Below, one piece after another: positions 1 through 61,115 of a DNA stretch of 61,115 nt; position 1 is the first letter of the stretch, and each line of letters starts with the position of its first letter. The stretch covers positions 1 to 61,115 of IMG/VR virus record IMGVR_UViG_3300017967_000022; one strand, given 5' to 3'. The notes below the pieces were generated by a model. That model was not told where the DNA came from. It was given only the letters and a program-made list of their open reading frames with translations, and made no database searches. Source of the DNA: a virus. A program made the position numbers and the translations under genes.

Positions 1-632
1 CCTCGTTTGTCGTCCCAAGCATCGGCATAGTTATGTGGGAAAGCATTACCAATATATGTAATGTTGCCTAGTGTTTGTCTTTTGTGAAAGTGTCCACTAA
101 ACACATATTCCTGATGTTTAAAATGATCTGCTTGTAGTTCGCCTGTGTCTGGCATTTGCACCATTGCATTCATATAAAAGTGCGGAAGTTCAAAGTGACC
201 AAACATATATTTGCTTTTAATTTTAGGAATTTGTTTCCATTCTTCGCCTACTAACCAAGGAACAAGTGTTGTGTCGCCTAGTGTAGTCATTTTATTGATA
301 ACTGTTATACCTTCTATATGATTAGCAAACTCTACAGAATGGATATCACGTTTGTCTTTGTAGTACAAATCGTGGTTACCTGGAAAATAAAAGAATTGTT
401 CAAATGCCTTTCCTAGTTTTTCTAACGAACGGATTGAATGATCCATTGTAATAATGTTAAGTGAATTTCGATTGTGATGCCAGTCACCCATAAAGATGCC
501 TGTTTCACAACCATTTGCTTTGGCTTGTTCAATATACCAATCAACAAACTCTTCACAATCTTCGTTGTGAACTTTAGAGTTAGATTTTAAGCCAAAATGG
601 ATATCAGTAAATACGGCGGCTTTTTTAAACAA
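1..632 (-). CDS. 47: gp47-like recombination nuclease subunit (SbcD/Mre11-type metallophosphoesterase), 3' end outside window
   Basis: Translating the minus strand gives a calcineurin-like metallophosphoesterase with its metal-ligand motifs in order: TDIHFG near the N-terminus (D-x-H), MGDW around residue 50, PGNHD around residue 85 and SGHFHKR around residue 185. This matches T4 gp47, which pairs with the gp46 ATPase as an Mre11/Rad50-like nuclease in recombination and host DNA degradation; that role is family knowledge. The start is a TTG at 632: an AGAGG sequence lies 8 nt upstream and an in-frame TAA sits two codons before it. The gene follows gp55 on the same strand after 44 nt. The reading frame is still open at base 1, so the C-terminus is missing. 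A different phosphoesterase is possible, but the T4-like setting favours gp47. Confidence 0.82.
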   Translation of the reverse strand, partial: MFKKAAVFTDIHFGLKSNSKVHNEDCEEFVDWYIEQAKANGCETGIFMGDWHHNRNSLNIITMDHSIRSLEKLGKAFEQFFYFPGNHDLYYKDKRDIHSVEFANHIEGITVINKMTTLGDTTLVPWLVGEEWKQIPKIKSKYMFGHFELPHFYMNAMVQMPDTGELQADHFKHQEYVFSGHFHKRQTLGNITYIGNAFPHNYADAWDDKR

Positions 633-676
633 TTTTTATACCTCTAGTTTTATAGTACACTAAAAAAGTGTAAATG

Positions 677-1594
677 TCAATCATCGTTTGTGTTAGAATC
701 ATCGTCATCATCATCAACAGATTCCGGCGGATCCTCACTACGGTAAACGATTTTTGCACCATTACCTTCTTCAGCCATTTTCTTTCTTTGGTCTTCTATT
801 TGCCTTTCCCATTCGCCTTCCATTTGCCTTGTATAACTTGGAGTCATATCATTCATTTCTAAGATATCATCACGTATGTTTTGATTACGTTTTTCAATAT
901 TAATAACTCTTACAAAAGAATTGGTAACAGCCGCGGTATAGTACGCAAAAGGATTCTGCGATTTACTTTCATCAAACTGTAACCCGATTTGTGCAAGTTG
1001 TAGAATTGCCTGTCCACGCATTTCGTCATTGTAGGTGTAACCACGAACGTTACCTCTAGTTGCATAACGATCGCACAGTTTCATCCACATACGTGCTAAT
1101 TTTTCTGTTGCTGTTCCGGTTTTCCCATCAAAATATCCGTTTTCCATGCCACCCTTCCAGTGACTCTTTCCTACGCAAACAAGTTCGTCATTTTCGTCAA
1201 ACTTGTAGTGTTGGAATGGCGGAAAATTTAATTTTACTTTACGATCAGCAACACTCTTTGGATTCTTTTTGCGGCCTTTTTCATCTGGAATATGATCAAA
1301 TGTCATAATCCTAAAAATTAATTCTTCTTTGGTAATTTTAGTGTAAGGTATCTCGCAGTCTGCTTGTTTTACCTTTTCCCCTGCTTCCTTGCGTGTAGCA
1401 TAGGCTTCTTGCGATAAGCGTTTTGCTTTATTACGCTTTGCTTCAGCAATGGTTCTTACGTTAATTTTTTCTATACTAGGTAGTATAATGTCGTATTGAT
1501 TGTAAGAATCATCAACAAAACTGCAAAAACTAGACTTTGACTTGTGTATTTCAGCAAGTATGTCTTTGTTGTTCAAATAATTTACTTTTTTCAC
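677..1594 (-). CDS. 55: Late-transcription sigma factor, gp55-like
   Basis: The 305-residue product carries a sigma-like core at about residues 160-245, including GYTYNDEMRGQAI (186-198) and NPFAYYTAAVTNSFVR (214-229), then a basic stretch. These match T4 gp55, which recruits host RNA polymerase to TATAAATA late promoters with gp33 and the sliding clamp. It is longer than T4 gp55 (185 aa) because of a 160-residue N-terminal extension of unknown function. The C-terminus is strongly acidic (DDDDDD at 294-299). The start is GTG, with GGAG 7 nt upstream. A consensus sigma70 promoter lies directly upstream, so host polymerase can express it early. The many TAAATA boxes in this window are its expected targets. 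Confidence 0.85.
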   Translation of the reverse strand: MKKVNYLNNKDILAEIHKSKSSFCSFVDDSYNQYDIILPSIEKINVRTIAEAKRNKAKRLSQEAYATRKEAGEKVKQADCEIPYTKITKEELIFRIMTFDHIPDEKGRKKNPKSVADRKVKLNFPPFQHYKFDENDELVCVGKSHWKGGMENGYFDGKTGTATEKLARMWMKLCDRYATRGNVRGYTYNDEMRGQAILQLAQIGLQFDESKSQNPFAYYTAAVTNSFVRVINIEKRNQNIRDDILEMNDMTPSYTRQMEGEWERQIEDQRKKMAEEGNGAKIVYRSEDPPESVDDDDDDSNTNDD

Positions 1595-1618
1595 TTAGAA
1601 ACTCCGATAATATGTCTT

Positions 1619-1647
1619 ATTATAATGTACTCTGATAATTTTGTCAA
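1619..1647 (-). promoter_or_regulatory. Consensus sigma70-type promoter for gp55 and gp47
   Basis: On the minus strand TTGACA (1647-1642) and TATAAT (1624-1619) are separated by exactly 17 nt, a perfect bacterial housekeeping promoter. It reads left into gp55, whose GTG is about 25 nt downstream of the -10 box. Its -35 box abuts the late promoter that reads right. Confidence 0.85.
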
Positions 1648-1653
1648 TAAATA
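1647..1653 (+). promoter_or_regulatory. T4-type late promoter (ATAAATA) for the baseplate operon
   Basis: ATAAATAC lies 25 nt before the ATG at 1679, in the divergent gap opposite the gp55 promoter. A GAGG follows at about 1662-1665, so this transcript would have an ordinary leader with a rather distant ribosome-binding site. Confidence 0.7.
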
Positions 1654-1678
1654 CTTGTAACGAGGATTACCAAAAATT

Positions 1679-2557
1679 ATGGCAGATACATTCGACATTT
1701 TTAAAAAACCTATTTCAGGTGCTGGCTCCATCATTAATGATGGTAAAAAACTTGTGGCAGATATTGGCGAGTCTTTTAAAGATAACGCTAAAGGCTTTAT
1801 GAAAGCAATTCGTGCTCGAACTATTCCTACAGACGGCGAACCAGAAGAAGTTGAATTAGCGTCTGCACGTTGGTCAGCAGACCCAGAAGGAAAAGATTGG
1901 AGAGTCAAATTAAGTTTACCTCCTATTGACGCTTTTACAAAAAGCAAGATGATGACTAGACTTATTGAAACAGGCGGATTGGCTTTTCCATACACACCGA
2001 CTATTATTATGAGTCATCAAGCATCTTATAACGCATTAACACCTGTACATAGTAATTATCCGTTCTTTACGTACCAGAACTCAAGTGTGGATGCTATGAC
2101 ACTTACCGGACAGTTTATTGTTCAAAATGCTCTAGAAGGCGAGTATTGGATTGGAATGCTACACTATCTAAGATCAATAACTAAGATGTTTTATGGAGCC
2201 GGCGCTGATCAAGGTGCACCTCCACCAATTGTTAAGTTGAATGGTTATGGCGATTATGTTTTCAAAGATGTTCCTGTAATTATTACAAACTTTACTCTTG
2301 ATATGCCAACAGACGTTGACTATGTTGCTGTTAATATGGCGTTGATGGGATTAGCGGGAAATGATAGAAAGCAACAAGAGGACTTTGAACGCCAAGCACT
2401 AACAGAAGGATTTGGTCAAGAACTAGCATATGTTCCTGTTGACAGCACAGTAACAGTAACACTACAGCCAATCTACTCAAGAGACAAAGTAGAGAAATTT
2501 AGTTTAGGTGCATTTGCTAGAGGCGATTACCTAGGAACTGGAAAAGGATATATCTAA
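1679..2557 (+). CDS. Baseplate tail-tube cap/initiator protein, gp48/gp54-like
   Basis: This 292-residue protein contains AFPYTPTIIMSHQASYN (about 100-116), then LTGQFIVQNALEGEYWI (about 140-156), LHYLRSITKMFYG (about 160-172), and VPVIITNFTLDMPTDVDYV. That pattern is typical of T4 gp54/gp48 and their cyanophage relatives, which sit on top of the hub and start tail-tube polymerisation (family knowledge). The stop codon overlaps the ATG of gp53 (TAATG), so the two are translationally coupled. It is first in the structural operon behind a late promoter. I cannot separate gp48 from gp54 without alignment; only one of the pair is present here. Confidence 0.8.
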   Translation: MADTFDIFKKPISGAGSIINDGKKLVADIGESFKDNAKGFMKAIRARTIPTDGEPEEVELASARWSADPEGKDWRVKLSLPPIDAFTKSKMMTRLIETGGLAFPYTPTIIMSHQASYNALTPVHSNYPFFTYQNSSVDAMTLTGQFIVQNALEGEYWIGMLHYLRSITKMFYGAGADQGAPPPIVKLNGYGDYVFKDVPVIITNFTLDMPTDVDYVAVNMALMGLAGNDRKQQEDFERQALTEGFGQELAYVPVDSTVTVTLQPIYSRDKVEKFSLGAFARGDYLGTGKGYI

Positions 2558-2847
2558 TGCAAGAATCACCATGGGCAGATACAAGAATTTTTAACGGTGA
2601 GTTTCTTGACATATTGTCAATTAGACCCGTTCCTGAAGAGAGTGACGATATAAAATACGTAATCCAATCACAGTATCATCAACGTCCAGATTTGTTAGCC
2701 TATGATATGTATGGCACTCCAAAGTTATGGTGGGTGTATGCACAACGAAATATGGATGTTCTAAAAGATCCTGTTTATGATTTTAGATCAGGGCTGGAAA
2801 TTTTTGTTCCTAAGGGTAGCCAACTAAGAAAAATATTAGGAGCCTAG
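2557..2847 (+). CDS. 53: Baseplate wedge subunit gp53
   Basis: The short protein (96 residues) has the gp53 core YHQRPDLLAYDMYG followed by TPKLWWVYAQRN and DPVYDFRSGLEIFVPKGSQL, the last part resembling the LysM-like domain known in gp53. T4 gp53 (196 aa) is about twice as long; this form is reduced to the conserved core, as in related marine phages. In T4, gp53 joins wedges into the six-fold baseplate. It overlaps the upstream stop by one base and is 1 nt from the next gene, so it is clearly inside the baseplate operon. Confidence 0.85.
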   Translation: MQESPWADTRIFNGEFLDILSIRPVPEESDDIKYVIQSQYHQRPDLLAYDMYGTPKLWWVYAQRNMDVLKDPVYDFRSGLEIFVPKGSQLRKILGA

Positions 2848-2848
2848 T

Positions 2849-5326
2849 ATGGCTGATAAGAAACTATACCCTTGGCAAACTCCAGAAGGTAAAGTAGAGT
2901 TCAATAAAAGAGATGGCCTTGATGTCTATGACGAAGACTACAGACAAGCACAGTCATACAGTGACAGAGGCACGTTGTCATATGAAACAGAAGCCAATCT
3001 TTATCTAGCACAAAAGGCACGTGAAGAAAAACAAGCCAAAGTAAAAGCAGATTCACTTGCAGTTGACACAGAAGAAAAAACAAAAACTGCAACCACTAAA
3101 AAAACTAAACCTACAGAGTATGTTCGTGTAGCGGCACGTAGAGTTGCTTACACAGCAGACGGACGACAGATTGATTTGCCTATGCCTAACAAACTTAAAG
3201 GCTATGCAAGTTACAATTATAGAATATCAATGTTTGCTCTTACAGATGAAGAAATTAATAATCCTGATGAAACGTATAGAAAGCGTGATCCACAAGTTGC
3301 TATTATGCGAAGCGGTGGTGGGTTAGGTGATCGAAAAGTTACAACAGCATATGAAATTAATGGTAAGAAAGTAGAATTCTTTATTAACAATTTGGCAATT
3401 GAATCTGTAATTGCACCTAACAGAAAAAAATCAGGAACAAACGCAACAGGATTTACGCTTGAAGTATTAGAACCATACAGTATGGGATTATTCTTACAGG
3501 CATTGCAAATTGGAGCATTACAAGCAGGACATAAAAACTATCTTGAATCACCATTCCTATTAAAGATTGATTTTGTAGGTTGGGACGACGATGGTAATAG
3601 ATATGTTGTTCCTAGTGCTAAAAAATTATTACCTTTTAAACTATCAGGCAGTGATCTACAAGTTACAGAAGGTGGCAGTTCTTATCAAGTATCGGGATAT
3701 CCCTTTAACGAAGCGGCACTTACAGATATCGTACAAAGACTTCCAGTTGATGTTTCAATATCAGGTAGAACACTAGAACAACTATTACAAAGTGGACCAT
3801 TAAGTTTAATGACTGAGGTCAACAAATATCACGCTAAAAGAGCATTAGAAAACAAAGTACTTACAGCAGATCAATACTTTGTTGTATTTCCAATTCAACG
3901 TGCATCAAAAGGAAAACTAACAAAGTCTTCAGGTGACGGGCAAGGAGCAACTACACAGTCAAACCAAGACGGAACAATTCAGTCAAGCACAAACAGTGGT
4001 GGATTTAATTACAGTGTTGAGGAAAAACAAAAGTTATGGAATGCAATTCAAAAAGGTGAACTTTCAACAGAAGCATCTGTATATCTTGAACAGCGTTTGA
4101 TGACATCTGTTACTAAAACTACACTAGGTCAAGATATTTTAGAAAAACAAACTGGCGAGAAAAATTCTAATTCAATAGGAACGCAAAACGTATTTGATCC
4201 TAACGCAGTTGGTGTTACTAACCAACCATTTGGTCTTGCAGGATTTGCTTGGGATAAGAATGACAAAGTTTGGAAACGTGGCGGATCACAATTACAGATA
4301 GATCCAAGTATAGGTCAACTTAAATTTCTTAAAGGTGCAAAAATACAAGATGTTATTCAAGAACTTGTTCTTATCAGTGATTGGGGTAAACAACTTGTTG
4401 ATGCTACACCAGATGAGAACGGTATGAAAGATTGGTTTAAGATTGACACTCAGGTGTTTCAAATTTCTGATAACGACACAGAAGCACAGTATGGTCGAAA
4501 GCCTAGAATTTATGTTTATAGAGTTTTACCTTACAAAGTACACGAAGCACGTTTTGTACAGCCTAGTAAAAACAGTTACGGTATTGAAGCACTACGTAAA
4601 CAAGTATGTAAGAGTTATGACTACATTTATAGTGGCGCAAACGATGATATTATAGATCTACAAATTAATCTAGATACAACATTCTTTAAAAGCATTTCTC
4701 CTGGTAACCTTCCTAAAACTAGCGGACAGGACGCACTTAAATCTGCTGAAGAAAAAAATGATGCAATTGAAACTGACGAAGGCGATGCTACAACTGTAAT
4801 GAGTAATCCAGGTATTAGAGCAGTTGACAATCAGATAACAACATCTATGACAGCAGGTGCTGTTAACCCAGATGATTTTAAAATTGAAATAGCAAGAAGT
4901 TTTAACGAAGCGATTGTTAACTCAGATGTTGACTTGCTAACAGTTGACATGACCATATGGGGCGACCCCTATTATATTGCAGACAGTGGTATGGGTAACT
5001 ACAACTCAGAAAACTCACTGTTAATTAACGTTGATGCAAATGGTAACGTTGATTATCAACAAGGTGAAGTTGATATTGAATTAAACTTTAGAACACCTAT
5101 TGATATTAGAGATAATGGCATTATGGGATTTCCAAGCGATCAAGTCGCAGTTAACCAGTTCAGTGGACTATATCAGGTAATTAATGTATTAAACAATTTC
5201 CAAGACGGACAGTTTAAACAAACACTAAGTCTTGTAAGACGCAGTAATCAGCATCCTAAATTGGAATCTGATCAAAGTGATAAGAAGTCGACAGAAATTA
5301 AAGCAGATCAAGGAGATCCGTTCTAA
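2849..5326 (+). CDS. Large baseplate hub-type structural protein (gp27 position)
   Basis: The 825-residue protein has a charged low-complexity linker at about 55-90 (KAREEKQAKVKADS, then TKTATTKKTK). Beta-rich segments follow, such as FFINNLAIESVIAPN and LLKIDFVGWDDDGN, and near the C-terminus DLLTVDMTIWGDPYYIADSG. It lies between gp53 and gp5, where a gp27-like hub (the ring that receives the gp5 spike) is expected, and its last base overlaps the gp5 ATG. T4 gp27 is only 391 aa, so this would be an enlarged hub. The gp27 assignment is inferred from order and length; a virion structural role is well supported. No enzyme motif was seen. Confidence 0.6.
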   Translation: MADKKLYPWQTPEGKVEFNKRDGLDVYDEDYRQAQSYSDRGTLSYETEANLYLAQKAREEKQAKVKADSLAVDTEEKTKTATTKKTKPTEYVRVAARRVAYTADGRQIDLPMPNKLKGYASYNYRISMFALTDEEINNPDETYRKRDPQVAIMRSGGGLGDRKVTTAYEINGKKVEFFINNLAIESVIAPNRKKSGTNATGFTLEVLEPYSMGLFLQALQIGALQAGHKNYLESPFLLKIDFVGWDDDGNRYVVPSAKKLLPFKLSGSDLQVTEGGSSYQVSGYPFNEAALTDIVQRLPVDVSISGRTLEQLLQSGPLSLMTEVNKYHAKRALENKVLTADQYFVVFPIQRASKGKLTKSSGDGQGATTQSNQDGTIQSSTNSGGFNYSVEEKQKLWNAIQKGELSTEASVYLEQRLMTSVTKTTLGQDILEKQTGEKNSNSIGTQNVFDPNAVGVTNQPFGLAGFAWDKNDKVWKRGGSQLQIDPSIGQLKFLKGAKIQDVIQELVLISDWGKQLVDATPDENGMKDWFKIDTQVFQISDNDTEAQYGRKPRIYVYRVLPYKVHEARFVQPSKNSYGIEALRKQVCKSYDYIYSGANDDIIDLQINLDTTFFKSISPGNLPKTSGQDALKSAEEKNDAIETDEGDATTVMSNPGIRAVDNQITTSMTAGAVNPDDFKIEIARSFNEAIVNSDVDLLTVDMTIWGDPYYIADSGMGNYNSENSLLINVDANGNVDYQQGEVDIELNFRTPIDIRDNGIMGFPSDQVAVNQFSGLYQVINVLNNFQDGQFKQTLSLVRRSNQHPKLESDQSDKKSTEIKADQGDPF

Positions 5327-6933
5327 TGGCAAATGAAAAACGATCAGGCGGTATAAATCAAACCGGACTTAATGCAGGTCCGTACATCGGTCGCGTCATT
5401 AGTCACCTTGATAAAAATTACATGGGTACGCTTGAAGTTGAAATATTAAAAGCAACAGGCAGTAATAATGATACAAGAGCAGACGGACAAACTTTCCAAG
5501 TAAAATATGCTAGTCCTTTTTACGGACAAACTCCCTATAGTGGTGTAACAAACAACGTAGAATTTAAATATGGACAACAAGCATATGGTATGTGGTTTAT
5601 TCCACCAGATGTTGGCACAAGAGTTTTGGTTACATTTGTTGAAGGCCAACCTAATTCCGGTTACTGGTTTGCTTGTTTACCTGACAATTACACTAACTTT
5701 GCTGTTCCAGATAAAGCGGCAACTTCCTATGTTACCAAAGAAAAAATTAGTCAAATTGACACAAGTTTGTTTGCGACTGCGACTCTTCAACTAGCAGGAA
5801 AATTACCTGCAGGAGAAATCAATAAGAAACTAGCATCAAACCAAGGTGTGGATCCTACAAAGTTTCCTAAACCCTTTGATGTAGATCATTTTAATGTTCT
5901 AGTAAAATCAGGACTTTCGGCAGATTCTACTAGAGGACTTACAACATCAAGTGCAAGGCGTGAATTACCTAGTATGGTATTTGGTATTAACACTCCGGGA
6001 CCTTATGACAAACGTCCTGGCAGTCCTACAGTGTCCTACGGAACAAAAGATGCTAGTGCAAAAGTTCCTTTTAGTAGACTAAGCGGACATCACTTTGTGA
6101 TGGATGACGGTGATGATAAACTTTTACGTAAAGGTCCGGCGGCAACTACACCAAAGGAATATGTTAATGTTGAAGCGGGTGAGAAGGGCGGTGATGTAAC
6201 ACTACCGCACAATGAGTTGTTGAGACTGCGTACTAGAACAGGTCATCAAATTCTAATGCATAACACAGAAGATTTAATCTACATTAACCATGGTAGTGGT
6301 AATGCTTGGATTGAACTAAGTGCCAATGGTAAAATTGATATTTTTGCACAGGATAGTATTAGTATGCACACCGCAGTAGATCTTAATATTACTGCCGACA
6401 GAGACATTAACCTTCATGCTGGACGTAATACAAATATACTAAGTGAAAGTGATATACAAATTGAAACACCAGCAAACTTCCAACAGTTTGTTAAGGGAAA
6501 TTCAAAGTGGACTACACTGAAAGATCATGAAACATTCGCAGGTGGACATATTTGGGAAACTAGCATTGGAACGAATGAAACCAAAGCCAACGGAAACATT
6601 ATTGAAACAGCACCAAACATTCATATGAACGGCCCAGAGGCATCTTCTGTTTTACCGCTAACTCCGTTAGCCAAGCACGTTGTGCCTGGTCCTTCGCAAA
6701 CTAGCGTACCCGGCGCTACCGCGACCGACGAAGCGTCGCTACACAAGCGTTTACCGCAGGCGGAGCCGTGGCATAACCACGAAAACGTAGACCCAATGAT
6801 ATACACAGCGATACAAACTGACAGAACTAACACAGACGATTTAGTAGGTAGTGTTTCCAGCACAGGTGAAGGCCCTGCTAAGCCAGACGTTGGTTTAGAC
6901 AGGGTTGATACATTTAAAAAGTCGGGTACTTAA
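5326..6933 (+). CDS. 5: gp5-like baseplate hub/spike protein without lysozyme domain
   Basis: The N-terminus (about 15-125) is an OB-fold typical of gp5/VgrG: GPYIGRVISHLDKNYMGTLEVEI, shown here only as its fragments GPYIGRV and GTLEVEIL, then PPDVGTRVLVTFVEGQP and GYWFACLPD. The second half (about 300-390) is a beta-helical needle with VgrG-like turns such as LRTRTGHQILMHNTED and INLHAGRNTNI. The C-terminus carries RLPQAEPWHNHENVDP. T4 gp5 has a lysozyme domain between these parts; residues 150-260 here show no lysozyme active-site pattern, so cell-wall digestion must come from another protein. The gene overlaps the preceding stop (TAATG). Its stop is followed at once by the promoter of gp25. 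Confidence 0.85.
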   Translation: MANEKRSGGINQTGLNAGPYIGRVISHLDKNYMGTLEVEILKATGSNNDTRADGQTFQVKYASPFYGQTPYSGVTNNVEFKYGQQAYGMWFIPPDVGTRVLVTFVEGQPNSGYWFACLPDNYTNFAVPDKAATSYVTKEKISQIDTSLFATATLQLAGKLPAGEINKKLASNQGVDPTKFPKPFDVDHFNVLVKSGLSADSTRGLTTSSARRELPSMVFGINTPGPYDKRPGSPTVSYGTKDASAKVPFSRLSGHHFVMDDGDDKLLRKGPAATTPKEYVNVEAGEKGGDVTLPHNELLRLRTRTGHQILMHNTEDLIYINHGSGNAWIELSANGKIDIFAQDSISMHTAVDLNITADRDINLHAGRNTNILSESDIQIETPANFQQFVKGNSKWTTLKDHETFAGGHIWETSIGTNETKANGNIIETAPNIHMNGPEASSVLPLTPLAKHVVPGPSQTSVPGATATDEASLHKRLPQAEPWHNHENVDPMIYTAIQTDRTNTDDLVGSVSSTGEGPAKPDVGLDRVDTFKKSGT

Positions 6934-6939
6934 TGACGG

Positions 6940-6946
6940 ATAAATA
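6940..6946 (+). promoter_or_regulatory. Late promoter 5 nt before the gp25 start
   Basis: ATAAATA is followed by TTGAT and then the ATG at 6952. At T4 late promoters the last A of the box is about -6, which would put transcription start on the A of the ATG. No Shine-Dalgarno sequence precedes the gene. The spacing is seen; leaderless translation is inferred. Confidence 0.65.
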
Positions 6947-6951
6947 TTGAT

Positions 6952-7398
6952 ATGAGCAGTTTAGAAAAAAATACAGTATTAACAGTTAAAGTTCCGGATA
7001 AGCAAACTCCTAAGGTACCTGTTAAGCAAAGTGCTTACAGAGGTCTCAGTACTGTAAATCCTGACAACACAAGTTATACTTTGTACGATATAGGTCTTAT
7101 CAAGCAAGATCTTCTAAACCATTTTCATATTAGACAAGGAGAGAAGTTAGAAAACCCTGAATTCGGAACAATTATTTGGGACGTTTTGTTTGAACCTATG
7201 ACTGAAACGCTTAAAAACGCTATAGTAACTAATGTAACAGATATTATTAATGCGGATCCAAGAGTTAACGCTCAAAGGGTTATTGTTGACCAATATGAAA
7301 GTGGCATTCAAATTGAGTGCGAGTTAACATACCTACCATATAATATCTCAGAACAGTTGAAATTCTCGTTTGATCAGAACGCTGGATTTATAGTATAG
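6952..7398 (+). CDS. 25: Baseplate wedge subunit gp25
   Basis: The 148-residue protein has the GPW/gp25 family signature: LLNHFHIRQGEKLENPEFGT around 61-80, in which R-x-GE and NP-x-FG stand out, followed by IIWDVLFEP and a C-terminal beta part IQIECELTYLP. In contractile tails gp25 is a lysozyme-fold wedge protein that nucleates the sheath. It has its own late promoter immediately upstream and no visible ribosome-binding site. About 35 residues of variable N-terminus precede the domain. The order gp5-gp25-gp6 agrees with T4-like marine phages. Confidence 0.92.
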   Translation: MSSLEKNTVLTVKVPDKQTPKVPVKQSAYRGLSTVNPDNTSYTLYDIGLIKQDLLNHFHIRQGEKLENPEFGTIIWDVLFEPMTETLKNAIVTNVTDIINADPRVNAQRVIVDQYESGIQIECELTYLPYNISEQLKFSFDQNAGFIV

Positions 7399-7425
7399 AA
7401 TTAAGTGTTCAGATAATTCAAACAA

Positions 7426-7432
7426 ATAAATA
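7426..7432 (+). promoter_or_regulatory. Late promoter upstream of gp6
   Basis: ATAAATAC lies 21 nt before the gp6 ATG, with the ribosome-binding sequence GAGGAAAG (7443-7450) in between. This is the leadered type of late promoter in this genome. Confidence 0.7.
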
Positions 7433-7453
7433 CTAATACAACGAGGAAAGTAG

Positions 7454-10400
7454 ATGTCAACAACTGATAGACAAAATAGGCTATTACTTGCAGAAGATTG
7501 GAAGCGAGTATACCAAACATTTAGAAACGCAGACTTTAAGTCATATGACTTTGACAGTCTACGTAGAACAATGATCAACTATCTAAGGGAAAATTATCCT
7601 GAAGATTTTAATGATTACATCGAATCCTCAGAATATCTTGCACTAATTGACCTTATTGCTTACCTCGGGCAAAACCTAGCGTTCAGAACAGATCTAAATG
7701 CAAGAGAAAATTTCCTTGAATTAGCAGAACGTAGAGAATCTGTGTTACGTTTAGCACGACTACTTTCCTATAATCCTAAGCGTAACCAGTCTGCTAACGG
7801 TTTATTAAAATTTGAATCAATTAGTACAACAGAAGATATTACAGATTCAAACGGTATTAATTTATCCGGCCAAACAATTATTTGGAATGATCCGAGTAAT
7901 CCTGAATGGCCAGAACAGTTCCGTAAAATCTTAAATTCTGCTTTACCTCAAAACGGTATTATTGGTAAACCAATTAAGAAAGAAATAATTAATGGCATTA
8001 CAACAGAACAATATAGATTTAATGCTTCAAATACAAACTTGCCAGTTTACAGTTTTAATAAAAACGTAGGCGAAAAGAATGTAACATTTGAAGTAACAAG
8101 TTGTTCAATTGATGCTGACAAAATTTATGAAGAAGATCCATTACCAGGAAATAGTTTTGCATTCTTATATAGAGAAGATGGCAAAGGTGCAGGATCATCT
8201 AACAGTGGATATTTTGCACATTTCCGTCAAGGTGTTTTAGATACTGGTGGATTTACAGTTAAGAATCCTACACCAAATCAAGCAGTGCAAATTGACACAA
8301 CTGGAATTAACAATAGTGACGTTTGGTTATACCAATTAGATTCTAATGGTAACGAACAAAACCTATGGACTAAAGTTGATGCAGTAGAAGGCAACAATGT
8401 TATCTACAATAGTTTAAGTAAAAATCAAAAAAACATTTACACAGTTTTAAGTAGAATTGACGATCGCATTACTTTATTATTTGCTGACGGTACATTTGGT
8501 GAAATGCCAAAAGGAACTTTTAGATGTTATTTTAGAAAAGGCTTAGGAAGTAAGATTACAGTTACTCCTGCAACAATGACTAACATTAATATTACTATTC
8601 CTTATGTTAGCAGAGCAGGCCAAGGCGAAACATTAAACATAACAATGGCATTAAAGTATACTGTTGATAATGCTAGTGCTACAGAAACAAGCACAAGTAT
8701 TAAACAGAATGCTCCTGCAACTTTCTATACACAAAATAGAATGATTACTGGCGAAGACTATCAAGTAGCACCGTTAAGTGTTAGCCAAGAAGTTGTTAAA
8801 GTTAAAGCAATAAACAGAACATCAAGTGGTATTAGTCGATACTTTGATCTAATTGATTCTACAGGAAAATATTCAAGCACAAATATATACGGTGATGATG
8901 GTGCAGTTTATCGTCAAATATTAGATAAAAAAATTAGTTTTAATTTTCAAACAAGAACTGATGTTGAAGGTGCAGTTATAAACGTAATTGAACCTACTCT
9001 AACAAACACTCTTGTACAAAACTTTTACCTAAGTCAATTTCCAAAAACATCAGCAGGCGACTTATCTGCAAGTTGGACACAAGTAGCAAGCCAAACTAAT
9101 AACTCTAGCGGTTACCTAACTGATAATGCTGATGTAAAATACACTGTTGGAACATTTACAGGTAGTACATTAAGATTTTTAGAACCAGGGTCTATTGTTA
9201 AATTTGTAGCACCTACAGGTTCACATTTTGATACTAGAGACAATAATGCTATTGTAACTGGTGATGCAAACTATCCAGGAGCAGTTACATATCTTTGGAC
9301 TAAAGTTATTCGTGTAAACGATGACGGAACAGAAAATACTGTAGATGGCGAAGGCGCAATCATCCTTAATGATATTATTCCGACAGGGGCAATTCTTAAT
9401 GAGATTAAACCTAAGTTTGCAACAAATTTAACAGCAAGTGTTATTTCACAAATGATTGAACAAATCTTTGCTTACAAAACATTTGGTTTACGCTATAGTT
9501 TAACTGATAGAGAATGGCGAGTAATTTTAAACAATAACCTTAATATTAGTAATGCGTTTAACATGGGTAAATCCGGTGATAACTCAAATCAAAATTTAGA
9601 TTCAAGTTGGTTACTGCTATTTGAAACTGACGGTGAAAAATATACTGTAACATACAGAGGTGTACGCTATATCTTTGAAAGTGACAAAGAGGTTAAGTTC
9701 TACTATGATGAAACAGATAAGATTTATGATAGTAAAACAGGAAAAATTATTAAAGACAAAATTAACATTATGTCAATTAACAAACAACCAGATAGTATTC
9801 AACCACTAACGGTTGACTACCCTTGGCAAGTTACAAAAGAGTATAGAGATGAAGAGAATTATGTAAACAGTAAAAAGGTTGAAGTAGGATTTTTTGATTC
9901 CGACTCTGATGGAATTATTGATAATCCGGATCTGTTTTTAGATTTTGTTGCTCCTAGCGTGAATCCAGCAGATAAATTTGTATTCTTAAAAGAAGAAATT
10001 TCTAATAACAAGTCAACAAACTTTAATTTAGTTAATCCTACTGCTTATAACATTATTGTAAGAACTAGTGAAACAGCAACAGGTCCTTTATCGGCGTACA
10101 ATGACGGTACAATTTTTTACTTTATGGATGCTGATGTGTTTAAGCAATATAGCGAAACAACATCATCGTTAACGTTAATTACAAACTATAAAGCATATGT
10201 TGGAAGAAGCGATATTAAATTCCAATATGTTCATAGTGCAGATGAAAATAATAGATTAGATCCAAGTAGTACTAACATGATAGACACATACTTGTTAACT
10301 AAAACATATGACAGAAACTTTAGAGAATACCTACGTGGTGTAACATCTAGTAAACCATTACCGCCAAGTAGCGATGAACTGTTTCAAAACTTTGGTCAAG

Positions 10401-10894
10401 ATATTAATAAGATTAAATCAATTAGTGACGAAGTAATTTATCATCCAGTTAAGTACAAAGTGTTATTTGGAGACAAAGCAGACGTTGATTTACAAGCAAC
10501 ATTTAAAGTTGTTAAGAACCCTGATATTGTAACAAATGACAATGATGTTAAGTTACGTTTAATTCAAGCAGTAAATGAATTCTTTAGTTTAGAATTTTGG
10601 GACTTTGGAGATAAGTTTAGTTTTTCAGAACTAGCAACATATATCATGACAAGTTTAACTCCAGATATACAAACTGTTGTTCTAGTTCCAAACCAAACCG
10701 GAAGAGCGTTTGGTAGTTTATATGAAATTACATCAGAAAATGACGAAATTTTTATTTCAGGTGCCACAGTTGATAACGTTGAAATTATTGACAGCGTTAC
10801 AGCATCAAGATTGAAAGCATCAGGTGCAGTAGTAACAAATGCTACAAGCGATAATGCTGGAATTCAATCATCTACTAATACTGGGGGAAGTTAA
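7454..10894 (+). CDS. 6: Baseplate wedge subunit gp6 (extended form)
   Basis: The N-terminus (DFDSLRRTMINYLRENYPED, about 34-53, then YLALIDLIAYLGQNLAFRTD and ENFLELAERRESVLRLARLL) is characteristic of gp6, the J-protein-like dimer that forms the inner baseplate ring. Downstream are GEDYQVAPLSVSQEVVKVKA around 431-450 and a C-terminal region with FFSLEFWDFGDKFSFSEL. At 1,146 residues it is much longer than T4 gp6 (660). Within the extension is DSDSDGIIDNPD (815-826), a good EF-hand/dockerin-like calcium loop. The gene has a strong ribosome-binding site and is followed 5 nt later by the giant gene, so the two are probably co-transcribed. Confidence 0.9.
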   Translation: MSTTDRQNRLLLAEDWKRVYQTFRNADFKSYDFDSLRRTMINYLRENYPEDFNDYIESSEYLALIDLIAYLGQNLAFRTDLNARENFLELAERRESVLRLARLLSYNPKRNQSANGLLKFESISTTEDITDSNGINLSGQTIIWNDPSNPEWPEQFRKILNSALPQNGIIGKPIKKEIINGITTEQYRFNASNTNLPVYSFNKNVGEKNVTFEVTSCSIDADKIYEEDPLPGNSFAFLYREDGKGAGSSNSGYFAHFRQGVLDTGGFTVKNPTPNQAVQIDTTGINNSDVWLYQLDSNGNEQNLWTKVDAVEGNNVIYNSLSKNQKNIYTVLSRIDDRITLLFADGTFGEMPKGTFRCYFRKGLGSKITVTPATMTNINITIPYVSRAGQGETLNITMALKYTVDNASATETSTSIKQNAPATFYTQNRMITGEDYQVAPLSVSQEVVKVKAINRTSSGISRYFDLIDSTGKYSSTNIYGDDGAVYRQILDKKISFNFQTRTDVEGAVINVIEPTLTNTLVQNFYLSQFPKTSAGDLSASWTQVASQTNNSSGYLTDNADVKYTVGTFTGSTLRFLEPGSIVKFVAPTGSHFDTRDNNAIVTGDANYPGAVTYLWTKVIRVNDDGTENTVDGEGAIILNDIIPTGAILNEIKPKFATNLTASVISQMIEQIFAYKTFGLRYSLTDREWRVILNNNLNISNAFNMGKSGDNSNQNLDSSWLLLFETDGEKYTVTYRGVRYIFESDKEVKFYYDETDKIYDSKTGKIIKDKINIMSINKQPDSIQPLTVDYPWQVTKEYRDEENYVNSKKVEVGFFDSDSDGIIDNPDLFLDFVAPSVNPADKFVFLKEEISNNKSTNFNLVNPTAYNIIVRTSETATGPLSAYNDGTIFYFMDADVFKQYSETTSSLTLITNYKAYVGRSDIKFQYVHSADENNRLDPSSTNMIDTYLLTKTYDRNFREYLRGVTSSKPLPPSSDELFQNFGQDINKIKSISDEVIYHPVKYKVLFGDKADVDLQATFKVVKNPDIVTNDNDVKLRLIQAVNEFFSLEFWDFGDKFSFSELATYIMTSLTPDIQTVVLVPNQTGRAFGSLYEITSENDEIFISGATVDNVEIIDSVTASRLKASGAVVTNATSDNAGIQSSTNTGGS

Positions 10895-10899
10895 AAGTA

Positions 10900-13800
10900 A
10901 TGGCTTTTGATAATGATCAAAACGAGTTTCCAATTGAATCTGGCAATGAAAAAGAAAACAGAACCAGTTTAAAGCACCTACCTCGTTACTTTAGAACACC
11001 AGCAAACAAAAAGTTTTTAACAAGCACACTTGACCAACTAATCCAACCAGGTGAAGTAGAAAAACTTAATTCCTATTACGGTAGACGTGATGCAAGAGCA
11101 CGTACAGCATCTGACAATTATGTTGATGATGTAAGCAAACAACGTGATGATTACCAACTAGAACCAGCCATTGTTATTAAAGACAATTTTGATAATATAG
11201 ATTTCTATAAAGACTATAATGACTATATTAATCAACTTCGTTCGTTTGGTAACACTAACAAAGATCATAGTAAAATTAATGCCCAAGAATATTATGCATG
11301 GAATCCGCATATTGATTGGGACAAGTTTACAAACTTCCGAGAGTACTATTGGTTACCAAATGGTCCACAAGTTTTACCTATATATGGTCAAAACAAAGAA
11401 ATAGTTTCAACTTTCAAAGTTACTATAGAGGAGAATGAAGACAATGTAGCATACAAATTCACGCCAAATGGTCTCACACAAAATCCTACTTTAAAACTTT
11501 ACAAAGGTCAAACTTACATCTTTGAAGTTGACACTCCGGGGTATCCTATTGCGTTTGCAACCAACAGAGCATTTACCCCAGGTCAAGCATTGATCACAGA
11601 GACTGTTGAAGGCGTTCTAGCACCAGGTAAGTTTGATGCTGAACTTTATGAAGCAGACGGGTACGACACTGGAGAATACATAGTACAACCAGTAGAAGGA
11701 GGTATCACTGGATTTACAGATGGAGAAAATATCTCTACGCTGTTTACAGATGGCGTAGAAGCCGCAACTGTTTATGTTGAAAAAGGTACTATTAAATTTA
11801 CAGTTCCTTTGGATGCACCAGACAAGTTGTTTTATATTAGCAAAGACGATGTTAACACAAGTGGTTTGATTACTATCTATAACATCGAAGAGAATACAGA
11901 AATTAATGTAGAAGAGGAGATTTTACAAAAGAAAACTTATCAGACACGTACTGATGTTGAACTATCAAATGGTATGCTTGTTGAATTTTTAGGTGATGTA
12001 ACTCCTACAAAATATAGTGAAGGGTTATGGTATGTTGAAGGAGTTGGTGATTCTATTAAACTAATCAATAAAGCAGACCTTGAAATTACTGGTCCTTACA
12101 GTGCAAACGTGTATGTACCATTTGATAGTGAAAACTTTGATAGACTTCCTTTTGGACAAGCATTAAACTATCCAAAGGATAAAGACTATATTACAATTAA
12201 CCGTGCGGCAATTGACGGAAACCAATGGTCAAGACATAATAGATGGTTCCATAGAGATGTTGTTGAAAGAGTTGCAAAAGCAAACGATACAGTAGTTGAT
12301 CTTGATCAAAGTGCAAGAGCAACAAGGCCTATTATTGAATTTGATCCAGGATTAAGATTATACAATTATGGATCTAAGTTTAAATCAAATGTTGACCTTG
12401 TTGATACCCAAACATATGATGTGTTTTCAACTATTGAAGGATCGATAGGTTATAATGTTGACGGTATAGATCTTGCAGAAGGTTTGCGTGTTTTATTTAC
12501 AGCAGACCCTGACCAACGTGTTAATGGTAGAATTTATAAAGTTACTTTTATTTCGTACAACGGACAAAGACAGATTGCATTAAAAGAAGAACCAGATACA
12601 GAGCCGTTGTTAGATGAAACTGTACTAGTTACATCAGGAGTTCAAAACCAAGGACAGATTTATTGGTTTAACGGAACTAAGTGGGTAAAAGCACAAGAAA
12701 AGACAAAATCAAACCAAGCACCGAAGTTTAACTTATATGATGCAGACGATATCTCGTTTGACACATATAATAGTAACACGTTTACTGGAACAAAAATATT
12801 TTCTTATAAACAAGGTACTGGTACAAATGACACAGTTTTAGGATTTCCATTAAGTTATAGAAATATTGAAAACAGTGGTGATATTGTTTTTAATTTTAAC
12901 TTACTAACAGACAAATTCACATACCAAGAAAATCAAAAAGATTACACACAACAAACAGACGTTGCAACTTTAAGAAAGTATACAGACTTAACAACATATG
13001 AAAATGTAAGTGGTTGGAAAACAGCATACCAAGAAAGCACACAAAAGGTTGTTAGACAATATATTGTTGAAGGTCAGCGTAATGACTTTGCTGTAGACGT
13101 TTATGACCGTAGTGGTGATCTTAATGAGTTAAATGTCAAGGTGTTTGTTAATAATGATAGACGCACTGATTGGGAACTTAATAGAGAGAACGGCGTTGCA
13201 TATGTTCATTTTACTTCTAATCTTGCAAATGGCGATATTTTAGTTTTACACTGTACTAGTGAAGCCGACAAGAACGAAAACGGAAAATACGAATTTCCTA
13301 TTAACTTACAAAATAATCCACTGAACGAAAATGTTGTTGATTTTACATATGGTGAAGTTAATGACCATGTTGCATCTATTATCGAAAATGTTAATAATTT
13401 CAGCGGCAAGTTTCCGGGTTTAAGCAATCTAAGAGATATTGGTGACTTATCAGAGTATGGTACTAAATTTGTACAACATAGTGGTGCTTTACCTCTTGCA
13501 ATGTATCATATTACTAACAAAAACTTTAATATTATTAAAGCACTTCGCTATGCAAGAAAAGAATATGCAAAGTTCAAACGTTCGTTTATTGATATTGCAA
13601 CGAACATTGGCATTGACGGAAATGCTAAAACAGTTGTAAACGAAATTATTAAACAATGGCAATCAGACAAATCTAAACAATCAGCATTTTATTGGACTGA
13701 CATGATAGGGTCGGGTGCTAATAAGACTAGAGAGTTCACTGTTGTTGATACCGGTAATAAATTTTACAGTTTAGAAACACCTTTTAATTTAGATACAATT

Positions 13801-16800
13801 TCTGCTAAAGCAGTTTACGTTTATCTAAATGATACTCAGTTGTTACACAATAGAGATTATACATTTACTAGTGAAGGATTTATTAAAATTACTGATAGTG
13901 TAGATCTACAACTAGAAGATACTATTTTAATATATGAATACGAGTCAACAGATGCTTCATATATTCCGCCTACTCCTACTAAATTAGGTTTATGGCCGTT
14001 ACATATACCAAGAAAGTTTGTTGATAATTCTTATCAAACACCGCAAACAGTGATTAAGGGTCACGATGGCAGTATTACAAAAGCATACGGCGATTACCGT
14101 GACGACCTTATTTTAGAATTAGAATTTAGAATCTATAATAATATTAAAGTAAAATATGATGTTAATATTCTTGATATTGATAGTTTTGTAGGACATAAAA
14201 ATAGAGATACAGGATTTACAAGACAAGATGTCAACGATATTATTATTACAGACTTTATTGAATGGTTATCAATTGCAGGTGATCCAGATTATTCTGCTGT
14301 AGATTTTTATGATAGAACAAATCAATTTACATGGAACTATTCTACTATGCAAGATCCAGATGGCAAAGCATTGCCTGGATTCTGGAGAGCAATTTATAAT
14401 GAATATCTAAGTACAGACACTCCTCATACAACACCTTGGAAAATTTTAGGTTATATTGAAATGCCAAGTTGGTGGGAAGAAGTTTACGGTCCGGCACCTT
14501 ATACAAATAATAATGCAATTCTTTGGGAAGACTTAGAAGCAGGCAGAGTTAGAGAACCTAATAAGCCTATTAGATATCGTCCTAACTATGCAAGAAAAGG
14601 TCTTTCTAAAACTATTCCTGTAGATGATAGAGGAAATCTAGTAAGTCCTTATGAAAGCGGTTATGCTAGAGGACTTATTGTTCCAGAAACAAATAAACAA
14701 TTTGTATTTGGCGACGAAGCACCTGTAGAAACTGCATGGCGTAGAGGTAGCGAATATCCGTTCTCTATACTAACAGCATGGTTAATACATCAACCTGCAA
14801 AACTTATTGGACTTGGATTTGATAGAGCAAGAATAATCAGAAACACAGCAAATCAAGTTGTATATTCTACTACTTCTAAACGAGTTACACCAAGTAGTAT
14901 TGTATTTCCAAACGGTACAGACGCAACAGTTAGAGTAACAACTGCTGGTCTTGTAAACTATTTGTTTAACTATATCAATGCTGATGTAACTAAACTAAAT
15001 GAAACTTATAGCGAAGAAGTAACTAATATTAAGTGTCAATTAGGTTTCAAGGTTGGCGGATTTACGCAAAAATCTAAATTTAAATTACTACTTGACAGTA
15101 GAACACCTAGCAATAAAGGTAATGTGTTTATTCCGGAAGAGAACTATGATATATTCTTTAATGTAAGTTCACCGGTTGAAACAGTTGCATACAGCGGTGT
15201 TATTGTTGAAAAAAGACCAAACGGTTATGTATTAAAAGGCTATGATAAAAGCAAACCTTATTTTACATACTTTAAACATTTAGAACGTGCGGCGGATCCT
15301 GTAATTAACATTGGTGGTGTAAGTGCAAACTTCTTAGAGTGGGTTCCGGGAGAAAGATACCAGAAAGGACAAATTGTTCGCAATGGAGATACTTTCTTCA
15401 GGGTACAAGTATCCGGAACGTTTGATTCATTTAATACTAATAACTTTGTTAAACTTGCTGAACTACCAATTGACGGTGGTGCAGAGGGAATACTAAGAAG
15501 AACATTTGAACTTGGTGAATCTAAGTTATTATATGGAACTCTGTTACCAACTAGACAAGATGTAATTGATTTCTTATTAGGTTATGGAAAATATTTAGAA
15601 AAACAAGGATTTTCCTTTGAGAATTTTAATCAAGAAATTGAAACTATTGAAAACTGGGAACTTAGTGCAAGAGAATTTTTATTCTGGACAACTCAAGCAT
15701 GGAATGACGGTTCATTAATTACACTGTCACCTAGTGCTATTAAATTGCAGTTTGCAAGAGATAATGCTATTGTAGATAATCTGTTTGACAACTTTTATGA
15801 TTATACATTGTTAAAAGCAGATGGTCGTAAGTTAAGAGAAGATTTTGCTAACACAATTAGAAGTAACAAAAACGAATTTGGCCTAACACTTAAAAATACA
15901 GCAGATGGCATTTATTTTGTTAAGTTACCGTTAGTACAAAAAGAACACGTTGTCCTTATTGACAACAAAACTGTTTTCAATGACGTAATTTATAATCCTG
16001 CTCCAGGATATAGACAAGCAAGGATTAAAGTTCTAGGTTATAGAAGCACCGGCTGGAACGGAAGTTTTGATATTCCAGGTTTTACATATGATAACGTTGT
16101 AATTAAAGACTGGGAGCCTAATACAGATTATGCTATTGCAACAGTAGTTAAACACAAAACATTCTATTACAGTGCCAAGTATAAAATTCCTGGCACAACA
16201 GATTTCAATGACGAAGACTGGATTAGACTACCAGAAGAACCTAAGTCATACATGATTCCAAACTTTGATTATAAAGCAAATCAGTTTGCTGACTTTTATG
16301 ATTTAGATACATCAAACTTTGATAGTGAGCAACAAAAGTTTGCCCAACATTTAATTGGTTATCAAAATAGAACATATTTAGAAAACGTTATTAATGATGA
16401 TGTATCTCAGTATAAGTTTTATCAAGGAATGATTCAAGACAAGGGAACAAAGAATAGTTTAATTAAGTTCTTTGATGCACTTTCGAATACTGATAAATCA
16501 AGTTTAGAATTCTTTGAAGAGTGGGCATTTAAAGTAGGTCAATATGGCGCAAGTGAAGGATTTGATGAAGTAGAATTTAAGATTAACGAAGCAGATCTTA
16601 GACTACAACCACAACCATTCCAGTTGGTTAATCAAATTGATCCATTAGCAACTGACTTAGTTTATAGATATATTCCAAGTGATGTTTATAGCAAACCCAC
16701 AAACTATAATCATGCACCGTTTCCTACTAAAACTTTAGACGAATCTAAGACTTATATTAAAACAGCAGGTTATGTAACAGAAGACGATATTGATTTTAAA

Positions 16801-19800
16801 GTTACTAATTACGATGATATCTTAGATCTAGATGTTAAATCTATTTCAGTGGGACAATATATTTGGGTTGCTAAACGTTTCCAAACATTTGATGTATTGC
16901 GTCAAAGTGAAACAGATCTTAAAGTAACTAAAATTATTAATTCAGACAGTTCGCAATCTATTGAGATTACAACTAGAAAAACTCCTAAGTTAGAAAAAGA
17001 CGACATTATAGGTGTTCTAGGAACAACACCAAGTACTAATAGATTCTATAAAGTTAAACGTGTTAGTTTGAATACAATTTATGCTGAGACTTCGGGCGAA
17101 ATTGAAGATGCAGAAGAAACAAGCGGATTTATTGTGCGACTTGAAAGTGTTAGAGTGCCTAACTTGTCTAACATTAATGAGAAAGTAACAAGAAATAATT
17201 ACACACCCAATGAAAAGATTTGGATTGACTCAGACGAAAACGGAAGTTGGTCTGTAATTCAAAATTCTAATTCATACAGTGTACAAAAACAATCTTTTAA
17301 TGCAACTTTAGCCGGAGTATTAGGAACAGACGAAAGAGGTTTTGGTACTAGCATTAGTGCAAACGAAATTAATTCGATCGTGGCTATTGGTGCTCCCGGA
17401 GTTACCCTTCCAGGAAGAGTTGATTTACACTTTAGAGCATCTGAGAATTTGCCTCTAGTGTTATCTCAAGAACTAGATTGTCCACCTAACTTATTCACAG
17501 GCGAGGAAAGTTTCGGTCAGTCTACAGCAGTTACTACTGACGGTAAGTTTATATTCGTTGGTATTCCATATGCATCAAATGCAAAAACTAATTACAAAGG
17601 TAATTTTAATCCTGGAGCAACATACGAAGACGGATCTATTGTAAAATATACAAATCAATTTTGGAGAGCAAAAGCAACAGTAGAACCTGAAGATCCAAGT
17701 TTAGATTTTAATAGTTTTAGTTCCCATGTAGAACAACAAGTTACTACATATGACGGTGAAAACTACGATGACTTCTATTTTATTCTTAGAGGTAATCATA
17801 CATTTGTTGAGGATTTAGCAGACCACGTATTAATTAGAGCACCTAAATTACAATACGACGGAACACAAATCGGTGACACATTACATTTAAAATGGAATGA
17901 CAAAAATACACGGTATCCTTCAGGAGTACAGCCGTTTAATGGTAATCAAACTCTAAGCGGAGATTTCTTTACAGGCGAACATTTAATTACTGAAAAAGTT
18001 GACGACATTTTATTAATCGACAATACACAGGCAATACCGAGTGTAAATGAAACTGTGTCTAGTGATGTTGCAGTGGGTAAAGTTGCGTATGCTTATACAA
18101 CAGGTGATAATCGAACTATTATATACCTTAAAGAAACTAACGGTGACTTTGCAAACACAGGAACATTAGAACTTGGGGATATTGTCGTTGGTGATTACGA
18201 AAGACCCGTACAACAAGATGACCCAGCATTTGGTGGTTGGTGGAGAATTGATGTAGGATCATCGTTTGTATCAACTATAACAATTGAATCAAAACCATTT
18301 TTAGTTATAAAAGACATTGTTACAGCAAGTCAACCTAGAACACCGAACTCGTATGCAAACACATATGATAGTGTTGATGACTTACTTGATCCAGGTGTTC
18401 CGTCTTATATTGAAACATTAACCTTTAATGGAGATTCTGGTTTTGAGATCTCTGACAGATGGGCGTTTAGATTACCTAAATCAATTGAAACAGATTTTGC
18501 AGTTGGCGATACATTTAAATTCTGGTTTAACGAATTAAGAGGACTAGACAATAGTTTACAACAACCTACAGTTTTAAGTCCCGAACTAACATTTGCTTAT
18601 CTAAACAGAACAGATCATGTTGTTGATGACATTTGGAATGGTTGGATTGAAATTAATCTTACTAACTTTGATAACAGCGGATCACCGACTGAAGGCGACC
18701 AAGATTATAACCCTAATTATGGTAATCCATATATTCCTGTTGTAGGAGATATTGTTAGAGATAATGATACACTAGCAACAGCAGAAGTTACATATGTTGA
18801 AAAGGTGTTTAACGATTTAAGACTATGGCTTAAAAATGTTTCAGGAACCTTTAAGAAGGGAAGCGAATTCGGTAATATCTCAAGTATTAGTATTGTTGAA
18901 GGTTCACAAGGTGCAGGAGTCATTAGACTTGTAGGTACAACTAAAGCACGTTACTTTAACAGTAACAGCCTAGGACCGATTATTGTAGTAAACAGAGGTG
19001 AAAACCTAACTGTAGGTACTGCTAGAACTTTACAAAACTTTGAATATTGGGTTTATAAGACAGATATATTACAAGGTATTCCACGTAGTGCAAATCCGCC
19101 TTCGGCAACAAATAATGATTGGGCTCGTGTTTATAATGTTACCGCTACTTCAGTGGGAACAGCAAGTAATTACACACGTCAAGGTGCAGTTGCAATTTAT
19201 GAAAAGAATAACAGTAATTTTTATAATTTGTTAGAAGTTTTAATTACTCCTGATGCAGATAACTACAGACATTTTGGTAGCAAAATTGATCTAGTTACAA
19301 ATGCAGACGGAACATATTCTGCTTATATTTCAAGCAGAGGAAACAGCACGTTTGTTCAACCAGGACGAATTAACACATACAATTATAGTAGTTCAAAAGG
19401 TTGGGTATTAGGTGTTGATGAAAATTATAGAGGTGATTTTAATACTACAGTTTCTTATTTTGAAGGAGAGTACACAAAATATGCTGATAAGATTTATCAA
19501 GCCAATACTAACTTAATCCCCGGAGCATTTGACTCAAATGATTGGACAGAAATTCAAACAGGTGTAGACCTCAACGGATTTATTCCTAACAATACTGGAT
19601 TTATTGTTGGGGAAGATAGTGCTATTGATTCGACAAACTTATATGAGTTTGGCGTAAACTACGATGTAAGTGATAATGGTCAAGTATTAGCAACTATTGT
19701 AAAATATGGAGATACAATTGATAGTTCCATTGCTACACCTAAATTAGCAATATACAGAAAGTTAAACGGACATTTCTTGTTTGATCAATTAATTGATGCT

Positions 19801-22800
19801 CCAAATGCTGGAATCGGTTTTGGTGAGTGTGTAAGTGTTTCTAAAAATGGAAGATGGGTTGTTGTTGGTGCACCTAGATATAGTGAAGAATATACCAACC
19901 AAGGCGCTGTTTTTGTTTATCAATCAATCAATGGTAGATTCCAACAAGTTCAAATATTAACTGGTCCGAAAGGCTTATCTAATGAGAAGTTTGGATCAAC
20001 AGTTGTATACGATACAGACAGATTAGTTATTAGTTCTGCAGGCGGTGATTTAACAAGTGTAACAGAGTTTGACGACAATACCACTGTATTTGATAATGGA
20101 ACAACTTTGTTTAACACAACATTAACTGATACTGGAGAAGTGTTTGTATTTGAATTAACTGGTGATAGATATGTTTACGGCGACAAATTAGAATTATCTG
20201 ATCCGAGAGCATTATATTTTGGTAAGATTCTTTATGCTAAAGGAAATCACATATATGCAGGACTTCCTAGTTATGTAAGAGCAGAAACTACAGTTCCTGG
20301 CAGTGTAATTGATTTTAGATCAAGTCCAAATGCAAGATTGTGGGAAAAGATTAGACAAGATAGACAGGTTGTAGATCTAGACAAGTTTAAGGGTATTCTT
20401 CTTTATGACGAAACTACTAAACAAACAGATGAATATATTGACTTTATTGATCCATTACAAGGAAAAATTGCAGGTCCTGCAGAAGTTGAATTATCGTTTA
20501 AAACAACATACGACCCTGCATCATATAATGTTGCGACAACAAATGCTGTTGTTAAAGACGCAACAACATACAATACTACTAACTTAGTTGGAAAATTATG
20601 GTGGGACATTGATGCTGTTAGATTTATTAATCCTTATGCAAATACAGGAAGTATCTTTAGCGTAAGTAACACCTTTAACACAGTTTTCCCAGGAACAGAA
20701 GTAGAAATTTATGAATGGGTAGAAACAGAACTAACACCTGAGCAATGGGACGAACAAGCAGATTCCGAAGAAGGATTAACACAAGGAATCAGCGGCAAGT
20801 CTAAGTATGGAATGGAAGCATATTCAACTAGACGTGTTTATGACGAACCAGCACAAAAGTTTACAACTTATAATTATTTCTGGGTAAGAAATAAAGTTAC
20901 AGTGCCAAATGTTCCTGGAAGAACATTAAGCGCCGCAAGTGTACAACAATTAATCAGTAATCCTTCCGGTGCTGGATATAAGTTTGCTACAATGTTGAAA
21001 AACAACGAGTGGACACTACATAATTTACAAAGTTCTATTAAAGGTGACAGTACTATTCTTAAATTTAGTTACTGGACAATTCCATACACAGATAGAAACG
21101 TCCATAACCAATATAGGATTCTTACAGATGGTTTAGAAACTAGCAGACCTAAGTCAGATTTAGAACTTAAATGGTTTGACAGTTTAATTGGTTTTGACGG
21201 CCAAGGCCGTGAAGTTCCAGATAGATTCCTAAGTCTTAAAGACAAATACGGTATTTTGAATAATCCAAGACAAGGAATGTTTGTAAACAGAATTGAAGCA
21301 TTAAAGCAGTTTATTGAAAGAGTAAACTCTGTAATGTTAAAATACATTTTAATTGATGAATTTGATTTATCACCATTAACATCTAGTGATCCTAAACCAA
21401 CACTAGCATCAAGAAGATATGATCTTGAAATCGACTCTGAAAAAGAATTAGATTATGTTTCAGTAGGTAAAGTTCAACCTGCTGTACTAAGTGCAACAAT
21501 TCAAGACGGCAGAGTTTTACGAGTTGATATTATTAGTAGTGGTAGAGGATATAAAACAGTACCTACAGTAGAACTTGTATCTGCAACTGGCGAGGGTGCT
21601 GATATTAGATTAACTATTAATAATGTTGGTGCTGTAACAGAAGCAGAAGTTATTAATCAAGGACAAAATTATCTTCAAACAGATAGAATTTCAGTAAGGA
21701 AATTTACAGTCTTAGTAACATCAGATTCAACATATTCTAACAGATGGTCTTTATATGAATATGTAGGAGGAACTATTCCTTGGAACAGAATTGTAAGTCA
21801 AAGTTTCGACGTAGATCCTTATTGGTATTATACTGATTGGTATGCAGAAAATTGGAATGCACTTACAAAAACAGACTTTGTAATTGATAATCCTTACGAA
21901 CTAGAATCAATAAATGATACTTTTGGTGATATTGTTAAGATTAATAATGTTGGATCGGGCGGTTGGTTAATGTTGCGTAAAATAGATGATCAACCTAATG
22001 TTGATTATACTGTTAACTATCAAACAATTGGTAGAGAAAATGCAACTATTCAATTTAGTAAAGCATTATATGATTTTAGTGAAGACCTAGTTGGTTATGA
22101 TTCGTTTGGTTATGACGATAGTGCGTTTGATTTAATACCTGTACAAGAATTAAGAATTATCCTTCAAACTATTAGAGATAATATTTTTATTGATAATCTA
22201 GCAATTCATTATAACGAATTGTTCTTTGCTCAAATGCGTTATGTTTTAACTGAGCAAAACTTTGTTGATTGGATGTTTAAAACAAGTTTCATCAAGGCAA
22301 AACATAATGTTGGAAAGTTAAGAAAAGATATTACATTTAACAATGACTGGTTACCAAGTTATGAAGCATACGTTGAAGAAGTTAAACCTTACAAAACTAA
22401 GATTAGAGAATACCTATCAACATACGAAAGTTTGGAAGAAACAGGTACTACTGTAACTGACTTTGATCTTGCACCATTTTACAGTGATGTTAAAGGAAGA
22501 ATTATTCCAAGAACTGAAAAAGTAATTGATGATACTATTCAAGGAACAGCAATTACTGATTACCCTGCTAAACATTGGTTAGATAATGCAAGTTTCAAGA
22601 TTAAAGATATCGACATTGCTGATGCAGGCAGTGGCTACGAAAATGCTCCAGGTGTTGAATTTGTCGGCGGCGGTGGATCAGGAGCAAAAGCAATAGCATA
22701 TGTTGGCGGCGGAAAAATTACTGAAATTAAAATTACAAATCCAGGAACAGGTTATTTAAGTGCTCCAGAGATTATTCTAAATGGCAGTGTTGCAGATGGC

Positions 22801-25764
22801 GGCAAAGTAGGTAGAGCAGTAGCAATTATTGGCGACACTAATCTACGTACAACTCATATGACTGTTAAGTTTGATAGAGTTACCGGAACGTTCTTTATTA
22901 CATCGTTAGAAGAAACAGAATCATTTGTAGGCACAGGCGGCAAGTACAGTTTTAAACTTAAATGGCCTATTGATGTAAGAACAGACAAGGTCACAGTAAC
23001 AGTGGCTGGCGATGAAGTATTATCAGGCGAATATAATGTTACTAACATTGACGACAGTAACGGAAGAACACACTCTCGTAAAATTGGACAACTTACATTT
23101 GATGCTCCTCCAGCAAACAATAAATCAATTGTAATTGAATACCGTAAAGATATTAACCTATTAACAGCCGCAGATAGAATTAATTTATTCTACGATCCAC
23201 AAACAGGCCAACTTGCCAATGATTTAGGTCAGTTATTAGATGGTATTGATTATGGTGGTGTACAAGTTAAGAGTTTTGACTTTGGTGGCGGCTCTGGTTG
23301 GAGTGCAGATGCTTGGTTTACGTCAGCATACGACACATACGATAATACATTCGAAGACGAAGTATTCCGTATTGGCGATGATAGCACTAGAGTTTACGAC
23401 TTTTCTAACCCATTAGAAACTGGTATTGAATACAATGTTTATCTAAATGGAACACGTATTGACGATCCAAACTTTAACACAGTTAATCAAACTAATCCTA
23501 ATGCACTTATTCCAAGTATTACTGGAGCAGGACAAACCGGATTTATTTTAATAGATGACGGAACACAAGTTGAGTCAACTGTTATTAAATTTGACGAAGA
23601 AATCGTTACAGTTCAAAGCAGTGATGTACTAGTTATTCGTAAAAATACATCAGATGGTTCTTTTGTTCCTGATCCAAGAGCATATGATACTATTATAACA
23701 GGCGGCGATTTAGCATACTCAACTGCAAGTGGTATTAATCCAGAAGATATTAATATTGACGGTGACGGTTTTGTTACTCCAACAACTTCTAAAGGTCCTG
23801 AGGAATTAATTCCAGGACAGGTGTTAGACACACTTGATATTAAAGTATTTGATAGAGTCGGTGAAGGTGGTAGTATTATTGAAAGTGTTTCCTACGTAGG
23901 AAACGGAACTAAGAAAGTTTATGACTTTTTAGGCTTGCCACAAAGCAAGGATGCTGTTTTTGTAAAAGTTAATAACATTATAATTTACAACTATACAGTA
24001 GATTATAAAAACAAACAAATTACATTTGCAACTGCACCTGCATTGAACGACGAAGTTAATATCGTTACAATGAGTGGTAACGGTAACTTAATTCTTGATA
24101 TGGATGTGTTTGAGGGCGACGGATCAACTATTCAGTTTGTAACAAGGGTTGATTGGAAAGAAAATCTTAATAGTATAGTAACTGTTAATGGCGAAAGAGT
24201 CAACTATGTATTAGAAACAACAGACAGTTCTTATGATACTGCAAATAAAGTTGTTATTAGTTTTGGTGCGCCACCTGCAGAAGGTTCGGTAATTAATTAC
24301 GCTGTTTATGCAAGTAACGCACAAACATTTAGTGAAATTAAAACTGATGTTCTTGAAGCAGACGGTAGTACAGCAACTTATAATCTAAGTATTACTCCGT
24401 TTAGTTCTTTACCATCAAGTCATAACTTAATTGTTAAAGTTGGTGATAAAATTCTTAACGCAGGATATAACGAATCATTTATTGTTGATAATAGAGTTGA
24501 ATATCCATTACGTAACTGGCAACAGCCGGGTGGTACATTAGGTGCTAACGATATCTTAGTATTACTTAACGGTGTAGAACTTACATACACTTCAGACTAT
24601 ATTTTCCGTCCAGCAAACTCTAGTATTGAAATTTTTGAAAATGTTAAGATACCTGGAGCAAAATTAGATATCTATGTAACTACAGATGGCGAATACACTG
24701 TAAGTGGAAATGCAGTTACACTCAACGATGTACCTGCAGAGTTTACACCTATTAGAGTTACGCATTTTAGTAAACATGATGTACAACAGATTAATCGTAA
24801 AAATTATGATATTGTAACAAGAACTACACTTAACTTTGAAAGTGCAGGAGAAATTGAGTATAATCATTTACTAGCAGGTTTAATTAGACTTGAAAGACAA
24901 ACAATTGATGCTGAATATGTTTGGATTGTTGTAAATGGTGTACTACAAACTCCGAGTGTTGATTACAAAGTTACTAATGACAGACTATTTGTACGTATGG
25001 CTCAACCATTAAACGAAAATGATGTAGTTGAAGTTATCCAATTTGCAGAAGATGGTCCAACGGTTGCTAAGTTTGGATTTAGACAATTTAAAGATATGTT
25101 AAATAGAGTAGTTTACAAGCGTTTAGGCGATGTTAACAAATACAGATTACTAAGAGATCTTGCACCATTGGACAAAGAAATTATTGTAGAAAATGGTGAT
25201 AGTATGTTTATTCCTGATAAAACTAACAATGTTCCAGGGGTAGTGTTTATTAATGGCGAGCGTATTGAATATCTTGTAAAAGATGGCAATTCTCTACAGC
25301 AATTACGTAGAGGAACGTTAGGTACTGGTGTTAAGGACATTCATAATATAGGTGATGAGTTATTTGACCAAGGATTCCAACAGACAGTGCCATATCAAGA
25401 TAAGACTCTTGTTAACACATTTAATGGTGATGGCGTAACAACAGACTTTAACTTAGATTGGATGCCACGATCAGTAAATGAATTTGAAGTGTTTGTGGGC
25501 GGTAAACGATTAAGAAAAGCGGCAATACCAATGTTTGATGCTACACTTAATCAAGACTCGCCAGAAGGTGACGTAACAGCACCGGCAGAATTTAGTGTCA
25601 GCACAGGTGTATTGACACTAGTAACAGCACCAAGTGACGGTGTAAGAATAACAGTGGTTAGAAGGGTTGGTAAAGTATGGAATGACCCTGGAAAAACACT
25701 AGGTAAGACAGAAAATGCTATTGCACAGTTCTTAAGAGCAGAAGAGGTTGACTTACCTAAATAA
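10900..25764 (+). CDS. Giant baseplate/virion structural protein (gp7 position), 4,954 residues
   Basis: This is one uninterrupted frame of 14.9 kb. The N-terminus (LPRYFRTPANKKFLTSTLDQ, about 27-46, then YGRRDARARTASDNYVDD) resembles the N-terminal module of large cyanophage virion proteins found after gp6. Later parts look modular. About 190-235 (LYKGQTYIFEVDTPGYPIAF) recalls cupredoxin-like motifs. About 2145-2230 and 2970-3130 contain FG-GAP/propeller-like repeats such as GFGECVSVSKNGRWVVVGAP. About 3545-3590 and 3907-3950 have GSGY repeats (DAGSGYENAPGVEFVGGGG). About 4300-4950 consist of repeated beta modules of the type VNGVLQTPSVDYKV. The place after gp6 corresponds to T4 gp7 (1,032 aa), but orthology is inferred. 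It overlaps a late promoter at its end. No frameshift or internal stop is present in the given sequence. Confidence 0.85.
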   Translation: MAFDNDQNEFPIESGNEKENRTSLKHLPRYFRTPANKKFLTSTLDQLIQPGEVEKLNSYYGRRDARARTASDNYVDDVSKQRDDYQLEPAIVIKDNFDNIDFYKDYNDYINQLRSFGNTNKDHSKINAQEYYAWNPHIDWDKFTNFREYYWLPNGPQVLPIYGQNKEIVSTFKVTIEENEDNVAYKFTPNGLTQNPTLKLYKGQTYIFEVDTPGYPIAFATNRAFTPGQALITETVEGVLAPGKFDAELYEADGYDTGEYIVQPVEGGITGFTDGENISTLFTDGVEAATVYVEKGTIKFTVPLDAPDKLFYISKDDVNTSGLITIYNIEENTEINVEEEILQKKTYQTRTDVELSNGMLVEFLGDVTPTKYSEGLWYVEGVGDSIKLINKADLEITGPYSANVYVPFDSENFDRLPFGQALNYPKDKDYITINRAAIDGNQWSRHNRWFHRDVVERVAKANDTVVDLDQSARATRPIIEFDPGLRLYNYGSKFKSNVDLVDTQTYDVFSTIEGSIGYNVDGIDLAEGLRVLFTADPDQRVNGRIYKVTFISYNGQRQIALKEEPDTEPLLDETVLVTSGVQNQGQIYWFNGTKWVKAQEKTKSNQAPKFNLYDADDISFDTYNSNTFTGTKIFSYKQGTGTNDTVLGFPLSYRNIENSGDIVFNFNLLTDKFTYQENQKDYTQQTDVATLRKYTDLTTYENVSGWKTAYQESTQKVVRQYIVEGQRNDFAVDVYDRSGDLNELNVKVFVNNDRRTDWELNRENGVAYVHFTSNLANGDILVLHCTSEADKNENGKYEFPINLQNNPLNENVVDFTYGEVNDHVASIIENVNNFSGKFPGLSNLRDIGDLSEYGTKFVQHSGALPLAMYHITNKNFNIIKALRYARKEYAKFKRSFIDIATNIGIDGNAKTVVNEIIKQWQSDKSKQSAFYWTDMIGSGANKTREFTVVDTGNKFYSLETPFNLDTISAKAVYVYLNDTQLLHNRDYTFTSEGFIKITDSVDLQLEDTILIYEYESTDASYIPPTPTKLGLWPLHIPRKFVDNSYQTPQTVIKGHDGSITKAYGDYRDDLILELEFRIYNNIKVKYDVNILDIDSFVGHKNRDTGFTRQDVNDIIITDFIEWLSIAGDPDYSAVDFYDRTNQFTWNYSTMQDPDGKALPGFWRAIYNEYLSTDTPHTTPWKILGYIEMPSWWEEVYGPAPYTNNNAILWEDLEAGRVREPNKPIRYRPNYARKGLSKTIPVDDRGNLVSPYESGYARGLIVPETNKQFVFGDEAPVETAWRRGSEYPFSILTAWLIHQPAKLIGLGFDRARIIRNTANQVVYSTTSKRVTPSSIVFPNGTDATVRVTTAGLVNYLFNYINADVTKLNETYSEEVTNIKCQLGFKVGGFTQKSKFKLLLDSRTPSNKGNVFIPEENYDIFFNVSSPVETVAYSGVIVEKRPNGYVLKGYDKSKPYFTYFKHLERAADPVINIGGVSANFLEWVPGERYQKGQIVRNGDTFFRVQVSGTFDSFNTNNFVKLAELPIDGGAEGILRRTFELGESKLLYGTLLPTRQDVIDFLLGYGKYLEKQGFSFENFNQEIETIENWELSAREFLFWTTQAWNDGSLITLSPSAIKLQFARDNAIVDNLFDNFYDYTLLKADGRKLREDFANTIRSNKNEFGLTLKNTADGIYFVKLPLVQKEHVVLIDNKTVFNDVIYNPAPGYRQARIKVLGYRSTGWNGSFDIPGFTYDNVVIKDWEPNTDYAIATVVKHKTFYYSAKYKIPGTTDFNDEDWIRLPEEPKSYMIPNFDYKANQFADFYDLDTSNFDSEQQKFAQHLIGYQNRTYLENVINDDVSQYKFYQGMIQDKGTKNSLIKFFDALSNTDKSSLEFFEEWAFKVGQYGASEGFDEVEFKINEADLRLQPQPFQLVNQIDPLATDLVYRYIPSDVYSKPTNYNHAPFPTKTLDESKTYIKTAGYVTEDDIDFKVTNYDDILDLDVKSISVGQYIWVAKRFQTFDVLRQSETDLKVTKIINSDSSQSIEITTRKTPKLEKDDIIGVLGTTPSTNRFYKVKRVSLNTIYAETSGEIEDAEETSGFIVRLESVRVPNLSNINEKVTRNNYTPNEKIWIDSDENGSWSVIQNSNSYSVQKQSFNATLAGVLGTDERGFGTSISANEINSIVAIGAPGVTLPGRVDLHFRASENLPLVLSQELDCPPNLFTGEESFGQSTAVTTDGKFIFVGIPYASNAKTNYKGNFNPGATYEDGSIVKYTNQFWRAKATVEPEDPSLDFNSFSSHVEQQVTTYDGENYDDFYFILRGNHTFVEDLADHVLIRAPKLQYDGTQIGDTLHLKWNDKNTRYPSGVQPFNGNQTLSGDFFTGEHLITEKVDDILLIDNTQAIPSVNETVSSDVAVGKVAYAYTTGDNRTIIYLKETNGDFANTGTLELGDIVVGDYERPVQQDDPAFGGWWRIDVGSSFVSTITIESKPFLVIKDIVTASQPRTPNSYANTYDSVDDLLDPGVPSYIETLTFNGDSGFEISDRWAFRLPKSIETDFAVGDTFKFWFNELRGLDNSLQQPTVLSPELTFAYLNRTDHVVDDIWNGWIEINLTNFDNSGSPTEGDQDYNPNYGNPYIPVVGDIVRDNDTLATAEVTYVEKVFNDLRLWLKNVSGTFKKGSEFGNISSISIVEGSQGAGVIRLVGTTKARYFNSNSLGPIIVVNRGENLTVGTARTLQNFEYWVYKTDILQGIPRSANPPSATNNDWARVYNVTATSVGTASNYTRQGAVAIYEKNNSNFYNLLEVLITPDADNYRHFGSKIDLVTNADGTYSAYISSRGNSTFVQPGRINTYNYSSSKGWVLGVDENYRGDFNTTVSYFEGEYTKYADKIYQANTNLIPGAFDSNDWTEIQTGVDLNGFIPNNTGFIVGEDSAIDSTNLYEFGVNYDVSDNGQVLATIVKYGDTIDSSIATPKLAIYRKLNGHFLFDQLIDAPNAGIGFGECVSVSKNGRWVVVGAPRYSEEYTNQGAVFVYQSINGRFQQVQILTGPKGLSNEKFGSTVVYDTDRLVISSAGGDLTSVTEFDDNTTVFDNGTTLFNTTLTDTGEVFVFELTGDRYVYGDKLELSDPRALYFGKILYAKGNHIYAGLPSYVRAETTVPGSVIDFRSSPNARLWEKIRQDRQVVDLDKFKGILLYDETTKQTDEYIDFIDPLQGKIAGPAEVELSFKTTYDPASYNVATTNAVVKDATTYNTTNLVGKLWWDIDAVRFINPYANTGSIFSVSNTFNTVFPGTEVEIYEWVETELTPEQWDEQADSEEGLTQGISGKSKYGMEAYSTRRVYDEPAQKFTTYNYFWVRNKVTVPNVPGRTLSAASVQQLISNPSGAGYKFATMLKNNEWTLHNLQSSIKGDSTILKFSYWTIPYTDRNVHNQYRILTDGLETSRPKSDLELKWFDSLIGFDGQGREVPDRFLSLKDKYGILNNPRQGMFVNRIEALKQFIERVNSVMLKYILIDEFDLSPLTSSDPKPTLASRRYDLEIDSEKELDYVSVGKVQPAVLSATIQDGRVLRVDIISSGRGYKTVPTVELVSATGEGADIRLTINNVGAVTEAEVINQGQNYLQTDRISVRKFTVLVTSDSTYSNRWSLYEYVGGTIPWNRIVSQSFDVDPYWYYTDWYAENWNALTKTDFVIDNPYELESINDTFGDIVKINNVGSGGWLMLRKIDDQPNVDYTVNYQTIGRENATIQFSKALYDFSEDLVGYDSFGYDDSAFDLIPVQELRIILQTIRDNIFIDNLAIHYNELFFAQMRYVLTEQNFVDWMFKTSFIKAKHNVGKLRKDITFNNDWLPSYEAYVEEVKPYKTKIREYLSTYESLEETGTTVTDFDLAPFYSDVKGRIIPRTEKVIDDTIQGTAITDYPAKHWLDNASFKIKDIDIADAGSGYENAPGVEFVGGGGSGAKAIAYVGGGKITEIKITNPGTGYLSAPEIILNGSVADGGKVGRAVAIIGDTNLRTTHMTVKFDRVTGTFFITSLEETESFVGTGGKYSFKLKWPIDVRTDKVTVTVAGDEVLSGEYNVTNIDDSNGRTHSRKIGQLTFDAPPANNKSIVIEYRKDINLLTAADRINLFYDPQTGQLANDLGQLLDGIDYGGVQVKSFDFGGGSGWSADAWFTSAYDTYDNTFEDEVFRIGDDSTRVYDFSNPLETGIEYNVYLNGTRIDDPNFNTVNQTNPNALIPSITGAGQTGFILIDDGTQVESTVIKFDEEIVTVQSSDVLVIRKNTSDGSFVPDPRAYDTIITGGDLAYSTASGINPEDINIDGDGFVTPTTSKGPEELIPGQVLDTLDIKVFDRVGEGGSIIESVSYVGNGTKKVYDFLGLPQSKDAVFVKVNNIIIYNYTVDYKNKQITFATAPALNDEVNIVTMSGNGNLILDMDVFEGDGSTIQFVTRVDWKENLNSIVTVNGERVNYVLETTDSSYDTANKVVISFGAPPAEGSVINYAVYASNAQTFSEIKTDVLEADGSTATYNLSITPFSSLPSSHNLIVKVGDKILNAGYNESFIVDNRVEYPLRNWQQPGGTLGANDILVLLNGVELTYTSDYIFRPANSSIEIFENVKIPGAKLDIYVTTDGEYTVSGNAVTLNDVPAEFTPIRVTHFSKHDVQQINRKNYDIVTRTTLNFESAGEIEYNHLLAGLIRLERQTIDAEYVWIVVNGVLQTPSVDYKVTNDRLFVRMAQPLNENDVVEVIQFAEDGPTVAKFGFRQFKDMLNRVVYKRLGDVNKYRLLRDLAPLDKEIIVENGDSMFIPDKTNNVPGVVFINGERIEYLVKDGNSLQQLRRGTLGTGVKDIHNIGDELFDQGFQQTVPYQDKTLVNTFNGDGVTTDFNLDWMPRSVNEFEVFVGGKRLRKAAIPMFDATLNQDSPEGDVTAPAEFSVSTGVLTLVTAPSDGVRITVVRRVGKVWNDPGKTLGKTENAIAQFLRAEEVDLPK

Positions 25765-25767
25765 ATA
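25761..25767 (+). promoter_or_regulatory. Late promoter overlapping the stop of the giant gene
   Basis: ATAAATAC contains the TAA stop of the giant gene and lies 18 nt before the ATG at 25786, with a GTAGGAAA ribosome-binding region between. It would drive the fibre block independently of the giant gene. Confidence 0.7.
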
Positions 25768-25785
25768 CAATGTAGGAAAACAAAA

Positions 25786-26400
25786 ATGACAGATAATTTA
25801 CTAGACAAAAACGGAGTGTTAGTGCAAGGGCATATTAAGATTTTTAACCCCGAAACTAACGAAGTTTATATTGATAAACGCAATGCTATTCATTATGAGA
25901 ATATGAGTATTGCTCTTGCTGAATCGCTAGCCAATGCAGGCCAGGGATTTGTGTACGAAATGGCTTTTGGTAACGGGGGTACTAGTGTTGATCCTACAGG
26001 CATTATTACTTACTTGACACCAAACAGCACAGGTACAAACGCTAGTTTATACAACCAAACTTACAAAAAGATCGTTGATGATCAGTCAGTAAATAACGTC
26101 GATCCTAACAGAAACAAAATTGAAACACGCCACGTAAGTGGTACTAACTACACAGATATTTTAGTACAGTGTTTGCTAGATTACGGCGAGCCAAATGGCC
26201 AAGAAGCAAACGATACTGCTACTGATACAGAAAGTGCATTTGTGTTTGACGAACTAGGACTTTTAAGTTATTCACCTACAGGGCAAGGCAGACTACTTAC
26301 ACACGTTATTTTCCACCCTGTACAGAAATCTTTAAACAGACTTATTCAAATTGATTACACAGTAAGAGTACAAAGTTTAACAGGTTTTAACGAGGGGTAA
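25786..26400 (+). CDS. Virion-associated protein of unknown role, start of the fibre block
   Basis: The 204-residue protein begins LDKNGVLVQGHIKIFNPETN and contains VYEMAFGNGGTSVDPTGIIT (about 56-75) and GRLLTHVIFHPVQKSLNR towards the C-terminus. I recognise the pattern as one present beside fibre genes in T4-like marine phages, but not with a defined function. No signal peptide or membrane segment is visible and no enzyme motif was found. It has its own late promoter and a good ribosome-binding site, and the first fibre gene follows 4 nt after its stop. A baseplate-to-fibre connector is the likeliest job, inferred only from position. Confidence 0.6.
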   Translation: MTDNLLDKNGVLVQGHIKIFNPETNEVYIDKRNAIHYENMSIALAESLANAGQGFVYEMAFGNGGTSVDPTGIITYLTPNSTGTNASLYNQTYKKIVDDQSVNNVDPNRNKIETRHVSGTNYTDILVQCLLDYGEPNGQEANDTATDTESAFVFDELGLLSYSPTGQGRLLTHVIFHPVQKSLNRLIQIDYTVRVQSLTGFNEG

Positions 26401-26404
26401 TTAG

Positions 26405-28480
26405 ATGGCATATACTATTAATTACACGGATATAACTAACAAGGGTAGTATTGTCATTGAAGATAACACAGTTGACACTACAACAAGTTTAAATATTCCG
26501 GGTAGATTTACAACAGATTACGGAACTCTAATAGGACAAAACTTTTTACAACTATTAGAAAATTTCGCTAACAGTTCAGCACCCCCAAGACCAATTGAAG
26601 GTCAGTTATGGTATGATACAAACGTTGGTGTTAACTTACTTAAATTATATGATGGCACCAACTGGATCGAAGCCGGCGGCTTAAAGCGTGGAGATGTTGC
26701 TCCTAATGTTGCTAATTCAGTAGCAGGTGACCTTTGGGCAGATACTGATAACCAACAACTTTATTTGTTTACTGGTTCGGGTTGGATTTTAGTAGGACCA
26801 GAATTTAGTGAAGGACTAGCGGCTGGTGTTAAACCTACAACATTGACAGGCACTGACAACGTAAACTATACTGCATTACAAGTTGAGATTGGTGGTAAAG
26901 TTCTTGCAATTTATACTTCAAGTGCGTTTACACCTAAAGCAACTATTCAAGGATTTAGTTCATTAAAACCAGGTTTTAACATGAGCACCGTAAACATTAC
27001 AGGTGCAGGTGTTCCTAAGTATTATGGTATTGCAGAGAAAGCAGAATCACTAATTGTTTCAGGTGAATCAGAGCCTGTACTTGCTTCTAACTTTTTAAGA
27101 GGCGACAAAGCATCAACATCAAATCAATCTTTAACAATTAAAAATAATACAGGTGTATTAGTTGGTAGTGATGCCGTTATGCAAATTGGTATCGAAGGCC
27201 AGAACGCTATTATTTCAAATAACACTTCGGGTGCAAATATTGATTTAAGAGTTAATAATGCAGGCGACTTACAGCCGGTAGTTAGAATTGACTCAACACA
27301 AAAAGTTGGTATTAACAATTTATCACCAGCAGAAGCACTTGATGTTAATGGTAATGCTATTATTTCAAACAATTTAATTGTTAATGGTATTGCAGAAGCA
27401 GTAAACATCGGAACAGGTTCTATTATTGCTAAAGGTGGTTTAGGTGTTGCCAAGAGTGTTAGAATTGGAAACGCATTAGAAGTTAATGGACCAACAACTA
27501 TTGGTGATAATGTATTGCCAGATGTTACAAACTCTATTAGTATTGGCTCAACAGATTTTAAATTTGCAGAAATTAACGCAAACACATTTAGAGGTAACCT
27601 AGTTGGTAACGTAACAGGTACAGTTACAGGACGTTCAGGTAGTTCAGATAAACTAGCAAGTAGAACAACATTTACGGTTAGTGGTGATGTTACAGCACCA
27701 AACATTATTTTTGATGGTCAATATACAGCACCAGGCGAAACAACACTTGTAAAGAATTTTGAAATTAGTGTAAACAGTACTTTTGTTACAAATAAACCTA
27801 GTGTTCCAACATCAAGATTTGATGACGAATTTTTAATTAACAGACTTAATGACGAAAATGGTAGCGGTACAGGTCTTAAAAAGATTTCACGCAGTAACTT
27901 GTTTTCAGCATTACCAGTTAATCCGGTAGGTATTATTACACCTTACGCAGGTGATGTATCAAACGAAGATACACTTGAAATTGCAGGTTGGTTATTCTGC
28001 GATGGTAGAGAATTGTTTATTACAGAATGGCCTGAATTATATGCTGTCATTGGTACTAAGTATAAAGCAAACCCTGCATTAGGTAAATTTGCTTTACCCG
28101 ACTTGCGTGGTAGATTCCCACTAGGTCAAGATAACATGGGTACAACCCAAGGACCGGCAAATAGAGTAACAGACGAAAACGCTGATACACTAGGCGGTAC
28201 AGCAGGTGTTGAAGCAAAACCAATTGAAGTTAAAAACTTACCAGAACACGAACACGATTTACGTGGACCAAGCGGAACACAATATTATGTTTCACGAGAT
28301 GTATCAGGTGCAACACAAGATGCAGATGCAACAGTTTCAGATGCACCAACTGGTACTAATGCAGGACAGAAATTCCCATTCTCAGGCGGCGTGGTAAGTA
28401 ACACAGCAGTAGGACAAGATTTTAATATTATGAATCCTTACTTGGCTGTTAACTATCTAATTTACGCGGGGGCAAAATAA
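26405..28480 (+). CDS. Tail fibre protein with C-terminal tail-collar domain
   Basis: The first 130 residues form a module shared with the next two fibre genes: NFLQLLENFANSSAPPRPIE, then GQLWYDTNVG and LYLFTGSGWILVGP. The middle is a beta-rich shaft with repeated IxNN, VNGNAIIS and GSxI motifs. The C-terminus (about 500-691) is a tail-collar domain: PVGIITPYAGDVSNEDT, GWLFCDGRELFITEWPELYA, then FALPDLRGRFPLGQDNMGT. Collar domains occur in T4 gp12 and many receptor-binding short fibres, so host-surface contact is likely. The TAA stop overlaps the ATG of the next gene (ATAATGG), so expression is coupled. Confidence 0.85.
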   Translation: MAYTINYTDITNKGSIVIEDNTVDTTTSLNIPGRFTTDYGTLIGQNFLQLLENFANSSAPPRPIEGQLWYDTNVGVNLLKLYDGTNWIEAGGLKRGDVAPNVANSVAGDLWADTDNQQLYLFTGSGWILVGPEFSEGLAAGVKPTTLTGTDNVNYTALQVEIGGKVLAIYTSSAFTPKATIQGFSSLKPGFNMSTVNITGAGVPKYYGIAEKAESLIVSGESEPVLASNFLRGDKASTSNQSLTIKNNTGVLVGSDAVMQIGIEGQNAIISNNTSGANIDLRVNNAGDLQPVVRIDSTQKVGINNLSPAEALDVNGNAIISNNLIVNGIAEAVNIGTGSIIAKGGLGVAKSVRIGNALEVNGPTTIGDNVLPDVTNSISIGSTDFKFAEINANTFRGNLVGNVTGTVTGRSGSSDKLASRTTFTVSGDVTAPNIIFDGQYTAPGETTLVKNFEISVNSTFVTNKPSVPTSRFDDEFLINRLNDENGSGTGLKKISRSNLFSALPVNPVGIITPYAGDVSNEDTLEIAGWLFCDGRELFITEWPELYAVIGTKYKANPALGKFALPDLRGRFPLGQDNMGTTQGPANRVTDENADTLGGTAGVEAKPIEVKNLPEHEHDLRGPSGTQYYVSRDVSGATQDADATVSDAPTGTNAGQKFPFSGGVVSNTAVGQDFNIMNPYLAVNYLIYAGAK

Positions 28481-30597
28481 TGGCATATCAGATTAATAAG
28501 ACAGACGGCGACTTACTAGTAGAATTAGTTGATGGACAACTTAATACACAAACTACTGACATTTCACTAATTGGTCGTAACTACTCTGGTTTTGGTGAGC
28601 CTATTAATGAAAACTTTGTTAAAATATTAGAAAACTTTTCTAATTCACAAGCACCTGCTAATCCACTTACAGGTCAACTTTGGTATGACACAGGTGAAGC
28701 AAGACTTAAAATTTTTAACGGTAGTCAATTTAAAAGTGCAGGCGGACCAATTGTTAGTCCAACACAACCTCAATTAGTTGCTGGAGACCTTTGGATTGAC
28801 AATCAAAACAACAAATTATATTTTTACGATGGAACTGATTTAGTATTAGTTGGTCCGGACTTTGCAACTTCTGAAGGCACAAGTGGTTTCACAACAGAAA
28901 CAATTTTAGATACTACACAAACTAACAGAACTATTGTTAAATTAAATGTTGGCGGACAAGTAGAAGCAGTCCTTTCTAATATTAGATTTACACCAAACAC
29001 AAGTAATCCTATTAACGGTATTACCGGTGTTGTAGAAAAAGGTATTAATATCCTTGATAGTGATTTTAAATTACACGGTACAGCAACATCGGCAGATACA
29101 ATTATTAACGCACAAGGCGTTAAGAAAAATGCATCACAGTTTATGGCCACTGATGCTAATTCAACTACCAATGGTACTATCACTACAATTAACAATGGCG
29201 GTATTACAGTAGGACCAGAAGACAACGTTGCTCTTAAGATTGTAAACAACCAAACAGTGTTATCAAATGCTGTACGTGATAGAAACTTTGAATTAACAGT
29301 AAGAAAATCAAGCGGTACAACAAGTGCAATTAAAGTTAATACTGCTCAAAGTTACTTAGGTATTTTTAATTCAAGTCCACAAGCAACACTAGATGTTGGT
29401 GGTGATGTTATTATTTCAGGTAACTTGTCAGTACAAGGTGAAACATTTAATACAGATGTTGAAAACTTAAGAATTAAAGATATTAATATTGAACTTGCAC
29501 TAGCATCTGATAGTACATTGTTAACAGATGCTCAAGTTGATAACGCAGGTATTATTGTTCGTTCAACACCTAATGATAAAGAGTTTTTATGGAAGAATGC
29601 AACAAACGCATTTACAACAAATACATATTATGATTCAACACAAGGTTACAAGTTTAACGGTAACACAATGGTTTCAATGGCAGGTAGTCCTGCTGTTCCA
29701 ACACTTAATCATATTATTGACGCACCTGATTTACAAACAGTTGGAACACTAACAGAACTACAAGTTGACAATGTTAATATTAACGGACCAACAATTAGTA
29801 CAACTACTAATGAACTTCAATTAACAAGTTCAACAAATGAAATTAGTGTATTAAACAATAGAATTACAAATCTAGGCACACCAACAGTTGATGCTGATGC
29901 GGCAACTAAAAAATATGTTGACGATTCGATTGATAACGAAGGTGTTGTTATGGCATTGAATATCACTGGATTAGGTTATGATCCTAATCAAAATGGTGGT
30001 ACCACATTTGCAAATAATATTACTACATTGCTAGAAGAAATTGTTCCAGCAAGTACTAAGAAAAATGGAAGCCAAGCAAAGATTCATGCTACAGACCAAA
30101 CGGCGGCAGTAGCAACTCTATCGGCGGCAGACATGAATAATGCACTAGAAGAAAGTACAGTATCAGTTGATAAAACTGTTACAGTATCAACAAGAACAAT
30201 TATAGGTGTAACAACAGGTGTTACAACTATTTTACAATTAGATGCAGTTCACGGATATGATGCAGGCCGTAGCGTAATTATCGCAGGAGCAACATATAAT
30301 ACAGGAACAGCATGGGCAAACTTAAATGGAACATGGAATATTGACAGAATTGTTAGTTCAACTGAAATAGAAGTGTCAGCAAACACTAGTACTGATGGTG
30401 CATTTGCTTACGATGCTTCAAGTGGTACTACGCAACGTGTTACAGAAGTCGGCCAAGAAAACGAAGATGTGCTAAAAGACGTAGAATTTAGTGATGTAAC
30501 TGGATCGGTAACACTAACAGTTAACAGATATGTCGTTACTTGCACAGTAAACGGGGGTGCTTGGACATTTACAAGCGGTGCAAACTCAGCGGTATGA
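28480..30597 (+). CDS. Tail fibre protein, second paralogue
   Basis: The N-terminal 130 residues repeat the module of the preceding gene: ENFVKILENFSNSQAPANPL, GQLWYDTGEARLKIFNGSQF, LYFYDGTDLVLVGPDF. The shaft is beta-rich, with a fibre-type motif VDADAATKKYVDDSIDNEG at about 470-488; related DAATKKYVD motifs are widespread in phage fibres. The last 200 residues (VGQENEDVLKDVEFSDVTG and following) do not match the collar domain of the first paralogue or the last domain of the third, so the tip has been exchanged. It starts on the overlapping stop of the upstream fibre gene, with GGGGG as the ribosome-binding site. Confidence 0.8.
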   Translation: MAYQINKTDGDLLVELVDGQLNTQTTDISLIGRNYSGFGEPINENFVKILENFSNSQAPANPLTGQLWYDTGEARLKIFNGSQFKSAGGPIVSPTQPQLVAGDLWIDNQNNKLYFYDGTDLVLVGPDFATSEGTSGFTTETILDTTQTNRTIVKLNVGGQVEAVLSNIRFTPNTSNPINGITGVVEKGINILDSDFKLHGTATSADTIINAQGVKKNASQFMATDANSTTNGTITTINNGGITVGPEDNVALKIVNNQTVLSNAVRDRNFELTVRKSSGTTSAIKVNTAQSYLGIFNSSPQATLDVGGDVIISGNLSVQGETFNTDVENLRIKDINIELALASDSTLLTDAQVDNAGIIVRSTPNDKEFLWKNATNAFTTNTYYDSTQGYKFNGNTMVSMAGSPAVPTLNHIIDAPDLQTVGTLTELQVDNVNINGPTISTTTNELQLTSSTNEISVLNNRITNLGTPTVDADAATKKYVDDSIDNEGVVMALNITGLGYDPNQNGGTTFANNITTLLEEIVPASTKKNGSQAKIHATDQTAAVATLSAADMNNALEESTVSVDKTVTVSTRTIIGVTTGVTTILQLDAVHGYDAGRSVIIAGATYNTGTAWANLNGTWNIDRIVSSTEIEVSANTSTDGAFAYDASSGTTQRVTEVGQENEDVLKDVEFSDVTGSVTLTVNRYVVTCTVNGGAWTFTSGANSAV

Positions 30598-30599
30598 CG

Positions 30600-30606
30600 A
30601 TAAATA
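30600..30606 (+). promoter_or_regulatory. Late promoter upstream of the third fibre gene
   Basis: ATAAATAC begins 3 nt after the stop of the second fibre gene and lies 25 nt before the ATG at 30632. AAAAGGGG at 30615-30622 supplies the ribosome-binding site. Confidence 0.7.
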
Positions 30607-30631
30607 CAAACAATAAAAGGGGTTTTTAACT

Positions 30632-32110
30632 ATGGCATACATTATTAACAAAACCGACGGTTCGCAGATTTCAGTAGTCGAAGACGGTACTATCGACCAG
30701 ACTACCGACCTTAAACTAGTTGGTAAAAACTACGCTGGTTACGGTGAAATACAAAACGAAAACTTTGTTCACCTACTAGAAAACTTTTCTAGTGCTAATC
30801 AGCCAAGCAGAGCAATCCGAGGTCAAATTTGGTTTGACGCCGGTACTAGCAAATTAAAATTTTATGACGGTACTAAGTTCCGTACAACAGGTGGTGCAGA
30901 AGTAAGTGCTACACAGCCTTCGGGTTTAACAGAAGGTGATTTTTGGTGGGATAATCAAAACAATCAGTTGTATGCAAACACTGGTGCAGGATTTATATTA
31001 ATTGGTCCACAATCTCAAGGTAGCACAGTTACATCGTGGATCACTGATACTATTAGAGATATTGCTCAAACGCAAAGAACAGTTATCAAAGGTACTGTTA
31101 ACGACGAAGTAGTTGTTGTACTTTCGGCTTCAGACTTTACTATTGACTCATCCGACCCCGACAATGCCATTACAGGATTTGACGTAGTACATAGAGGTAT
31201 GACCCTAAAGAATACAACTAATGCACAGCAAGGTGTTACATCCACTGCACACAGATGGTGGGGTACTGCTACAGACTCTGATAAACTTGGTGGTAGAGAT
31301 GCTAGTGAGTATGTTGTATCAATTCCAGGACAAGAATCATCATTTACTGAAATTGTAAGATTTTCAGATGCAGGCTTTACAGTTGGTAACTCAAACGATT
31401 TAAAAGTTGCTATTGAAAACGACAACCAAGCAGTTATTTCAAACGAAGTTGGTACAGTAATTAGATTTAAAGTTGATAATGCACAAGCACAATCAACAGA
31501 GTCAGTACAAATTAAAGCAGAAGGTATTTTACCAGGTGCTAACAATACCTACAATTTAGGTAGTGCAAACACTAAATGGGCAAATATTCATGCTACTACA
31601 TTTAACGGTACAGCAACATCAGCCAACGCAATGGTTGTTGGACAAAACAATAGAACTGCAAGTACAAGTGCTACTAATGACACAGTAGCAGTTCGTGACA
31701 GTTCAGGTAACTTATCGGCAAACCTATTCCAAGGTGTTGCTACAGAAGCACGTTACGCTGACTTAGCAGAAAAATATACTACTGGCGAAGAATTACCAGT
31801 TGGTACTATTGTTTCAGTTTGCAATCACGATGCACACGAAGTTGATGCTTGTGGTATTGATGACACACCAATTGGTGTTATTTCTGGCAAACCTGCATTC
31901 TTAATGAATGCTGAGGCAGAAGGCCAAGCAGTTGCACTAAAAGGTCGAGTTCCTGTAAGAGTAATTGGTCCAGTTAATAAAGGTGACAAGTTATATGCAG
32001 GTCCTAATGGTACAGCACAAAAAGCCAATGAAGGTGATTTAATTGGTGTTGCATTAGAGTCAAACGATAGACATGAAGAAAAACTAGTAGAAGCAGTTCT
32101 AAAAGTATAA
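30632..32110 (+). CDS. Tail fibre protein, third paralogue, with fibre-type C-terminal domain
   Basis: The N-terminal module again matches the two upstream genes: ENFVHLLENFSSANQPSRAI, GQIWFDAGTSKLKFYDGTKF, LYANTGAGFILIGPQ. After a shorter shaft the C-terminus (about 370-492) reads RYADLAEKYTTGEELPVGTI, then PIGVISGKPAFLMN, VALKGRVPVRVIGPVNKGDK and GVALESNDRHEEKLVEAVLK. This domain is common at the end of phage fibres and sometimes linked to peptidase-G2-like chaperone tips; whether it self-cleaves here is not visible. It is the shortest of the trio and has its own promoter. Confidence 0.82.
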   Translation: MAYIINKTDGSQISVVEDGTIDQTTDLKLVGKNYAGYGEIQNENFVHLLENFSSANQPSRAIRGQIWFDAGTSKLKFYDGTKFRTTGGAEVSATQPSGLTEGDFWWDNQNNQLYANTGAGFILIGPQSQGSTVTSWITDTIRDIAQTQRTVIKGTVNDEVVVVLSASDFTIDSSDPDNAITGFDVVHRGMTLKNTTNAQQGVTSTAHRWWGTATDSDKLGGRDASEYVVSIPGQESSFTEIVRFSDAGFTVGNSNDLKVAIENDNQAVISNEVGTVIRFKVDNAQAQSTESVQIKAEGILPGANNTYNLGSANTKWANIHATTFNGTATSANAMVVGQNNRTASTSATNDTVAVRDSSGNLSANLFQGVATEARYADLAEKYTTGEELPVGTIVSVCNHDAHEVDACGIDDTPIGVISGKPAFLMNAEAEGQAVALKGRVPVRVIGPVNKGDKLYAGPNGTAQKANEGDLIGVALESNDRHEEKLVEAVLKV

Positions 32111-32124
32111 GGAAGAAGTAGAAA

Positions 32125-33057
32125 ATGGCAATTATTACAGCGGCAAGATATAACGATTTACAAGCCAAAGTTGCTAATATTTTAGGCAACGGTAGTGGCG
32201 AACAAGGTTATGGACAAACTTTAACAAGTTCTCAAGTAGCCGCTGAAACTGTTATTGACTCTCAACATATGTCAGACTTATATACTGACATGGTCAAATG
32301 TAGAGTACACCAAGTTGGTAGTGTTCCTCAATCAATTGCTACTGTTTCTGTAGGTAACGTAATTGAAGAAGACAGTTCCGATACAGGTACAGCACGTGGT
32401 ATTGTACAGTACGAAGCACTTGCTGATACTATTGTTGACGACAAAGACTTAATTTATACTGCTGATACATCACAGAGCACAATTACTGCTTCAAAAGTAG
32501 CATCAACAAGAACTGCATCATGGGCAGGTGTTGTTGACCATATTGTTACAGTAACATGGCCAAGTGCAGATGCACGTAGACACTTCTTTAATGCCGGCGG
32601 CGAAATTCGTTTTACAGCAGATTTAGATCCAGATGTTTCAAACGGTAAAAACAATGACTGGAATAACTTACTTTCTCAAATGGGAGTAGTAAGTTTTAAA
32701 GCACAAACTTGTACATCAAATGGTACTTCACCAGGCACAAGTTTCAATCTTGGAAATTTTGATATAACTAGTACAGATCAATTAGTATTCCAAAAAGACG
32801 GTTCGGGCGTATATGCAGAAAACGATTACAACATTAAAGTTAAAGAACTTAGTGCCCTACAACTACAATTTACAATTCAATTCCGTGATGATGACGCAGG
32901 CGATGACGCAGGCGACTCAAACAATGACGGTGCAATTAACCCAATTGACGAAAGCGTAACAGGTACACTAGAAAGTGTTGTAGGCGAAAGACTGCCTACT
33001 GGTGCTAATGTTTCTCTTTCTACTCCAGCATACGCAACCACAAACAACCTAGCATAA
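32125..33057 (+). CDS. Virion structural protein with calcium-loop motif
   Basis: The 310-residue protein starts ITAARYNDLQAKVANILGNG, a form I know from uncharacterised T4-like marine phage virion proteins. It is beta-rich, with HIVTVTWPSADARRHFFNAG around 137-156 and FKAQTCTSNGTSPG around 190-203. Near the C-terminus a 12-bp tandem repeat encodes DDAGDDAGD, and DSNNDGAINPID (264-275) fits the dockerin/EF-hand loop (D-x-N-x-D-G-x-I-x-x-x-D), so calcium binding is plausible. A ribosome-binding site (AAGGAAGAAG) precedes the ATG, 14 nt after the third fibre gene. Function beyond a probable virion role is unknown. Confidence 0.65.
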   Translation: MAIITAARYNDLQAKVANILGNGSGEQGYGQTLTSSQVAAETVIDSQHMSDLYTDMVKCRVHQVGSVPQSIATVSVGNVIEEDSSDTGTARGIVQYEALADTIVDDKDLIYTADTSQSTITASKVASTRTASWAGVVDHIVTVTWPSADARRHFFNAGGEIRFTADLDPDVSNGKNNDWNNLLSQMGVVSFKAQTCTSNGTSPGTSFNLGNFDITSTDQLVFQKDGSGVYAENDYNIKVKELSALQLQFTIQFRDDDAGDDAGDSNNDGAINPIDESVTGTLESVVGERLPTGANVSLSTPAYATTNNLA

Positions 33058-33068
33058 CTTAAAACATA

Positions 33069-33075
33069 GTAAATA
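33069..33075 (+). promoter_or_regulatory. Late promoter 5 nt before the ATG at 33081
   Basis: GTAAATA is followed by TTGCT and the ATG, the same geometry as at gp25. No Shine-Dalgarno sequence is present in the short gap. It is the likely start of transcription for the first modification-gene block. Confidence 0.6.
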
Positions 33076-33080
33076 TTGCT

Positions 33081-33425
33081 ATGGATGAGAAGTTAGAAAA
33101 AGCCTTGGAATTTGGCAATTATTCTGCCACGTTAGATAACCAAAAACGTATGTTACACGAAAAGTTTGTAACAGACTCTATCTATTTTACCAACGGCGGC
33201 CAATTCACTATATCAAAAGAACTTATTAACTATGTTAACATTTTGGTTAACACTGGGCAAGAGTCATCTGTTTTGATTGACGACAACGATATTCCGATTG
33301 AGATAGCAGATGTTGAAGACTTCTATTCAAACATCACAAACAAATACTTTGTTGCTCTAAACGATTATCATATAGCATATAAAAAGTTAGAGTCAAGCAG
33401 AACGGTTGACGGCTTAGTAGAATGA
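33081..33425 (+). CDS. Unknown small protein at the head of the glycosyltransferase block
   Basis: The 114-residue product is soluble and mixed helix/strand by appearance: KALEFGNYSATLDNQKRMLH, FTISKELINYVNILVNTGQE, LIDDNDIPIEIADVEDFYSN. No signal peptide, membrane segment or known motif was recognised. It starts 5 nt after a late promoter, and its stop overlaps the next start as ATGA, so it is coupled to the glycosyltransferase gene. It could be a small virion or chaperone-type protein; position gives no firm clue. Confidence 0.65.
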   Translation: MDEKLEKALEFGNYSATLDNQKRMLHEKFVTDSIYFTNGGQFTISKELINYVNILVNTGQESSVLIDDNDIPIEIADVEDFYSNITNKYFVALNDYHIAYKKLESSRTVDGLVE

Positions 33426-34240
33426 CAAATGGTGTACTTTTATTTGCATACAACAATGCTCAAATAGATTATGTTGCACAGGCTTGCTTTTTAGCAAAGC
33501 GTGTAACACAGTACCTTAACCTTCCTACAACTCTTGTTACTGACGATAAAAAACGTGTAGAAGAATACTACGACTCTAGTGTATTTGACAATATTGTTGT
33601 ACTAGATAACAAACGCTGGAATAAAAAAACATATGCTGATGGTAGTTTATCTAAAAAAACACTAGACTTTAAAAATTATAATCGTACAGATGCATACGAT
33701 GTAACACCATATGATAATACGCTAATACTTGATACAGATTATATTATTTCAAACAGTTTATTAGCAAACTGTTTTGACAGTGTAAACGATTTAATGATGT
33801 ATTCAAGTGCAGTTGATATTACAGGCTGGCGAAATACAGACGAATTTAAATTAATTAGTGAAACAAGTATAAAATTTTATTGGGCAACTTGTGTATTTTT
33901 TAGAAAAAACAACAAAAATAAGATTTTCTTTAACTTATTAAAACACATTAAAGAAAACTATCAACACTATCGTAACCTATATCAAATTACAAGCACAGTG
34001 TATCGCAATGACTATGCGTTTAGTATTGCGGCACACATTGTTGGTGGTGTAAAAGAGTTACCAGGAAGAATGATTTATAGTACACATAACGATGTACTGA
34101 ATAAAATTGATAACGAAAACATAAAGTTACTTGTTGAAAAACAAAATAGAACAGGCGAATATACATTATTAAAAACAAGTGGCATTAATATTCACGTTAT
34201 GAACAAGTTTAGTTTAAACAGGGAAATAGCCAATGCCTAA
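33422..34240 (+). CDS. GT-A-fold glycosyltransferase-like protein
   Basis: The N-terminus (GVLLFAYNNAQIDYVAQACF) and a later ILDTDYIISNSLLANCF around 100-116 give the layout of a nucleotide-sugar transferase with a DxD metal motif (DTD). RMIYSTHNDVLNK and a C-terminal HVMNKFSLNREI follow. The DxD motif suggests metal-assisted binding of a nucleotide sugar, as in GT8-like enzymes (family knowledge); the sugar and acceptor are unknown. It overlaps the upstream gene by 4 nt (ATGA) and the next by 8 nt. The next gene has the same length (272 aa) and architecture, so the pair may be an old duplication. Confidence 0.65.
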   Translation: MTNGVLLFAYNNAQIDYVAQACFLAKRVTQYLNLPTTLVTDDKKRVEEYYDSSVFDNIVVLDNKRWNKKTYADGSLSKKTLDFKNYNRTDAYDVTPYDNTLILDTDYIISNSLLANCFDSVNDLMMYSSAVDITGWRNTDEFKLISETSIKFYWATCVFFRKNNKNKIFFNLLKHIKENYQHYRNLYQITSTVYRNDYAFSIAAHIVGGVKELPGRMIYSTHNDVLNKIDNENIKLLVEKQNRTGEYTLLKTSGINIHVMNKFSLNREIANA

Positions 34241-35051
34241 TTTTACAGTCCTTGCACAAAATAACGAAGACAATTACATACGTCAAGCAGAATTACTAGC
34301 AATGAGTATTAGGAATACTAACCCTAAAAGTAAAATATGCCTAATTACAAATGATGTAGTAGAAAACAAAGAACTGTTTGACGACATTGTACCTATTCCT
34401 TGGGAAGATGCCGGCGAAGAACACAAATGGAAAGTACAAAACCGTTGGAAGATATATCATGCTTGTCCATATGACGCAACTTTTGTGCTAGATACTGATA
34501 TGTTAGTACAACAAGATCTGTCAAACTGGTGGAACTTGATGCAAAATTATGATGTGTTCTATACAACAGCAGTTACAGACTACAAGTTTGAAAAACCTGA
34601 CACAAGTTACTATAGAAAAATGTTTATAGAAAACAAATTACCAGACACTTATGTAGCATTGCACTACTTTAAGAAGTCAGACTTTGCAAAAAAGTTTTAT
34701 ACTTGCTTAGAAGAAGTAATGAAGAACTGGGAATACTATTATGAAAAGTATGCTCCTAAGAAAATGCAAAAGTTTTTAAGTGTAGATGTATGTACAGCAA
34801 TTACTATTAGAGTTTTAGACTGTGAACATTTAGTTACTAACAAAAAGTTACCGTTTCCTACTTTTGTACACATGAAGCCATACTTACAAAGTTGGAAAAC
34901 ACAAACAAAGAAATGGCAAGACAGAATTACTTGTTTTGTTGATGACGATTTAAATTTAAGAGTTGGTGGTTGGTTACAAAACACAGTGTTCCACTATACA
35001 GAAAAAGATTTTACAGGAAAGTTTTATGACAGATTTAAAAGATTGGACTGA
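34233..35051 (+). CDS. GT-A-fold glycosyltransferase-like protein (paralogue of the upstream gene)
   Basis: The start FTVLAQNNEDNYIRQAELLA, a basic segment KWKVQNRWKIYHACPYDATF, and then VLDTDMLVQQDLSNWW (about 90-105) match the order of the preceding protein, including the DTD metal motif. Further on are VALHYFKKSDFAKKFYTCLE and VHMKPYLQSW, the His-containing tail common in GT8-type enzymes. The sugar donor and acceptor cannot be deduced. It overlaps the upstream gene by 8 nt and the following gene by 26 nt. Confidence 0.7.
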   Translation: MPNFTVLAQNNEDNYIRQAELLAMSIRNTNPKSKICLITNDVVENKELFDDIVPIPWEDAGEEHKWKVQNRWKIYHACPYDATFVLDTDMLVQQDLSNWWNLMQNYDVFYTTAVTDYKFEKPDTSYYRKMFIENKLPDTYVALHYFKKSDFAKKFYTCLEEVMKNWEYYYEKYAPKKMQKFLSVDVCTAITIRVLDCEHLVTNKKLPFPTFVHMKPYLQSWKTQTKKWQDRITCFVDDDLNLRVGGWLQNTVFHYTEKDFTGKFYDRFKRLD

Positions 35052-35607
35052 AGTTCCTATAAAACCAGCACCAACATATGCTAACTTTAATGTAACTACT
35101 GGTTACATTGATAGTTTTAGCGACTCGCCTCTTGGCGAACATAGTATTGAAGTTGAATACGATAGTGTTAGAGATATTATCGAAGGCAAAGCATTTTACA
35201 AACACTACAAAGTATTGTTTAATCCTGCATCAACTATGTATGAACTTGTAAATGTACACGAAGAAAAAGCATACGAGTACAATGTTAATAATAGTTTTTA
35301 CAAAGTACAAGAAAATGATAGTGCAGATATTATTTTAGTTAAAAATTACATAACGCAACAATGGGAATTAACATTTGGTAAATTGTTTCAAAAAACACTA
35401 GATAAAAACAATGTAACATTACAAACTAAAAAACAATTTAGTATTGTAAAGAAAAATGACCCATATGTTCTATATAGAGAATTAAATTTTGATTTAAGTT
35501 CAAACGATTTAGTCTTGCAATTTAATGAAAATGATAGTATAATAGAGTTTGACGTTTACACTACTAAAGTCTTTAACAGTTACGGAGTACAAGTTGTCAA
35601 AAATTAA
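35026..35607 (+). CDS. Unknown protein between glycosyltransferase genes
   Basis: The chosen start is the ATG at 35026 (MTDLKDWTEVP) because ACAGGAAAG lies just upstream. A longer frame from 34963 would overlap the glycosyltransferase by 89 nt and lacks such a site. The resulting 193 residues are beta-rich and hydrophilic (FYKHYKVLFNPASTMYEL, ILVKNYITQQWELTFGKLFQ), with no recognised motif, signal or membrane segment. The last 14 nt overlap the next gene. The look is that of a small structural or adaptor protein; I do not assign a function. Confidence 0.65.
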   Translation: MTDLKDWTEVPIKPAPTYANFNVTTGYIDSFSDSPLGEHSIEVEYDSVRDIIEGKAFYKHYKVLFNPASTMYELVNVHEEKAYEYNVNNSFYKVQENDSADIILVKNYITQQWELTFGKLFQKTLDKNNVTLQTKKQFSIVKKNDPYVLYRELNFDLSSNDLVLQFNENDSIIEFDVYTTKVFNSYGVQVVKN

Positions 35608-36484
35608 AATACAAGATGTTGATATTATCTTTTTAAGTTATGACGAGCCTAATGCTGAAGAAAATTGGGCAGACTTAAAACGTAAAGTGCCTTGGGCAAA
35701 AAGAGTACACGGTGTTGAAGGCAGTGATGCCGCACATAAAGCCTGTGCCGATTTATCAGATACAAAACATTTTGTAACAGTTGACGGTGACACTATTGTT
35801 GATCCTCGATTTATGCAAGTTGAATTAGACTTAGACAAACTAGGTGTAGATGACGACTATCAATTTAGTTGGTGCGGTAAAATTGATGTTAACGGACTTA
35901 TGTACGGTAACGGAAGTTTGAAGATGTGGACAAAAGAGTTTGTAAAGAATATGCGTACACACGAAAATACAGACGGTACAAACGAAACTAGTATTGAGTT
36001 TTGTTATTTTGACAACTATTATCAACTAAACGAAAACTATAGTAGCAGTATTATTACAGGCAGTCCTTTACAAGCATGGAGAGCAGGCTTTCGTGAAGGT
36101 GTAAAGATGTCATTAGATAGGGGTACTAAGGTAACTGATATTGAAGAACAGTTATGGTGGCAAAATAGACATAGACTTTACATATGGCAAATGGTAGGTT
36201 GTGATGTGCCAGACGGCATATGGGCAATCTACGGAGCAAGACTAGGCTGTTATAAAACAATGTGTACTGATTGGGATCATACACAAACACGTGACTTTGA
36301 ATATCTTAAAGAATTATGGAAAGAACATGAAACTGTTAATCCAGCAGAAGAAGCAAAAGAAGTTGGTAAAAAATTAATTAACGAATTAGACTTACCTATT
36401 GCAGTTGTTCCATACGATAGTTTGCAAAGTAAATTTTTTAAAACTGTTTATGTAAATAGTGATAGGGTTATTAGACGTAAATGA
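35594..36484 (+). CDS. Glycosyltransferase-like protein (DGD motif)
   Basis: The product starts KIQDVDIIFLSYDEPNAEEN and has HFVTVDGDTIVDPRFM (about 57-72), a DxD-type motif (DGD), then AWRAGFREGVKMSL and a late region YGARLGCYKTMCTDWDHT. It is clearly related to the gene at 44879-45565 (same IIFLSY/IVFISY start, VDGD motif, WR/WKSAFRECAKL, GxxG-H end). I place the start at the TTG 35594 (LSKIKIQD), with ACGGAG 6 nt upstream, rather than at 35549, which would overlap the upstream gene further. A GT2-like role is inferred; substrates are unknown. The stop overlaps the next ATG (ATGA). Confidence 0.65.
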   Translation: MSKIKIQDVDIIFLSYDEPNAEENWADLKRKVPWAKRVHGVEGSDAAHKACADLSDTKHFVTVDGDTIVDPRFMQVELDLDKLGVDDDYQFSWCGKIDVNGLMYGNGSLKMWTKEFVKNMRTHENTDGTNETSIEFCYFDNYYQLNENYSSSIITGSPLQAWRAGFREGVKMSLDRGTKVTDIEEQLWWQNRHRLYIWQMVGCDVPDGIWAIYGARLGCYKTMCTDWDHTQTRDFEYLKELWKEHETVNPAEEAKEVGKKLINELDLPIAVVPYDSLQSKFFKTVYVNSDRVIRRK

Positions 36485-36732
36485 AAATTAGATACTATCA
36501 TAACATAGATGGCTGGCGTTGGCTAGGATTCGTCTTGGCTATGGTAGGTGCTTTTATACTTAGTGGCGGTAATGCCAAACTGCAATGGATAGGTTGGGCA
36601 GTTGCTTGCCTAAGTTGTACAATATGGGTTTGGATGGGAATTAAGGACAAGGATGTGCCGAGAGCACTCATGGAATTGTTTTATTTGCTGTTAGCAATAC
36701 GTGGTATATTTAACTGGATAGAATATGAGTGA
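36481..36732 (+). CDS. Small membrane protein, 83 residues
   Basis: Two or three hydrophobic segments are seen: WLGFVLAMVGAFILSGG (about 14-30), WIGWAVACLSCTIWVWMGI (about 36-54) and a shorter ALMELFYLLLAIRGIFNWI (about 62-80). KDKDVPR between the last two gives a charged cytoplasmic-type loop. Similar small proteins occur in marine T4-like phages, with no known function. It overlaps the upstream gene by 4 nt and the radical SAM gene by 8 nt, so it belongs to the same transcript. An inner-membrane anchor or holin-like role is possible but unsupported. Confidence 0.7.
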   Translation: MKIRYYHNIDGWRWLGFVLAMVGAFILSGGNAKLQWIGWAVACLSCTIWVWMGIKDKDVPRALMELFYLLLAIRGIFNWIEYE

Positions 36733-38092
36733 AGTACAGCGAATAAAATCTATTATGCCAGAGATTGATGAAATCTCGCCTACCTTTTGTTTGGCTAAAT
36801 GGCATCATGTTACTATCTATTTACAAACTGGTGAAACACACAGTTGTTATCATCCGGCTCCACATAAAATTCCCTTAGAAGGATTACAAGATAATCCTAG
36901 TCAATTACACAACACACCTGAAAAGAAACGTGAACGCGGTTTAATGTTGCAAGGTGAAAAACCTAGTGGTTGTCAGTACTGTTGGAATATTGAGTGTATG
37001 GGCAAAGATTACATTAGCGATAGACATATTAAAACAGCGAGTATATACACCCCGGAACGTATAGAAGAAATTAAAAGTAATCCTTGGGATTATGATATTA
37101 ATCCAGAGTATATTGAAATTAATTTTAGTAACCAGTGTAACTTTAAATGCGGTTACTGTCATCCTAAGTTTAGTAGCAGATATTATAACGAGATCAAAAA
37201 GCATGGTCCTTATAAAGACAGTACAGCACATCGCAATGATATTGATTATTTTGAATTATACAAAGAAGAAACTAACCCATATGTAGAAGCATGGTGGAAG
37301 TGGTGGCCTGAAGTAAGTAAGACACTAAACATTTTACGTGTTACCGGAGGCGAACCGTTAATGCACAATAGTACCTGGAGATTGTTTGACGAATTAGAAG
37401 CAAATCCTAAACCACATCTCAATATAGAACTTAATAGCAATATGGGTGTTAAGCCAGAACGTATAGTAAAACTTGTAGAACGTTTAAAAGTATTAAAAGA
37501 TAAAAACTGTATTAACAGTTTTAAATTATATACAAGTATCGATACCTGGGGTCCTCGTGCAGAGTATACACGTACAGGATTAGATTTAAAATTATGGGAA
37601 TCAAACTTAGATTATTATCTAACTAAAACAGGTTGGCCTGTAACATTTATGGTTACATTTAATTTATTTGTTGTTACAAGTTTTGATGATTTATTACATA
37701 AAATATTAGAGTGGCGCAAGAAGTATAATACAGATGAACAAACTAAATGGCAACGTATTAGATTTGATACACCTTATTTAAAAGAGCCTATTCAGTTTGA
37801 TATGAACATACTTCCTAAAGATGAATTTATGCCATACATGATGAATCATTTATTGTTTATGCAAAACAATGTAGACGATAAGGATAGAACAAAATTTAGT
37901 AGTTTGGAATATGAACGTCTAAGACGTGTAGTTGATTATATGCGTAAAACAGAGTATGACGAAAAGAAACTATTAAATGGTAGGCGTAATTTTGCTAGTT
38001 GGTTTAAAGAATATGATAGAAGAAGAGGAACTAACCTAGTAGAAACATTTCCCGAGTTTAAAGAGTTTTATCGTTTTTGTGAAAGTTGCTAA
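36725..38092 (+). CDS. Radical SAM protein with N-terminal SPASM-like and twitch-type architecture (rSAM 1)
   Basis: The radical SAM cluster motif CNFKCGYC places the three iron-sulphur cysteines at 138, 142 and 145; the GGEP motif follows in LRVTGGEPLMH around 218. The N-terminus (FCLAKWHHVTIYLQTGETHS, GCQYCWNIE) is a Cys-rich SPASM-like region, here before the radical core instead of after it. The C-terminus ends RRRGTNLVETFPEFKEFYRF. The closest in-window relative is rSAM 10 (58663), which has its first cluster Cys at the same residue number, 138. The reaction and substrate are unknown. The 3' end overlaps the opposing gene by 35 nt. Confidence 0.85.
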   Translation: MSEVQRIKSIMPEIDEISPTFCLAKWHHVTIYLQTGETHSCYHPAPHKIPLEGLQDNPSQLHNTPEKKRERGLMLQGEKPSGCQYCWNIECMGKDYISDRHIKTASIYTPERIEEIKSNPWDYDINPEYIEINFSNQCNFKCGYCHPKFSSRYYNEIKKHGPYKDSTAHRNDIDYFELYKEETNPYVEAWWKWWPEVSKTLNILRVTGGEPLMHNSTWRLFDELEANPKPHLNIELNSNMGVKPERIVKLVERLKVLKDKNCINSFKLYTSIDTWGPRAEYTRTGLDLKLWESNLDYYLTKTGWPVTFMVTFNLFVVTSFDDLLHKILEWRKKYNTDEQTKWQRIRFDTPYLKEPIQFDMNILPKDEFMPYMMNHLLFMQNNVDDKDRTKFSSLEYERLRRVVDYMRKTEYDEKKLLNGRRNFASWFKEYDRRRGTNLVETFPEFKEFYRFCESC

Positions 38093-39191
38093 CCATTGCT
38101 TGGTTATGTAATAATGTTGCTTTAATATCTTCTAAATTGTAATTTTCTTTTTCAACAGTTTCAATCAACTCAAATATAGCATTCATACGTTCTGTATGAT
38201 TTTCAATTGAATCGTATTCTTCACTCCATAACTCGTTAAATGTTTTAAATCCTAATTCTTGTAGATACTTTAGTGTGTGAGGTGGGCCGACCATAATAAA
38301 AGGTCGTCCATATAACATAGCGTTAAAAGTTTTTTCACTAAAGTTAGCAGTTGGTTGAGCAAAGCGTGTTTCATTAACAATAGCACACATACTGTCTATA
38401 TAAAATCCCTCTAGTCCTTTACCTTCAGGAGCAAACATAGGCCAATGTTTCATACCAGCGTCGGTTGTTTCTGCATTGTTGTAATCTAACACATACGGGG
38501 TATTTTTATTAAGTATATTAATATTTTTTTTAATTATATTTTCATACTTCCACGCATCTAAATCAATCCAAGTACCATCCATTAACAACTCGTAGTTAGT
38601 TCTAAAGTTCCAACTTAAATGACAATCTTTATCAACTAAAAATGCAGAAACTAAATGTCTATGTTTAGTGTAACGCCAATTAGGACAAATAAACTTTTTA
38701 TTGTATTTGAAGTTTAATTGGCTTCCGCTACCGCAAAAAAAATCACGTAGGAAAATATCTAAGCAGTGTAGATTTAAACTAGGATAATTTTTAGAATAGT
38801 ATTTTTGTACATCATAATCGCCTGTGTACACATTAACGTTTTTAATATCGTATTTTTCTTGCCATTCAACTATGCTGTCTAATTCATCTGCACATAAATT
38901 GTCATTAGAATTGAATTCGCTATAAAAATGATTATTATGTTTAGTTCCTTTTATGTAAGGACTAACAGGTTCGTACAAGTAAATGTCAACACCGCGTCTT
39001 TTTAACTTGTTAATAGTTTTAATACTAAATTCTAACTCATTAAACTGTTTAATATGGTTAGTGCCTGTGTAAACAAACGTAGGACGGGTTGAATCTTTTA
39101 GAAAACTTTTTAAGAATAATTCTGCTAACATTCCTCTATTTTTATCTCGCATACTAGGAATGTTTTGCCAAAACAAATCTTGTACAAACAT
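38058..39191 (-). CDS. Glycosyltransferase-like protein (exostosin/GT-B-type C-terminus)
   Basis: The C-terminal 120 residues carry FAQPTANFSEKTFNAMLYGR, PFIMVGPPHTLKYLQELGFK, TFNELWSEEYDS. This S/T-EKT...K/R-PFI...LxxLGF pattern is typical of glycosyltransferase-like proteins in phage and bacterial surface-sugar loci. The same pattern ends the product at 41933-42892 (IFPTEKTYTPIYFKKPFLVW), so the two are paralogues on opposite strands. The N-terminal 250 residues are poorly conserved. The start overlaps the stop of the upstream gene by one base (TAATG); it is the last gene of a five-gene minus-strand operon. Donor and acceptor unknown. Confidence 0.6.
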   Translation of the reverse strand: MFVQDLFWQNIPSMRDKNRGMLAELFLKSFLKDSTRPTFVYTGTNHIKQFNELEFSIKTINKLKRRGVDIYLYEPVSPYIKGTKHNNHFYSEFNSNDNLCADELDSIVEWQEKYDIKNVNVYTGDYDVQKYYSKNYPSLNLHCLDIFLRDFFCGSGSQLNFKYNKKFICPNWRYTKHRHLVSAFLVDKDCHLSWNFRTNYELLMDGTWIDLDAWKYENIIKKNINILNKNTPYVLDYNNAETTDAGMKHWPMFAPEGKGLEGFYIDSMCAIVNETRFAQPTANFSEKTFNAMLYGRPFIMVGPPHTLKYLQELGFKTFNELWSEEYDSIENHTERMNAIFELIETVEKENYNLEDIKATLLHNQAMVSNFHKNDKTL

Positions 39192-39685
39192 TAGAAAAAT
39201 GTGCCTGTAATTTGTAGTGTATATCTTGGATCAACGCCTATGTTACTAGCCGCGTGTGGTACATCTGGATTCCATAATACATATTCACCTGCTTTATAAT
39301 TTACAACAGCAGTGCCGTCTATTTCAAAGTAATGTCCTGGCTTCCAGTCTTCTAAAAATACAATAGCACGTCTTACATCATTACGTTCTTGATTAAACAC
39401 ACGACAGTAGGTATTAAAATGATCTACGTGTGTTGGCATAATGTCTAGAGTATCCATACGGTAAAACACAAAGCCTGTATTTTTTAAGTTAATACGTTTA
39501 GCAACATCGTTGACCCACTCAGGCATTGGGTTTCGACTGTCGTACATTTTGCCTGTTGTTGTGTTGTGAGTGTAACCTTGTTCACGCCACATATCCGATT
39601 CTTCACCTGTAATAGGTTGTCTAATATAATCAAAGTCTTTGTAACTTTCGTCCCATAAGACTGGTAAAAATCCTCTACTCCACAT
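39191..39685 (-). CDS. 2-oxoglutarate/Fe(II) oxygenase-like protein
   Basis: The 164-residue product has a HxD metal motif in PTHVDHFNTYCRVF (about 100-113) and a distal His in DVPHAASNIGVDPRYTLQIT, in which the following Arg fits 2-oxoglutarate binding. GHYFEIDGTAVVNYKAGEYV lies between, as in small prolyl-4-hydroxylase-like double-stranded beta-helix proteins. Hydroxylation of an amino acid or sugar-linked group is the expected reaction class; the substrate is unknown. It overlaps the amidinotransferase by 11 nt and touches the next gene, so it is co-translated in the five-gene operon. Confidence 0.7.
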   Translation of the reverse strand: MWSRGFLPVLWDESYKDFDYIRQPITGEESDMWREQGYTHNTTTGKMYDSRNPMPEWVNDVAKRINLKNTGFVFYRMDTLDIMPTHVDHFNTYCRVFNQERNDVRRAIVFLEDWKPGHYFEIDGTAVVNYKAGEYVLWNPDVPHAASNIGVDPRYTLQITGTFF

Positions 39686-40643
39686 CTCGTTCTATATCCA
39701 ATGTTACGCAGTGAAAACCACCGCCTAATGTTCTTTGATGCCTCATTGGCAACATAGCACATTCAATACCTTGTGCTTCTAGTGCTTTACGTAGTGGCTC
39801 TTGATGTTTTTCAAGTGCTACTAATTTAGTATTTACACTAAACAAGTTCATGTTTATCCACGTACTTGCATTACACCAACCTGGATAATGTCCAATGTCA
39901 ACAGGTTCGGGACACCATAAAATATCCCAATTTCTAAAAGGCATTGGCAAGTCTTCTTTGCTTTTAATTCTACTAGGATTAGCAAGTAATAATCCATCAC
40001 GTAAAAAAGCAACAGTACTGTCAATGTGCATATAACTATAAACATCTTGTAATAAATGCACTTGTGCTGTATCACCTAGTGCATCTTGCAATAGTGTTGC
40101 ACCGAGTTTGTTTCCGCTATTACTTACAAGATATAAAACGTGTTCGTTAGCACGAATAATATTTGCGGCATCAAACGCAGGCTCAAACTCATTTAGTGCT
40201 AGTATGTCCTTATTGCCTATGCAATCTGTATTATACAATTTACTTTCGTGATAGCACGGAACTTGAACAGGACTTTTTAGGTGATGTTCAAATGCCTTCC
40301 ATTCGTGCTTCCTTGCTCTAATAGGCATTGGTGTTGCAAGTGTTAAATCCCCGTGTACAAATACCGAGTCTCGAGGGCAATAATTATAATAGTTACAATC
40401 ATTAGTATTAGGACGTACAACTTCAATTGATTCTCCTTCTAAAAAATCTACAAAGGTTTGTAAATCTTCGTTTGCTTCGTCTATTACTTGTTGTGGGTAA
40501 GGCCCTTTTTGTATTTCACTATCATCTCGTACGTCTGCAAAATTTACACAACGCAAACTAATATCAATATCAGTAGGAATTTTTGCATGATCTGCAACGC
40601 CAACAATTACTTTACGAAGTTGTCCCCATTCATTACTAGACAT
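39675..40643 (-). CDS. Amidinotransferase (glycine/inosamine amidinotransferase family)
   Basis: The 322 residues align by eye with the arginine:glycine amidinotransferase fold. NEWGQLRKVIVG starts the protein; RD (91-92) lies in CPRDSVFVHGD; FDAANIIRANEHVLYLV supplies Asp158; YMHIDSTVAFLRDGLLLANP supplies His206; and LGGGFHCVTLD supplies the nucleophile Cys312. In AGAT these are the catalytic Asp, His and Cys. The family moves the amidino group of arginine to an amine (glycine, or an inosamine in streptomycin synthesis). Beside an aminotransferase and glycosyltransferases, a guanidino-sugar product is an inference. All catalytic residues are intact. Length is shorter than animal AGAT but normal for the phage/bacterial form. 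Confidence 0.9.
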   Translation of the reverse strand: MSSNEWGQLRKVIVGVADHAKIPTDIDISLRCVNFADVRDDSEIQKGPYPQQVIDEANEDLQTFVDFLEGESIEVVRPNTNDCNYYNYCPRDSVFVHGDLTLATPMPIRARKHEWKAFEHHLKSPVQVPCYHESKLYNTDCIGNKDILALNEFEPAFDAANIIRANEHVLYLVSNSGNKLGATLLQDALGDTAQVHLLQDVYSYMHIDSTVAFLRDGLLLANPSRIKSKEDLPMPFRNWDILWCPEPVDIGHYPGWCNASTWINMNLFSVNTKLVALEKHQEPLRKALEAQGIECAMLPMRHQRTLGGGFHCVTLDIERDVE

Positions 40644-41316
40644 ATGAAACCCTTCCAGGCCAGTGTTTTAAAATTAAATCTTCTAAATCAAGATTACTCA
40701 TTCTAGAATTTTCACCTTTGATTTGTTGTACGATTATCTCCATTTCATTACACCAGTCTTTAGTTGTTTGTTTTAGTGTATATCCGAGGTACGGATAAAT
40801 TGTATTTTCTACATAACGCATATGTTCTAATATACTTGGGTGCGAGTCGGTAACATAAACGTTTTTTGTTCTAGGAAATACGTTTTCAGCACCTGGCAAA
40901 TTTTCATCAACTTTATCTTTGTGTCCTTGAAATAAATCTACATGAAAAGATTTTAAGTATGCATTTGTTTGCAATATTGCTGTTTTGTTTCTAATTATAT
41001 CGTTTTCTTCACTCCAGTGGTTACTTAGATATTCGTCGCTGTAATAGTCACTGTTTAAAATATTACCTTCAGTTACCCATTTGCCTTCTTTAAGTAAATC
41101 AACTCTTTGCCAACTGCTCCATAAAATACAAACAAGATCATTTTGATTAAAATTATGTTTTTCATTTGCTTCTATAGTGCGGCAAGCAATACCTTGATTG
41201 CCCATGCCTGCTTTTGCATAATTATGATTTTCGCAGTCTAAATCTTTTGCAATTATATCACTCCATGTCGGCCAAATGTATTCGGTGTACGAACATCCAA
41301 AGGTAAACAATCTCAT
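40636..41316 (-). CDS. SGNH/GDSL-like hydrolase (first copy)
   Basis: The start MRLFTFGCSYTEYIWPTW holds the nucleophile-type Ser9 in GCSYT. AKAGMGNQG around 34-42 supplies the GxGN-like block, and VTDSHPSILEHMRYVEN around 153-169 supplies the D-x-H pair. This is the SGNH hydrolase arrangement seen in surface-sugar loci, where the enzymes remove or transfer acyl groups. The second copy is at 44073-44891. Strong GGAGG upstream of the ATG and a 4-nt overlap with the aminotransferase gene (ATGA) show co-translation. The substrate is unknown. Confidence 0.7.
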   Translation of the reverse strand: MRLFTFGCSYTEYIWPTWSDIIAKDLDCENHNYAKAGMGNQGIACRTIEANEKHNFNQNDLVCILWSSWQRVDLLKEGKWVTEGNILNSDYYSDEYLSNHWSEENDIIRNKTAILQTNAYLKSFHVDLFQGHKDKVDENLPGAENVFPRTKNVYVTDSHPSILEHMRYVENTIYPYLGYTLKQTTKDWCNEMEIIVQQIKGENSRMSNLDLEDLILKHWPGRVSYV

Positions 41317-41897
41317 TTAAAAACCTCCATGTCTGGCAAGTAAGGATAGTCTTGACTAGTCCATAATTTACCGGTTTCTAAATCTTTAATTTTTTCTAAT
41401 CCTAGTTGTGCAGTTTCAGGAGTCATGTAATAATGATATCCAATGTATTTGATATTTTGTTCTGCCCAAGGTTTGTCATCTGTTCTTCCGTCATATGCCA
41501 TTTGTTTTAATGTTTCATAATCGCGTTCATTAGAACAAAGTATAGCACCGCCTCTACCTAAACTTAGTGCTTTCTTGTATTGGAAACTTAAACACATAAA
41601 AGAGTTATTAACATAAGAATCTTTTTCAAATAGTGTTGCGGCATCGATAATATTAGTGCCGCCTAAGTTATATGCTTTACTCCATTCAACATCTGCAAAC
41701 TCCCACGCAAGACCGAGTTTCTCAAGTGTGAACGGGATACTAATATATGTTCGACTAGGTATAGTAATTTTGTGTGTTGGATTCAAATAACGTAAGCATA
41801 ATTCAATAGCATGGGTACAACTATCAACAGCAACAGCATATGGAGCACCATAATACTCTGCTATTGCTTTTTCAAATTTTTTCACAGTTTCAAACAT
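41313..41897 (-). CDS. DegT/DnrJ/EryC1-type sugar aminotransferase, shortened
   Basis: FEKAIAEYYGAPYAVAVDSC near the N-terminus, TIPSRTYISIPFTLEKLGLA, NIIDAATLFEK and CLSFQYKKALSLGRGGAILC are the successive signatures of PLP-dependent DegT-family aminotransferases. The PLP lysine should be one of the two Lys in FQYKKALS. The protein stops at 194 residues, versus about 370 normally, so the small C-terminal domain is missing. An in-frame ATG at 41903 overlaps the TATAAATA box, so I chose the ATG at 41897, exactly 5 nt after the box. It is the first gene of the five-gene operon. It may still make an amino sugar, or may need a partner. Confidence 0.72.
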   Translation of the reverse strand: MFETVKKFEKAIAEYYGAPYAVAVDSCTHAIELCLRYLNPTHKITIPSRTYISIPFTLEKLGLAWEFADVEWSKAYNLGGTNIIDAATLFEKDSYVNNSFMCLSFQYKKALSLGRGGAILCSNERDYETLKQMAYDGRTDDKPWAEQNIKYIGYHYYMTPETAQLGLEKIKDLETGKLWTSQDYPYLPDMEVFK

Positions 41898-41902
41898 ATA
41901 CA

Positions 41903-41910
41903 TATTTATA
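41903..41910 (-). promoter_or_regulatory. Perfect TATAAATA late promoter for the five-gene minus operon
   Basis: On the minus strand TATAAATA is followed by TGTAT and the ATG at 41897, i.e. 5 nt of spacing, with no Shine-Dalgarno sequence. It lies in a 35-nt gap between two divergent operons. Confidence 0.75.
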
Positions 41911-41920
41911 TACGCAGATA

Positions 41921-41927
41921 ATAAGTA
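41921..41927 (+). promoter_or_regulatory. Degenerate late promoter (ATAAGTA) for the ten-gene plus operon
   Basis: ATAAGTA followed by TAATT and the GTG at 41933 repeats the 5-nt geometry with one mismatch. No better candidate lies in the gap, and no Shine-Dalgarno sequence is present. Confidence 0.45.
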
Positions 41928-41932
41928 TAATT

Positions 41933-42892
41933 GTGAGTGAGTTTGAGAAAATAATCAATTTAGTGTTATGGCATAGGTCCTGGAGTCTTGAAAGGCTTTT
42001 GAGCACAATCCAAAATAACACCGATAGTCTTATACGAGTATTAGGTGCAGAAGAATTTGCAATTATGGGTTGGGACAGTCCAGAAAATTCCAATCTGTTG
42101 CAAGAAATTAAACAAGCCATTAGTAATAGTTCAAACACTGTAGAATTTGTGTGTGGAGGGTTTCCTACCGATAAAGTTTTCCATCCAGGTAACAACGTTG
42201 TCTATTGGAAGACTTTTTGGCCTGTAAAAACTTATTATGAACTAACAAGATTTGGGCATACTGCAAACAATAAAGATTTTACACAGGCGTATGTATCATT
42301 AAACAACAAGCCGTGGCAACACAGATGTCAAATGATGGATATGCTTTCTCGAGAAAATTTGTTACCTTATGGTGCAATTAGTTGGAATGAAACAAATAAA
42401 GATTATCCTTTTAAACATTGGAAGCAGAAACGATTAATCATTGACTCAGAATATGCAAAAACAACAGAACAATATGGATCATTTCCGCAGGCCTTTTTTC
42501 AAAGTTTTATGAGTTTAGTTAATGAGTCTACTATGGACACAATATTTCCAACTGAAAAAACATACACACCAATTTATTTTAAAAAACCTTTTTTAGTTTG
42601 GAGTGTACCTGGCTTTCATAAAGCATTAACAGAACACGGTTTTGAATTATATGACGAAATTTTTGATTACAGTTTTGACAATATCTTAGATGACCAACTA
42701 AGATTACAAAAACTTGTCGAACAGGTTAAGAAAATTACAAATTTGGATTATAATGAGTTATATAAAAAGGTTGCAAAAAAAGCAGAAAGAAACTATAATA
42801 TACTAGTGTCTATTAGTCAAGACAAAAGTTTAGTACCAAACAGTGTTTTAAAGTTTGGCGGTTACGAGAATTTAATTAAGGAGATGAAATGA
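41933..42892 (+). CDS. Glycosyltransferase-like protein, first gene of the ten-gene operon
   Basis: I start the gene at the GTG 41933 (VSEFEKIINLVLWHRSW); an upstream frame from 41840 would run through the divergent promoters and the opposing gene. The C-terminal third has TMDTIFPTEKTYTPIYFKKP, FLVWSVPGFHKALTEHGFEL, and a coiled-coil-like end, LVEQVKKITNLDYNELYKKV. This is the same domain as in the gene at 38058-39191, so the two operons each contain one member. GWDSPENSNLLQEIKQAISN near the N-terminus is not recognised. Glycosyltransferase function is inferred from the C-terminal domain and the context. The stop overlaps the dehydrogenase start (ATGA). Confidence 0.6.
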   Translation: MSEFEKIINLVLWHRSWSLERLLSTIQNNTDSLIRVLGAEEFAIMGWDSPENSNLLQEIKQAISNSSNTVEFVCGGFPTDKVFHPGNNVVYWKTFWPVKTYYELTRFGHTANNKDFTQAYVSLNNKPWQHRCQMMDMLSRENLLPYGAISWNETNKDYPFKHWKQKRLIIDSEYAKTTEQYGSFPQAFFQSFMSLVNESTMDTIFPTEKTYTPIYFKKPFLVWSVPGFHKALTEHGFELYDEIFDYSFDNILDDQLRLQKLVEQVKKITNLDYNELYKKVAKKAERNYNILVSISQDKSLVPNSVLKFGGYENLIKEMK

Positions 42893-44076
42893 GTGTAATT
42901 GGTTACATTGGCGTAGGTAAACTAGGTGTGCCTTGTGCTGAAGAAATTATTAAAAAAGGACATACAGTCAATGGATATGACGTTACTACTATTTCCTCTG
43001 ATTTAATCAATCAGAAAGATACTATCGAGGAAACGGTTAAAGGAGCAGATATTGTATTTGTTGCAGTACCAACACCACATCATCCAGACTATGACGGTAG
43101 ACGTCCTACAAGTCATTTAGAGCCTAAAGACTTTAACTACTCTATTGTGATCGATGTATTAAAAGAAGCAAACAAATATATGAACAAAAAACAGTTGCTT
43201 GTTTTAATATCAACTGTATTGCCTGGAACAACACGTAGAGAATTTGTTCCGCTTGTAACTAATACACGATTTGTTTATAATCCTTATCTAATTGCTATGG
43301 GAACTGTAGGTTGGGATATGGTAAATCCTGAAATGATTATGATTGGTACTGACGACGGTAGCGAAACAGGTGACGCAAAACAGTTGCGTGATTTTTACGA
43401 CACAGTAATGGAAAACGATCCACGTTACGTTATAGGAACATATGACGAATGCGAATGTATTAAAGTTTTTTACAATACGTTTATTAGTACAAAACTAAGT
43501 CTTGTTAATATGATGCAAGATGTAGCACAAAAACAAGGCAACATTAATGTTGATGTAGTTACTAAAGCACTTGCTGATTCAACAATGCGTATTATGAGTG
43601 ATCGTTATATGACAGCAGGCATGGGAGACGGTGGCAGTTGTCATCCAAGAGATAATATTGCATTGCGATATATGGCAAAAGAATTAGACTTGCAGTATGA
43701 TATCTTTGATAGTATTATGACAGCAAGAGAAGTACAAGCAAAAAATCTTGCAAAATTTGTTATTGAAACAAAAGAAAAATTCGGCGGCAATATTATATTA
43801 AATGGAATATCATATAAACCGGGTGTAAGTTATATCGACGGAAGTTATGCACTTCTTGTTGATCATTATATTAAAGAGTTAGGACACTCGGCAATTTATA
43901 TCGATCCATTAGCAAGTGAAATGCCAAGTAGTGCGGCATCAATAGGAGGCATTGTTTTAATGTGCCATCCTGAAATGTATTTAGACTATTCAACTGACAG
44001 TATTATTATTGATCCTTGGAGACAAGTAGAGAAGGATCCAAGGTATATGGTAATACATTACGGAAATACTAGATGA
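42889..44076 (+). CDS. UDP-glucose/GDP-mannose 6-dehydrogenase family protein
   Basis: The Rossmann start GYIGVGKLGVPCAEEIIKKG gives the NAD motif G-x-G-x-x-G at residues 8-13. VFVAVPTP, a central CIKVFYNTFISTKLSLVNMM and GDGGSCHPRDNIAL follow; Cys251 in the last is the catalytic cysteine of four-electron sugar-nucleotide dehydrogenases. These oxidise the C6 of UDP- or GDP-sugars to a uronic acid (family knowledge); the exact substrate is not clear. At 395 residues the length is near normal. It overlaps the genes on both sides by 4 nt each, so it is tightly coupled to a glycosyltransferase-like protein and an SGNH hydrolase. Confidence 0.82.
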   Translation: MSVIGYIGVGKLGVPCAEEIIKKGHTVNGYDVTTISSDLINQKDTIEETVKGADIVFVAVPTPHHPDYDGRRPTSHLEPKDFNYSIVIDVLKEANKYMNKKQLLVLISTVLPGTTRREFVPLVTNTRFVYNPYLIAMGTVGWDMVNPEMIMIGTDDGSETGDAKQLRDFYDTVMENDPRYVIGTYDECECIKVFYNTFISTKLSLVNMMQDVAQKQGNINVDVVTKALADSTMRIMSDRYMTAGMGDGGSCHPRDNIALRYMAKELDLQYDIFDSIMTAREVQAKNLAKFVIETKEKFGGNIILNGISYKPGVSYIDGSYALLVDHYIKELGHSAIYIDPLASEMPSSAASIGGIVLMCHPEMYLDYSTDSIIIDPWRQVEKDPRYMVIHYGNTR

Positions 44077-44891
44077 TTTATTCTAAAACAAAACCACTGT
44101 TGTATTTTTCAGAAGTAGCAGGAAAGTCTTTCAATTGGTATTGTGGTGATGACTTTGAAAACTTTGTCGCCAGCAATAAACCTGATTGGAGATATTTTAA
44201 AACAGCGGCAAGTTTAGAATACAAGTTTAATAGTTTAGGATATAGAACAAAAGAATTAGATAACTTAGGAGATTATATTTTAGTCTTTGGGTGTAGTTAT
44301 ACTGAAGGTGTTGGGTTGTTTGATGACGAAATTTGGTGTAATGTACTAGGTAAAGATTTAGACATAGAAGTTGTTAATTTAGCAAAGGCCGGAACAGGAC
44401 CCGATATCATTAATATCAATACACAGTTGTTTGTTAAAAATAAGTTTGTTAAACCACGAGCAGTTGTTGTACAATGGCCCCAATCATCGAGAAAAAGTTT
44501 TGGTTATATAGAACGTGAAGGTTTATTTAAAAAAGCAATTAGATTAGAAGATAGAAATATTCAATGGGATAATGTTTTAGACGAACCTGCTGATACTTAC
44601 GAAATGAGAGATTCACAATGGTATTTTAAGCGTTGGGCAGTAGAAGACGGACAAATGATGTTTGAAAATAGTTTACATATTAATAGTGTAAACAACTTAT
44701 GGAACGCACTAGGCGTTCCAGTCTTTCATTGGACCTTCCAAGGAGACTATGTTACTTCTTATGATAAGGATATGTTTGCCAAAATTAATTTAGATAATAA
44801 AGATAGAGCACGAGACAACGCACATGACGGTCCGTTAATTCATCAGGAAGTAGTAGATAAAATTAGGGATAACGTAAGATGTATGATATAG
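44073..44891 (+). CDS. SGNH/GDSL-like hydrolase (second copy)
   Basis: The catalytic-type serine is in YILVFGCSYTEGVGLFDDEI (about 67-86), and VVNLAKAGTGPDIININTQL follows in the place of the Gly block. The D-x-x-H-like end is RARDNAHDGPLIHQEVVDKI near the C-terminus. The N-terminal 60 residues (YSKTKPLLYFSEVAGKSFNW) are not in the first copy at 40636-41316. The two enzymes sit in opposite operons of the same locus. The first four bases overlap the dehydrogenase stop (ATGA), and the last 13 nt overlap the next gene. An acyl or acetyl ester on a glycan is a plausible substrate, by context only. Confidence 0.7.
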   Translation: MIYSKTKPLLYFSEVAGKSFNWYCGDDFENFVASNKPDWRYFKTAASLEYKFNSLGYRTKELDNLGDYILVFGCSYTEGVGLFDDEIWCNVLGKDLDIEVVNLAKAGTGPDIININTQLFVKNKFVKPRAVVVQWPQSSRKSFGYIEREGLFKKAIRLEDRNIQWDNVLDEPADTYEMRDSQWYFKRWAVEDGQMMFENSLHINSVNNLWNALGVPVFHWTFQGDYVTSYDKDMFAKINLDNKDRARDNAHDGPLIHQEVVDKIRDNVRCMI

Positions 44892-45565
44892 TTTTTATTA
44901 GTTATGGAGAACCCCACGCTGACCAAAACTTTGAAATGTTAAAAAGTAAATTTCCTATGGTCAAGCGTGTAAAAGATGTAGACGGAATCCATCAAGCACA
45001 CGTACTTGCGGCTAAAAAATGTTTTACTAAAATGTTTTGGGTAGTTGATGGCGATGCAGTACTTCAAAACGATTTTAATTTTGATTACGAGGTTTCCGAG
45101 TGGGATTTAGAGACAGTTCATGTATGGAGAAGTCTAAATCCTGTAAACAACTTGGAATATGGATACGGTGGTGTTAAACTTCTCCCTAGATCACTCACAC
45201 TGAACATGGACACCACCGTACCCGACATGACAACTAGTATTAGTAGTAAATTTAAAGCAATGCCTGAAGTAAGCAACATGACTGTTTTTGATACTGATGA
45301 ATTTTCAACTTGGAAGAGTGCATTTAGAGAATGTGCAAAATTAGCAAGTAGAACTATTAAAGGTCAAGTAGACGAAGAAACAGAAAAACGTTTAGAAACT
45401 TGGTGTACAGTAGGAAACGGACCGTACGGCAAATATGCTATTCATGGTGCTCTAATAGGAAAGCACTGGGGCGAACAATATAAAGACAATAAAGAAATGT
45501 TATATAAGATTAATGACTTTAAATGGTTAAAGGAACAATTTGACGATTATGCAGATTCCATTTAA
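44879..45565 (+). CDS. Glycosyltransferase-like protein (VDGD motif)
   Basis: The 228 residues start YDIVFISYGEPHADQNFEML, with MFWVVDGDAVLQNDFNFDYE (about 51-70) carrying the DxD-like DGD, then FSTWKSAFRECAKLASRTI and KYAIHGALIGKHWGEQYK. The gene at 35594-36484 has the same order of motifs in a longer protein, so this is a shortened paralogue. A GT2-type function is inferred; the substrate is unknown. The ATG overlaps the SGNH gene by 13 nt, and the next gene overlaps its end by 26 nt. Confidence 0.62.
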   Translation: MYDIVFISYGEPHADQNFEMLKSKFPMVKRVKDVDGIHQAHVLAAKKCFTKMFWVVDGDAVLQNDFNFDYEVSEWDLETVHVWRSLNPVNNLEYGYGGVKLLPRSLTLNMDTTVPDMTTSISSKFKAMPEVSNMTVFDTDEFSTWKSAFRECAKLASRTIKGQVDEETEKRLETWCTVGNGPYGKYAIHGALIGKHWGEQYKDNKEMLYKINDFKWLKEQFDDYADSI

Positions 45566-46517
45566 AGACATAGTTAAGTTCGGACAAAAAACAATGTTAG
45601 ACACTAAGTTGTTTAACGTTAGTTGGATCCTTGGACGTTTTTGTAATTACAAATGTAGTTACTGTTGGCCTTATGCTAATACTGATAAGCCAGATCATCA
45701 ACCTTTTGAAATTTATACTAAGACGATTGATGAAATTAAACGCCAAGCAAGAGCAAACGGATTTACAGATTTTCATTTCAGTTTTTCAGGCGGCGAGCCA
45801 ACCGCATACAAAAATTTTGGCGAACTCGTAGAGTATTACTGTAGCGATACAGAAGCACCTTACCAAAGTTTACATATGACAACAAACTTGTCGCCTGGAT
45901 CTAAATGGTGGGGTAGGTTTATTGATGCAACAGCAAATCTATCACGCAGAAGCGTAACAGCAAGTTATCATGCCGAATTTGCAAATGAACAAGAGTTTGG
46001 TGATAAGTGCTTACAACTCATGAAAGGTGGTGTATATGTTACAATTAATCAAGTCATGGTTCCAACGCTTTTCGAAACACTATTCGAACGTTGTGAACGA
46101 TTTGCCGCCAGAGGTATTAATGTCACTCTCAAGCCTCAATCCGACCCAACTGCCTCCTACGTGGTGGAAGGATATACCAAAGAGCAAATCAAAATCATGC
46201 AAGAAGGATTCCCCCAAAAAGTCGAAGACGAAGAAGTCTACCAAATAAAACTTACGGACGGAATTCAGGATTACTATATGGACCAAGCAGAGCGTTTCAA
46301 TGCTTTTGACTTTAATCGTTTTAAAGGATGGAACTGCTCTGCAGGATATCAAAGTTGTATTATACGCGGCGAAGAAGTTAAGAGGGCATACAGTTGTGCG
46401 GAAGAGCCTTTAGGCACGCTGTACGACGGTTTTACGCTGTTTAAAGCACCATCTAAATGCATTACTGATACCTGTGTAAGCAGTGCAGACAGCAAAATAC
46501 CAAAGGTAAAGTTATGA
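45540..46517 (+). CDS. Radical SAM protein with C-terminal Cys cluster (rSAM 2)
   Basis: Early cysteines in WILGRFCNYKCSYCWPYANT (first at about 35) bind the radical SAM cluster, and HFSFSGGEPTAYKNFGELVE contains the GGEP motif. The C-terminus has FNRFKGWNCSAGYQSCIIRG, AYSCAEEPLGTLYDGF and TDTCVS, a Cys-rich auxiliary-cluster region shared with rSAM 5 and 8. The listed start is a TTG with AAGGA just upstream; an ATG at 45549 is the alternative. The substrate is unknown; neighbours are a glycosyltransferase-like gene and a methyltransferase. Confidence 0.85.
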   Translation: MTIMQIPFKDIVKFGQKTMLDTKLFNVSWILGRFCNYKCSYCWPYANTDKPDHQPFEIYTKTIDEIKRQARANGFTDFHFSFSGGEPTAYKNFGELVEYYCSDTEAPYQSLHMTTNLSPGSKWWGRFIDATANLSRRSVTASYHAEFANEQEFGDKCLQLMKGGVYVTINQVMVPTLFETLFERCERFAARGINVTLKPQSDPTASYVVEGYTKEQIKIMQEGFPQKVEDEEVYQIKLTDGIQDYYMDQAERFNAFDFNRFKGWNCSAGYQSCIIRGEEVKRAYSCAEEPLGTLYDGFTLFKAPSKCITDTCVSSADSKIPKVKL

Positions 46518-47113
46518 GAATTGAATTAGAAGATATTATGTTTTGGATGGACGCTATTAGGAATAGCGAGGACAAGTATCGAACATTAGAAAGTTTTTGG
46601 AAAGGACAACTACGTAGTAAGCGTTGGTTAGTTGAACAATTAGAAGAGTCTGCTTTGCCTACTAAAAATAAAATTGTAATACACGGTGGTTGGAACGGAG
46701 TACTTGCTAGTCTTATTTTTAACAGTAAAGTAAATGTTAGTCATATTACATCAGTTGATGTTGATCCTGAATGCCAACAAATTGCTAGTACAATAAACAA
46801 ACGTCAAGAAATGTCCGGAGCATTTACAGCCGTTACAGCAGATATGTGTGATTATAAGTACGAAGCAGACATTGTTATTAACACGAGTTGTGAACATATT
46901 ACACAGGAACAATATGAGCAGTGGTTAAACAATGTACCTGACAATGCTACTATTATATTACAAAGTAATAATTACGATGAACTTGATGAACATATTAGAT
47001 GTGCAAAAGGTATCAACCACTTTACAACACAAAGTCAAATTAAACCTTTCTTTAGAGGAACATTCCCTCAACAGAAATACGAACGTTATATGATTATAGG
47101 TAAGAAGCAGTAA
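46514..47113 (+). CDS. Class I SAM-dependent methyltransferase-like protein
   Basis: The central part has KIVIHGGWNGVLASLIFNSK as motif I (G-x-x-x-G type), ITSVDVDPECQQIASTIN as the ribose-binding acidic motif, TAVTADMCDYKYEADIVINT, and then SCEHITQEQYEQW. This is the Rossmann methyltransferase order. The N-terminus (DIMFWMDAIRNSEDKYRTLE) is helical. The 199 residues are a typical small MTase length. The acceptor is not deducible. It overlaps the flanking radical SAM genes by 4 nt and 1 nt, so it is produced together with them, which suggests methylation of the same product (inference). Confidence 0.68.
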   Translation: MRIELEDIMFWMDAIRNSEDKYRTLESFWKGQLRSKRWLVEQLEESALPTKNKIVIHGGWNGVLASLIFNSKVNVSHITSVDVDPECQQIASTINKRQEMSGAFTAVTADMCDYKYEADIVINTSCEHITQEQYEQWLNNVPDNATIILQSNNYDELDEHIRCAKGINHFTTQSQIKPFFRGTFPQQKYERYMIIGKKQ

Positions 47114-48099
47114 TGTATAAACTAGACGAGATAAGAGCAATACATTTAGAAGTCACTTCAAAGTGTCAAGCCTCTTGTCCTATGTGTGCAAGAAATTTAC
47201 AAGGCGGCCCATTAAATCCTTTTCTTAAATTAAATGAAGTTGACCTAGGAACTTTTGTTAACTGGATACCGAGAAACATTGTACGACAACTAGATCGTTT
47301 GTATATGTGTGGTAACTTTGGTGATCCTATTATTGCAAAAGACACACTTGAAATATTTGAATATCTACGTGAAACAAATTCATCAATTAGCCTAAGTATG
47401 AATACAAACGGAAGTGCTAGAGATACAAAGTGGTTTGAAAAACTTGCTAAATTAAATGTGCGTGTTCGTTTTGGTATTGACGGATTAGAAGATACACACA
47501 GCAAATATCGTATTGGTACAGACTGGAATAAAATTTTAGAAAATGCAAGAGCATTTATTAATGCTGGCGGATACGCTATATGGGATATGTTGATCTTCAG
47601 TCATAATTCTCATCAAGTTGATCGTTGTAGAGATATGGCAGGTGATATGGGGTTTAAAGAATTCTATAGTAAAAACACAAGCAGATTTAGAGATGATGCG
47701 TTACCTGTACTTGACAAAAACGGAAAACAAGTTGATGTGCTATACCCGACAGAAAAAAGTACACAACAGAAAGAAAAAATTAAACAAGTAAAAGCATCTG
47801 AAGAGGTGTGTACTATTAAATGTAAAGTAAAAGAAGAACGTGCAATTTATATAGGTGCTAATGGAAATCTATTACCTTGTTGCTGGCTGGATCATGATTA
47901 TATACAACCTACATCAACAAGTAGAATTGACTTTTTAAATCATTTTGGAAATTACCCTAATTTGCATAGTAATACTATGCAAGAAATATTCGATGACGGA
48001 TTTTTTGATACAATAGAACGTGGTTGGAAAACTAATCCATTAAAAGAATGTAAAAAACAGTGCGGAACATATGACAGATTCAAAGAACAATTCAACTAA
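47113..48099 (+). CDS. Radical SAM/SPASM-type protein (rSAM 3)
   Basis: IHLEVTSKCQASCPMCARNL holds the radical cysteines (CxxxCxxC around 18-25). LYMCGNFGDPIIAKDTLEIF replaces the GGEP motif with GNFGDP, and FGIDGLEDTHSKYRIGTDWN follows. Toward the end, GANGNLLPCCWLDHDYIQPT and CKKQCGTYDRFKEQFN provide a SPASM-like auxiliary Cys set. The minus-strand gene at 57634-58629 is a clear paralogue (GSYGDPI, SIDGLEDTNHLYRRG, GEVFPCCY). It starts at a TAATG junction with the methyltransferase. The substrate is unknown. Confidence 0.87.
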   Translation: MYKLDEIRAIHLEVTSKCQASCPMCARNLQGGPLNPFLKLNEVDLGTFVNWIPRNIVRQLDRLYMCGNFGDPIIAKDTLEIFEYLRETNSSISLSMNTNGSARDTKWFEKLAKLNVRVRFGIDGLEDTHSKYRIGTDWNKILENARAFINAGGYAIWDMLIFSHNSHQVDRCRDMAGDMGFKEFYSKNTSRFRDDALPVLDKNGKQVDVLYPTEKSTQQKEKIKQVKASEEVCTIKCKVKEERAIYIGANGNLLPCCWLDHDYIQPTSTSRIDFLNHFGNYPNLHSNTMQEIFDDGFFDTIERGWKTNPLKECKKQCGTYDRFKEQFN

Positions 48100-49396
48100 G
48101 ACATTTTGTCCTTTACCGTGGATACATTTAGCAACTCGTCCTAACGGCGATGTGCGTGTATGCTGTACCGCTAATGCTAGTGGCGCAGGTGTAACTGACG
48201 ACAAAGAAGTTGGACTTGTAAAACGCGACGGCGTTGCAATGAACGTTCGAGATCATACTATTGAAGAAGTGTGGAACTCAGAGCATATGCGTAACACAAG
48301 ATTACAAATGTTAAACGGTGAAGTGCCTGCAAGTTGTCGTAAATGTTTTGAAGAAGAATCAAAAGGAATTAAAAGTAAACGTAATTGGGAAACAGAAGTT
48401 TGGAAGGAACGAATTGATGTTGACAGTATAGTAGCACAAACTAACGATGACGGAAGTTTACCTGTAAACATTCCATACTTTGATTTACGATTAGGTAATA
48501 TGTGTAATTTAAAATGTGTTATGTGTAGTCCGCACGATAGTTCTAGTTGGATTAAAGATTGGAAATTACAATATCCACTGTACACAAATCCTCAATTAAA
48601 AGAAGATCAGGGTTGGAATCCTAATTTTGATTACACTTGGTACAAGAAAGGCAGTTTCCTTGACACAATGAAAAGTCAAGCACAGCATATTAAAGAATTA
48701 TATTTTGCTGGTGGTGAGCCTTTAATGATTCCAGAGCATTATGCTATTCTTACATATATGGTTGAACAAGGGTATGCGAAGAATTGTATTTTACGTTACA
48801 ACTCAAACGGCACAGAAATTAACAACGAATTATTAGAACTATGGAATAACTTTAAACACGTTAAATTTAATTTTAGTATTGATGCTATAAACGAACGTAA
48901 TGACTATATAAGATATCCTAGCAAGTTTACACAAATTGAACAAAACTTAAAAGTCTTGGACAATACCCCAGATAACGTTACTGTTAACATTGCTTGTGCA
49001 GTACAAGCATTGAACGTACACCATATTGTTGATTTAGCCGAATGGAAACTAGCACAGAATTTTAAAAAGATTAATCAAATTCCTTATGGTGCTGGAGTTA
49101 TAGGATTACATTTAGTCTACTTGCCTAGTTATATGAATGTAAGAGTACTACCCAAAGACATTAAACAAGAGGTAAGTGCAAAGATAACTAACTTTGCAAC
49201 ACATTTTTTACGTGATTTTGAATTTAATACAAATCCTTATGGTAAAGAACGTTGGTTAGGACTTGTTGATTATATGAATGCTGAAGATTGGAGTCACAAA
49301 CTTCCTGCATTGCAAGAGTATTTAAAGATTAGTGACAAAACTAGGGAACAAGATTTTGTTAGTGTGTTTCCGGAATTGGAGAGTATATATGTATAG
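48071..49396 (+). CDS. Radical SAM protein with N-terminal SPASM-like region (rSAM 4)
   Basis: The N-terminus is a Cys-rich module, FCPLPWIHLATRPNGDVRVC (12-31), then EEVWNSEHMRNTRLQMLNGE and PASCRKCFEEESKGIKSKR, which looks like a SPASM domain placed before the core. The radical cysteines are in NMCNLKCVMCSPHDSSSW, starting near 145. ELYFAGGEPLMIPEHYAIL supplies GGEP, and FNFSIDAINERNDYIRYPSK follows. The C-terminus ends DFVSVFPELESIYV, as in rSAM 1, 6, 7 and 10. It overlaps rSAM 3 by 29 nt. The substrate is unknown. Confidence 0.87.
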   Translation: MTDSKNNSTKTFCPLPWIHLATRPNGDVRVCCTANASGAGVTDDKEVGLVKRDGVAMNVRDHTIEEVWNSEHMRNTRLQMLNGEVPASCRKCFEEESKGIKSKRNWETEVWKERIDVDSIVAQTNDDGSLPVNIPYFDLRLGNMCNLKCVMCSPHDSSSWIKDWKLQYPLYTNPQLKEDQGWNPNFDYTWYKKGSFLDTMKSQAQHIKELYFAGGEPLMIPEHYAILTYMVEQGYAKNCILRYNSNGTEINNELLELWNNFKHVKFNFSIDAINERNDYIRYPSKFTQIEQNLKVLDNTPDNVTVNIACAVQALNVHHIVDLAEWKLAQNFKKINQIPYGAGVIGLHLVYLPSYMNVRVLPKDIKQEVSAKITNFATHFLRDFEFNTNPYGKERWLGLVDYMNAEDWSHKLPALQEYLKISDKTREQDFVSVFPELESIYV

Positions 49397-50045
49397 CCCA
49401 GAAATTGAAAGAGCATTGCGTTGGCAAAGTTTAGTAAACCTTGGAAACCAAGTAAAACTTAAATGGCATATTGATCATAATCAAGTTGAACAACAGTTAG
49501 AACAGTTTAAAGATAACTGGTGTCCTTACAATGTTAAAAAAGACAAATACAATAATCGTTGGGGTCTTCCGGTAACTAGTCATACTGGTGATGTTATGGA
49601 CAACTATCATTTAAACAGTTTTGGGTATATGCAAAAGTATCACGATGTTGAGATGAAAGAAGAAAACTTTAACACACCTACAGAAGTTTATCATAAAATT
49701 CCAGAGATTGCAAAACTAGTAGATATATTTTCTCCAGACATTGGGCGTGTACATTTACTACGTATTGACCAAGGTGGATTTTTTCCACCTCATAGGGATT
49801 TTCACGGAACTAGTCCAGAGTACTTTAGATTGCTAGTTGTGTTTGGTAGATGTAGTCCTGAAAACTATGTCCAGATGATAGACGGACAGCCTCGATACCC
49901 CGAACCTGGTTATGTGTATTTTACAAACTTTCAACTAGATCACAGTGTGTTTAGTTTTAGTGATAATTTATACAGTTTAATTTTAACAGTTAAACTAAAT
50001 GACCGTACACAGAAACTTATACTAGACAACACAATGGCAGAATGA
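49389..50045 (+). CDS. 2OG/Fe(II) oxygenase-like protein (Asp/Asn-hydroxylase type)
   Basis: The start is the ATG at 49389 (MYSPEIERALRWQS), because GGAGAG lies just upstream and the longer frame from 49332 would overlap rSAM 4. LLRIDQGGFFPPHRDFHG (about 124-141) holds the HxD motif; TNFQLDHSVFSFSDNLYSL provides the distal His with downstream polar residues. This resembles aspartyl/asparaginyl beta-hydroxylase-like folds. It sits between two radical SAM genes, with ATGA overlap at its end. A protein or peptide substrate is conceivable from the fold family, but not shown. Confidence 0.68.
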   Translation: MYSPEIERALRWQSLVNLGNQVKLKWHIDHNQVEQQLEQFKDNWCPYNVKKDKYNNRWGLPVTSHTGDVMDNYHLNSFGYMQKYHDVEMKEENFNTPTEVYHKIPEIAKLVDIFSPDIGRVHLLRIDQGGFFPPHRDFHGTSPEYFRLLVVFGRCSPENYVQMIDGQPRYPEPGYVYFTNFQLDHSVFSFSDNLYSLILTVKLNDRTQKLILDNTMAE

Positions 50046-50947
50046 AGTTAACATATCAAAATCCTGAAAAAGAAAACTGGTTCCTTGTTAGTTGGACACT
50101 TTCTAACAAGTGCAACTATCGTTGTTCTTATTGTCCTGACCATTTGCATAATGGTAGTACAGGACAACCTCAATGGGAAACTGTAAAACGTTTTGTTGAA
50201 AATTTTAATGTACCAGGAAAAGATATTTGTTATAGACTAAGTGGTGGCGAGCCTACACATTGGAAACATTTTCTTGACTTGGCTAAACTTGTTAAAGATA
50301 GAGGACACACATTTAGTTTTTTAACTAACGGTAGCAAGAGTGCAGAATATTACAAAACAATATCTCAATACACAGATGGCTATATAATTTCATACCACCC
50401 TGAATATGCAGAACTAGATCATATTAAAGAAGTAATACAAGAAAGTTATTGTCCTGTATTTGTTAATCTAATGTTATCGCCAGAAAACTTTAATGAAATG
50501 TTTAACATTGCAGAAGAATTATATTCAAGCAGTGATAACGTTAGTATATGGCCTAAAATTATTTTAGATAAGTCTAACATAGATGCAATTACAAATAAAC
50601 CAGCAAACTATACACAAGATCAATTAGACACAATTAAAAATTGGCCTTTCTTTACAAACCTTCCTGACACACATTTACACAGAGGAGAATTGCTGTTAGA
50701 TGAAGTACCTGTAACTGCTAATGATCTAATTGCTAAAAATCAAAATACATTCTATGGTTGGAAATGTTGGGCCGGACTACATATGATTAATGTTGATATG
50801 TGGGGTAACATATATAGAGCAGATTGTAAAGAAGGCGGCGCATTAGGAAACATTGAGCGTTATAAGTTACCAACTGAAACAGTACAATGCGGAAAAGGTG
50901 TATGTGCTTGTTTAAGCGATATCTATTTAAGAAAAGAGAGTGTCTAG
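50042..50947 (+). CDS. Radical SAM protein with C-terminal Cys cluster (rSAM 5)
   Basis: WTLSNKCNYRCSYCPDHLHN (about 18-37) holds the radical cysteines, and YRLSGGEPTHWKHFLDLAKL the GGEP motif. YIISYHPEYAELDHIKEVIQ is the strand region. The C-terminus FYGWKCWAGLHMINVDMWGN, IYRADCKEGGALGNIERYK and GKGVCAC is the same auxiliary Cys region as in rSAM 2 and 8. It is the last gene of the ten-gene operon, starting at an ATGA overlap with the oxygenase. Its end overlaps the opposing rSAM 6 by 21 nt. Confidence 0.87.
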   Translation: MKLTYQNPEKENWFLVSWTLSNKCNYRCSYCPDHLHNGSTGQPQWETVKRFVENFNVPGKDICYRLSGGEPTHWKHFLDLAKLVKDRGHTFSFLTNGSKSAEYYKTISQYTDGYIISYHPEYAELDHIKEVIQESYCPVFVNLMLSPENFNEMFNIAEELYSSSDNVSIWPKIILDKSNIDAITNKPANYTQDQLDTIKNWPFFTNLPDTHLHRGELLLDEVPVTANDLIAKNQNTFYGWKCWAGLHMINVDMWGNIYRADCKEGGALGNIERYKLPTETVQCGKGVCACLSDIYLRKESV

Positions 50948-52012
50948 TTCAGGACAAACATCTAGTACGTTTGTACCTCTTAACTTATCAAGTTCTAGAG
51001 TAAACTCAATAAACTTATCTAAGTTCTCGGGATCATATCCTTCTGTATAACCTGTGCCTTCTAGAATAAATGTTGGAAGTATTCTTGGATTTAGATATGC
51101 AGGTGTTGTAACTACATTGTTAAGATATAATTCATAATTGTCTTTGCGTACACTTTCAAACCAACTGCGAATTTCGTTTAAGTGACAAACATTATAAGTC
51201 ATTACAGTTCCAGCAAAAATAACACGATCCATTTTATCAAAGTGTTTTAGATTTTCTTCAAACTGTTCAAATGTAAAGTTAGCACCACCACGAATATATT
51301 CGTATAGTTTTCCCACTCCTTCAATACTAATATGCCATTTAGTTTCTTTAAACTGTTGTGCTAGTTCGTCAAACTCTAAATCAATAACAGTGCCATTTGT
51401 ACTAATATCAAGTGTAATATTTTTAGCAAGATCTAAATCAATTAGTTTCTGCATAATTTGTTTATTAGCAGGTTCCATATAAGGTTCGCCACCTTTAATA
51501 TTAACATACTGCAAGTTTTTAAAATATTCGGGGTATTCAAACAATCTATCTACAATGTCAGGTGATAGATTTCTATATCCAAAGTCGGGTTCGTGTATAG
51601 GACGAGGAATGCCAAGTTCTTGTAATTTTAAATCTTCTTTAATCCAAGCAGTTGAGTTTACACCACTACACATACGACATTTTAAATTACAAACATTGCT
51701 CATATTAAATTCTAAAAAGTAAATGTCGTCTTTGCCTTTGCTTTCTGGTTTAAGCATAGGGTTAAGAACTTGTTCAAAAAATTTACGTCTACTGTGTCCA
51801 TTGACACATTCTTTTGCTGTACATTGTATACAATTACTAGGGTAATCGCCTGAGGCAATAATTCTTTTAGTTGTGTTTAATCCAGGGTGGCGTAGAATAG
51901 TTGGTAAGTCGTCTTTGAGCAAGTTGCCGTGTCTTCCTTCATAAACACAGTCAGGAACAACATCACCGTTGAAACGTATACTTAAGGCGTGCCAAGGAGC
52001 GTAACAGTTCAT
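50927..52012 (-). CDS. Radical SAM protein with N-terminal SPASM-like region (rSAM 6)
   Basis: The start is the ATG at 52012 (MNCYAPWHALSIRF), which overlaps the upstream stop as ATGA; the longer frame from 52042 has no better support. CYAPWHALSIRFNGDVVPDC is the N-terminal Cys module, and VCNLKCRMCSGVNSTAW the radical SAM Cys triad. VNIKGGEPYMEPANKQIMQ supplies GGEP, ISIEGVGKLYEYIRGGANF the substrate-side strand, and LRGTNVLDVCPELDTLFS the end motif. It is the last gene of the six-gene minus operon. The 3' end overlaps rSAM 5. Confidence 0.86.
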   Translation of the reverse strand: MNCYAPWHALSIRFNGDVVPDCVYEGRHGNLLKDDLPTILRHPGLNTTKRIIASGDYPSNCIQCTAKECVNGHSRRKFFEQVLNPMLKPESKGKDDIYFLEFNMSNVCNLKCRMCSGVNSTAWIKEDLKLQELGIPRPIHEPDFGYRNLSPDIVDRLFEYPEYFKNLQYVNIKGGEPYMEPANKQIMQKLIDLDLAKNITLDISTNGTVIDLEFDELAQQFKETKWHISIEGVGKLYEYIRGGANFTFEQFEENLKHFDKMDRVIFAGTVMTYNVCHLNEIRSWFESVRKDNYELYLNNVVTTPAYLNPRILPTFILEGTGYTEGYDPENLDKFIEFTLELDKLRGTNVLDVCPELDTLFS

Positions 52013-53145
52013 AGTACAGCCACCGTTTCTATGTCCAACCAATCGTTAACAGTAACTAGTGTTGAACTATCATCGTGTGTATTATAAACGATTGTGTGTA
52101 TTTTGTCTTTGTAAATTACAGGACGCCCAAACATTAAATTATCTGGATATGTTTTTGAAATCCATATTCCGTTAGGGTCTACTTTATATAAAGAACATCC
52201 AGGAGTTCCTGCTGGTAAGAAATAAGCATAGCCTTTAAAAGCAATACCGCTACGATATCTAAACTTACCACCGTAAGTTTCTTTTATACTAAATTGAAAA
52301 CTTTCTTTAGTAACAGTATTAAACACTACACCTTTATTACTTTCTCCATGTTCTGTTCCGTATGGTAATCCAATAATAACATCGTCAACTAGTACTTGTG
52401 CATTATATTTTTTAGCAAAGTCGTCAACATTTAATTTATGTAGTTGGCATCCTTTTGTTTTTGTATCAAACTCAATTACTTCGTTTAGTCCTGGAGTTTC
52501 TCCGAACGGTAAACTAAAAAGTTTATCACCTACAACAACAGCATCAGTGTATTTGCGTGATACTTCTGGTAGGTCTAGTTTGTGCTTAATTACTTTCTTG
52601 CCATCAAACTCTAGTATGTTTGAATAGTGAACACTTTCGCCTCTTGGCATACTGTAATAACTTCCGTTACAATACACAGTACCCATATGTGCTTTCTTTT
52701 CGTTTGTATCTACTTCAACGGTTTTAACTTTATTGTCTTTGATATAAATTAAGAATTGTGTATCTTCGTAGCCTAGAGGAAAACTACAAGCAGTGTTACC
52801 GTGACTAGCAACACTATAGAATTGTCCCTTACCTGTTTTATCTAGTGTATGGTATATTGGCTTTTTATCTTTTAGTTGTACAACAACATTTAGGTCATCG
52901 TAAATGCCATATGGAATAAGCCATACGCTGTCGTCAGTAACTCCTACAGCATTAAATTTACTAGTTGCAGGTGGCACGTTATCTAAAGGAATAAGACTGG
53001 TGTAGTCTTTGTAGAACGCACACATATCATATTCTTCGTTGTTTCTAGTACCAAAAGGCGGACTAATTAATTCGTCCTTGTTTACTTCTAGTACAAGGTG
53101 TCTAATACGTGCTTCGTTATAAAATTCTTCAAATGCTTTATACAT
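52009..53145 (-). CDS. Beta-propeller-like repeat protein, second of a tandem pair
   Basis: Repeats of 45-50 residues recur with a GxxYxxPxGE...hLxFD pattern: GVTDDSVWLIPYGIYDDLNV, GTVYCNGSYYSMPRGESVHY, VVGDKLFSLPFGETPGLNEV, LVDDVIIGLPYGTEHGESNK, AFKGYAYFLPAGTPGCSLYK. At least six such units are visible, as expected for a six- or seven-bladed propeller. There is no signal peptide and no catalytic motif. The gene upstream (53138-54379) is of the same type, so the pair arose by duplication. It overlaps its neighbours by 8 and 4 nt. A scaffold or ligand-binding role is inferred from the fold only. Confidence 0.68.
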   Translation of the reverse strand: MYKAFEEFYNEARIRHLVLEVNKDELISPPFGTRNNEEYDMCAFYKDYTSLIPLDNVPPATSKFNAVGVTDDSVWLIPYGIYDDLNVVVQLKDKKPIYHTLDKTGKGQFYSVASHGNTACSFPLGYEDTQFLIYIKDNKVKTVEVDTNEKKAHMGTVYCNGSYYSMPRGESVHYSNILEFDGKKVIKHKLDLPEVSRKYTDAVVVGDKLFSLPFGETPGLNEVIEFDTKTKGCQLHKLNVDDFAKKYNAQVLVDDVIIGLPYGTEHGESNKGVVFNTVTKESFQFSIKETYGGKFRYRSGIAFKGYAYFLPAGTPGCSLYKVDPNGIWISKTYPDNLMFGRPVIYKDKIHTIVYNTHDDSSTLVTVNDWLDIETVAVL

Positions 53146-54361
53146 TGTTTAAATCTATCGTGTTTAATACAGTACCGGATATTGTATCAAATACTAGTAC
53201 TGTTTGAAATGTTTCGCTTTCACCATATGGAAATGCAAACATTGTGTCTTGTATCATTACACAATCATTATACTTTTCTATAGTTGTGCTGTCTTTAAAA
53301 TAGTCACTGATGTCTATAGTGTACGTGCTATCGTCACTGGTATTGACAACTAATACTTCTGCTAGATCACCTTGACTTTTCCAAGTATCTTCGGGCTCAC
53401 AAACACATCCACCTCTTGGAATATAATAGATTTTTCCTTGACTATTTTCTAAGCCAGTAAAATATTTCTTGCTTTCTTTTCCTATATCTAAATTTTTAAT
53501 ATACCACTCATCTGTAACACTGTTAATAACCAGCATCTCACTCCAATCTTCATCGTGGCCTGCTGGAGGAAAATAAACTTTTCCGTTTCTTGCAACAGTA
53601 TGTGAGTAGTATTTTCTACTAGTTTGTTGTTGTTTTGTTTTTACACCTTGCCAACCTTTTCCGTCAAACTTTGCTAGGATGTCAAACACAGGACTTTCGC
53701 TATATGGTGGTGCATATAATTTGTTCCCCACTTTTGCTAGTGTGGTAAACTTTTTATTACAGGTTCGATCTTCATCGTAGTCTACCCACCAAGAACTCAT
53801 ATCAATTAATTTATAACTGCTGTCAAAACAATCATATTCTATTCTATAAGGAAAGAATGTGTCGTGATTTTCACCTCGGGGCATTCCGTAAATAATACCA
53901 TCTACCATTTGTGTAGTGTGCCACATTTTAGTATCAGTAACAGGAATATCTAAACCCATTAATTTAAAATTATGTGACTTCATATTAAAGTCTAGTACAT
54001 AGGTAAACGGTTCGTGTTCTCCGTAAGGAATAGCAATAATTCTATCACCGTAAACGTGTCCTTGTACATACTTGCCTCGTCCTTTTATTCTTAAATCAAC
54101 ATAATCAACACTGTCGTCTTTGGTATCTACAATTAGGATACGACTTTCGTTATAGGGCAAGAAATAGATCTTGTCACGATGTACAATACCTTTCTGCCAT
54201 TTTTCTGTGGAATCATCTACATCTAGTTTAATTTTTTCTATACGATATGTGCGTGGATCCATCTTGAGCATATAGTCAAGAGATTCTGTAAGGCCGTAAG
54301 GAGGAACGTATATCATTCCGTTGCTACCTACTGTAGCATAACTAAATGCTTGTGGTGTCAA
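53138..54361 (-). CDS. Beta-propeller-like repeat protein, first of a tandem pair
   Basis: The product is about 407 residues with the repeat GMIYVPPYGLTESLDYMLKM, IVHRDKIYFLPYNESRILIV, GDRIIAIPYGEHEPFTYVLD, DGIIYGMPRGENHDTFFPYR, GNKLYAPPYSESPVFDILAK, GKVYFPPAGHDEDWSEMLVI, GKIYYIPRGG and TMFAFPYGESETFQTVLVFD: eight units, enough for a seven- or eight-bladed propeller. I set the start at TTG 54361 with GGAG 6 nt upstream; a GTG at 54379 is possible. It overlaps the kinase-like gene. Short IYxxPYxE loops resemble those of repeat proteins known in protists, but a relation is uncertain. Function unknown. Confidence 0.68.
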   Translation of the reverse strand: MTPQAFSYATVGSNGMIYVPPYGLTESLDYMLKMDPRTYRIEKIKLDVDDSTEKWQKGIVHRDKIYFLPYNESRILIVDTKDDSVDYVDLRIKGRGKYVQGHVYGDRIIAIPYGEHEPFTYVLDFNMKSHNFKLMGLDIPVTDTKMWHTTQMVDGIIYGMPRGENHDTFFPYRIEYDCFDSSYKLIDMSSWWVDYDEDRTCNKKFTTLAKVGNKLYAPPYSESPVFDILAKFDGKGWQGVKTKQQQTSRKYYSHTVARNGKVYFPPAGHDEDWSEMLVINSVTDEWYIKNLDIGKESKKYFTGLENSQGKIYYIPRGGCVCEPEDTWKSQGDLAEVLVVNTSDDSTYTIDISDYFKDSTTIEKYNDCVMIQDTMFAFPYGESETFQTVLVFDTISGTVLNTIDLNNV

Positions 54362-54797
54362 TCTTTTCTCCAAAGGCACTTTTTAAATCTTTATCTAGTT
54401 TTTCTAAAACTTCTTCAGGATTATATATGCCAACGTTATCCCAATCACACATAGATATTTTATCACCGTCGATAATAATATTACTTAGCACCCAATCTCC
54501 GTGTGCATATGGACTAGTTTCGTTTATGTTGCTAACACAGAAGTTATAAATCTTATCTACAAATTCTGGAGTATGTTCAAACTCACTTGCAGGTTTACCT
54601 GGAATAATATTAAAGCAAATATACATATTTCCATCTTCAATGCCATGTGATTGTACGTATCCAGGTACTAATTCATCTAGAACATCAACGTGCCATTCTA
54701 ACCACTCTTCGTCAAGGTAGTGCCAAACTTTTTTATAGCAATTATCAAGTTTGTAAACCCTACGTGCTTTTTCTTTATTAACTTTAATTAATTCCAT
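54342..54797 (-). CDS. Small kinase-like protein (aminoglycoside/choline-kinase type)
   Basis: The C-terminal half reads SPYAHGDWVLSNIIIDGDKI, SMCDWDNVGIYNPEE. HGDxxxxN (99-106) matches the catalytic loop and DWD (118-120) the metal site of aminoglycoside phosphotransferase/choline kinase-like enzymes. The N-terminal lobe is strongly reduced: the whole protein is only 151 residues, about half the usual length, and no clear nucleotide-binding lysine is seen. It may phosphorylate a small molecule or be a degenerate binding protein. It overlaps rSAM 7 by 14 nt and the propeller gene by 20-38 nt, so its translation is coupled to both. Confidence 0.62.
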   Translation of the reverse strand: MELIKVNKEKARRVYKLDNCYKKVWHYLDEEWLEWHVDVLDELVPGYVQSHGIEDGNMYICFNIIPGKPASEFEHTPEFVDKIYNFCVSNINETSPYAHGDWVLSNIIIDGDKISMCDWDNVGIYNPEEVLEKLDKDLKSAFGEKIDTTSI

Positions 54798-55818
54798 ATG
54801 CCTGTGCTACTTCTGGTAAGTAGTCCTTAATATTTACACGTCTAAATTTATCTAATTTTGTAATTTCTTCAACAAAAATTCTTTGTTGATTTGTATCAGC
54901 AGTTTCACTAAACCAGTTTGTGTTAATTTTAAATTGTTCTTTTAAACTATCTGGAGCATTTTTAACGTGTAACCAATCAGGTTGAGAAAGATAATTTTCC
55001 CAAACCTGTAAGTTATGCTTATCACTCCATTCTAATAATTCATTATGGTAGGCGCTGTTTAATATACTTAAACAAGGAGCAATATCTGTCTTATACATAT
55101 CTTTATAACGCAATGTATTTTCTTCTACAGTTTTCCAATCCGCACCGTATCTAATGTATTCAATTCTTTTTCCTACAGCATCCATACTTACACTCATTAT
55201 AACACGGTTAAAGCGTTTGAGCAAGTCTTGTACACGAGGATTGAATAAACTTCCGTTTGTATTAAAACGAATAGTAACACTTGAGTCTAGCCTTTCTAAA
55301 AACTGAGGCAAGTGTTTAACCATCATAGGCTCGCCGCCTGTAAGATAAACTTCTTTTAGTGGCAAGTTTTCAAAGTAGTGTAAAAATTTTTCATCATACC
55401 AGTTGTAATTTTTTACATCTAGTACAGTATGATATGGATTTAAATTTTGTTTAGCCATCTCTGCGGCTTCTTCTGCGATGCTACTACTTGCACCACTATG
55501 ACAACTTATACATTTAAAGTTACAACTATTTCCAAACCGTAAATCTAAGTGTGTTATATCAGGACCGTAAAAATCTTTTTGTTGTCGTCTACTAGGTATT
55601 CCTGCTTCTTCGTGTCGCTTACAAGTAATACAAGCATCAGGCCATTCGTCCTTTGCTAGAAGTTCTTTAGCATTTACAACAGGTTGACTGTTAAGCCACT
55701 CTTGTGGAGTATGAGTGTGTACAGTTTCTACATTGTTGGGTTCGTTGCTAGTACAACATAATCGATATTGACCGTTAGCCGCAATGTATACATGACTTTC
55801 TAAAAGTTTACATCTCAT
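54784..55818 (-). CDS. Radical SAM protein with N-terminal SPASM-like region (rSAM 7)
   Basis: The N-terminus CKLLESHVYIAANGQYRLCC (3-22), with WPDACITCKRHEEAGIPSRR, is the Cys-rich module seen in rSAM 1, 4, 6 and 10. The radical cysteines are in NSCNFKCISCHSGASSS, and VYLTGGEPMMVKHLPQFLE is the GGEP motif. SMDAVGKRIEYIRYGADWKT follows, and FRRVNIKDYLPEVAQAY is the end motif. The ATG overlaps the stop of the unknown protein upstream (ATGA), and the next gene overlaps its end by 14 nt. The substrate is unknown; it is grouped with two beta-propellers and a kinase-like protein. Confidence 0.87.
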   Translation of the reverse strand: MRCKLLESHVYIAANGQYRLCCTSNEPNNVETVHTHTPQEWLNSQPVVNAKELLAKDEWPDACITCKRHEEAGIPSRRQQKDFYGPDITHLDLRFGNSCNFKCISCHSGASSSIAEEAAEMAKQNLNPYHTVLDVKNYNWYDEKFLHYFENLPLKEVYLTGGEPMMVKHLPQFLERLDSSVTIRFNTNGSLFNPRVQDLLKRFNRVIMSVSMDAVGKRIEYIRYGADWKTVEENTLRYKDMYKTDIAPCLSILNSAYHNELLEWSDKHNLQVWENYLSQPDWLHVKNAPDSLKEQFKINTNWFSETADTNQQRIFVEEITKLDKFRRVNIKDYLPEVAQAYGIN

Positions 55819-56681
55819 AGCATACGAGCCTTGTGCATTAATTCATTTGCGTTGTTAGTGATTTCTGTTAGTTCAACACTTACGATATTTTTATATTTGC
55901 TTAACATTCTTGTCCAGATATCTCTATCTAAGTTATACACGTTATTCCATTCTAAAGGCATAACTAATTTTCCTACAACGATGTAACCTAATGCCATATC
56001 TAATGTAATTGGCTTGTTTACATTTTTCTTATACCAATCAACAAAGTGTTTTGTAACTGTGAATGGAGTTTCGTATGCAGAACGATATAACATATATCCC
56101 TCGCAGTTGATATGCTGTTGGGTAACTATCTCGTTAATTCTATCACTTTCACCTCTACCACAAATCTCTAACCAATGTTTGCCTAGAGTGTTATAACCCA
56201 TGCACAAGTCACCAAAACTTCTATCCATTCTAAAATATAATAAATCCTCATTCTCAATTGGTAATGTAGTAGCACCGTCAAATCTAAAAAAACTATTAAT
56301 GCGAGGAGAGTCTTGATTACTTAAAAACTGTTCGTATGTATGAATAAGTCGATTTAACTTATCATAATCCTCGTTTGAGGACTTTGTATTTTCTACAAGT
56401 TTGTGTAAATCATTTAACGAAGTGTTTGGATCGATATTTAAACTAGTTGTAAGATTTACAATTTCTTGCTTTAATTCTTCTTCATCTTTTGTATCTAGTA
56501 CAAAACTTGTTTCTTGCACTAGTGGTTTATTAATATTTTCTTGTAGCAAATACAAGAATTTCTGTGCTGGGTGGTGATCATATAATATGTAAGTTAACGG
56601 AAGCAAATCTTCGCCGTTAGAATATGTTACTGTAATACCAGGCTTATTCCAATATACTTTTTCAGGCAATAAATATTCCAT
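55815..56681 (-). CDS. Unknown protein heading the six-gene minus operon
   Basis: The 288-residue product begins EYLLPEKVYWNKPGITVTYS, has a helical middle (DEEELKQEIVNLTTSLNID, LHKLVENTKSSNEDYDKLNR) and then LLYFRMDRSFGDLCMGYNTL, HWLEICGRGESDRINEIVTQ. No known motif, signal or membrane segment was recognised. Its ATG lies back to back with that of rSAM 8: the palindrome CATATG (56679-56684) holds both start codons. The first codons contain the late promoter of rSAM 8. The unlinked appearance of this gene as operon head may point to a substrate-handling or partner role, but this is only positional. Confidence 0.65.
   Translation of the reverse strand: MEYLLPEKVYWNKPGITVTYSNGEDLLPLTYILYDHHPAQKFLYLLQENINKPLVQETSFVLDTKDEEELKQEIVNLTTSLNIDPNTSLNDLHKLVENTKSSNEDYDKLNRLIHTYEQFLSNQDSPRINSFFRFDGATTLPIENEDLLYFRMDRSFGDLCMGYNTLGKHWLEICGRGESDRINEIVTQQHINCEGYMLYRSAYETPFTVTKHFVDWYKKNVNKPITLDMALGYIVVGKLVMPLEWNNVYNLDRDIWTRMLSKYKNIVSVELTEITNNANELMHKARML
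56669..56675 (+). promoter_or_regulatory. Late promoter inside the opposing coding start, for rSAM 8
   Basis: ATAAATA lies 6 nt before the ATG at 56682 and inside codons 3-5 of the gene on the other strand. No Shine-Dalgarno sequence precedes rSAM 8. Confidence 0.6.
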
Positions 56682-57653
56682 ATGCAGTTAACTTCACTTA
56701 CAAACCATCATCCAAAAAATAGGATTGATATTAATTATCAAATGGGTAACACTTGTAATTATGCCTGTTGGTACTGTTTCCCTGGCAGTCATGAAGGCAC
56801 ATATCGCTGGCCTGATCTAGAGTTAGCAACTAAAAATTTAGAACATATTATTAACTGCTATAAAAAAATTGGTAAAACAGAATTTCAAATAGACCTAATT
56901 GGTGGAGAACCTACACTATGGCCAGAGTTAATTAAATTTACACAACATTTTCGTAACCTCGGCTGTACGTTTCATTTAAGTACAAACGGTAGCAGAACTT
57001 TATCATGGTGGGAGAAAAATGGCGGTGAGTTTGACACTGTTTACATTAGTTGTCATCACGAACGTATTGATGTAGAACACGTTAGTAAATTAGCAGATAT
57101 GTTATGGAGTAAACATAACAATGTTATTTGTGATGTGCTTATGGATACAAAGGATTGGGACACTTGTGTAACTATTGTAGATAGATTGTTAGAAAGTGAA
57201 ACAAGTTTTCCTGTAAATGTTAAACCTATTAAATTAGGAAATACAACACAAGACACAACATATGAACAGTCGCAGTATCTACTAAACCAACGTAAAAGAA
57301 ATCCTAAGCAAGACGAAATTTTTAAACCTAAGAAATCTAAACCTCCAGTGTTATTAACATATGAAGATGGTAGTACACAAGAAGTATCAAAAAACTATGT
57401 TCTAATAAACAATTTAAATAACTTTAAAGGTTGGAGATGTAACTTAGGTGTTGATACAGTGTTTATAAACTTTGACGGAAGTATAGGAAGTGTGTGCGGG
57501 AATAATATTTTAGGGTTTAAATCTGGAGAATATAATTTATACGATCCGCAACTAGCAGAAAAATTTAAACCTGTTATAAAACCTGTTACGTGCGAAAAAG
57601 AAAAATGTATGTGTCAAGTAGGTTTCTTACTTCCTAAACACCGCAAGTCTTAG
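56682..57653 (+). CDS. Radical SAM protein with C-terminal Cys cluster (rSAM 8)
   Basis: YQMGNTCNYACWYCFPGSHE (about 20-39) holds the radical SAM cysteines, and IDLIGGEPTLWPELIKFTQH the GGEP motif. STNGSRTLSWWEKNGGEFDT and VYISCHHERIDVEHVSKLAD follow. The C-terminus FKGWRCNLGVDTVFINFDGS, CGNNILGFKSGEYNL and TCEKEKCMCQVGF forms the same Cys region as in rSAM 2 and 5. It is transcribed alone from the promoter just before its start; the 3' end overlaps the opposing rSAM 9 by 20 nt. Confidence 0.87.
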   Translation: MQLTSLTNHHPKNRIDINYQMGNTCNYACWYCFPGSHEGTYRWPDLELATKNLEHIINCYKKIGKTEFQIDLIGGEPTLWPELIKFTQHFRNLGCTFHLSTNGSRTLSWWEKNGGEFDTVYISCHHERIDVEHVSKLADMLWSKHNNVICDVLMDTKDWDTCVTIVDRLLESETSFPVNVKPIKLGNTTQDTTYEQSQYLLNQRKRNPKQDEIFKPKKSKPPVLLTYEDGSTQEVSKNYVLINNLNNFKGWRCNLGVDTVFINFDGSIGSVCGNNILGFKSGEYNLYDPQLAEKFKPVIKPVTCEKEKCMCQVGFLLPKHRKS

Positions 57654-58629
57654 AACAAATATCATATCTATTATCGTTGTTCCAACTTTCAGGCAAATAC
57701 TTACTAAACCATTCGCTGTTTAGTATTTCTTCTAAACTGTAATCTTTTACATTTAACCATTCAATACTTGCTACGTCTACAGCATAAGGACTGTCCGGAT
57801 TACGTGGATATCTATCACTTAAAAAATAACAGCATGGAAATACTTCGCCCATATGACTAATTTGTATTTTACGTTTTGCCTTCCATTTGCATTGAACAGT
57901 TGTTTTAGAAAAGTCTGTAATGTTTTTAATGCGTTCTACATTGTCAAGATGTTTTGAATCATATTTTATTTCACGTGCAGATTCTTTTTTGTTTGCTTTA
58001 AAACTTTCTATTGCTTTATTAGTTAAACTGTTAATAGCACTAAATGTATGTCCGCCATTAATTTCAAAACATTTAAAACCCATGTCAATGCTTAGTTGTT
58101 CACACTGTTCAATTTGGTGTGCGTTGTGTTCAAACACCAACATACGCCAACGAGCCATACCACCTGCTTCAATAAATGTACGAGCATTAGACATTACTTT
58201 ATCCCATAACACTCCTCTGCGATATAAATGGTTAGTGTCTTCTAATCCGTCGATACTAAATGTAACATGACTACCAAAAGGAAAAGATTGTAATACAGTT
58301 GCTAGTTCTGCCCACTGTGTTCCTAATCCTCCGTTTGTGTGTATAACAACCACGGGTGGATTTTTGTAACTTGCTAGATGCTCTAGTGCTGGAATTAAAT
58401 TTGGATTAAAGATTGGATCACCATAACTACCGTTAAAGATAACTTCTTTGATATTTAGATCCGGCGTAAAGATACTATACCAAGTGTCTAGTGTCATATG
58501 CTCTAAAGGCATACGAGGATTTACTGTAACTCCGTCTAGATTTCTACTGCAATTTCCGCACATTGAATTGCAATGACTTGTGAAATCAATTACAATCGTA
58601 TCTAATTCGTCTGGGTGCAAGTAAGGCAT
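57634..58629 (-). CDS. Radical SAM/SPASM-type protein (rSAM 9)
   Basis: IDFTSHCNSMCGNCSRNLDG (about 14-33) contains the Cys triad; VIFNGSYGDPIFNPNLIPAL replaces GGEP. FSIDGLEDTNHLYRRGVLW and MLVFEHNAHQIEQCEQLSID follow, and ISHMGEVFPCCYFLSDRYPR with RYDICSKTCGV gives the SPASM-like end. It shares every one of these motifs with rSAM 3, on the other strand 9.5 kb away. A TATAAATA box lies exactly 5 nt before its ATG. It is a single-gene transcript. The substrate is unknown. Confidence 0.87.
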   Translation of the reverse strand: MPYLHPDELDTIVIDFTSHCNSMCGNCSRNLDGVTVNPRMPLEHMTLDTWYSIFTPDLNIKEVIFNGSYGDPIFNPNLIPALEHLASYKNPPVVVIHTNGGLGTQWAELATVLQSFPFGSHVTFSIDGLEDTNHLYRRGVLWDKVMSNARTFIEAGGMARWRMLVFEHNAHQIEQCEQLSIDMGFKCFEINGGHTFSAINSLTNKAIESFKANKKESAREIKYDSKHLDNVERIKNITDFSKTTVQCKWKAKRKIQISHMGEVFPCCYFLSDRYPRNPDSPYAVDVASIEWLNVKDYSLEEILNSEWFSKYLPESWNNDNRYDICSKTCGV

Positions 58630-58634
58630 AAGTA

Positions 58635-58642
58635 TATTTATA
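58635..58642 (-). promoter_or_regulatory. Perfect TATAAATA late promoter for rSAM 9
   Basis: TATAAATA on the minus strand is followed by TACTT and the ATG at 58629. Again the spacing is 5 nt and no Shine-Dalgarno sequence is present. Confidence 0.75.
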
Positions 58643-58662
58643 GAATAAGTGCGTACTTAATT

Positions 58663-59958
58663 ATGAAACAAGAAACATTATCAGAAGCAATAAAGAAAGC
58701 CAACCTTGGCGACAAGGTAATGGACGACAGTGCTATGTGTGCAATGAAATGGATTCATTGTTATGTACACCTTAATGAAGGCATTGTAAAGAATTGTCAT
58801 AACGTGCCGCAACGTTTTATCACACAAGAAGAACTAGACAAGTATGGCAAAGATGTGTTTATGAAACACCCATACGAACTAGAGCGTAGACAAGAAAAAC
58901 TAGATAACATAAGACATAAAGATTGTAGTGCTTGTTGGCGCAACGAAAAACGCGGAGTAAGAAGTCCAAGATTGCCTAGCAAGTATTTTGAGTTTCATCG
59001 TGGTCGTTTTGAAAATCCTGCAGATATGCTAGAGCCATTACCTAGTCAACTTGAAGTTTATTTTAACAACACCTGCGACTTAAAGTGCCAATACTGTAAT
59101 GATGTATTCAGCAGTCAGTGGGAAGTTGAAAATCGCAAGTTTGAAGAAACACCAAGACAAAAGCACACAGCACCGGAAGGCTTTGCAGATACTTTTTATG
59201 AATGGTTAGATGATGCTGTTGACAATGTACTACAATATTATATTTTAGGTGGAGAGCCTTTAATACAAAATGAATTATATGATTATCTTGATAGACTAAT
59301 TGAATTGTTTAAAAAGAAATCAAACAAGTTTAATATTAAACCTGTTATTATTTTAATTAGTAACGGCAATACTCCGGAAGCATATCTAAACAAGTGGTTT
59401 GAAAAGGTTACTGAGTTAGAAAAATATGCTAGTGTACAAATGGACATTAGTATGGAAAGTTACGGAGAGAAAGCAGAATTTATTCGCACTGGGTTAAACT
59501 GGGATAGGTTTGCTAATAATGTAAAACGTATTATGGAGTTTGCAGAAGGCAAAGACTTTAGACTACGTTTTAGTACAACTCACAGTGCATTAAGTATTAC
59601 AAGTTGCTTAGACTTTTTACAATGGTTAAAGCAGTTAAAAGAACAAACAGGGTGTGATGTTGATTTAATTAGAAGCAATGTTTCATATCCGGTACACCTA
59701 GCACCTTGGATGCTAACAAAAGAGTTTAAACCTTACATTGATGATATTGTTAAATGGATTAACAAAAACGCACCTGAATGGAATTACTATGCCGACTTTA
59801 TGAAAGCAATTAAAAAGAGTTTTGGAAAACATTCAAACTCGGATAAGATTGAAGTTGTTAAATGGGTAGAACGTACAAAGATAAGACGTAATCTAGATCT
59901 AGTAAAAACATTCCCCGAACTAGAGACGTGGTATAAGTATTGCCAAAATCATCGCTGA
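58663..59958 (+). CDS. Radical SAM protein with N-terminal SPASM-like region (rSAM 10)
   Basis: The ATG 58663 (MKQETLSEAIKKANLG) is preferred; the frame is open from 58615, but that would cross the promoter of rSAM 9. CAMKWIHCYVHLNEGIVKNC and CSACWRNEKRGVRSPR form the N-terminal Cys module. The radical Cys triad is in NTCDLKCQYCNDVFSSQW, with the first Cys at residue 138, as in rSAM 1. YYILGGEPLIQNELYDYLD supplies GGEP, and IRRNLDLVKTFPELETWYKY the end motif. These two proteins share an architecture and border the modification island on both sides. It is followed 16 nt later by an oxygenase gene. Confidence 0.86.
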   Translation: MKQETLSEAIKKANLGDKVMDDSAMCAMKWIHCYVHLNEGIVKNCHNVPQRFITQEELDKYGKDVFMKHPYELERRQEKLDNIRHKDCSACWRNEKRGVRSPRLPSKYFEFHRGRFENPADMLEPLPSQLEVYFNNTCDLKCQYCNDVFSSQWEVENRKFEETPRQKHTAPEGFADTFYEWLDDAVDNVLQYYILGGEPLIQNELYDYLDRLIELFKKKSNKFNIKPVIILISNGNTPEAYLNKWFEKVTELEKYASVQMDISMESYGEKAEFIRTGLNWDRFANNVKRIMEFAEGKDFRLRFSTTHSALSITSCLDFLQWLKQLKEQTGCDVDLIRSNVSYPVHLAPWMLTKEFKPYIDDIVKWINKNAPEWNYYADFMKAIKKSFGKHSNSDKIEVVKWVERTKIRRNLDLVKTFPELETWYKYCQNHR

Positions 59959-59964
59959 TAAATA
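59958..59964 (+). promoter_or_regulatory. Late promoter upstream of the last oxygenase gene
   Basis: ATAAATA starts in the last base of the rSAM 10 stop and lies 10 nt before the ATG at 59975. The spacing is longer than the 5 nt seen elsewhere. Confidence 0.6.
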
Positions 59965-59974
59965 TGGGTACAAT

Positions 59975-60754
59975 ATGAAGTACATATCAAATTACGATCC
60001 GAAACTAATTACACCACACTTTATAGATGGGTTGGAATATGACATTATTGAACTACCTTGGAAACTAGACATAGATAAACTACAAGAGTGGTACAATCAA
60101 GTAGACAGTACATATGACAACTTGTATTTTAGTTGGCGTAAAGAACAATACCTTAAAGACAAATATCATTTAAAAAACATCGAAACAGCATTTGCTGGAG
60201 AAGTAGGTGCAGAAGGTAGAGGCGTTCATGACGAAGGTTATCATATTGTGCGTTACATTAAAGAACAGTTTGAACACCCAGAAGAAATACTTGTAATGGA
60301 AGTTAGTTGGCCTGTTGAAAAAGATATTCCTTGTCCTCCTAAATGGGCAGGCAGAGAAGACCTATATCCTGAACTTGCTACTGACGCACCTAAACGTGTA
60401 CAAGAAAAATTTAAGTTTGGATATTTTAAAGAACTAGTAGATTACTTTGGAGAGGATATTTTGCGTGATGTTAGTATTAGAAAACATCAACCAGATGCAG
60501 TATTAGGAAAACACATTGACGGTCCTAACGTACAGCGATTACATATTCCTGTAACAACCGGCGAAGGTGCTATATTTGCATACGGAGAAAATCTAGAAAG
60601 AGAATATAATTTACAGTTAGGTAAAGCATATATTATTAATGCCGCAGTACCCCACGGTACATTTAATCGTAGCGGTATTAATCGCAGTCATTTACAAAGC
60701 AAACCACATACAGATGCTATTGTTAAAATGTGTAATATGGAGGTAGTGCTTTGA
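59975..60754 (+). CDS. 2OG/Fe(II) oxygenase-like protein (Asp/Asn-hydroxylase type)
   Basis: The 259-residue product has HQPDAVLGKHIDGPNVQRLH around 171-190, with the HxD motif, and YIINAAVPHGTFNRSGINRS towards the end, in which the distal His and an Arg follow in the usual order. IPVTTGEGAIFAYGENLERE lies between as the beta-helix strands. This fits aspartyl/asparaginyl beta-hydroxylase-like oxygenases. The first 120 residues (GLEYDIIELPWKLDIDKLQE) are not recognised. It overlaps the next gene by 4 nt. The substrate is unknown; like its cousins at 39191 and 49389 it sits beside radical SAM or sugar genes. Confidence 0.72.
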   Translation: MKYISNYDPKLITPHFIDGLEYDIIELPWKLDIDKLQEWYNQVDSTYDNLYFSWRKEQYLKDKYHLKNIETAFAGEVGAEGRGVHDEGYHIVRYIKEQFEHPEEILVMEVSWPVEKDIPCPPKWAGREDLYPELATDAPKRVQEKFKFGYFKELVDYFGEDILRDVSIRKHQPDAVLGKHIDGPNVQRLHIPVTTGEGAIFAYGENLEREYNLQLGKAYIINAAVPHGTFNRSGINRSHLQSKPHTDAIVKMCNMEVVL

Positions 60755-61115
60755 AAGAACTAGAGCAGTACTGGCAAGAAAATAACAAGGAATACGAATT
60801 TAAGTATCCAGAGCAGTTCGATCCTAAATGGATTGTAATGGAAAGTGGCTGGCCTTTTTTTAAATTAAGTGCATTAGACAATCAACCTTGGAAAGAGATG
60901 CACATTGAGGCAGAAGCGTTACTTGAATATTTTAAAGATCACAGAACTGACTATGGAGAAGGTTGGAAGAGTCTTACACTACACGGACTTAGTGAAGATA
61001 CACAAACACTAAACAGTTATGGCGATCGTGCTGAAACTATCAAACAGTTGGACTGGACTTGGGTAGCAGAACAATGCCCTGTAACTAAAAAGTTTTTAAC
61101 AGATGTGTGGCCTGC
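60751..61115 (+). CDS. Unknown protein, possibly the start of another hydroxylase-like enzyme, 3' end outside window
   Basis: A frame opens at TTG 60751 (LKELEQYWQENNKEYEFK), overlapping the upstream TGA by 3 nt, with GGAGG 7 nt before it. It stays open to the window end (121 codons). Visible are MESGWPFFKLSALDNQPWKE, GWKSLTLHGLSEDTQTLNSY and DWTWVAEQCPVTKKFL. The W-K-S-L-T-L-H-G and late QCP-x-T pattern recalls the N-terminal part of Asp/Asn-hydroxylase-like proteins, which would put the HxD motif beyond the end. I cannot confirm this from the piece present. The strong ribosome-binding site and coupling support a real gene. Confidence 0.62.
   Translation, partial: MKELEQYWQENNKEYEFKYPEQFDPKWIVMESGWPFFKLSALDNQPWKEMHIEAEALLEYFKDHRTDYGEGWKSLTLHGLSEDTQTLNSYGDRAETIKQLDWTWVAEQCPVTKKFLTDVWP

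Follow-up and report, generated by a model that had tools for sequence, protein, structure and literature searches.

An early host-type promoter of a gp55-type late sigma factor gene overlaps a divergent late promoter in a clade of uncultured T4-related phages, forming a plausible early-to-late switch

Introduction

Late promoters of bacteriophage T4 are described, in the excerpt of PMC2988020 used here, as placing the late box roughly one helical turn before the start and having no upstream or -35 element; initial binding by gp55-polymerase is poorly selective, and activated late complexes extend further upstream. For phage CBB, the available section of PMC5259590 reports ATAAATA in 35 places, before structural genes. 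It also describes a second promoter class, of the TGAAACG type, which precedes both DNA-synthesis genes and gp55. Early and late promoters are also brought together in one short region in phage phi29, where protein p4 switches A2b/A2c-A3 (PMC3100819, in excerpt). Plasmid pLS20 offers a further parallel, as its divergent promoters Pr and Pc overlap and carry an operator in the overlap (PMC4207663, in excerpt).

The locus described here lies in a complete virus record of 61,115 bases (one strand, positions 1-61,115; hereafter, the window), in which a gp55-type gene diverges from a baseplate operon. As in T4 (PMC2988020, in excerpt), a single TATA-type box would be read by a small sigma2-type factor, and the predicted fold of the window's gp55 matches that of the T4 protein (7d7c). 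Two differences stand out, namely, a palindrome that precedes some late boxes at a set distance, where the T4 excerpt describes no upstream element, and a gp55 of 305 aa compared with 185 aa for the T4 chain. CBB and GAP32 likewise carry gp55 divergent from baseplate genes and ATAAATA before structural genes, but their -35 is of the TGAAACG type rather than TTGACA and their late box lies a few base pairs away with no common base; promoter overlap is not discussed in the section of PMC5259590 available. Unlike in phi29, the repressed promoter here would make the late sigma factor itself, and only an operator-like element is seen. To our knowledge, the phi29 switch involves no sigma exchange. 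The pLS20 system differs in that it controls plasmid conjugation through one repressor/activator and DNA looping, and not a phage early/late sigma change (PMC4207663, in excerpt). No overlap of a gp55 promoter with a late promoter, and no palindrome at these late promoters, was found in the titles and abstract openings of the papers listed by literature searches, nor did a search of passages of PMC3037559 yield anything on either.

Results

A gp55-type gene diverges from a late operon

The gene at 677..1594 (minus strand, GTG start) was assigned to the gp55-type family by sequence match (phrog_12791, E 4.8e-79; phrog_234, E 3e-22) and by a profile match to T4 gp55 chain 7d7c_F (E 2.7e-8). Its product is predicted to adopt a sigma domain-2 fold like that of T4 gp55: the model (mean pLDDT 83) aligns best to 7d7c_F, from the gp55-polymerase open complex (Z 13.1, rmsd 3.5, 123 aligned; Foldseek E 2.2e-3). 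Among the matches listed, fold similarity covers sigma regions 1.2 and 2, and since the sigma matches span residues 1-235 with about 97 aligned, the additional residues probably form an insert that separates these two regions (about residues 22-160). A sigma region 4 within gp55 might conceivably read an upstream element; the fold matches listed cover regions 1.2 and 2. The C-terminus (residues 279-305), where a sliding-clamp-binding epitope would be expected, is acidic and modeled with low confidence. Searches for gp33 and gp45 with PF16805 and PF09116 were silent in 7/7 large contigs, as were their controls.

To the left of gp55, the next ORF of the same operon (3..632, minus strand) runs off the contig end; it had no match in a Pfam search, and its label as gp47/SbcD-like is positional, given because relatives have SbcD-like genes beside gp55. 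Directly upstream of this ORF stands a second host-type promoter, TTGACA-17-TACTAT (680-652, minus strand), whose spacer contains an inverted repeat. To the right, a late operon opens with a gene for a virion structural protein (1679..2557, plus strand, phrog_12050), followed by a baseplate wedge subunit gene (2557..2847, plus strand, phrog_7145). The preliminary description had placed a late sigma factor gene and a baseplate operon on these two sides, as these assignments bear out. Elsewhere, the window also holds a single ORF of 4954 aa (10900-25764).

Host and late promoter boxes meet at one base

Between the two operons, the -35 hexamer TTGACA (1642..1647, minus strand; TGTCAA on the plus strand), a 17-nt spacer (1625-1641) and the -10 hexamer TATAAT (1619..1624, minus strand; ATTATA on the plus strand) match the sigma70 consensus at 12/12 positions (1647-1619), which makes the host promoter as perfect as had been claimed. 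The late box ATAAATA follows on the plus strand at 1647..1653. Base 1647 belongs to both TGTCAA and ATAAATA, so the reported meeting of -35 and late box is an actual sharing of one base. Start sites are expected near 1612 for the host promoter (minus strand) and near 1660 for the late promoter (plus strand).

The late box, too, proved real. ATAAATA occurs 9 times in the window against 34 expected, and 9/9 copies lie directly upstream (0-26 nt) of an ORF start on the same strand, a position shared by 1/5 copies of CTAAATA, 2/9 of GTAAATA and 0/11 of TTAAATA. Across 421 kb comprising the window and relatives, 50 of the 81 boxes near starts read ATAAATA and 14 CTAAATA, from totals of 80 (A), 87 (C), 84 (G) and 130 (T) for all NTAAATA. 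The T4-type arrangement of [T]ATAAATA shortly upstream of late genes is thus present. Some boxes are followed by an ATG after only 5-6 nt (6940-6946 and 56669-56675, plus strand; 58641-58635 and 41909-41903, minus strand), as is a GTAAATA at 33069-33075 (plus strand). At such a distance the transcript would begin at or beside the start codon, and leaderless late mRNAs are possible; in the 421 kb, 12/64 [A/C]TAAATA boxes near starts are separated from the start codon by 4-6 nt, whereas 16-28 nt is usual for the others.

The host promoter by itself is only mildly unusual: TTGACA-N15-19-TATAAT occurs once in the window where 0.17 were expected from shuffles, but 16/100 shuffled windows contained at least one. 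A chance origin was therefore undecidable from the window alone, and it was the relatives that ruled it out.

The overlap is rigidly conserved in relatives

We fetched relatives by gp55 protein similarity alone and kept the best 80 of 597 confirmed loci, the close relatives all being uncultured contigs. In 79/80, TATTTA lies 0 or 1 bp from TTGAC-N18-TATAAT, and the remaining locus begins inside gp55 and hence has no junction DNA. After this locus (L005) and a 73-residue match (L378) were left out, 53 unique junctions showed a gap of 0 (16 junctions) or 1 bp (37 junctions) and no other value. Unlike the gap, the distances from TATAAT to gp55 and from the late box to the baseplate gene vary across these junctions, with the caveat that start choice was crude and small TATAAT-to-gp55 distances may reflect wrong starts. 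Neither leader is long, with 16-28 nt in most cases.

A scan of the virus collection for the composite pattern (gap 0-1), blind to gp55, returned at least 120 stretches. Of the 120 listed, 80 were at gp55|baseplate junctions, a class that required either gp55 no more than 200 nt downstream or a baseplate gene on the opposite flank; 73 had both, and the other 40 stretches had neither. With the gap widened to 2-31 bp, only 2/120 listed stretches were at a gp55 gene, and each of these two encodes a distant homologue (36% and 47% identity). Likewise, seven large relatives hold 37 TTGAC-N17-19-TATAAT sites in total, and a late box abuts the gp55 promoter in 7/7 contigs but none of the other host-type promoters (0/30). 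At gp55 identities of at least 60%, 100/101 loci carry the overlap, in a set that includes pattern-selected loci. Parsimony on a gp55 tree (86 proteins) places five changes of gap state, between 0 and 1 bp only, and well-supported branches force just two; this tree and the 60%-identity count draw, among stored blind-scan loci, on L087-L166 only. Because of this conservation the arrangement exceeds chance, and comparison of these sequences confirms both that the early/late overlap is not accidental and that the observation is stronger than originally claimed.

An operator-like palindrome lies in the host spacer and recurs at other late promoters

A third element, absent from the preliminary description, occupies the host spacer. 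The spacer sequence is markedly non-random: relatives share a consensus, CTACGCAGTTAAT on the late strand, and its inferred counterpart in the window, at 1622..1638 (plus strand), is degenerate. The element is flanked by the host -35 and -10 hexamers and, counted from the inferred late start, covers about -38 to -22. It recurs upstream of another baseplate gene, gp6, which lies about 6 kb from the gp55 junction (ORF 7454-10894, phrog_10646), whose late box ATAAATA lies at 7426..7432 (plus strand) and is preceded by a weak copy of the element at 7400..7416 (plus strand). In relatives, the gp6-promoter consensus reads ATTAAGTACGCACTTAA, a 10-bp linker and TAAATA, the latter present in 67/67 unique gp6 upstream regions.

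A position weight matrix made only from gp55-junction host spacers was run on these 67 unique gp6 promoters. Its best match fell at -22 in 53, -27 in 11, -21 in 1, -26 in 1 and elsewhere in 1, where -27 is the mirror image, produced when the palindrome is matched in the opposite orientation. The equivalent place was thus hit exactly in 64/67 promoters and within 1 bp in 66/67. A host promoter on the opposite strand was found in 0/67 of them. The window's own copies are poor: the gp55 spacer profile gives the one at the gp55 junction 11.7 bits, less than the maximum of any of ten random sequences, and the gp6 copy scores 3.5 bits, the lowest of 67. The top site of the gp55 spacer profile in the window, at 41921 (18.7 bits), was exceeded by one of ten random sequences.

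Over the 421 kb, a gp6-derived profile gave 31 rows of at least 15 bits against 1 in shuffles, rows that include double registers of one site as well as the gp6 and gp55 sites themselves. All but one of these sites adjoin a late box, and the genes behind them comprise gp6, the gp55-divergent operon, the baseplate hub (phrog_150), the tail tube and radical-SAM proteins. Two further sites in the window lie at 41905..41921 (18.3 bits), overlapping the late box 41909-41903 (minus strand), and at 58645..58661 (24.0 bits), between divergent radical-SAM genes. The region 41313-59958 encodes a DegT-type aminotransferase along with several radical-SAM/SPASM proteins, and late boxes that have palindrome sites precede some of these genes. 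The offset is fixed at gp6 and gp55-junction promoters, and most other late boxes have no palindrome at that offset. Late boxes of these two promoter groups in relatives thus depart from the T4 type in having an upstream element.

Several readings of the spacer element were discarded. Its conservation is not a general early-promoter trait, as the spacers of other TTGAC-TATAAT promoters in seven large contigs differ on reading, and it is not a gp55-only feature, as it recurs at gp6 and other promoters. MerR-type promoters have a 19-nt spacer, and the 17 nt found here do not fit such a site. Operators of gp55 and gp6 from the same contig (31 pairs) are alike at 6.10/9 core positions compared with 5.35/9 when permuted (0/5000 as high), a comparison made without correction for kinship, so that the likeness may be caused by relatedness alone. 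Host boxes, a putative operator and a late box are superimposed at the gp55 junction.

Other gp55 phages keep the two promoters apart

In Paride, PA5oct, Atu_ph07, Vibrio 2.275.O, GAP32, CBB, 121Q, RaK2, Munch and XaC1, annotation shows gp55 diverging from baseplate or virion genes, and in Phosso and SCTP-2 gene position does; cyanophage S-H38 has gp55 co-directional with its neighbours. In PA5oct-like uncultured phages (L331-L377), the late box lies exactly 36 nt from TTGAC in 27/43 unique junctions; the others show other gaps (10), no host promoter (4, with the 73-residue match L378 still counted) or no box within 60 nt (2). This 36-nt spacing forms a second rigid layout. The late box is 3-5 bp from a poor -35 in RaK2, 121Q and Munch and close to a non-TTGACA promoter in CBB and GAP32. 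Atu_ph07 carries TATTTAGTTGACA without a TATAAT at 17, and no host/late promoter pair was found at the Phosso junction. Inspection by eye found no palindrome element at the GAP32, CBB, 121Q, Munch and RaK2 junctions. In the distant relatives L353 and L363, a palindrome-like element was seen by eye beside the late box, with the host promoter 41-45 nt off. Since distant jumbo phages keep the promoters apart, the overlap is a clade trait and not a requirement; judging from the genomes compared, full overlap is confined to one clade.

Discussion

Two polymerases and a candidate regulator may compete for the junction

A sigma70-polymerase footprint typically extends from -55 to +20. Such footprints put both enzymes on about 1625-1667, and the two should exclude each other. 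The interference geometry proposed in the preliminary description is in keeping with this layout, which makes joint occupancy by two polymerases very unlikely and is strongly conserved in the clade. Mutual exclusion of sigma70- and gp55-polymerase is our best reading of the junction. Early in infection, host sigma70-polymerase would bind TTGACA-17-TATAAT and transcribe gp55 from about 1612 (minus strand), its footprint covering the opposite-strand late box and keeping the baseplate promoter closed. Once accumulated, gp55 would let gp55-polymerase open the late promoter at ATAAATA (start about 1660, plus strand), and the footprint of this enzyme over the host -35 and spacer would compete with new gp55 synthesis. 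Strong occlusion by gp55-polymerase is nevertheless uncertain, because initial binding of the T4 enzyme is given as poorly selective (PMC2988020, in excerpt). The logic is also dispensable for gp55 programmes in general, as PA5oct-like relatives have no overlap.

The spacer palindrome could add a further layer. A site between the host -35 and -10 is a classic repressor position, and a dimeric regulator bound there, on an element common to the gp6 late promoter, would hinder use of the host promoter as well as adjusting late-promoter activity. Because the element also belongs to the gp6 late promoter, such a DNA-binding protein may either act as the true switch or work alongside polymerase exclusion, of which it is the main rival. 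A fused early/late switch combining exclusion of the two polymerases with an operator-binding regulator at the gp55|baseplate junction has, in our estimation, an even chance of being correct; that the junction acts as a switch at all is plausible. We put forward more tentatively a three-way junction, where sigma70, a palindrome-binding phage regulator and the late sigma factor would compete for the same 35 bp, the machinery made by the late sigma factor would silence its gene, and a tail/baseplate sub-regulon marked by the 16-bp palindrome would be switched along.

Possibly, though with less likelihood than the fused switch, the putative dimeric palindrome-binding protein is itself the switch, blocking sigma70 at gp55 and regulating tail/baseplate late promoters, with polymerase competition secondary. 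The excess of palindrome rows over shuffles, nearly all beside a late box and preceding gp6, baseplate hub, tail tube and radical-SAM genes, speaks for such a protein, as do offsets that vary from -30 to +4, which would suit a repressor, and the same-contig likeness of gp55 and gp6 operators. Kinship could produce that likeness, however, and the five junctions inspected by eye in GAP32, CBB, 121Q, Munch and RaK2 show no such element. An unlikely reading is that two independent promoters are merely packed on common DNA through a short gap, with no regulatory consequence. Phage genomes are compact, both leaders are short, distant relatives function without overlap, and the close spacing could be inherited compactness; yet flank lengths vary while the overlap stays constant, and the share of gp55 junctions among the matches listed falls from 80/120 at gaps of 0-1 to 2/120 at gaps of 2-31. 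That TATTTA is a mere AT-rich upstream element of the host promoter is highly improbable, for although it stands where an UP element would begin, none of the 30 other host-type promoters has it there and the same box precedes ORFs in the window and gp6 in all unique upstream regions.

Implications for T4-related phages

The junction bears on how T4-related phages outside E. coli limit their late sigma factor and time late transcription. A rigid and widely conserved overlap of a sigma-gene promoter with a late promoter would represent a compact feedback design that is testable on a short DNA fragment. A fixed upstream palindrome would break the T4 rule of late promoters made of a -10 box only, and it marks a tail/baseplate sub-regulon with a putative regulator to find. 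The start of gp55 and that of a late virion gene stand back to back on 35 bases, and their joint use is probably impossible. If the overlap does block joint use, it would provide a built-in early-to-late switch across a large set of uncultured phages related to T4.
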